Positions 1 through 27,837 of a stretch of 27,837 bases of DNA are shown piece after piece. Source of the DNA: a virus; the IMG/VR virus record IMGVR_UViG_3300017788_000134, positions 1-27,837 of that record. The stretch is one strand, 5' to 3'. Under the pieces are notes generated by a model. It was not told where the DNA came from. It was given only the letters and a program-made list of their open reading frames with translations, and ran no database searches. Both the position numbers and the translations under genes were made by a program. How positions within the stretch are numbered: the stretch's first letter is position 1; each line of letters starts with the position of its first letter.

Positions 1-1398
1 GCATGGACAACTTCTACATCAAATGTATACAGTAATCCAAAATTTATTAAATCTATTAGAGTAGAAGCCGTAACCCCATCAGCAGCTGCAGTCATGGCTG
101 TAACAGAAGTTTCTGCAAGATGGATTAAAGATATAACAGACTCAATGGTTATGTTAAGCATAACCAAAGAATCGTCTTCCTCATCGGAAGACATTCTTCC
201 AGTAGGTAAAATATCTGCAAATACACTAACCTCTTCTTTGTCTAACTATAATCAGGATCAGCTTATGATTGTTCCATATAATAGATCTAGTGGATGGAAT
301 ACTGGTTCTGGCGTTACAGAATTTGATTTTATGTATATGGTTAAAAATGCAGAAATTAAACCATACTTTAAAATAACTGGAGCTACTAAAACCCACGAAG
401 TTCCACAAGGAACATATTACGCAGATAGCTGGCAAATAGATCAATATGGAAACACATCATTAAATGCTCTTGACGGCTCAAAATATTTAATGGAAGTAAT
501 TCCTCCAAATCTATTACTAGAAAGATATTCTGCAACAGCAATTATAAGAATTATTTTAGACTCCGTAGGTTTTACAAACTATAATATTAATATGCTTACA
601 TCAATTTCTGGTGGGCAAGTTCAATCTACAGACGCATCTATACCCACAATTCAATATTGGTGGACGGATGAAACAAGAACGGTATGGGAAATTCTTCAAG
701 AACTATGTAGAGATATACAAATGAATGCTTTCTTTGACGAAAACAATATCCTTCAATTTTATTCTAGAGATAAAATATACTCTGTTTCAAATTCTACTTT
801 ATGGAATTTTTATGAAAAACCAGAAGGAGAAACTCTGCCTAATATAGTAGGACTAACTCAAACTGAGATATCTTCTGCAAATCAAACAAAGGTTATTTAC
901 ACTCCTATAGTTCCAACCGAATATTTAGGAGATGCGGAGGCTCTTGCACAATCCCCAACATCATTTTTAGCAGCAGGAGGATTGGCGTACCCAATAGAAG
1001 CTGAGACAGTTGCAGAAAATACAATTCTTATATTAAATAATTCAACTATGGACGAGTACGGAGCCAGCCCAGTAATTACAAGCTTTGCTGGTTATTTTTT
1101 AATAGATGATGAAATTATAGAATATGATGCAGTAGAGTACGAATATGTAGATAGAAATTCAAACAGGTTTTCTGTATGGATATCTTCACAAGCAGATGTT
1201 GACAGGTATTTAGCACTATCAAAACCAGGTGCTGCTGATTTAAATAATTATGCAAAGACGGCATACTTTAAGCCAAGCGGTAGATATAGAGTAAAAACTA
1301 GAGGTGCGCTTGGTACAAAGCCTGCAGCACATAAAGTTGTTCCAAACGATATTATATATTCAGCAGGATGGTCAGAAAGGTTGATGATTTTATCATGA
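1..1398 (+). CDS. Baseplate hub / Tal-like tail protein, N-terminal half (5' partial)
   Basis: The reading frame is open from base 1, so the true start lies upstream; the first internal ATG is at 94. Two stretches fit phage hub proteins of the gp27/Tal type. One is a 'VPQGTYYADSWQID' segment, matching the 'G.Y.vd.w' strand before the D-rich turn, followed by 'LDGSKYLMEV'. The other is 'VWEILQELCRDIQMNAFFDE', matching the usual 'lW..l..la......f.de.G.l' helix and strand. Such proteins form the hub at the tail tip through which DNA passes. The usual C-terminal hub strand is missing here but appears at the end of the next gene, which overlaps by ATGA. Family is inferred from pattern; 'minor tail protein' is the safe fallback. 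Confidence 0.6.
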   Translation, partial: AWTTSTSNVYSNPKFIKSIRVEAVTPSAAAVMAVTEVSARWIKDITDSMVMLSITKESSSSSEDILPVGKISANTLTSSLSNYNQDQLMIVPYNRSSGWNTGSGVTEFDFMYMVKNAEIKPYFKITGATKTHEVPQGTYYADSWQIDQYGNTSLNALDGSKYLMEVIPPNLLLERYSATAIIRIILDSVGFTNYNINMLTSISGGQVQSTDASIPTIQYWWTDETRTVWEILQELCRDIQMNAFFDENNILQFYSRDKIYSVSNSTLWNFYEKPEGETLPNIVGLTQTEISSANQTKVIYTPIVPTEYLGDAEALAQSPTSFLAAGGLAYPIEAETVAENTILILNNSTMDEYGASPVITSFAGYFLIDDEIIEYDAVEYEYVDRNSNRFSVWISSQADVDRYLALSKPGAADLNNYAKTAYFKPSGRYRVKTRGALGTKPAAHKVVPNDIIYSAGWSERLMILS

Positions 1399-3425
1399 GT
1401 AGACCATATGTTATTATAGACGGTGGCGGCGGAATAACAACAGGCCTTGATATAATTTACAATCCAATAGTTGCAGACTTTCCAATAGCTGGGGAAACAG
1501 GTGTATCTGTTCTGGTGTCAGTAGACGAACTAGATATGTCAATAGATCCAGTAGGATACATAGTTAAGTATCAGCTCTACGCCTTAGACAATGAAACCCT
1601 AGAAGGTGCTGTTAGCCCAGAGCAAGTATTTTATAAAAATGTAAACGTAACCTCAGTAAATTGTTCAGGCACCACCATAGTATATACAGCAACAGGACAT
1701 CCATTTAATGTTGGAGACTATGTAACAATTCAAGGCTCTGCCCTACTCAGATTTAATGTTACTAGCAGAAGAGTAACAGCAGTGTCTGCTAATACATTTA
1801 CAATACAACGAAATTCAGAAGGCGTGACAGCAGGAGCATTAAACACGTCTGCCACGGCAAAACATTTAATGGTAATTAAAAATTTGGGCTCTGGAAGAAA
1901 GTATGACTTTTTTATACAGGCATTTAGCCCAACTCCCAATTTATCAGCAAATAGGGGAACTGTTGCTTCTTATTATAATTACATAACCAAGATATTAAAT
2001 AAGGCTACTCAAAATAAAACCTCTTCAATTGATCCAAATAAGAAAACAATTGGTAAGTCTTATTTGCAAATAACAAACGACAGTAAAACTAAAACCAGTT
2101 TTCAAATTGCTTATAAAGATTTTGATTTAGAAATTCCTTTAATATCTCAAGTTTCAACATCTGGGCTTAAAAAAGGATCTACAACTATAACTAAAACTAT
2201 AAATGGTTTTGACACATCTTATTATGCATTTGGAACTTCAATGATGATATCAAATGCCGAGCAGGGTAAGGAGCAGTCTCAAATAGGAAGAGGCGGCGGC
2301 GGTATAGGATTCTTTTTATCCAACTCAGCAGAAACTGGATACTTTGTAATATTAGATTCAGGAGCCCTTGCAGCAGACTTACGAGAAAACGATTTGCGAG
2401 TTGTAAAAACAAATGGAAAAGAAATGAGGGTTTTGGCAGACACCCAGAATTCAGTTTTAAGAAATAAAGCTGGGAAAGCTACTTCAATCAAAGGAGATAA
2501 GACTGCTGGAACTTTAGCAAATATTCAAGGCGGGCAAATATATAATATTGCAGTAAGAGTAAAAGTAACACCTAAACAATTACAAATGATAGTTGATGTT
2601 AATGGTTTTAGGGTAAATGTTTATGACAGTATTGATTATGCATTAAAGTTGCCTACAATAATTCCTCCATCAAAAGGCGTAGGTTTATTTTCCACAATGG
2701 GCAAGGTTATGTTTGATTATGTATATGCCAGAAAAATAGAAGATACAGAATTTAACAAATTTACTTTTGAAAAAGATATTTATGCTGGGCAATTCTCAAA
2801 CGACTATTTGGATGCAGCATATGGAGATCTTGTTTATAATCAAAACTTTGGTCAAAATGATATAGACTTTGTCGACAAAAAGCCTTCAGCAGTAGAAGAA
2901 TTTGGAACAACGGCTAGAGAGATATATAAATTTAATTCTAGGTTTGAAGGTCCTTCTAAACCAAGCGGATTTTTTGCGGGCACCAGTAAAAACATATCAA
3001 CGCTCTCTACCAAGATAAGTAATTTTGACGCAGAAGTATATGTTATGAATAACACATCTGCTACAGTACCAATGGAAAATGCTTTTATTTATGGAAACAA
3101 GGTTCAAAGAGGGGAGCCTCAAGAATATACAACGGTCAACGATACCGACTTCCAGTACCTAGAGCCAATTACATTTGCCTCATCATGGATTCAAACAGAA
3201 GAAGATGCCAAGCTTTTGGCCAACTGGATTAAACAGTCTGTAATTAATAAGGGTAAAGTTGTTGAAATGGAAGTTTTTGGAAACCCGCTAATCACTGTTG
3301 GCGATGTAGTTTCTATCAAATATGTATATCAAGGAATTCTTGGAACAGAAAAGTTTATTGTTACAAAAGTTCAACATGAGTTTAATCAAGGGCTGGTGAC
3401 GAATTTAACCTGTCGAACACTATAG
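1395..3425 (+). CDS. Tail tip protein: hub C-terminal half with lectin-like insert
   Basis: The start is the ATG of an ATGA overlap with the preceding stop. An in-frame ATG at 1368 would add nine residues deep inside the upstream gene and is less likely. The N-terminus is Gly-rich (GGGGITTG). Residues about 83-158 form a small beta domain with 'GHPFNVGDYVTIQG' and 'VSANTFTI', which recurs in the protein starting at 4280. Residues about 190-450 look like a concanavalin/LamG-type sandwich ('GGGIGFFLSN', 'VGLFSTMGKVMFDYVYARKI'). The C-terminus, with 'NPLITVGDVVSIKY', 'FIVTKVQHEF' and 'TNLTCRTL', is typical of the end of gp27/Tal hubs. I infer that it completes the hub begun in the upstream gene. 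The lectin-like insert may touch host surface sugars. Confidence 0.6.
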   Translation: MSRPYVIIDGGGGITTGLDIIYNPIVADFPIAGETGVSVLVSVDELDMSIDPVGYIVKYQLYALDNETLEGAVSPEQVFYKNVNVTSVNCSGTTIVYTATGHPFNVGDYVTIQGSALLRFNVTSRRVTAVSANTFTIQRNSEGVTAGALNTSATAKHLMVIKNLGSGRKYDFFIQAFSPTPNLSANRGTVASYYNYITKILNKATQNKTSSIDPNKKTIGKSYLQITNDSKTKTSFQIAYKDFDLEIPLISQVSTSGLKKGSTTITKTINGFDTSYYAFGTSMMISNAEQGKEQSQIGRGGGGIGFFLSNSAETGYFVILDSGALAADLRENDLRVVKTNGKEMRVLADTQNSVLRNKAGKATSIKGDKTAGTLANIQGGQIYNIAVRVKVTPKQLQMIVDVNGFRVNVYDSIDYALKLPTIIPPSKGVGLFSTMGKVMFDYVYARKIEDTEFNKFTFEKDIYAGQFSNDYLDAAYGDLVYNQNFGQNDIDFVDKKPSAVEEFGTTAREIYKFNSRFEGPSKPSGFFAGTSKNISTLSTKISNFDAEVYVMNNTSATVPMENAFIYGNKVQRGEPQEYTTVNDTDFQYLEPITFASSWIQTEEDAKLLANWIKQSVINKGKVVEMEVFGNPLITVGDVVSIKYVYQGILGTEKFIVTKVQHEFNQGLVTNLTCRTL

Positions 3426-3450
3426 TCGACTAAATGGTATAATAAAAAAT
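3422..3450 (+). promoter_or_regulatory. Candidate leaderless promoter with TAGTCGACTA palindrome
   Basis: An extended -10 (TGG then TATAAT at 3438-3443) ends 7 nt before the ATG at 3451, so transcription would start at or next to the start codon. There is no Shine-Dalgarno sequence between. The 10-bp palindrome TAGTCGACTA (3422-3431) sits just upstream, where no -35 hexamer is visible. The same arrangement recurs at 24141-24171. Confidence 0.6.
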
Positions 3451-4272
3451 ATGACAACAGTAAATGGACAAGATAAAAGTAGACAGCCAGCAATTCCTGC
3501 GAATAGCCCTCTGATTACTGCTGGCATTCTTAATCCAAATAAAGTCCGTGTTTTTGATCCAGAGACTGGCGAGTTTGAATATTTTGTTAGCTCAGTTCCT
3601 TTATATACGCCTAGGTCAGTAAGTCCTGGAGCAACTGGCGCAACGGGAGACACGGGGGCTACAGGAGTTACTGGTGCAACTGGAGTAGTAATAATTGAAA
3701 AAGACCTAGTTCAGTTAACAGATATAGAGTCTGTAACTTTTGAAGAATACGAAGATCCAATAACTAAATTTGTTAAAATTAGAGCGTTTATAAAAGTAAG
3801 AAATGGAAGTCTTACTCCAACAAATGTTGAAGGAGTAGATGTAAGAATATTTGATGACTCTAAAGAGGATACAAGATTTAAAAATCCTTATGTAGTTGTT
3901 ACTTCAAGTGGAGCTAAATTTACAACACCAACCCCAACTACTCCAGTAGTTAAATTTGATAGAACAGGAACTGCTATAGCATGGGGATGGAATAACGTTT
4001 CTGGACTTGGATCCTACAGCTCTGTATACTATGAATGGATTATTAGTAAAACCGATAAGAAAAACGCTGCTTCATTGAATTATGGAACAAAACAATATAC
4101 ATCAACAGAAAATTTGCAGGTAGGAAACAGTGGAGTTTATAAAAAGTATAGAGTAAGTTCGGCACAAGGCGACACTCCAGCAACCTCATCTGCAAGATGG
4201 CTTAGAGCTAGAGCTGTTGTTGTTGGGACCGATGGCAAAAATTATTATTCGGAGTACTCAAAACCAATTTAG
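3451..4272 (+). CDS. Tail protein with short collagen-like repeat
   Basis: 273 aa. Residues 60-78 are six Gly-X-Thr triplets (GATGATGDTGATGVTGATG), a collagen-like stretch common in phage fibres, which probably trimerises the protein. Ahead of it is a Pro-rich N-terminus. The C-terminal part (about 165-273) ends with 'ARWLRARAVV' and 'YYSEYSKPI', close in pattern to the FN3-like domains of the fibre at 5434 ('RWVRARFADN', 'FSAYSTAI'). No Shine-Dalgarno precedes the ATG; a TATAAT box lies 7 nt upstream, so it is probably translated from a leaderless message, at least when made from that promoter. The exact virion position is unknown; its neighbours place it at the tail tip or fibre base. Confidence 0.65.
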   Translation: MTTVNGQDKSRQPAIPANSPLITAGILNPNKVRVFDPETGEFEYFVSSVPLYTPRSVSPGATGATGDTGATGVTGATGVVIIEKDLVQLTDIESVTFEEYEDPITKFVKIRAFIKVRNGSLTPTNVEGVDVRIFDDSKEDTRFKNPYVVVTSSGAKFTTPTPTTPVVKFDRTGTAIAWGWNNVSGLGSYSSVYYEWIISKTDKKNAASLNYGTKQYTSTENLQVGNSGVYKKYRVSSAQGDTPATSSARWLRARAVVVGTDGKNYYSEYSKPI

Positions 4273-4279
4273 GAGACAT

Positions 4280-5434
4280 ATGATAAAGGGAACATATATA
4301 GTATACGAAGACGGCAAAGAAATAGCCCGTAACAATAATGCTATTACTAAATTTGGTAAAAGATTTTTGACTAATTATATTGCTGGATCTATTGGTTCAT
4401 TTACAAAAGATATGGCTTTTGGCGTAGACAGAAAAGAAGTTGAGGTAACAGCAGCATCTGCAACAGGTGGAATTATTACTTACACAGGACTAAACTATTT
4501 TGTAGCAGGAGACATTGTCAGCGTTACAGGGCTATCGACAGAAGACTTTAATTTAATTAATGCTACCGTTGCTGCGGCAAATTCTACACAATTCACAGTA
4601 ACTAGTGCAATAACTGGAACAGCAGTTTCTAATTCAACAACTGGGCGAGCATACAGAGTAGCCTCAGAAAATGATAGTAGACTAGGTTTTGAATTCTATA
4701 GAATGCCTATAGACATATATAGCACAGATATACAAACACAAGAATCATCAACATCATATGCTGTAATATATAAGGCAACTATTCCTCAAGAGATTTCTGG
4801 GATTATCTCAGAGGTTGGAATATTCCCATCAAATAGGACATCTAGAAATAACTTTGATAGTAAATCTATATCTAATTTTTCTGATAACTTTGCATGGCTA
4901 TCGGATGTTCAGAGTAATCCAGAATTCTCAACAGTAGGAGCTAGGATAGGGGATAATGTAATAACATTTACATCTGGTTCTGGAGTGTCAAGAACATATA
5001 ATTCTGATATTCCAAATATTGATCTTTCTGGATATAGCGCTAATGATACCGTATCTTTTGCCTACTATAAAAATGATAATAATTTAAGTAAGGTTAGAAT
5101 CAAGTTTCAAAGCACAACCAGCGATTATTTCTGGGCAGATATAACCCCACAATCTGGAATCGGATATAAGATAACCCCAGATATATCAATGGCAACATTT
5201 TTTAATAATCAGGTAGGAGTGCCAGATAAAACAAATATTGATTTTGTTTCTATAGAAATTCATCCAACAACTGGCAATACAACTTCTATTGGAGCAGATG
5301 GATTAAGAGTAAATGACGAAGATACTTTTGATCCAACATATGGACTTGTAAGCAGGTCTACATTTGAAACGCCTCTTGTTAAATATACTGGAAGGACTGT
5401 AAGCGTAGAATATAGACTGGAGCTGAACTTTTAA
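4280..5434 (+). CDS. Phage tail structural protein with inserted beta domain
   Basis: 384 aa from the ATG at 4280, chosen because AGGAGA (4271-4276) lies just upstream. An earlier in-frame ATG at 4217 would run 56 nt into the previous gene. The N-terminus resembles phage tail proteins that start with a conserved beta strand and then 'ITKFGKRFLTNYIAG'. Residues about 53-127 are a second copy of the small beta domain seen in the 1395 protein ('VAGDIVSVTG', 'NSTQFTVTSA'). A later segment, 'EISGIISEVGIFPS', is typical of tail-associated proteins that bridge baseplate and fibre. The protein ends 'VEYRLELNF', and its stop shares a base with the next ATG. The specific family is not recognised. Confidence 0.55.
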   Translation: MIKGTYIVYEDGKEIARNNNAITKFGKRFLTNYIAGSIGSFTKDMAFGVDRKEVEVTAASATGGIITYTGLNYFVAGDIVSVTGLSTEDFNLINATVAAANSTQFTVTSAITGTAVSNSTTGRAYRVASENDSRLGFEFYRMPIDIYSTDIQTQESSTSYAVIYKATIPQEISGIISEVGIFPSNRTSRNNFDSKSISNFSDNFAWLSDVQSNPEFSTVGARIGDNVITFTSGSGVSRTYNSDIPNIDLSGYSANDTVSFAYYKNDNNLSKVRIKFQSTTSDYFWADITPQSGIGYKITPDISMATFFNNQVGVPDKTNIDFVSIEIHPTTGNTTSIGADGLRVNDEDTFDPTYGLVSRSTFETPLVKYTGRTVSVEYRLELNF

Positions 5435-8400
5435 TGGCATATGAGGATCTACTAAAAGATACTTCCGCTTCTTTTGAAGACGGTAATTATTTTGTAGTTA
5501 CAGTCCCAGACCTAACACCAGGAACTATATATCCTCTTGAGTTTAGATGGAAATATAAAGACGGAACATTTTCTGAGTGGGGTTGCGTAAAAACAATAGT
5601 AGCTCCCTTGGCGTCCACCCCAGCAAGACCAGGATTTTCTCAAGGAGATCTTTCTTATTTTCAAGGAATACTAACTGTAACTTGGTCTGGACAAGATTTT
5701 AATAATTCAAGTTATGGAGCAACATTTGATAGAGTAGATGTTTATGTTGCAAGCGATGCAAACCCTGCTGTGTTTACAGTTCGTGGATCAATTAGAGTTC
5801 CTGGCGGAAAACTAGACATTCCAGTAGAGCCTGGAACATACCATGTCAAGCTTAAAACAATTTTTAAACCAGACAACCAATCTATATTTTCAACAAATAC
5901 TTTTTCTATAACATGTAAAGCAGATGCTCCTGCGGGCCCAACAGCAATTTCTGCTTCTTGGTCTGGCACAGACTTTAATGTTTCTTTTTCACACGATTCT
6001 TCGGCAACATCAAATAAATATTTTAGCTATTATAGAATATCTTTAACTGCAGGAAGCACAACTAGAACTTTTAATCTTACTCCAGTATCTGGACTATCGC
6101 AATTGTTTGCTTTAAGTTTGGCCAAAAATAGAGCAGCATTTGGAGTTCCGCAAACTTCTTTTTCTGGTTCAGTTTCTTCTGTAGACACATACGGAAACTC
6201 TAGTCTTCCTGTGTCTTTTGGATCGACTACTTATGTAAACTCATTAGCGGCACCAATAATATCTGCAACCGAAATACAGCAAGGATATAGCATATCTTAT
6301 ACCACACCGACCTCTGCTACTTATGATCATATTGAAATTGAAGAAGTTGAATCTAACGCTGGAACTGCACCTTCTACTGGATATTCTGTTATATTTTCTG
6401 GCGTAGCAAATCCAGCCCCAATTATTCGACCAAACCAAAATAAAAGATGGGTCAGGGCAAGATTTGCAGACAACATAGGATCATTTAGTGCATATAGCAC
6501 TGCTATTGCAGCTACCCCACTATCCCCAGTAACAGTAGACAATGTTCCTCCCGCAGCACCTCCTTCTGGAACAGTAACTGCTGGAGTTGATAATTCTGCT
6601 GGTGCCACTGTTGGTTTTAACGCTTACTTAAATATATCTTGGACCGCTGTAGCAGATTCAACTTTGCGTGGGTACAGAATTAGGTTTAGAGAAAATGGAA
6701 CATCTGGTCCTTATTCATATGTAGATTCTCCTGGAACTGGAACTACATTTAGACTTAACGGATTGTCTATTGGAACAACATATGAAGTTGCAATAGCATC
6801 ATATGATGAGTATAACAACACATCATCAGCGTATACATCAATAGGAACTGCAACGGCAACTGGAACTCCATTTATAGGAACGAATGTAACAACCGTAGGA
6901 TATTTCGGGGCATCCGCTACAGGAGATACTGGTACATTTAAATTTGGTTATGGTGTTCAAGATAGTGGCGGAACTAAAAGAGGTTTAGTTTTTAATCCAA
7001 ACAACTACTGGTACATAGACTCGGCACAATCAGCTTTATTTAAATTGGGTGGAGACACAGATAATTACATTTCTTGGGATGGCGCCACGTTTATTGTACA
7101 AGGAGATCTTCGTGCAAAGAAAGGAAACTTTTCTGGCAATGTTGAAATTCAACTTGGAGGATCTTTATATTCTGGAGCCTTAACCCAGGCTGGAGATTTA
7201 TCTGGTGCAGGATTTATTTTAAACAAAAATGGTTTAACTTTTAATTCTACAGGTGTAAATGGCATAACAACCATAAATGGAACAACTGGTCTTCTTACTA
7301 CTAAATCTGCAAATATAGGTGGATGGGACGTTGACTCATCTTCAATAAAAAGAACAAGCAACAGTGGAACAATTACTTTAAATTCAACTAATGCACAAAT
7401 AGTTGCATCAAGCACAAGCTATCAGGCAGGCATTGCCACCCCAGACACAAACTCTGGAAGCGATATAGTTTTTTGGGCTGGCGGAGCCAGAAATACCTCA
7501 GCTAATTTCTATGTAAGAGCAGACGGAACAGTTGTTATGGGATCTGCAACAATTACTGGATACGCAACTAGCGGTCAACTTACAACAACAAATAACAATT
7601 TAACAACAACAAATAACAATTTAACAACAACAAATAACAATTTAACAGCAACTAACGCAACGGTTGCAACTAAAGTCGGAGCCTCAGAAGTAACAAATCA
7701 TATTGGCGGGCAGAACGTAACAACAATTACTGGAAATAAAATTTCAACAGGATCCATCCAGTCTCAAACACTTAATGGTACAACAAATGGATCTACCTAT
7801 ACCAACAATGGAGTTGTTATAAATTTAAATGGAAATGGATATATTGCTTCTCCTAATTTTTATATAAATACATCTGGATCTGCGTTCTTTAGAGGTTCTG
7901 TAATAGCTCAAGGGTTTGCCTTATCCGATACCAGCGGAGATTACTGGAGCATAACTCCTGGATCAACTTCTACTGGATTTAGATTTGGAGGGGCTAATGG
8001 AATTCAATTTTCTGGCGGAAAAATAACCCTTGGTACAAATACTGAAATTTATGGAGACCTTGCTTTAAATTCGTATAACTACTGGAAACCTTCCAACAAT
8101 ACATTTAATGTTGGCGACTCAAGTAAATATATTAATTTTAATGGCAGTACGCTAACAGTCGCTGGAAAAATTATTGCTGACAGTGGGAATATTGGTGGTT
8201 GGGTAATTAATAGTAATGGATCTATTAGCAATGGAACAACGTATTTTTTTGGTTCAAGCACCGACCCAATTCAAAATGCTAATGGATGGGCAATTTTTGA
8301 TACTAGTAAAAATGCATACTTTAATACATACCTGTCTGGATCTGGAGGATATCAAGCAACTACTGGGGGCTTTATAACAACCTCTGGAAGTATTAACACT

Positions 8401-8886
8401 ATAAATGGAAACATTTCAACAGGAATTGCTGCCATAATTCTGTATTCAGACGGAACTATTTATGCAAATAGTCTTGGAGTATACTCTGGAGCATCCGCAT
8501 TAGCAATTAGACAAGTTCAACCTGCTGCAACTGGAACAAATTCGCAAACTGGATTTTTAAGAGTTAATGCTTCTTCTAGGAGATTTAAAAAAGATATAGT
8601 TTCATTAGAAGAAGGTATATATTTAGATCTAATAACAGGGCTTAATCCAGTTTCATTTGTTGATAAAAATGAAAACTTAGATGCTCCAAGAGCCATAGGA
8701 CTAATAGCCGAAGAAGTTGCTGAGATAGAAGAATTTACAGATGCCCTTGTTCCTAAAGATGAGAATGGAGATCCATTTGCAATAAATTATCCTATAATTG
8801 GAGTAGTATCTATAATGGCTTTAAAAGAAATAAAAACAGCAATTAATTCAATAAAGAGTAGGCTTGACGCTTTGGAAGGAATATAG
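5434..8886 (+). CDS. Large tail fibre with FN3-like repeats and S74 chaperone
   Basis: 1150 aa, start coupled to the previous stop (TAATG). The N-terminal 480 residues look like about five FN3-type beta sandwiches; the clearest is the last (about 370-480, with 'LNISWTAVADSTLRGYRIRF' and 'TTYEVAIASYDEYNN'). The middle is a Gly/Asn/Thr-rich fibre with two 'IGGW' motifs ('ANIGGWDVDS', 'GNIGGWVINS') and a threefold heptad LTTTNNN. The last ~104 residues match the peptidase S74 intramolecular chaperone: 'SSRRFKKDI' from residue 1047, 'GLIAEEVAEI', then a terminal coiled coil ('LKEIKTAINSIKSRLDALEG'). In this family the domain trimerises the fibre and cleaves itself off at the Ser-containing motif. 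Likely role: host recognition. Confidence 0.85.
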   Translation: MAYEDLLKDTSASFEDGNYFVVTVPDLTPGTIYPLEFRWKYKDGTFSEWGCVKTIVAPLASTPARPGFSQGDLSYFQGILTVTWSGQDFNNSSYGATFDRVDVYVASDANPAVFTVRGSIRVPGGKLDIPVEPGTYHVKLKTIFKPDNQSIFSTNTFSITCKADAPAGPTAISASWSGTDFNVSFSHDSSATSNKYFSYYRISLTAGSTTRTFNLTPVSGLSQLFALSLAKNRAAFGVPQTSFSGSVSSVDTYGNSSLPVSFGSTTYVNSLAAPIISATEIQQGYSISYTTPTSATYDHIEIEEVESNAGTAPSTGYSVIFSGVANPAPIIRPNQNKRWVRARFADNIGSFSAYSTAIAATPLSPVTVDNVPPAAPPSGTVTAGVDNSAGATVGFNAYLNISWTAVADSTLRGYRIRFRENGTSGPYSYVDSPGTGTTFRLNGLSIGTTYEVAIASYDEYNNTSSAYTSIGTATATGTPFIGTNVTTVGYFGASATGDTGTFKFGYGVQDSGGTKRGLVFNPNNYWYIDSAQSALFKLGGDTDNYISWDGATFIVQGDLRAKKGNFSGNVEIQLGGSLYSGALTQAGDLSGAGFILNKNGLTFNSTGVNGITTINGTTGLLTTKSANIGGWDVDSSSIKRTSNSGTITLNSTNAQIVASSTSYQAGIATPDTNSGSDIVFWAGGARNTSANFYVRADGTVVMGSATITGYATSGQLTTTNNNLTTTNNNLTTTNNNLTATNATVATKVGASEVTNHIGGQNVTTITGNKISTGSIQSQTLNGTTNGSTYTNNGVVINLNGNGYIASPNFYINTSGSAFFRGSVIAQGFALSDTSGDYWSITPGSTSTGFRFGGANGIQFSGGKITLGTNTEIYGDLALNSYNYWKPSNNTFNVGDSSKYINFNGSTLTVAGKIIADSGNIGGWVINSNGSISNGTTYFFGSSTDPIQNANGWAIFDTSKNAYFNTYLSGSGGYQATTGGFITTSGSINTINGNISTGIAAIILYSDGTIYANSLGVYSGASALAIRQVQPAATGTNSQTGFLRVNASSRRFKKDIVSLEEGIYLDLITGLNPVSFVDKNENLDAPRAIGLIAEEVAEIEEFTDALVPKDENGDPFAINYPIIGVVSIMALKEIKTAINSIKSRLDALEGI
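7579..7662 (+). repeat. 21-bp in-frame tandem repeat in the fibre gene
   Basis: Three near-identical 21-bp units (7579-7599, 7600-7620, 7621-7641) encode LTTTNNN, followed by a diverged fourth unit (LTATNAT, 7642-7662). The seven-residue period with Leu at one position fits a short trimeric coiled-coil or spacer. Copy number could vary by slippage, changing fibre length without breaking frame. Confidence 0.85.
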
Positions 8887-8898
8887 TAAAATACAAAT
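8887..8898 (+). promoter_or_regulatory. Possible leaderless -10 element
   Basis: TAAAAT (8887-8892) lies exactly 6 nt before the ATG at 8899. The only Shine-Dalgarno-like bases (AAGGA, about 8876-8880) are 18 nt away, too far to work well. The spacing matches the leaderless sites at 3438 and 24158, but the TG extension is missing, so this is weaker. Confidence 0.3.
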
Positions 8899-9036
8899 AT
8901 GAAATGTGATTTTTGTGATAATGTTAGTTGGTCAACAATAAACAATTTAAACTATTGCTTTCAGTGTAATAATAAATTTATTGAAGATCTCAATAAAAAA
9001 ATAAAAGAAATAAAAGATAAGGAACAAGGTATATAA
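8899..9036 (+). CDS. Small zinc-ribbon-like protein (45 aa)
   Basis: A 45-residue ORF. It starts MKCDFC and has a second pair CFQC about 15 residues on, giving a CxxC-x(n)-CxxC pattern that should bind one zinc. The tail is a Lys/Glu/Ile-rich helix ('FIEDLNKKIKEIKDKEQ'). Its stop shares one base with the next ATG (TAATG), as expected for a real coupled gene. The function is unknown; it sits between the fibre gene and small tail-associated genes. Confidence 0.6.
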   Translation: MKCDFCDNVSWSTINNLNYCFQCNNKFIEDLNKKIKEIKDKEQGI

Positions 9037-9191
9037 TGGCAGAAAAAGTAGAACTAGTTATTACGGCCCTACAGCAGAGAATAGGAGAACTTGTTTCTAA
9101 CTATGAAACTCAGATTGCAATTCTTCGGGCAGAAATTACTCAGCTTATGGAAAAGAATGCTGAAGAAGCACCAGCCGAAAACAGTAAGTAG
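9036..9191 (+). CDS. Small coiled-coil protein (51 aa)
   Basis: 51 aa, starting MAEKVELVITALQQRIGELV and continuing 'SNYETQIAILRAEITQLMEK', a near-continuous amphipathic helix with hydrophobic residues every 3-4 positions, then an acidic Ala/Glu tail. AAGGA lies about 14 nt upstream at 9018-9022, and the ATG is coupled to the preceding stop. Similar small coiled-coil proteins are common near phage fibre genes; a role in oligomerisation or chaperoning is possible. There is no signal or membrane segment, so it is not an obvious holin or spanin. Confidence 0.6.
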   Translation: MAEKVELVITALQQRIGELVSNYETQIAILRAEITQLMEKNAEEAPAENSK

Positions 9192-9546
9192 TCCAACATC
9201 CTTTCCTTCTGGCCTAGCCGTTAAGACAGATAAGGCGACTTACTGGATTAAAGATAACAAAAGATACAAATTGATATCTGCTAGGGCAGAAAAAAGTTGG
9301 TCTTTCCCAACAGTGTTAGCCACAGAAAATGCGGTGGCTCAGATAAGGTTAATAGGCAAACTAGGATTCAGAGACGGATCCTTGATAAAGAACATTGCGG
9401 ATGGTAAAATATACTTAATCTCGCAAAACAAGCGCAGACATATAGTGGACCCAGATGTATTCGATAGGTATGGATTAAACAAATCTAATATAATCGAAGT
9501 AAGCGAGGCGGAAACAAATATGCATGAACAAGGAGAAGACCTGTGA
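9157..9546 (+). CDS. Repeat protein with Lys-Arg beta repeats, possibly surface-binding
   Basis: 129 aa from ATG 9157. The frame is open further upstream (ATG 9091), but that would overlap the coiled-coil gene by 101 nt. Even this start overlaps it by 35 nt and has only a weak GGAAA signal. The sequence holds two related units: 'ATYWIKDNKRYKLIS' and 'KIYLISQNKRRHIVDPDVFD', the second followed by 'NIIEVSEAE'. This 'yLI..nKRR.I.....F...G......V...E' pattern recurs in actinobacterial secreted or wall-associated proteins and in some phage tail regions. I infer a beta-repeat binding module. The downstream gene overlaps through GTGA. Confidence 0.6.
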   Translation: MLKKHQPKTVSSPTSFPSGLAVKTDKATYWIKDNKRYKLISARAEKSWSFPTVLATENAVAQIRLIGKLGFRDGSLIKNIADGKIYLISQNKRRHIVDPDVFDRYGLNKSNIIEVSEAETNMHEQGEDL

Positions 9547-9989
9547 CATCAGTAGTAATTAAGCCAGTGTTGTTCCAAGAAGGAGCACCACTAGACCCAA
9601 ATGAATTAAATAAACTGTATGACAATATTAATCAGGTCTATCAGCTTGCTAATCAGATCCAAAATGCAACAGTTAACCAAGGACAAACGGTAAAGCGTCT
9701 TCCAGTTATTGACTCTGGACGTCTGCTTGTTGAAGGTGGGTTAAAGGCAAAAGAGCCTAAGTTAGTTGATATTAATATTAACTCAAGTTTATTTTCTGAA
9801 TTTCTAACATCTAAAGAAAACTACCCAATAATTACTGCAAGCGTAAGCGGCGGAGACGGAACTTCTAAAAAGCACATAGGGGTCACAGTTGTTCATTCAG
9901 CAAGCCCCAAAATTTATTTATATGCAGATACAGCAGTCACATTTGATTTCTATGTTAATTGGATTGCCGTAGCATTTAAGGCTCTGTAG
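9543..9989 (+). CDS. Probable virion-associated protein of unknown function
   Basis: 148 aa. The start is GTG at 9543 (GTGA overlap), supported by AGGAG (9531-9535) 7 nt upstream. The N-terminal third is helical ('PNELNKLYDNINQVYQLANQ'), followed by 'RLPVIDSGRLLVEGGLKA' and an all-beta C-terminal half ending 'FDFYVNWIAVAFKAL'. A helix followed by a jelly-roll-like beta domain fits small tail or capsid decoration proteins, and it is the last gene before the terminator. No family recognised. Confidence 0.6.
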   Translation: MTSVVIKPVLFQEGAPLDPNELNKLYDNINQVYQLANQIQNATVNQGQTVKRLPVIDSGRLLVEGGLKAKEPKLVDININSSLFSEFLTSKENYPIITASVSGGDGTSKKHIGVTVVHSASPKIYLYADTAVTFDFYVNWIAVAFKAL

Positions 9990-9993
9990 CCTA

Positions 9994-10021
9994 TTGACAA
10001 CCCGCACAAATATGTTACAAT
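9994..10021 (+). promoter_or_regulatory. Sigma70-type promoter for the replication module
   Basis: TTGACA (9994-9999), 16 nt spacer, TACAAT (10016-10021), preceded by TG one base before the -10 (extended -10). This is the only site in the window with a perfect -35 hexamer. Transcription would begin around 10028, inside the palindrome and just before the terminator hairpin. Confidence 0.65.
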
Positions 10022-10034
10022 TTGTTTGTAACAT
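10012..10034. repeat. Inverted repeat overlapping the -10, candidate operator
   Basis: ATGTTACAA (10012-10020), 5-nt centre, TTGTAACAT (10026-10034): perfect 9-bp arms. It covers the -10 and the expected start site of the promoter above, a standard place for a repressor. It could also form an RNA hairpin at the end of the upstream transcript. Confidence 0.6.
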
Positions 10035-10035
10035 C

Positions 10036-10060
10036 AAAGTCATGACCCCGTGACTTTTTT
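10036..10060 (+). terminator. Intrinsic terminator at the tail/replication boundary
   Basis: AAAGTCATG (10036-10044) pairs with CGTGACTTT (10049-10057), nine pairs with one T-G wobble, around an ACCC loop, and is followed by T residues to 10060. It lies 47 nt after the stop of the last tail gene and 16 nt before the next ATG. Because the promoter at 9994 lies upstream, it may also act as an attenuator for the genes downstream. Confidence 0.8.
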
Positions 10061-10075
10061 AGTATAAGGATTTAA

Positions 10076-10882
10076 ATGACAAATGATTTAAAGTGGATGC
10101 TATCATCTGATCAGCAGTTCCCATATCAAGATGACAAAATGATCAAACTATGGTTTGAGGTTATGAAATGGTGGAAGCCAGATGTAGTAGATATTCTTGG
10201 CGACACCGACGACCAAGCATGTTATAGCAGATTTACTGAAGGCCGCTCTGCAGAATTCCTACGCATGCATAAGGATCAAAATGGCGCAGCAATTGTGCCT
10301 TTGATGCAGCATGAAGCAAAAGGCGCAAGAGAATTTTATGCAAAGAATAGAGAAGTGGCGGGAAAGAATGCAGAGCTATTTACCGCTTTAGGTAATCATG
10401 ACATCAGAGTATTTAAATATATCGATGCAAAGATCCCAGACTATTTAAATATAGTTACCCCAGAGTCTTTATGGAACCTAGATTCCCTTGGATTTGATTA
10501 TATCTATTATGATGAACTGCCAAAAAAGCGATACGGCGATATCCACGTACACCATGGAATATCTGTTGCCTATACTGGTGCAGTAAGAAAAGATATGGAA
10601 GATTTACAGGTATCCTTAATTCGTGGACACTCGCACAGAATGGCAGCGCATTTTCAAACTTATGAACTTAGAAATAAGGGCAAGGGCGAAACAATTCGTG
10701 GCTATGAAATTGGACACATGTGTGATCCAAGATCTGACGGTATGAAATATTCCCAGCATCATGATTGGCAAAAAGGATTTGCGGTAGCTCATATTGAAAA
10801 TGGAAAGTGGCCACATATACAATTAATTGAGGTTTCTAATGATTACTCATGCGTAGTAGATGGGAAATTGTTTAAGATATGA
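10076..10882 (+). CDS. Calcineurin-like metallophosphoesterase
   Basis: 268 aa, with AAGGA just upstream. The metallophosphoesterase motifs appear in order: DQQ (residues 12-14, in the place of D-x-H), GDTDD (42-46), GNHD (106-109), HHG (159-161) and GHSH (184-187). These normally hold two metal ions for phosphoester hydrolysis. The first metal-binding His is replaced by Gln14, within 'SSDQQFPYQDD', where relatives read like 'SDxHxPYxD'. Substrate unknown; phage members may act on DNA ends or nucleotides. It is the first gene after the terminator and so leads the replication module. Confidence 0.85.
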   Translation: MTNDLKWMLSSDQQFPYQDDKMIKLWFEVMKWWKPDVVDILGDTDDQACYSRFTEGRSAEFLRMHKDQNGAAIVPLMQHEAKGAREFYAKNREVAGKNAELFTALGNHDIRVFKYIDAKIPDYLNIVTPESLWNLDSLGFDYIYYDELPKKRYGDIHVHHGISVAYTGAVRKDMEDLQVSLIRGHSHRMAAHFQTYELRNKGKGETIRGYEIGHMCDPRSDGMKYSQHHDWQKGFAVAHIENGKWPHIQLIEVSNDYSCVVDGKLFKI

Positions 10883-11067
10883 TGAGTTGTCAGCGTTGCG
10901 GTGGACGAGTATTTATTGATCGTGTATTTTCTCAAAAACTGCATATAGAGCTATTCTGTATTATGTGTGGTAGACGCTGGATGTTGAATAAGGATACGAA
11001 TAAACTAGGAAGATGGCTAGAAAAAAGAGACGAGCAGTACAGAAAAAATTCTTATATTTCTTCCTAA
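10879..11067 (+). CDS. Small zinc-ribbon protein (62 aa)
   Basis: 62 aa. It starts at the first ATG of ATGATGAG, overlapping the phosphoesterase stop. Cys pairs 'CQRCGG' near the N-terminus and 'CIMCGRRW' about 25 residues later form a zinc ribbon of the kind seen in nucleic-acid binding proteins; the rest is basic. The last 55 nt overlap the next gene in another frame. Function unknown; a transcription or replication accessory role is possible. Confidence 0.6.
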   Translation: MMSCQRCGGRVFIDRVFSQKLHIELFCIMCGRRWMLNKDTNKLGRWLEKRDEQYRKNSYISS

Positions 11068-11495
11068 ACGGGAAGGCTCATAAGACTATTCGTACACACC
11101 GTGGCAAAGATGAATTGGTTGCTTGGTGCTATTCAGACAAGAAGCGTGTGCTTTACGCATATTCTCTGGTTGAAAAATACGCAGAGATGGCATATAGCAT
11201 TAAACAGGTTGGAGAAATTCTAAATAGGCATAAGGTTACTATTGAGAATTATATTTTAGACGGCAAGATTAAAGAGCCAGAAAAGATATATCCAATTAGT
11301 AATCCGCAGTCTAAATGGACTAAATTTATGTTTAGCCAAAAAGATATAATAGATTTGCATGAATTTTTACTTGAGGGTGGGTATAGCCATACCCTTCCAA
11401 GTAAAACAGAATTGCAGGGTATTCTCAAACACAATTTAATATTGTATACTAAGACCACTGAAGGTAACTTCGTACCCGTATGGAAGGCGGAATAA
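11013..11495 (+). CDS. Winged-helix (MerR/excisionase-like) DNA-binding protein
   Basis: 160 aa from ATG 11013. AGGAAG lies directly against the start, so the start is not certain; a later in-frame ATG near 11187 would keep only the DNA-binding part. The N-terminus is very basic (MARKKRRAVQKK). Residues 61-120 fit a MerR/Xis-type winged helix: 'YSIKQVGEILNRHKVTIENY' then 'DGKIKEPEKI' and 'FSQKDIIDLHEFL'. Likely a DNA-binding regulator, perhaps of the genes around it; the palindrome at 10012 is one possible target (inference). Confidence 0.65.
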   Translation: MARKKRRAVQKKFLYFFLNGKAHKTIRTHRGKDELVAWCYSDKKRVLYAYSLVEKYAEMAYSIKQVGEILNRHKVTIENYILDGKIKEPEKIYPISNPQSKWTKFMFSQKDIIDLHEFLLEGGYSHTLPSKTELQGILKHNLILYTKTTEGNFVPVWKAE

Positions 11496-11608
11496 TGCAA
11501 AAGGGCAAAGTAGCCATTTGTGATATTTGTAATAAAGAGATAGAAGTTCGTTGGGGCATATTCGCACACGACACATTAAGCAGACATAGAAAGGCGGAAC
11601 ACAAGTGA
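11495..11608 (+). CDS. C2H2-like zinc-finger miniprotein (37 aa)
   Basis: 37 aa, start coupled to the previous stop (TAATG). The sequence is MQKGKVAICDICNKEIEV followed by an 'AHDTLSRHRKAEHK' tail, i.e. CxxC then H-x(n)-H with spacing close to a classical C2H2 finger. Its stop overlaps the next GTG start by GTGA. Both couplings argue that it is expressed. Likely nucleic acid or protein binding. Confidence 0.6.
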   Translation: MQKGKVAICDICNKEIEVRWGIFAHDTLSRHRKAEHK

Positions 11609-11808
11609 CAGAGACAAAGGTAAAGGTAGATCTTTCTTTTACTAGAAATCTTGGTAACTATGAGAGTATTAAAATAGGCATAGGTATAGAAGACTTTGTT
11701 AGACAAGGTGAGTCTGCTGATGCTGCAACTGAGCGTGTTTATAAATTTGTAGAAGATAAGCTTATTCAAAAAACTCGTGAGGTGGAAGAAGAGTTAAAGC
11801 GTGGCTGA
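11605..11808 (+). CDS. Small conserved-looking phage protein (67 aa)
   Basis: GTG start in a GTGA overlap, with AGGCGG (about 11592-11597) 8 nt upstream. It begins 'MTETKVKVDLSFTRNLGNYE' and 'SIKIGIGIEDFV', a beta-hairpin-rich N-terminus, then a long charged helix ('YKFVEDKLIQKTREVEEELK'). I do not recognise the family. Its position, three genes before the helicase, suggests a replication accessory role. Confidence 0.55.
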   Translation: MTETKVKVDLSFTRNLGNYESIKIGIGIEDFVRQGESADAATERVYKFVEDKLIQKTREVEEELKRG

Positions 11809-12118
11809 GCAAAAACTCCCTTATATTCTTATTGGCATATACCAGTATCTTTATACTGAGAGGTATGGTAAAAAGCCACGTATTAATAAATATAGAGAGA
11901 AGTGGGCTATGCAAGATGTAATTGATAGTGTAGGGTATGAACGTGCTAAAGAACTTATTGAGTATTATTTTAAGACTGGCAAGCCAGGACACCCGCTCAA
12001 TTTTTTTTACTACAACTTTGATAAGATAGATCAAATGAAGCACGATATAGATGTTGATAAGGTTAATAGAGAAAGACTCAGAGAACAAACAAAGAGAATG
12101 GTTGAAGGCGAAGAATGA
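11801..12118 (+). CDS. Helical protein, candidate helicase-associated factor
   Basis: 105 aa, GTG start overlapping the upstream stop by 8 nt; its own stop overlaps the helicase ATG by ATGA. It is all helical: 'LIGIYQYLYTERYGKKPRIN', then 'GYERAKELIEYYFKTGKPGH' and 'FFYYNFDKI', with a charged C-terminus. Its size, helical content and tight coupling to the DnaB-type gene would suit a helicase loader or inhibitor, but there is no sequence motif to prove it. Confidence 0.55.
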   Translation: MAEQKLPYILIGIYQYLYTERYGKKPRINKYREKWAMQDVIDSVGYERAKELIEYYFKTGKPGHPLNFFYYNFDKIDQMKHDIDVDKVNRERLREQTKRMVEGEE

Positions 12119-13365
12119 ATATAGAAGCAGTAGTAATCTCGGCGGTATGCAAAAATAAAGATATAAGTACTCTGCTTGCCGACAATGTTGACGAGCTATT
12201 TACTTCGCATAGAGATATTTGGGAAAGCCTAAAGTCGTATTACTATAAGTTCAAAGCCGTACCAGACGTGGGTGTTCTAATGGAACGCCATAAAGATTTT
12301 GAACCAGCAGAGATTAAAGCCGAAACTGGATACTACCTAGATAGACTAAAAAATGATTTTATATCAAATAAGATTAAGGCTATCATGTTGCGTAGTGGGT
12401 CTTCGCTAAAAGAAAATGCCCCATCTAGAGTATTGGCACAAATGCAAAGTGATTTAGCCAACCTTTCTAGATATACAAACAATGTACGAGACTTAGATGT
12501 TATTGATGTTGAATCCGCAGTAAGGCATTTTGAAGCGGTTAAGGATAGGTCTGCAATTATGGGCGGAAGTCCAGGCATCCTTACAGGCTTTGATGCTATC
12601 GATAAAGCATATCCTACAGGTATGGCACCAGGACATTTAATTGTTGCTATTGGTTGGCCAGGAAAAGGTAAGACATGGTTCACATCATATCTTGCATGCA
12701 AAGCATGGGAGCAAGGCTTTAAGCCAATGATTGTGTCTTTAGAAATGTCACCAGAAAATATGCGTGACCGTATATACACAATGCTTGGGTCTGGTATCTT
12801 CCGTGCCAGCGATTTGTCTAAGGGTGTTGTAGATATTGATGACTTCCGATCATGGGGTAAAAAGAGATTTGATAACAAGAATAGTTTTGTTCTTGTTGCT
12901 AATGAAGGCATGGGGGAGATTACGCCAGCCACAGTTCAAGGCAAGATTGATCAACATAAGCCAGATATAGTTATCCTTGACTACCACCAGCTTTTTAATG
13001 ATAACAAGCGAAGCCACTCTGAGGTAGAGCGTAACCGTAATATTTCTCGTGAGTTTAAATTGCTTGCTGTAACAAATAATATTCCGATTGTTGATATTAC
13101 CGCTGCAACGGCAGACGACATATCGGACCAAGATGAACCGCCAATGATGAGCCAAGTTGCTTGGTCAAAGGCTATTGAGTATGATGCGGACATGGCTATG
13201 GCTATTCACAAATATCCAAATACAAATATGATTGAAGTGGTTAGCCGAAAGAATCGTCATGGACATGATTTTGATTTCTATCTTGACTGGGATATTAATC
13301 GTGGTATCGTAAAAGAGATTTACGAGAATTTGCCAAACATGAAGAATGACTCATCGTCAAATTAA
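12115..13365 (+). CDS. dnaB: Replicative DNA helicase, DnaB family
   Basis: 416 aa. N-terminal helical domain (about 1-100), then a RecA-fold helicase domain opening with 'GILTGFDAIDKAYPTGMAPG'. Walker A is GWPGKGKT (180-187), Walker B is 'DIVILDY' (284-290), and 'SRKNRHGHDFDFYLDWD' is the typical C-terminal segment. DnaB hexamers unwind the fork 5'-3' on the lagging strand. At 416 aa it is shorter than the ~470 aa bacterial protein, as is usual in phages. It lies between a possible loader and the primase, so the primosome genes are together. No intein or frameshift is seen. Confidence 0.92.
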   Translation: MNIEAVVISAVCKNKDISTLLADNVDELFTSHRDIWESLKSYYYKFKAVPDVGVLMERHKDFEPAEIKAETGYYLDRLKNDFISNKIKAIMLRSGSSLKENAPSRVLAQMQSDLANLSRYTNNVRDLDVIDVESAVRHFEAVKDRSAIMGGSPGILTGFDAIDKAYPTGMAPGHLIVAIGWPGKGKTWFTSYLACKAWEQGFKPMIVSLEMSPENMRDRIYTMLGSGIFRASDLSKGVVDIDDFRSWGKKRFDNKNSFVLVANEGMGEITPATVQGKIDQHKPDIVILDYHQLFNDNKRSHSEVERNRNISREFKLLAVTNNIPIVDITAATADDISDQDEPPMMSQVAWSKAIEYDADMAMAIHKYPNTNMIEVVSRKNRHGHDFDFYLDWDINRGIVKEIYENLPNMKNDSSSN

Positions 13366-13645
13366 AAGATTTCAAATTAATGTAGAGTTCTTGGATGACT
13401 CAGACATCATAAGAATAAAGCATCAGTATGAAAGCCTGTTGACTCACCAAATGAGGGACAAGGGTTATGTGAGAGTACTTGACATAGACCCTGCTTTTTC
13501 GGTAGAATTCACGGGTGAGACATGGAAGTTCTTAATGACTCTTCATGGTATATATGTGGGAAAGAAGAAGGCATGGCAATTAGAGGGCATAACACAAGGG
13601 AAGCAAGTTCCACGAAATATGCGCCAGACCATATCAAGTCTGTAA
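13346..13645 (+). CDS. Unknown 99-aa protein between helicase and primase
   Basis: ATG 13346 overlaps the helicase end by 20 nt, and the 3' end overlaps the primase start by about 73 nt in another frame. Sequence: 'MTHRQIKRFQINVEFLDDSD', then 'YVRVLDIDPAFSVEFTGETW' and 'FLMTLHGIYVGKKKAWQLEG', alternating strands and short helices. Not recognised. Its placement inside the helicase-primase overlap suggests a primosome accessory protein. Confidence 0.55.
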   Translation: MTHRQIKRFQINVEFLDDSDIIRIKHQYESLLTHQMRDKGYVRVLDIDPAFSVEFTGETWKFLMTLHGIYVGKKKAWQLEGITQGKQVPRNMRQTISSL

Positions 13646-14571
13646 TAAGATCAACTGGCATTAATGTTGCTGGCGAAACAAATTCGGAGATAGCTTTCTA
13701 TTGCCCATTTCATAATAATACACATAGTCCTAGTTGTAGTATAAGCAAAGAAACTGGTGCATGGCTATGCTTCAATCCAGCATGCGGGGAATCTGGAACT
13801 ATTGTAGACTTAATCAAAAAAGTTTTACATAAGAATGACTTTGAAGCAATAAGGATAGTTGCTTCTAAAGAAAATGAGATACTAGACAACTTTGATCAAG
13901 CTTTGGCGGAAGCATTAGAAGACAAGCCAGACTTTGAAGAGTTCTCTCAAGAAACACTAGACAACCTGTATTCAGAATTAGCAAACTCAAAAGAAGCTTT
14001 AGATTACTTTAAGTCTAGGGGTATTAACGAGGAGGCAGTTCATCATTTTAAATTAGGATATTCCAATAAACAAAGCATGGTAATTGTCCCAGTGCATAGC
14101 CCAGACGGAATTCCAGTGGGACTAGTTGGAAGATCTATTACAGATAAAAGATTTAAGAATAGCACAAACCTACCACGCAGTAAGACTATGTTTAATATAC
14201 ACAGGGCTAAGCGTGTTGGAGACCATGCAATAATTGTAGAGTCATCATTTGATGCTATCCGTGTGCATCAGGCTGGATTCCCAAATGTCGTTGCAACTTT
14301 AGGCGGTCATATATCTCCAGTCAATATTGCTTTATTAAATAGATATTTCAACAAGATAACAATTATGACGGATTCGGACGTGGCAGGTAGAGATTTAGGT
14401 CTTCATATTGCTAATAAACTTCGTAATAAAAACATCTTGTGGGCTTCGCATGAATATGGTAAGATATATCCACACAACGCAAAAGATGCAGGAGATATGA
14501 CCGACCAAGAGATTACCGCCTGTATTAAGAATGCAGTTTCCGATATCGAATATCGATCTTGGAACCCATGA
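13573..14571 (+). CDS. DnaG-type primase (zinc finger plus TOPRIM)
   Basis: Start ATG 13573 (333 aa) is preferred because GAAGAAGG precedes it; ATG 13522 is also in frame. A CHC2-like zinc finger is at C44, H47, C66, C71 ('FYCPFHNNTHSPSCSI', 'WLCFNPACGESG'). The TOPRIM fold has the Glu of 'IIVESSFDAIR' (E223) and 'DSDVAGRD' (D267, D269), the metal-binding residues for RNA primer synthesis. It is shorter than bacterial DnaG (~600 aa) and no helicase-binding C-terminal domain is visible, so contact with the helicase must be made another way. Confidence 0.85.
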   Translation: MAIRGHNTREASSTKYAPDHIKSVIRSTGINVAGETNSEIAFYCPFHNNTHSPSCSISKETGAWLCFNPACGESGTIVDLIKKVLHKNDFEAIRIVASKENEILDNFDQALAEALEDKPDFEEFSQETLDNLYSELANSKEALDYFKSRGINEEAVHHFKLGYSNKQSMVIVPVHSPDGIPVGLVGRSITDKRFKNSTNLPRSKTMFNIHRAKRVGDHAIIVESSFDAIRVHQAGFPNVVATLGGHISPVNIALLNRYFNKITIMTDSDVAGRDLGLHIANKLRNKNILWASHEYGKIYPHNAKDAGDMTDQEITACIKNAVSDIEYRSWNP

Positions 14572-14603
14572 TATAATAAAAAAACAGACGGATCTATACC
14601 GTC
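14541..14603 (+). promoter_or_regulatory. Extended -10 promoter and leader hairpin for the SSB gene
   Basis: TGA-TATAAT (TATAAT 14572-14577) sits at the primase stop codon. Upstream is an inverted repeat CGATAT-cga-ATATCG (14541-14555); no -35 box is clear. Transcription from about 14584 would give a 5' leader with hairpin GACGG-atctata-CCGTC (14587-14603), then AGGAG (14612-14616) 8 nt before the ATG at 14625. This would boost SSB relative to the operon. Confidence 0.6.
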
Positions 14604-14624
14604 AACTACAAAGGAGAAATACAT

Positions 14625-15296
14625 ATGGGTATCGTAAAAGGTCTAAAAGACCTAAACAAAGCACTAGACAAGCCGTCATATTCTGGCGGAGACGAAAACA
14701 AAGGCCGTTGGCTAAAGATTGAAGACGGCGAAAGCGTAAAGATTAGGTTCCTACAAGAACTTGATCCAGATTCACCTAGTTATAATGACAAGCTCGGTTG
14801 CGGGTTTATCGCATTAGAGCACACTAACCCAAAAGATTATCGTCGCAAAGCTCTAGATACAATGGAGACAGAAGGACGTGATTGGGCAAATGAACAACAT
14901 CGTAAGGATCCAAAGGCTGGCTGGAAGGCTAGAGCACGTCTTTATATCAACGTCTTGGTAGATGATGGTAAGGAAGATCCATATGTAGCAATTCTTTCAC
15001 AAGGCACAAGTGGTAAAACAATTACACCTACCTTAATTGAATATGCTGGCGAAATGGGAAGCATCACAAACTTGATGTGGAGAATTAAGCGCAATGGTTC
15101 AAAAACAGACACAAGTTATACAATTATTCCATTGGCAAAGGATGAAACCCCATTTGGTTTCTCTGCTCTAGAGTTGTATGACCTAGAAAAAACCGCAGTA
15201 CGTCATGTTCCATATGCAGAGCAAGAAGCTTTCTATATGGGTGAAGGTGGTAGTGCAGAAGAGTCTTCTGCTTCATCTAGCAGCGTAGACTGGTAA
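14625..15296 (+). CDS. Probable single-stranded DNA-binding protein
   Basis: 223 aa with strong AGGAG. The N-terminus 'MGIVKGLKDLNKALDKPSYS' and the central beta-rich core ('WLKIEDGESVKIRFLQEL', 'ARLYINVLVDDGKEDPYVAI', 'GSITNLMWRIKRNGSKTDTS') fit phage gp32/gp2.5-style OB-fold proteins. The last ~20 residues are Ser/Glu/Asp-rich, ending SSVDW; an acidic tail with a terminal aromatic is the usual partner-docking tail of SSBs. It lies directly upstream of the polymerase behind its own promoter, as expected for a protein needed in bulk. There is no zinc site like that of T4 gp32. Family is inferred. Confidence 0.72.
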   Translation: MGIVKGLKDLNKALDKPSYSGGDENKGRWLKIEDGESVKIRFLQELDPDSPSYNDKLGCGFIALEHTNPKDYRRKALDTMETEGRDWANEQHRKDPKAGWKARARLYINVLVDDGKEDPYVAILSQGTSGKTITPTLIEYAGEMGSITNLMWRIKRNGSKTDTSYTIIPLAKDETPFGFSALELYDLEKTAVRHVPYAEQEAFYMGEGGSAEESSASSSSVDW

Positions 15297-15320
15297 CATA
15301 AGGTTAAGGGCGGAGAGTTA

Positions 15321-18300
15321 ATGTCATTTACACACTTACATGTGCATTCCTACTATTCATTAATGGATGGCCTTAACTCTCCTGCCGAATTAGCGCAGGC
15401 TGCAAAGGATGCAGGACAAACAGCGTTAGCAATTACAGATCATGGTACATTGGCATCACACCGTGATATGCAGATAGCCTGTAAAGAACTTGGGATAAAG
15501 CCTATTCTTGGCGTAGAAGCATACATTTCGCCAACAGATAGATTTGATAGATCTTCTAAAACAGATAAATCGATTCAGGCCTATAACCATATTATTCTGT
15601 TGGCTAAGAATCAAACAGGATTAAATAACATTCATGCATTACAGGAATTAGCGTGGAACGAAGGCTTTTATCATAAGCCAAGAATCGATAGAGAGATATT
15701 AAAAGAATATGCGGAAGGTATTATTGTACTTAGCGGATGTCTTAATGGCATTATTAGTAAATGTATTGAACGCCAGGAGTTCTCAGAAGCAAAACTTATA
15801 CTCAAAGACTTTAAACAAACTTTTGGCGAAGACTTTTACGTTGAGGTACAATCTCACAACCCGCCAGAAATAAATAGCAAGCTTCTTGAATTAGCAGACG
15901 AATTAAAAATTAAGGCGGTGGCAACAGGAGATGCCCATTTTGCTAAAGGTGAAGACAAGGTATTAGAAGAGGCTATGCTCATTTTATCTACCAACCCTAA
16001 ATCAGACAAAGAATCAGACTTTGAGATGTCCAGACAAATTAAGAATATGATGGACAGATTTGACTACCTGTACCCCGATAGAAAAATATCGTTTAAAGAC
16101 TATAATTTATTTATTCAATCTAGGGCAGAAATTGAGGCGGACTTTAAGCAGGCTGGGGTAAATAGGACAGATATATTTGACAACACAGTAGAGATAGGCA
16201 ATAAAATTGGAGAATACGATTTCCACAGGGGTCTAGACCTTCTCCCTGTCCCCAAGACCAATGCTGACCAGAAACTCGCCCAGATGGCCTCTGAAGGCCT
16301 TAAAAGGCTATCTCTGGACAAGGACCAGGTCTACTTGGACAGGCTCCAGGAAGAATTATCTGTAATTAAAGATAAGAAATTTGCGTCCTATTTCTTGGTT
16401 GTTGCCGATATGATTAATTGGTCTAAGGAGAACGGCATTTTGGTGGGGCCAGGACGTGGTTCGGCAGCAGGCTCGTTGGTCTGCTATGCCCTAGGAATTA
16501 CAGATGTTGACCCAATTAAATATGATTTACTGTTCTTCCGTTTTATTAACCCTGAGCGTAACGACTTTCCAGACATTGATACAGATTTTGAGGATCGCCG
16601 CCGCAAAGAGGTTAAAGAATATTTGAAGAAGAAGTTCAAGCATGTTGCATCTATTTCTACATTTACTTATTTTAAAGATAAGGGTGTGGTTCGTGATGCT
16701 GCTCGTGTATTTATGATTCCTTTATCTGATGTTAACCGTGCATTAAAACAGGTAGATACGTTTGAAGACTATCTTGAGTCTCCAAATACAAAAGAGTTTA
16801 GAATGAAATATCCTGAAGTCACATGGCTTGCAGAAAGACTACGTGGAAAGATTAGAAGCGTAGGCGTACACGCTGCAGGTGTTGTTGTTGCAAAAGATGA
16901 CATCCGTAAGTATGCACCAATGGAGTCTCGTGAAGATGCACAAGATAAGGTATCTGGTCGCATTCCAGTTGTTGCGTACGATATGGATACGGTTGCCGAT
17001 ATTGGATTAATTAAGATTGATGCTCTTGGACTTAAGTCTTTATCTGTTATTAAGGATACCCTTGATGCAGTTAAAAAGCGTACTGGCAAGGAAATAGTTT
17101 TGTCAGATTTAGATTTAGAAGACCCAAGTATATATAAACTACTTAATGAAGGATATACAAAAGGAGTATTTCAGGCTGAAGCAACTCCATATACCAATCT
17201 TTTAATTAAGATGGGAGTTAGTAAGTTTGAAGATTTAGCGGCATCAAATGCTCTTGTTAGACCTGGAGCTATGAATACCGTAGGTGCTTCTTATATTAAA
17301 AGAAAGAATGGTTTAGAGGCTGTTAAGTTTGTGCACCCAATCATGCAGCCATTCACTCAAAATACGTACGGGGTTGTTATTTATCAGGAGCAGGTCATGC
17401 AGGCTTGCGTACACCTAGGAGGAATGACTTGGTCTGAAGCGGACAAGGTACGTAAAATTATCGGAAAGAAAAAAGATGCAAGAGAGTTCGATCAGTTCAG
17501 GGATAAATTCATTGAAGGAGCTTCTAAGCATATTAGCAAAAAACAAGCCGAAGATCTCTGGCACACATTTGAAGCACATGCTGGATACTCGTTCAATCGT
17601 AGTCATGCCGTTGCTTATTCTATGCTTTCTTATTATACCGCTTGGCTTAAGTATTATTATCCTTTGGAGTTTATGTTTTCCGTCCTCAAAAACGAAGGAG
17701 ATAAAGACGCCAGAACAGAATATTTAATTGAAGCAAAGCGACTTGGGCTAAAGATTAAGTTACCACATATCAATGAGTCTGATGTTTATTTTTCTCTCAA
17801 AGAAGATTCAATTAGATTCGGGTTGGCTGAGGTTAAATTTATATCTGATAGTATTGCTAATAAGATCATAGAGCGCAGGCCATTTAATGGCTATGCAGAT
17901 TTTATAGACAAGGCTTCTAAAAAAGGAAGCGGCATAAACAGCAGAGCAGTCTCAGCGTTAAATGCAATTGGCGGAGCAGCATTTGACGATAATCCTAGAC
18001 AGGGTAACGAAAAAGATAATTATTACGAGTATTTGGGAATACCTACATTTAATTTAGATTTGCCTCCAAGAATTAAAACACAGGCTAGGCCTATTGAAGA
18101 GTTTGACGACCTAGGAGCATTTCCGATGTTTGGTATGGTTAAGAATATTAAGCGGGGAACTGGATGGGCAAGAGTAGAACTTGTAGATGAAACTGGTTCA
18201 ATTGGATTATTTCACCATGAGCAGACTCAAATTGAAACTGGGCAAATGTATTTTATATTGGTAGGAGATAACCGTATTGCTAGATACATTAAAGTCGGCG

Positions 18301-18587
18301 ACATAGATCCAAATGGCTCAGACCTATTTGTAGATTATCTATATCGTAAGCAATATGATTTACAAGAAGAAGAAAGATTAGTTATTAGCTTTACGCCATA
18401 TCAAACTAAGGCAGGCAAGATGATGGCGCATATAGTATTTACAGATAAGGATAAAAACCTTACACGAGCCATTGCGTTTCCAGCGCTATATAAAATAGCA
18501 TTGGCTAAAATGCGAGAGGGCATGGTCTGTAAGCCAGGATTATCCAAATTGGATGATGGCACATTGATGATAAAGGAAATCAAATGA
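15321..18587 (+). CDS. dnaE: DNA polymerase III alpha subunit (DnaE)
   Basis: 1088 aa, GGAG 6 nt before the ATG. The N-terminal PHP domain has 'HLHVHSYYSLMDG', 'ITDHGTLA', 'LSGCLNG' and 'GDAHFAKGED', so its metal residues look mostly kept and proofreading may be intrinsic. The polymerase core has 'GPGRGSAAGSLVCYALGITD' and catalytic PDIDTDF (Asp 418 and 420), then 'GLIKIDALGLKSL'. Helix-hairpin-helix and C-terminal OB-fold regions follow ('TGWARVELVDETGSIGLFHH'). Slightly shorter than E. coli DnaE (1160 aa). No phage clamp or clamp-loader gene is in the window, so it may use host factors. About 130 bases at 16221-16350 have GC-rich, C-ending codons unlike the rest. Confidence 0.95.
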   Translation: MSFTHLHVHSYYSLMDGLNSPAELAQAAKDAGQTALAITDHGTLASHRDMQIACKELGIKPILGVEAYISPTDRFDRSSKTDKSIQAYNHIILLAKNQTGLNNIHALQELAWNEGFYHKPRIDREILKEYAEGIIVLSGCLNGIISKCIERQEFSEAKLILKDFKQTFGEDFYVEVQSHNPPEINSKLLELADELKIKAVATGDAHFAKGEDKVLEEAMLILSTNPKSDKESDFEMSRQIKNMMDRFDYLYPDRKISFKDYNLFIQSRAEIEADFKQAGVNRTDIFDNTVEIGNKIGEYDFHRGLDLLPVPKTNADQKLAQMASEGLKRLSLDKDQVYLDRLQEELSVIKDKKFASYFLVVADMINWSKENGILVGPGRGSAAGSLVCYALGITDVDPIKYDLLFFRFINPERNDFPDIDTDFEDRRRKEVKEYLKKKFKHVASISTFTYFKDKGVVRDAARVFMIPLSDVNRALKQVDTFEDYLESPNTKEFRMKYPEVTWLAERLRGKIRSVGVHAAGVVVAKDDIRKYAPMESREDAQDKVSGRIPVVAYDMDTVADIGLIKIDALGLKSLSVIKDTLDAVKKRTGKEIVLSDLDLEDPSIYKLLNEGYTKGVFQAEATPYTNLLIKMGVSKFEDLAASNALVRPGAMNTVGASYIKRKNGLEAVKFVHPIMQPFTQNTYGVVIYQEQVMQACVHLGGMTWSEADKVRKIIGKKKDAREFDQFRDKFIEGASKHISKKQAEDLWHTFEAHAGYSFNRSHAVAYSMLSYYTAWLKYYYPLEFMFSVLKNEGDKDARTEYLIEAKRLGLKIKLPHINESDVYFSLKEDSIRFGLAEVKFISDSIANKIIERRPFNGYADFIDKASKKGSGINSRAVSALNAIGGAAFDDNPRQGNEKDNYYEYLGIPTFNLDLPPRIKTQARPIEEFDDLGAFPMFGMVKNIKRGTGWARVELVDETGSIGLFHHEQTQIETGQMYFILVGDNRIARYIKVGDIDPNGSDLFVDYLYRKQYDLQEEERLVISFTPYQTKAGKMMAHIVFTDKDKNLTRAIAFPALYKIALAKMREGMVCKPGLSKLDDGTLMIKEIK

Positions 18588-18787
18588 CAGAAGAACTAGT
18601 TGCTCAAATGAGTACTAATAAAGTTCTTGTAGCAATTCTAGAGACATTAGGTAAGGTAACTGTTCCAACTTTGACCTTTATCGATGCTGCGAATTCTGAC
18701 AAAGAACTAGTAATTGATTACAACGAAGAACCCCCTTCGTTTGTATTTAGCTTAAGGGATAAAAATGGAAACCAAGATAATGACTGA
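18584..18787 (+). CDS. Small acidic protein after the polymerase (67 aa)
   Basis: ATGA overlap with the polymerase stop. 67 aa: an N-terminal helix ('MTEELVAQMSTNKVLVAILE'), then 'TVPTLTFIDAANSDKELVID' and an acidic tail. It looks like a helix plus beta hairpin. Coupling to the polymerase suggests a small partner protein; not recognised. Its end overlaps the next gene by 23 nt. Confidence 0.6.
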   Translation: MTEELVAQMSTNKVLVAILETLGKVTVPTLTFIDAANSDKELVIDYNEEPPSFVFSLRDKNGNQDND

Positions 18788-19109
18788 ATATGGTCTTGAC
18801 GCCTTGGCAGCCATTTTACATGAGATAGCCAAGGATAAAGGATTTTGGGAAGGCGATCACACAGATGATAAATTTGGAATGAAGCTTGCCCTAATACATT
18901 CTGAGGTCACAGAAATTCTTGAGGCCATGAGAAAATCTCACGGATCAGAAAAAATTGTAGAAGAAATAGCAGATGTAATTATTAGATTGCTTGATGTTTA
19001 TGCTGCTATGAGAAATGAAGAATTGGTTTTGCATAGTCTTGATGAAATATTGCAAAATAAAATTGATAAAAATAAAGAGCGTCCACCACTTCACGGCAAC
19101 CGATTTTAA
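18765..19109 (+). CDS. MazG-like nucleotide pyrophosphohydrolase
   Basis: 114 aa. AAGGG (18754-18758) supports ATG 18765 over the nearby ATG 18780. The all-alpha MazG/dUTPase-like signature is clear: 'LIHSEVTEILEAMR' (E47, E50, E53) followed by 'EEIADVIIRLLDVYA' (E67, D70). These acidic residues bind Mg2+ and hydrolyse NTPs or dNTPs to the monophosphate plus pyrophosphate. Phage copies are thought to clean or rebalance nucleotide pools, or alter (p)ppGpp. Beside the polymerase, a dNTP-pool role is most likely. Confidence 0.82.
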   Translation: METKIMTEYGLDALAAILHEIAKDKGFWEGDHTDDKFGMKLALIHSEVTEILEAMRKSHGSEKIVEEIADVIIRLLDVYAAMRNEELVLHSLDEILQNKIDKNKERPPLHGNRF

Positions 19110-19118
19110 TGATATAAT
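19110..19118 (+). promoter_or_regulatory. Extended -10 promoter upstream of the recombinase
   Basis: TGA-TATAAT with TATAAT at 19113-19118, right after the MazG-like stop; no clear -35. Transcription from about 19125 would leave a 15-nt purine-rich leader (AAAGAAAGAG) before the ATG at 19140. Confidence 0.5.
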
Positions 19119-19139
19119 AGTACAAAAGAAAGAGTATAA

Positions 19140-20144
19140 ATGACAATTGTAATAGATGAAATATTAGCAAAACTAGATCCAAAAACTAGATCAAGAGTAC
19201 AGTCTGCAGTCGATGTTCAGGTAGAAAGACAAAAGACTCCAAGCATAGGGCTTAACCTTGCCTTAAAAGGTGGACTTGGATTCGGTAGACAGGTTCTCGT
19301 ATGGGGCAACAAGTCTGCTGGCAAATCTTCATTTTGTTTACAGATGATTGCAGAGGCACAAAAAAATGGAAAGACGTGTGCCTGGATCGATGCAGAAGCC
19401 TCCTATGATAAAGGGTGGGCAGAAAAGCTAGGCGTAGATTCATCTAAACTCATATACTCCTCAGCAAAAACTATTAATGATATGGTAGATGTTGCTACGC
19501 AATTGATGGAAGCAAATGTCGATATAATTGTTGTAGATTCAATTTCTGCTTTGCTACCAGCAATCTATTTTGAAAAAGATAGCACAGAACTTAAAAAGCT
19601 TGAGGACACAAAACAAATTGGTGCTGAAGCAAAAGATATGACACATGCAGTTAAAATGCTTAACTACGCAAACAAGAACACACTTCTTGTCCTTATATCG
19701 CAACAGAGAAATCAGTTTGGGTCTATGCATGCTTCGCACATTCCGACTGGTGGAATGGCTGTTAAATTCTTTTCGTCTACCGTTATTAAGCTCTGGAGTT
19801 CTGAGGCTGAAGCGAATGCGATCAAGGCTGGCGTACAAGTTGGCGATAAGGTGCTTGAGCAAAAAGTAGGAAGACCAGTAAATTGGATAATTGATTACAA
19901 TAAGTTGGGTCCTCCAAACAGGTCTGGCCTGTATGATTTTTATTATCAAGGAGAAACACTTGGTATTGATAAGGTAGGAGAAATTTTAGATGTTGCAGAA
20001 ATGTGCGGGCTCGTGGAAAAAGGTGGCGCTTGGTACACAGTGGATGGGCAAAGATTACAAGGACGGGCTAAAGCCGTGCAGTACCTTCGTGAGAATCCAA
20101 AAATAGTTAACAAACTAGAGAAAGAAATTTATGCCAAATATTAA
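19140..20144 (+). CDS. RecA/UvsX-like recombinase
   Basis: 334 aa. Walker A is GNKSAGKS (56-63); Walker B is 'DIIVVDSISAL' (128-138). 'TCAWIDAEASYDKGWAEKLG' is the classic RecA segment around the ATPase Glu, and 'VLISQQRNQFGS' fits the L1/motif 3 region. It lacks the full C-terminal domain of bacterial RecA (~350 aa) but is complete for a phage protein. It would load on ssDNA, with help from the SSB, for strand exchange, repair and recombination-dependent replication. The last 14 nt overlap the next gene. Confidence 0.9.
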   Translation: MTIVIDEILAKLDPKTRSRVQSAVDVQVERQKTPSIGLNLALKGGLGFGRQVLVWGNKSAGKSSFCLQMIAEAQKNGKTCAWIDAEASYDKGWAEKLGVDSSKLIYSSAKTINDMVDVATQLMEANVDIIVVDSISALLPAIYFEKDSTELKKLEDTKQIGAEAKDMTHAVKMLNYANKNTLLVLISQQRNQFGSMHASHIPTGGMAVKFFSSTVIKLWSSEAEANAIKAGVQVGDKVLEQKVGRPVNWIIDYNKLGPPNRSGLYDFYYQGETLGIDKVGEILDVAEMCGLVEKGGAWYTVDGQRLQGRAKAVQYLRENPKIVNKLEKEIYAKY

Positions 20145-20319
20145 TGAATTCTTTCACAAGCCAGAAAGAATTCCAGCAGCAGAACTTCAATCTATTTCTG
20201 GCATCAAGCCGTGCTCTAAGTGTGATAAAAATGCAGCAGAAGGGTTTTGGGATCCAGTAACTATGCAACTTCAATGGACCTGTCCAGATGGTCACAAAAC
20301 TATTCATCAGGTGGGCTAA
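20131..20319 (+). CDS. Small zinc-binding protein (62 aa)
   Basis: Starts 14 nt before the recombinase stop. The Cys/His set is 'CSKCDKN', then 'WTCPDGHKT' about 25 residues later, likely one zinc site (C-x2-C ... C-x3-H). Its stop shares a base with the next ATG (TAATG). No function assigned; coupling to recombinase and nuclease genes suggests a recombination accessory or structural zinc ribbon. Confidence 0.6.
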   Translation: MPNINEFFHKPERIPAAELQSISGIKPCSKCDKNAAEGFWDPVTMQLQWTCPDGHKTIHQVG

Positions 20320-20630
20320 TGACTGAACGTGGTGAAATAAAAAGAGATGGTGCTAAAGCACAAAAGAATTCTGGGCGGGGAAAGTACCAAAAGGGTGATG
20401 CTCAATGGTTTTCTTTTGTGGTAGATTATAAAGAGGCTGCCAGGTCGTTTACTATGAATCAAGAGATTTGGGCAAAGATATGCACAGATACTTTTGCAGT
20501 AAATAGAAATATGCACCCAGCATTAAAAGTTATTATTGGAGAAGATCCAAAGGTAAGGCTAGGCATAGTCGAATGGTCTATGTTAGAAGAGTTGATAGAA
20601 TTTTGGGAGGAAAACAATGTCCAGCGGTAA
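20319..20630 (+). CDS. Probable PD-(D/E)XK nuclease (resolvase-like)
   Basis: 103 aa from ATG 20319, in a TAATG overlap with the previous stop. Earlier in-frame ATGs (20247) lie inside the upstream gene. 'SGRGKYQKGDAQWFSFVVDYKEA' (here residues 18-40) gives D27 and D36-x-K38, the PD-(D/E)XK arrangement, followed by 'RSFTMNQEIWAKICTDTF' and 'ALKVIIGEDPKVRLGIVEW'. Small phage enzymes of this kind are often annotated as Holliday-junction resolvases or structure-specific nucleases. Placement with the recombinase agrees. Motif match is by eye. Confidence 0.6.
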   Translation: MTERGEIKRDGAKAQKNSGRGKYQKGDAQWFSFVVDYKEAARSFTMNQEIWAKICTDTFAVNRNMHPALKVIIGEDPKVRLGIVEWSMLEELIEFWEENNVQR

Positions 20631-20751
20631 ATTAAAAGTAAGACGTAGATTTAATAAGACACAAATAAAGAATGGCAGAATTGTAAGGCTTCGTAAAGAC
20701 GGGACCGTAAAGGCGGATCTTGGCCCATATCCAAAAGAAAAGAGAAAGTAA
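20617..20751 (+). CDS. Very basic small protein (44 aa)
   Basis: Excellent GGGAGG (20605-20610) 6 nt upstream. 44 aa: 'MSSGKLKVRRRFNKTQIKNG', 'RIVRLRKDGTVKADLGPYPK', ending EKRK; more than a third Lys/Arg. It looks like a nucleic-acid-binding or DNA-compacting miniprotein; not recognised. The stop overlaps the next ATG (TAATG). Confidence 0.62.
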   Translation: MSSGKLKVRRRFNKTQIKNGRIVRLRKDGTVKADLGPYPKEKRK

Positions 20752-20864
20752 TGACAACCATGGCAATATTTTTAATGGGAATAGGAATAGGATTTGTAAT
20801 TGGATATCCAGTTGGATTGTTTATTGATAAACTAGACAAGAGGTATAAAGATGGCGGAAGATAA
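20751..20864 (+). CDS. Single-pass membrane miniprotein (37 aa)
   Basis: 37 aa, coupled start. 'MTTMAIFLMGIGIGFVIGYP' followed by VGLFI is one transmembrane segment with GxxxG-type Gly spacing; then a charged cytoplasmic tail 'DKLDKRYKDGGR'. Orientation is probably N-out. Possible membrane tether or inhibitor; too small and unaccompanied to call a holin. Overlaps the next gene by 14 nt. Confidence 0.58.
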   Translation: MTTMAIFLMGIGIGFVIGYPVGLFIDKLDKRYKDGGR

Positions 20865-21189
20865 AAATACCCTTGAGTTAATTAATTCTATAACAGAGTT
20901 TAATGACCTTCATGAGTATATGAAGGATGAACAATTAGATCGTGCATTAGCTATTATTGTTAAGTTGCTTATGAACCCAGATGTTCCAGCAGCAAAAGCA
21001 CCATTACTTATAATTGAATTGCAGGCTATGTCAACCAAGTTTGCTATGATGGCATCTGTATATTCAACTATTGCTAAAGATAAAGCTGGCACTGCAAATA
21101 ACAATAAGAAGAATATTTATTATTCGGCAAAGGAGTCGATAGATAAACTTGTGGATGCCCTCAAGTATGTCGTTCGTTATAATGGCTAG
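20851..21189 (+). CDS. Helical protein of unknown function (112 aa)
   Basis: 'MAEDKNTLELINSITEFNDL' followed by an almost entirely helical chain ('DEQLDRALAIIVKLLMNPDV', 'LLIIELQAMSTKFAMMASVY', then 'KNIYYSAKESIDKLVDALKY'). No cysteines or catalytic motif. It precedes the Cas4-like nuclease with an 8-nt overlap and may be its partner; not recognised. Confidence 0.6.
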   Translation: MAEDKNTLELINSITEFNDLHEYMKDEQLDRALAIIVKLLMNPDVPAAKAPLLIIELQAMSTKFAMMASVYSTIAKDKAGTANNNKKNIYYSAKESIDKLVDALKYVVRYNG

Positions 21190-21958
21190 AGAAATAGTTA
21201 ACAACTTAAAATTTAAAAAGTCTACGGGTAATTTTAATCCTGAATCTTTTGCCAAGATGCTAAATGATGCATACATGGCTAGTAAAAGGGCAGACGGCAA
21301 GACAACCAAAACTTCATTTAGCCCCAGCTCATTTGGTTATGGACACGGTAATTGTCCAAGATATTGGTATCTGGCATTTACTGGAGCAATATTTATAGAC
21401 AACAACGATGCTGTCTCTGTGGCCAATATGGCTAATGGCACAAGCGCCCATGAAAGAATACAGAAGTTAATTAAGACTATGGGTATTCTAAAGCATGAAG
21501 AGTTTGAGGTTGTAAATGAATATCCACCTATTCGTGGATTCATGGACGTAATTTTAGACTGGAATAGCGAAGAAGTTATTGGGGAAATAAAGACGGCAAA
21601 GCAAGAAATTTGGGATACTTATAAATCAAAGATGTCTCCTTCTGCCAACCACCTTCTTCAGTTGATAACCTATATGAAATTACGTGATGTAAAAGAAGGA
21701 TTTTTCTTGTATGAAAATAAAAATACTCAAGAGATGCTGATCATTCCTATTCAAATGAATGATAAAAACAAGAAAATAGTTGAAGAGTTATTTGAATGGC
21801 TATGTGGAGTATATGATAATTTTAGAAACGGCGATTTGCCAACTCGTCCATTTATAAAAACAAGTTATCAGTGTAAGAATTGTCCAGTTAAAAAAGAATG
21901 TTGGAGTGGAGAACCAGGACTAATAGACATACCCGCATATGAGGTTCCAAGGGTATGA
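21182..21958 (+). CDS. Cas4/RecB-type PD-(D/E)XK exonuclease with Fe-S cysteines
   Basis: 258 aa from ATG 21182 (overlaps the previous stop by 8 nt). RecB-family motifs in order: 'GTSAHERIQ' (H90), 'RGFMDVIL' (D122), 'GEIKTAK' (E135, K137) and 'HLLQLITYM' (Q160). One Cys near the N-terminus (C58, 'GNCPRYWYL') and three near the end (C231, C234, C240) match the 4Fe-4S cluster layout of Cas4/AddB-type nucleases. It would resect DNA ends, likely feeding the phage recombinase. No cas1 or cas2 or CRISPR array is nearby, so it is a stand-alone phage exonuclease. Confidence 0.85.
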   Translation: MAREIVNNLKFKKSTGNFNPESFAKMLNDAYMASKRADGKTTKTSFSPSSFGYGHGNCPRYWYLAFTGAIFIDNNDAVSVANMANGTSAHERIQKLIKTMGILKHEEFEVVNEYPPIRGFMDVILDWNSEEVIGEIKTAKQEIWDTYKSKMSPSANHLLQLITYMKLRDVKEGFFLYENKNTQEMLIIPIQMNDKNKKIVEELFEWLCGVYDNFRNGDLPTRPFIKTSYQCKNCPVKKECWSGEPGLIDIPAYEVPRV

Positions 21959-22233
21959 TTTGTGGAAATGCAGTATGCAAGAAAGAGTTTGAGCCTAAGA
22001 CTCACAACCAGAAGTATTGCTCAGATGAATGCTGCCGCATTGCTACAAATAAACGTATCATGGAAAAGTATTACGAAAAAAAAGCAATACGAAGCGGTAA
22101 GTTTAGGCCATGTAAAAAATGTAATGCTCCGCTAAGCAGATATAACCAATCTGTAATATGTTCTGTTTGTGAAAAAAATGTGGGGTTAAAAAATAGAAAC
22201 ACTATATTAGGGATGATAGATGAGATTAGCTGA
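21955..22233 (+). CDS. Double zinc-finger protein (92 aa)
   Basis: ATGA overlap with the exonuclease. Cys set 1: C3, C8, C22, C26/27 ('MICGNAVCKKEF', 'NQKYCSDECCRIA'), a pattern typical of small phage zinc-finger proteins. Cys set 2: C53, C56, C69, C72 ('CKKCNAPL', 'CSVCEK'). A basic helix joins them. Likely nucleic-acid binding. It overlaps the RuvC-like gene by 14 nt. Confidence 0.68.
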   Translation: MICGNAVCKKEFEPKTHNQKYCSDECCRIATNKRIMEKYYEKKAIRSGKFRPCKKCNAPLSRYNQSVICSVCEKNVGLKNRNTILGMIDEIS

Positions 22234-22786
22234 GTTAGTTAAGACTAAAGCAAATAGAGTTTTAGGTATAGATGCCTCTACAAATTCAGTTGCTTTTTGC
22301 CTTATGGAAAACGACAAGCCCATTAAGTGGGGTAAGATAGATTTAACTGGATCGGATATCTATGAAAAGATTCATGATGCAAAAGTTAAGGTTCATGCAA
22401 TGCTAGGGGAACTAAAGTCTGATTATATTGTAGTTGAAGGGGCCGTGTTTGTTAAATCCCCAGACGCAGTAATTAAATTATCTTATGTGTACGGAGTGGT
22501 CATAGCAGAACTTATGTCTAGCGGAGCTAGCGTTATTACTATATCCCCAACATCATGGCAATCCTATATAGGAAATAAAAACCCAACTAAGTTTGAGAAA
22601 GATAAACTAAGGTTAGAAAATCCAGGACACGCTGATTCATGGTATAAGGCAAAGATGCGGGAGATTAGAAAACAACGAACAGTCGATTATTTTAACAGCA
22701 AGTATGATCTATCTCTAGATGATTTTGATGTAGCAGATGCATTTGGTATTGCACATTATTCTAATACGGTGTTAACAGAGCGATGA
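22220..22786 (+). CDS. RuvC-like Holliday-junction resolvase
   Basis: 188 aa, size close to RuvC (173). RNase H-fold acidic residues in the expected order: D18 ('VLGIDASTNS'), E73 ('IVVEGAVF'), D170 and D173 ('DDFDVADAFGIA'). The first motif has the 'GID.st..' form of phage and mitochondrial RuvC relatives. It would cut four-way junctions made by the recombinase, helping debranch DNA before packaging. With the candidate at 20319, this gives two possible resolvases in one window. Confidence 0.82.
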   Translation: MRLAELVKTKANRVLGIDASTNSVAFCLMENDKPIKWGKIDLTGSDIYEKIHDAKVKVHAMLGELKSDYIVVEGAVFVKSPDAVIKLSYVYGVVIAELMSSGASVITISPTSWQSYIGNKNPTKFEKDKLRLENPGHADSWYKAKMREIRKQRTVDYFNSKYDLSLDDFDVADAFGIAHYSNTVLTER

Positions 22787-22929
22787 AACTTTATCAAAGC
22801 AAAGATTGGTTGTATAGGAGGTATGTAGTTCAACGCAAGACTGTAACTCAAATAGCGGAAGAATGTAAGGTTTCTGCTATGACAATACAGAGATATCTTG
22901 AGCAATTTGAACTTATAAAAAAACGATGA
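22783..22929 (+). CDS. HTH miniprotein (48 aa)
   Basis: ATGA-overlaps both neighbours. 48 aa: 'MKLYQSKDWLYRRYVVQRKT' then 'VTQIAEECKVSAMTIQRYLE', a textbook helix-turn-helix (residues ~20-40) of the homeodomain-like type that also opens many phage HNH nucleases. No nuclease domain follows, so it is either a stand-alone regulator or the remnant DNA-binding end of a homing endonuclease. Confidence 0.65.
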   Translation: MKLYQSKDWLYRRYVVQRKTVTQIAEECKVSAMTIQRYLEQFELIKKR

Positions 22930-23801
22930 ACCTAAATAAATTATGTTATAAAATTTTTCATATACCAGGGTATAATGACCAGGATAATGTTAGAGAAAGA
23001 CTTTTTAATGAATTAGATTCATATCTTGAAGGTAAAATTGCTAGGCTTGACACCCCTACAATACTTATAAGTAATCAAGAGCAGTATGACATTTTTTGTT
23101 TAAGCCACCATCAATTAAACCCTAAAAACAAATTTAAGTGGGGCGAGCTTGGAATATGGGCAAGCAACACATTGGCAATGAAAAACTTTTTAAATGCTGA
23201 TTATGAGTATTTGATGCTTATGGAAGACGATATTTATGTAGAAAACAAAGACAGATTTCTTGAATTACTCTCAGAGTACATGGATCAATTACCAGAAGAC
23301 TGGGAAATATTTAGTTATTTTGTGCCAGAAGATCAATATTCAAAATATTATTTAAAAAGAGAAAAAAGTTTTGCCAATGGGTTCGGCTTAGAGACATCAA
23401 TTACATACAGAGGCATAGACGAAAATATTCCAGGAGGATATTTATCCTATCCAAGAGAAGACCATAAGGGTGTAGTAAAGTCTTACCAAGATTGGTCTAT
23501 GTTATGTTATATTGTAAATAGGAAAACTGTTGAAAAAATATTAAAAGATGTTATTGAAAATGGGATATATGAACCTATTGACTGGTACGTATTTAATGTT
23601 ATATACTTAGACAATAGAATTCCTATAGAGAAATCTACGCTCCAAAAGTATGGACAAGATGGTGTCATTGTTGGAAACGGAACTATCAAAATAGACAGAT
23701 TCAGAACATATACAATAACGCCAGAAGCAGAAAAAGGTTGTAGTCTTTTTAAAACAGAATCAACTTATCAACTAAGAGAAGTTGAAAATATAATAGAATA
23801 A
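22926..23801 (+). CDS. Glycosyltransferase, GT25-like
   Basis: 291 aa, ATGA overlap. 'KWGELGIWASNTLAMKNFLN' followed by 'YEYLMLMEDDIYV' (E100, D101, D102) is the core of GT25/LPS-type sugar transferases: a conserved helix, then an EDD metal and nucleotide-sugar site. 'CYIVNRKTVEKIL' and 'EPIDWYVFNVIYLDN' fit the acceptor half. No signal peptide, so it acts in the cytoplasm. The gene is more A/T-rich in codon choice than its neighbours and looks like an added cargo gene. Possible targets are phage DNA, a virion protein or a host surface sugar; the adjacent Nmad1-like gene makes DNA a fair guess. Confidence 0.65.
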   Translation: MNLNKLCYKIFHIPGYNDQDNVRERLFNELDSYLEGKIARLDTPTILISNQEQYDIFCLSHHQLNPKNKFKWGELGIWASNTLAMKNFLNADYEYLMLMEDDIYVENKDRFLELLSEYMDQLPEDWEIFSYFVPEDQYSKYYLKREKSFANGFGLETSITYRGIDENIPGGYLSYPREDHKGVVKSYQDWSMLCYIVNRKTVEKILKDVIENGIYEPIDWYVFNVIYLDNRIPIEKSTLQKYGQDGVIVGNGTIKIDRFRTYTITPEAEKGCSLFKTESTYQLREVENIIE

Positions 23802-23808
23802 GGTGGGT

Positions 23809-24144
23809 ATGCTAGAACCAGTATTTCCAGATGTAAAAGAATTTAGATGTGATGATTTATATTTGCTTACAGTAGGAACAGAAGCAGGTAGCCAAATTTG
23901 GCATACCTGCCATGAAATTGCACACATGCTAATTAAGAAAAATATTGCCTACGGCAATTCAGCCCTTGAACCTGTGCGTATATTTTCAAAGGCGGGACCA
24001 AGAGAACAACTACATGTCCGTATTGATGATAAATTAAATAGATTAATGAAGGGTACAGATTATCCAGGCGATAACGATATCGATGATTTAATTGGATATT
24101 TAGTGCTCCTTAAAATAGCAAAGGCCAAATCTTCCGAATCTTAG
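23809..24144 (+). CDS. DUF1599 / Nmad1-like protein
   Basis: 111 aa from ATG 23809, with AGG (23801-23803) upstream; a GTG at 23803 is possible but overlaps the Shine-Dalgarno. Motifs: 'IAHMLIKKNIAYGNSALEP' (K44, N45, Y48, G49), 'VRIDDKLNRLM' (R71, D73, D74, K75) and 'DIDDLIGYLVLL'. These fit the 'Nucleotide modification associated domain 1' family, linked in published genomic work to hypermodified phage bases. The reaction is unproven. It closes the replication module; a promoter follows. Confidence 0.68.
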   Translation: MLEPVFPDVKEFRCDDLYLLTVGTEAGSQIWHTCHEIAHMLIKKNIAYGNSALEPVRIFSKAGPREQLHVRIDDKLNRLMKGTDYPGDNDIDDLIGYLVLLKIAKAKSSES

Positions 24145-24171
24145 TCAACTAAGATGGTATAATATCTACAT
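24141..24171 (+). promoter_or_regulatory. Candidate leaderless promoter of the packaging module
   Basis: Inverted repeat TTAGT-CA-ACTAA (24141-24152), then TGG-TATAAT (24158-24163), 8 nt before the ATG at 24172, with no Shine-Dalgarno sequence. It matches the site at 3422-3450 in palindrome, ATGGTATAATA box, spacing and overlap with the preceding TAG stop. Confidence 0.65.
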
Positions 24172-24720
24172 ATGGACATTGAATTAGCTGATCATTATGA
24201 TCGCATGAATAAGGTCGTTTCAGAACTTCTCAAGGGTAGCACACCAACTCAGATTGCCACAATAACGGGTTTTAAACGTGCAGAGGTTGTAGAGTATATA
24301 GACGAATGGAAACAGGTCGTTAGAAACGATTCTACGGCTCGTGAGAGGGCAAAGGAGGCCATCTCTGGTGCAGACCAACATTACGCTATGCTTATTAAAG
24401 AGGCCTGGAAGACCGTAGACGACGCTGACCAAGCGGCACAATTAAATGTAAAAGCGACGGCCCTTAAATTAATTGCAGATATTGAAGGCAAAAGAATTAA
24501 TATGTTGCAAGAGGTTGGCCTATTAGACAATCAAGAATTGGCATCACAAGTTGCGGACACAGAGAGAAAGCAAGATATCCTTGTAAAGATATTAAAAGAA
24601 GTTACAGCAACATGTCCTAAGTGTAAGTTAGAGGTGGCAAAGCGCCTTTCTCAAATTACTGGAATTGTAGAGCCAGTTGTAATCAATGAGGAGCAAAATG
24701 AAACGGTTGTTATTGAGTAA
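24172..24720 (+). CDS. Candidate terminase small subunit
   Basis: 182 aa. An N-terminal HTH ('GSTPTQIATITGFKRAEVVE', ~22-41), a long helical middle ('ADQAAQLNVKATALKLIADI'), and a CPKC pair (148-151) near the end. An HTH plus helical oligomerisation segment fits small terminase subunits that recognise the packaging site, and it lies one gene before the large terminase behind its own promoter. Sequence alone does not prove this; another DNA-binding protein is possible. Confidence 0.6.
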   Translation: MDIELADHYDRMNKVVSELLKGSTPTQIATITGFKRAEVVEYIDEWKQVVRNDSTARERAKEAISGADQHYAMLIKEAWKTVDDADQAAQLNVKATALKLIADIEGKRINMLQEVGLLDNQELASQVADTERKQDILVKILKEVTATCPKCKLEVAKRLSQITGIVEPVVINEEQNETVVIE

Positions 24721-24805
24721 ACCAGCCATATTTATATATGGATTTATAACTGGGTGGATGTGCTATATGGTTGTATTGGTTGTGGCAATGAGGGCTTTTC
24801 CGTAA
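24698..24805 (+). CDS. Membrane miniprotein between terminase genes (35 aa)
   Basis: Strong GAGGAG (24688-24693) 4 nt before ATG 24698. 35 aa: 'MKRLLLSKPAIFIYGFITGW' then 'MCYMVVLVVAMRAFP', one transmembrane span after a basic start. The stop shares a base with the terminase ATG (TAATG). The signals for translation are good, but it may mainly serve to couple the two terminase genes. Confidence 0.5.
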   Translation: MKRLLLSKPAIFIYGFITGWMCYMVVLVVAMRAFP

Positions 24806-25956
24806 TGGATCTTAACTTTAATGATCTCATTGATATTCTAGATGGAGAGGAATTTGATGAAAGACCAGTCGATTTACGAACATTTGTTACGGGACAAGAT
24901 TACCTTGCACTGCCTCCGCTTTCGGAGCACCAGTATACACTCATTGAGAAAAGCAGCCAGATCTACAAAGAGTCAACACTCATAAAATTATTTGGTGAAG
25001 AAGAAGGCCGACGTCGTTATAAACAAACATGCAATGAAGTAATTGCACAGCTTGGAAAAGGAAGCGGGAAGGACTATTGCTCTACCATATCAGTATCGTA
25101 TATAGTTTATTTATTATTATGCCTAAAAGATCCTGCTACATATTATGGCAAACCACCTGGAGACTCAATAGATATTCTTAATATTGCTATTAACGCACAG
25201 CAAGCAAACAATGTTTTCTTTAAAGGATTTAAAACACGTATAGATAGATCCCCATGGTTTGTTGGCAGATATGAACCAAAGGCATCAGAAATTAAATTTG
25301 ATAAAAGTATTACAGTCCATTCTGGCCACTCGGAGCGTGAGGCCTGGGAAGGATATAACGTAATCGCTGTTGTGCTTGATGAAATATCTGGATTCGCCAC
25401 AGAAAATACTACTGGTCATGATCAAGCTAAGACAGCAGATGCAATATATGATATGTATCGTGGATCTGTTGTATCTCGTTTCCCAGACTATGGAAAAATT
25501 ATTCTTCTTTCGTTTCCCCGATTTAAAAATGATCCAATACAAAAATTTTATGATTCTGTAATTGCAGAAAAAGAAACTGTAGTTAGAAATAAAATTATGA
25601 AAATGGACAACGACCTACCAGACGGAACAGAAGGTAATGAAATAACAGTTGAATGGGAAGAGGACCATATCCTTTCATATCTTATACCAAAAGTTTATGC
25701 GCTGAAAAGACCAACATGGGAAATAAATCCAACAAAAAAGATTGAAGATTTTAAGGTAGAGTTTTATAAGAATATGCCAGACGCCCTTGGCCGCTTTGCC
25801 TGTATGCCACCAGAAGCAGTAGATGCATTTTTCAAATCTCGTGAAAAAATAGAAAAAGCTTTTAACAATATGTCTTTGGCAGTAGATCAATTTGGAAGAC
25901 TTGAGACTTGGTTTATACCAGACCCAGATAAAGAATACTTTCTTCATGTGACTTAG
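24805..25956 (+). CDS. terL: Terminase large subunit, ATPase part (frame breaks at 3' end)
   Basis: 383 aa from ATG 24805, coupled to the membrane miniprotein's stop; ATG 24754 is open but lies inside that gene. Walker A is GKGSGKD (84-90) with Asp in place of Ser/Thr, a form seen in phage terminases. Walker B plus catalytic Glu is 'VIAVVLDEIS'. This half powers DNA translocation into the capsid. The frame ends 'EYFLHVT' then TAG, right where the nuclease domain should begin. The missing part continues in the -1 frame (see the next gene). Together the parts make about 594 residues, a normal full terminase. Confidence 0.85.
   Translation: MDLNFNDLIDILDGEEFDERPVDLRTFVTGQDYLALPPLSEHQYTLIEKSSQIYKESTLIKLFGEEEGRRRYKQTCNEVIAQLGKGSGKDYCSTISVSYIVYLLLCLKDPATYYGKPPGDSIDILNIAINAQQANNVFFKGFKTRIDRSPWFVGRYEPKASEIKFDKSITVHSGHSEREAWEGYNVIAVVLDEISGFATENTTGHDQAKTADAIYDMYRGSVVSRFPDYGKIILLSFPRFKNDPIQKFYDSVIAEKETVVRNKIMKMDNDLPDGTEGNEITVEWEEDHILSYLIPKVYALKRPTWEINPTKKIEDFKVEFYKNMPDALGRFACMPPEAVDAFFKSREKIEKAFNNMSLAVDQFGRLETWFIPDPDKEYFLHVT
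25932..25956 (+). other. -1 frame break inside the terminase gene
   Basis: In the upstream frame the sequence reads ..LHVT-stop. From 25950 in the -1 frame it reads D-L-A-Q-K-H-D-H-C-A-V-S and runs straight into the 25986 ORF. The -1 frame is open only after its TAA at 25929-25931, so any shift must occur in 25932-25953. One extra base near 25950 would restore a continuous protein. Confidence 0.8.
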
Positions 25957-25985
25957 CGCAAAAGCATGACCACTGTGCAGTTTCT

Positions 25986-26588
25986 ATGGCACATGTTCAA
26001 AAATGGGTTAATGTAAAGGTTACTGATACCTATTCTCAGCCTGCACCAATAGTAGAAATAGATGCAGTTAGATACTGGACGCCTACTGCAGATAAATCTG
26101 TTGACTTTACCGAAGTTAAAGATTATATATTAGGACTAAGATCTGCTGGATTTAATATAAGGGTGTGTACATTTGACCGATGGAATTCACACGACATGAT
26201 GCAACAATTAAAACAATACGGGATTAACACAGAAACTTTATCGGTGGCAAAGAAACATTATGACGATATGGCCATGGTAGTTTTAGAAGAAAGATTGCAT
26301 GGACCACATATTCCTCTACTAATAGACGAATTACTTCAGTTAAAGATAATGAAGGACAAGGTTGATCACCCAAGAAAAGGATCAAAAGACTTGGCTGACG
26401 CCGTTTGTGGATCTGTATATAATGCAATAAGCAGAAGCAAGTTTGACATATATGGTGAGGTAGAAATTCACACATACGACTCTTACAATAGAGATGATAA
26501 AGAAGAAGAGTTTGTCCAGAATATGATACGAGCACCTAGAATGCCACAAGAGTTAGCAGATGCATTGGATAGAATGGAAGTATTATGA
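25986..26588 (+). CDS. terL: Terminase large subunit, nuclease part
   Basis: 200 aa from the first ATG, which has no Shine-Dalgarno sequence. Protein similarity extends back to 25950 ('DLAQKHDHCAVS'), including the first catalytic Asp of the RNase H-like nuclease. Downstream motifs are intact: 'DAVRYWTP', 'VCTFDRWNSHDMM' (D64) and 'KGSKDLADAVCGSV' (D135, D138), the last being very typical of terminase nuclease domains. Started at 25986 it would lack one metal-binding Asp, so it probably works only if fused to the upstream half, or the frame break is an error or mutation. Confidence 0.8.
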   Translation: MAHVQKWVNVKVTDTYSQPAPIVEIDAVRYWTPTADKSVDFTEVKDYILGLRSAGFNIRVCTFDRWNSHDMMQQLKQYGINTETLSVAKKHYDDMAMVVLEERLHGPHIPLLIDELLQLKIMKDKVDHPRKGSKDLADAVCGSVYNAISRSKFDIYGEVEIHTYDSYNRDDKEEEFVQNMIRAPRMPQELADALDRMEVL

Positions 26589-26836
26589 GCATATACCAAG
26601 AAAAAGCTAAGGCTTGTAAATGTTGTGGAAAACATGTACCACTACCAACTGTACTAAAAGAATATAACGGTATATTCTTATGCCCTACAACGTTTGCAAA
26701 TGTGATAGAATATAAGAGAATATGGACAGCATCAGGCAAAAGGCCACCAGGAAATATAAGAAAGCACTTCTCTGATTACGTGCAGCAATTAGTAGAAGAA
26801 ACTATTGACAAAAAAGAAGACGGTACGTTACAATAA
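26585..26836 (+). CDS. Small Cys-rich protein after the terminase (83 aa)
   Basis: ATGA overlap with the terminase nuclease. 'KACKCCGKHVPLP' then 'GIFLCPTTFANVIEYKRIW' give a CxCC-x2-H...C zinc-like set. The rest is helical and basic, with an acidic tail. The spacing resembles small phage zinc proteins near terminase or HNH genes, but no HNH catalytic motif is present. Not otherwise recognised. Confidence 0.58.
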   Translation: MSIYQEKAKACKCCGKHVPLPTVLKEYNGIFLCPTTFANVIEYKRIWTASGKRPPGNIRKHFSDYVQQLVEETIDKKEDGTLQ

Positions 26837-26843
26837 ATACTTG

Positions 26844-26917
26844 GCAACAGTAGCCAAGTTGGTTAAGGCCCCGAACTCATAATTCGGATATCGTAGGTTC
26901 AAGTCCTACCTGTTGCA
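26844..26917 (+). tRNA. tRNA with anticodon CAT (Met elongator or Ile2)
   Basis: Full cloverleaf: acceptor GCAACAG (26844-26850) with CTGTTGC (26910-26916); T8, A9; D stem GCC/GGC; anticodon stem CCGAA/TTCGG around loop CTCATAA (anticodon 26878-26880); variable ATATC; T stem GTAGG/CCTAC with loop TTCAAGT; discriminator A73. No encoded CCA. It lacks the three G-C pairs and C1-A72 mismatch of initiator tRNA. Met versus lysidine-modified Ile cannot be settled by eye. It is co-oriented with the genes and sits between two of them. Confidence 0.92.
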
Positions 26918-26930
26918 CAGAAAGGTTATT

Positions 26931-27242
26931 ATGGATAATAATGACAATCAAAATCTTGACTACTATATGAGTATTGGAGCCATAGAGGTTGCTGGAATAG
27001 ATAATGACGGTGAATTTATATACGAAATAACCGAACGGGCTAGGGAGGTCGCCCCAGAACTATGGTTGGCACATGAACAGCATATTGACAGCTCTTTAGT
27101 TAGAATGTTCGAAATGGGCTTAGTAAATGTAACTTATGATGAAAATCTAGAGGCTCATTTGGAATTAAGCGAAGAGGGTAAAAAAAGGTCAAAAGAATTT
27201 GGCATAATTGAAATGGACAGAAAAAATCTGCCAAATGATTAA
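26931..27242 (+). CDS. Unknown acidic protein (103 aa)
   Basis: ATG 26931 with AAAGG about 6 nt upstream, 13 nt after the tRNA; a TTG at 26913 lies inside the tRNA and is rejected. 'NLDYYMSIGAIEVAGIDNDG', 'FIYEITERAREVAPELWLAH', 'SSLVRMFEMGLVNVTYDENL' and 'AHLELSEEGKKRSKEFG' read like two winged-helix-type units (helix, then a strand-turn-strand wing). It may be a small wHTH protein common in environmental phages, but I cannot name it. Confidence 0.6.
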   Translation: MDNNDNQNLDYYMSIGAIEVAGIDNDGEFIYEITERAREVAPELWLAHEQHIDSSLVRMFEMGLVNVTYDENLEAHLELSEEGKKRSKEFGIIEMDRKNLPND

Positions 27243-27247
27243 AGTTT

Positions 27248-27283
27248 TGCTATAATATATGTGGGCTGCCATTAGGGGCCCAC
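27248..27283 (+). promoter_or_regulatory. Extended -10 promoter with 5' hairpin upstream of hsp20
   Basis: TGC-TATAAT (27251-27256), no -35. The message would begin about 27262, at a hairpin: GTGGGC (27261-27266) with GCCCAC (27278-27283), loop of 11. A hairpin at the very 5' end usually shields mRNA from decay. AAAGGAGGA (27302-27310) follows, a near-perfect Shine-Dalgarno for the ATG at 27316. High expression is expected. Confidence 0.65.
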
Positions 27284-27315
27284 AAATTAACTTATTCGCT
27301 TAAAGGAGGAATAAA

Positions 27316-27735
27316 ATGGTAACAACATTTGCTATGGATCTCTTTAGGGATCCTTTTTTTATCGGTTTCAACCGTGAGGTAGAAAGACTCAACAATATCC
27401 ATCGTGAGGCTACGGCCCAATCATTTCCACCATACAACATCGTAAAGTTAGACGAAGACTCATTTCGTGTATCTTTGGCGGTGGCTGGATTTGATAAAAA
27501 AGATATTGAGGTCTCAGTAGATAATTCCACCCTTATCGTTAAGGGAGAAACGGCTACAGAAGAGACTGGAGAGGTGCTTCATAAAGGAATCGCTACCCGT
27601 AAATTCACACGCACATTTGCGCTTGGTGAATATATGGAAGTGATTGGAGCTGAGTTCAAGAACGGTATGCTACATATTGATGTAGATCGTATTGTTCCTG
27701 AAGAGAAAAAGCCTAAGACAATCAAAATTAAATAA
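27316..27735 (+). CDS. Small heat shock protein, Hsp20 family
   Basis: 139 aa. Alpha-crystallin domain ~38-126: 'FPPYNIVKLDEDSFRVSLAV', 'AGFDKKDIEVSVDNSTLIVK' and the C-terminal 'AEFKNGMLHIDV', then a C-terminal tail with the I-x-I anchor (IKI, 136-138). IbpA-like in length (E. coli IbpA 137 aa). Such ATP-independent chaperones hold unfolding proteins; phage copies are common in aquatic phages and are thought to help virion assembly. Own promoter and strong Shine-Dalgarno mean high expression. Confidence 0.93.
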   Translation: MVTTFAMDLFRDPFFIGFNREVERLNNIHREATAQSFPPYNIVKLDEDSFRVSLAVAGFDKKDIEVSVDNSTLIVKGETATEETGEVLHKGIATRKFTRTFALGEYMEVIGAEFKNGMLHIDVDRIVPEEKKPKTIKIK

Positions 27736-27815
27736 GGTATAATAGTAACCTGGGCAACTGCCTAGGATCCGCCTGAGCATGCGGCTAAACTGCTCATTAA
27801 AATTTAAGGAGAGTT
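27715..27815 (+). promoter_or_regulatory. Promoter and structured leader with competing hairpins
   Basis: TATAAT (27738-27743) with AAGACA 17 nt upstream (27715-27720). The leader from about 27750 can form CCTGGGC/GCCTAGG (27749-27766). It can also form one of two overlapping hairpins: CCGC/GCGG (27769-27784) or TGAGCA/TGCTCA (27774-27796). AAGGAG (27806-27811) follows, 4 nt before the ATG at 27816. The two choices exclude each other, as in a switch, but there is no proof of regulation. Confidence 0.5.
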
Positions 27816-27837
27816 ATGTTTGAATATAGAGTAAAGC
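27816..27837 (+). CDS. Start of a further phage gene (3' partial)
   Basis: Only the first seven codons (MFEYRVK) are in the window, after AAGGAG at 27806-27811 and its own promoter. Nothing can be said of function; a structural gene such as portal or capsid would fit the position after the terminase. Confidence 0.7.

Follow-up and report, generated by a model that had tools for sequence, protein, structure and literature searches.

The terminase large subunit (TerL) of an uncultivated virus record (IMGVR_UViG_3300017788_000134; its 27,837 bases, all of which were analysed, are referred to as the window) is, as deposited, encoded in two adjoining frames of the plus strand. The locus comprises the following features:

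24172 to 24720, plus strand: conserved gene upstream of TerL, matching phrog_9507 (unknown function; E 9e-58), in frame and intact in relatives
24805 to 25956, plus strand: ATPase half of TerL with a probable ATG start, GKGSGKD and LDE, ending at a spurious TAG (25954-25956)
25949 to 25950, plus strand: one-base shortfall relative to a near-identical contig and every comparable relative (L002 alignment; 157 of 157 loci without the offset)
25950 to 26588, plus strand: nuclease half of TerL, with the first catalytic Asp at 25950-25952 and matches to phrog_9 and phrog_2699 (E about 1e-8)

The ATPase frame closes with EYFLHVT followed by the TAG codon at 25954-25956, and the nuclease text DLAQKHDHCAVSM opens with the GAC at 25950, one base back in frame, and reaches 26588. 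Read from this Asp codon (25950-25952), DLAQKHDHCA flows into the listed open reading frame that extends from ATG 25986 to 26588. The first-pass annotation had described both the LHVT-stop at 25956 and the D-L-A-Q-K-H-D-H-C-A text one base out of frame that continues into the nuclease frame, and both are confirmed in the sequence. On the upstream side, the nuclease frame is closed by a TAA at 25929-25931, and 25932-25953 is therefore the sole stretch in which a -1 slip could work. In the intact TerL, ATG 25986 is an internal codon, that of Met 395. Both halves show full-length matches and abut residue to residue in relatives, and thus the frame break is more than chance. Because similarity to relatives begins only at residue 16-18 of the listed open reading frame that starts with GTG 24754, the true start of TerL is probably ATG 24805 and not this GTG. 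By position alone, the gene at 24172-24720 takes the place that a small terminase subunit often has.

By profile matches and by homology to annotated terminases, the gene is assigned to TerL. The ATPase half matches the terminase large subunit profile phrog_17415 (E 2.8e-8), and the nuclease half matches phrog_9 (E 2.3e-8) and phrog_2699, also a terminase large subunit (E about 1e-8). GKGSGKD (residues 84-90) and LDE (residues 191-193) are invariant in 26 intact homologues; following the known TerL pattern, we take them to be Walker A and Walker B, the two motifs that mark the ATPase domain of a tailed-phage TerL. The acidic residues of the RNase H-like nuclease are likewise present by sequence, the predicted model of this fold being poor: D383, D458, D529 and D532 are invariant in the TerLs of Streptomyces, Thermus, Gordonia, Vibrio and Rhizobium phages. 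Asp 383, the residue displaced by the frame change, is presumably the first catalytic acid of the nuclease, as in the family generally. Its invariance in distant TerLs fits this role and supports the earlier proposal that the break falls on the first nuclease Asp that TerL needs. A structure of the intact TerL predicted with 26 close homologues reached a mean pLDDT of 39, too low for a fold search, and sequence comparison of the nuclease half and of a TerL profile with solved structures returned no match.

Among cultured phages, those of Streptomyces, for example Faust, are closest, with TerLs about 56-63% identical to that of the window. Gene 88 of Streptomyces phage Faust (Stanwilliamsviridae, NC_070783) is 62% identical across the whole TerL and shares its motifs, but in contrast to the window it is annotated as a single intact CDS. 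The TerLs of Thermus phage phiYS40, Gordonia phage RemRem, Vibrio phage vB_VpaS_sm030 and Rhizobium phage RHph_TM39 are more distant, with identities in the range of 24-31%, and share the invariant acidic residues of the nuclease. Each of them is also a single intact CDS, different from the window, and all cultured relatives that were examined carry one terminase gene each. On the most likely reading, the virus is an uncultured tailed phage with an ordinary single-gene TerL; its cultured cousins are the Stanwilliamsviridae phages of Streptomyces.

Uncultivated relatives give the same picture. We compared 160 loci, 158 of which hold both TerL halves; because some of them overlap within one and the same contig, they represent fewer independent contigs. 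In all 157 two-half loci outside the window, ATPase and nuclease are read in one frame, with HVDLAQ at the junction, and the -1 offset is seen only in the window's own locus. None of the 157 shares the break together with proper independent starts. One of the 158 full-coverage loci, an uncultivated contig (L089, 489-2267), carries an in-frame stop elsewhere inside terL; this internal stop indicates that broken terL genes occur at some background rate in uncultivated records.

A comparison with a close relative at the nucleotide level, which had been proposed earlier, was achieved with the contig IMGVR_UViG_3300013131_003583 (L002). Its 4,058 bases align to positions 23781-27837 of the window with 99.7% identity, the same gene order, 11 substitutions and a single gap. 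This gap is one base between 25949 and 25950, by which L002 is the longer of the two, and, unlike the window, L002 encodes TerL in one uninterrupted frame of 594 codons. This extra base stands near 25950, where, according to the first-pass annotation, an added base in the reads would point to a simple error. Apart from the junction gap, the 1,813 bases from 24358 to 26170 are identical in both. The intact 22-mer across the junction matched one viral contig, L002 itself, whereas the broken 21-mer had no match in the other searchable viral contigs, from which the window's own record was possibly left out. Queries with the glycosyltransferase-like protein and the tail protein yielded no further near-identical contigs (best matches 48% and 84%, respectively). 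The single open frame expected of a tailed-phage TerL is therefore present in L002 and in the 157 comparable loci, but not in the window as deposited. Judged by these alignments, the reading frame is broken by the loss of one base, and this record alone has that loss.

The remainder of the record was compared with four long syntenic contigs. For each of the other 33 open reading frames of the window, one or more of the syntenic relatives give a match confined to one frame. Among the sense-strand genes, only TerL is matched in two adjoining frames, so that there is one frame-breaking indel in 27.8 kb. Additional two-frame matches correspond to a cross-match within the tail genes or to antisense frames, which lie over TerL or over the boundaries between genes near 14571-14625 and 24720-24805. 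Since every other frame is kept in the comparison with relatives, an assembly of poor overall quality with numerous indels is ruled out.

These other genes include one for a large tail protein (5434-8886) that carries a fibronectin III domain and, at its C-terminus, an S74 intramolecular chaperone. The phage also encodes a DNA polymerase III alpha subunit of bacterial type, which has a PHP domain (15321-18587). Replication genes beside the polymerase encode a DnaB-like helicase (12115-13365), a Toprim primase (13522-14571) and RecA (19140-20144). A glycosyltransferase-like gene (22926-23801; phrog_2835, E 2.6e-8, and a weak Glyco_transf_25 match) lacks a match in three of the four syntenic contigs, and its best viral-contig match is 48% identical; on these grounds, it appears to be an accessory gene of variable occurrence. 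Just downstream of terL lies a tRNA with a CAT anticodon (26844-26918), and in the cultured relative Faust a cluster of tRNAs occupies a similar position. An HSP20-family small heat-shock protein (27316-27735; PF00011, E 2e-20) is kept in relatives.

In the first-pass annotation, three origins of the break had been considered: an indel error, an inactivating mutation and -1 recoding. The first two stand as candidates, while recoding falls, with L002 intact and the break unshared. The deposited contig is one base short at the ATPase/nuclease junction, which shifts the nuclease by one frame and creates the TAG stop; in the real virus, translation presumably passes through the junction and yields a single TerL protein of about 594 residues. 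We infer that the missing base is probably a sequencing or assembly error and not a real mutation, because terL is otherwise unmutated and is essential. Two points speak against this reading: the missing base lies outside any homopolymer run, and a real recent mutation would also give a consensus with a single indel. Long-read platforms err most in homopolymer runs.

The alternative that survives best, although unlikely, is a real and recent loss of one base that leaves terL inactive in this genome or in part of the population, and that persists either briefly or with the help of co-infecting intact phages. It would account for a break that is present in the record and outside a homopolymer, in a contig otherwise free of frame breaks. 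However, TerL is needed for packaging, and a lytic phage with such a lesion should not dominate the consensus; furthermore, the intact form is present in the near-identical L002, and the surrounding 1.8 kb carry no other stops or substitutions that would be a sign of age. We consider it very improbable that the sampled population truly carries the deletion and that a terL-null phage persists there, packaging its DNA via the terminase of co-infecting intact relatives.

The intact L002 and the lack of any relative with the break effectively rule out both a natural split gene and recoding. That the halves are made as separate ATPase and nuclease proteins is extremely unlikely: ATG 25986 is on offer in the nuclease frame, but it is internal to the intact gene, no Shine-Dalgarno-like sequence is found in the 25 bases before it, and it follows the invariant Asp 383 by 12 codons, so that a protein initiated there would lack Asp 383 as well as Asp 389. 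In addition, the halves are fused in all 157 two-half loci outside the window and in the cultured phage genes examined. The earlier remarks that this ATG has no Shine-Dalgarno sequence and follows the key Asp, and that two separate working proteins are unlikely, are borne out. Least probable of all, with next to no chance of being correct, is a programmed or opportunistic -1 ribosomal frameshift, which could join the exactly abutting frames into a full-length product by a slip within 25932-25953, but which is effectively ruled out by the lack of a slippery site (as noted before, no in-frame heptamer there fits X XXY YYZ in the zero frame, nor does any within 25926-25956), of downstream structure (the 90 nucleotides past the stop fold no better than shuffles, at -18.1 kcal/mol versus a mean of -17.6, z -0.18) and of conservation (0 of 157 loci outside the window, and absent from the 99.7%-identical L002).

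The frame break weakens the claim of a working TerL in this record, but not its membership in the TerL family. If the deletion were real, it would represent one defective genome and no new mechanism. The finding is mainly a matter of data hygiene, and a near-identical contig from the same collection is enough to resolve it. In an uncultivated phage contig, an indel of one base breaks up an essential hallmark gene, which can lead gene callers astray or give the impression of recoding.
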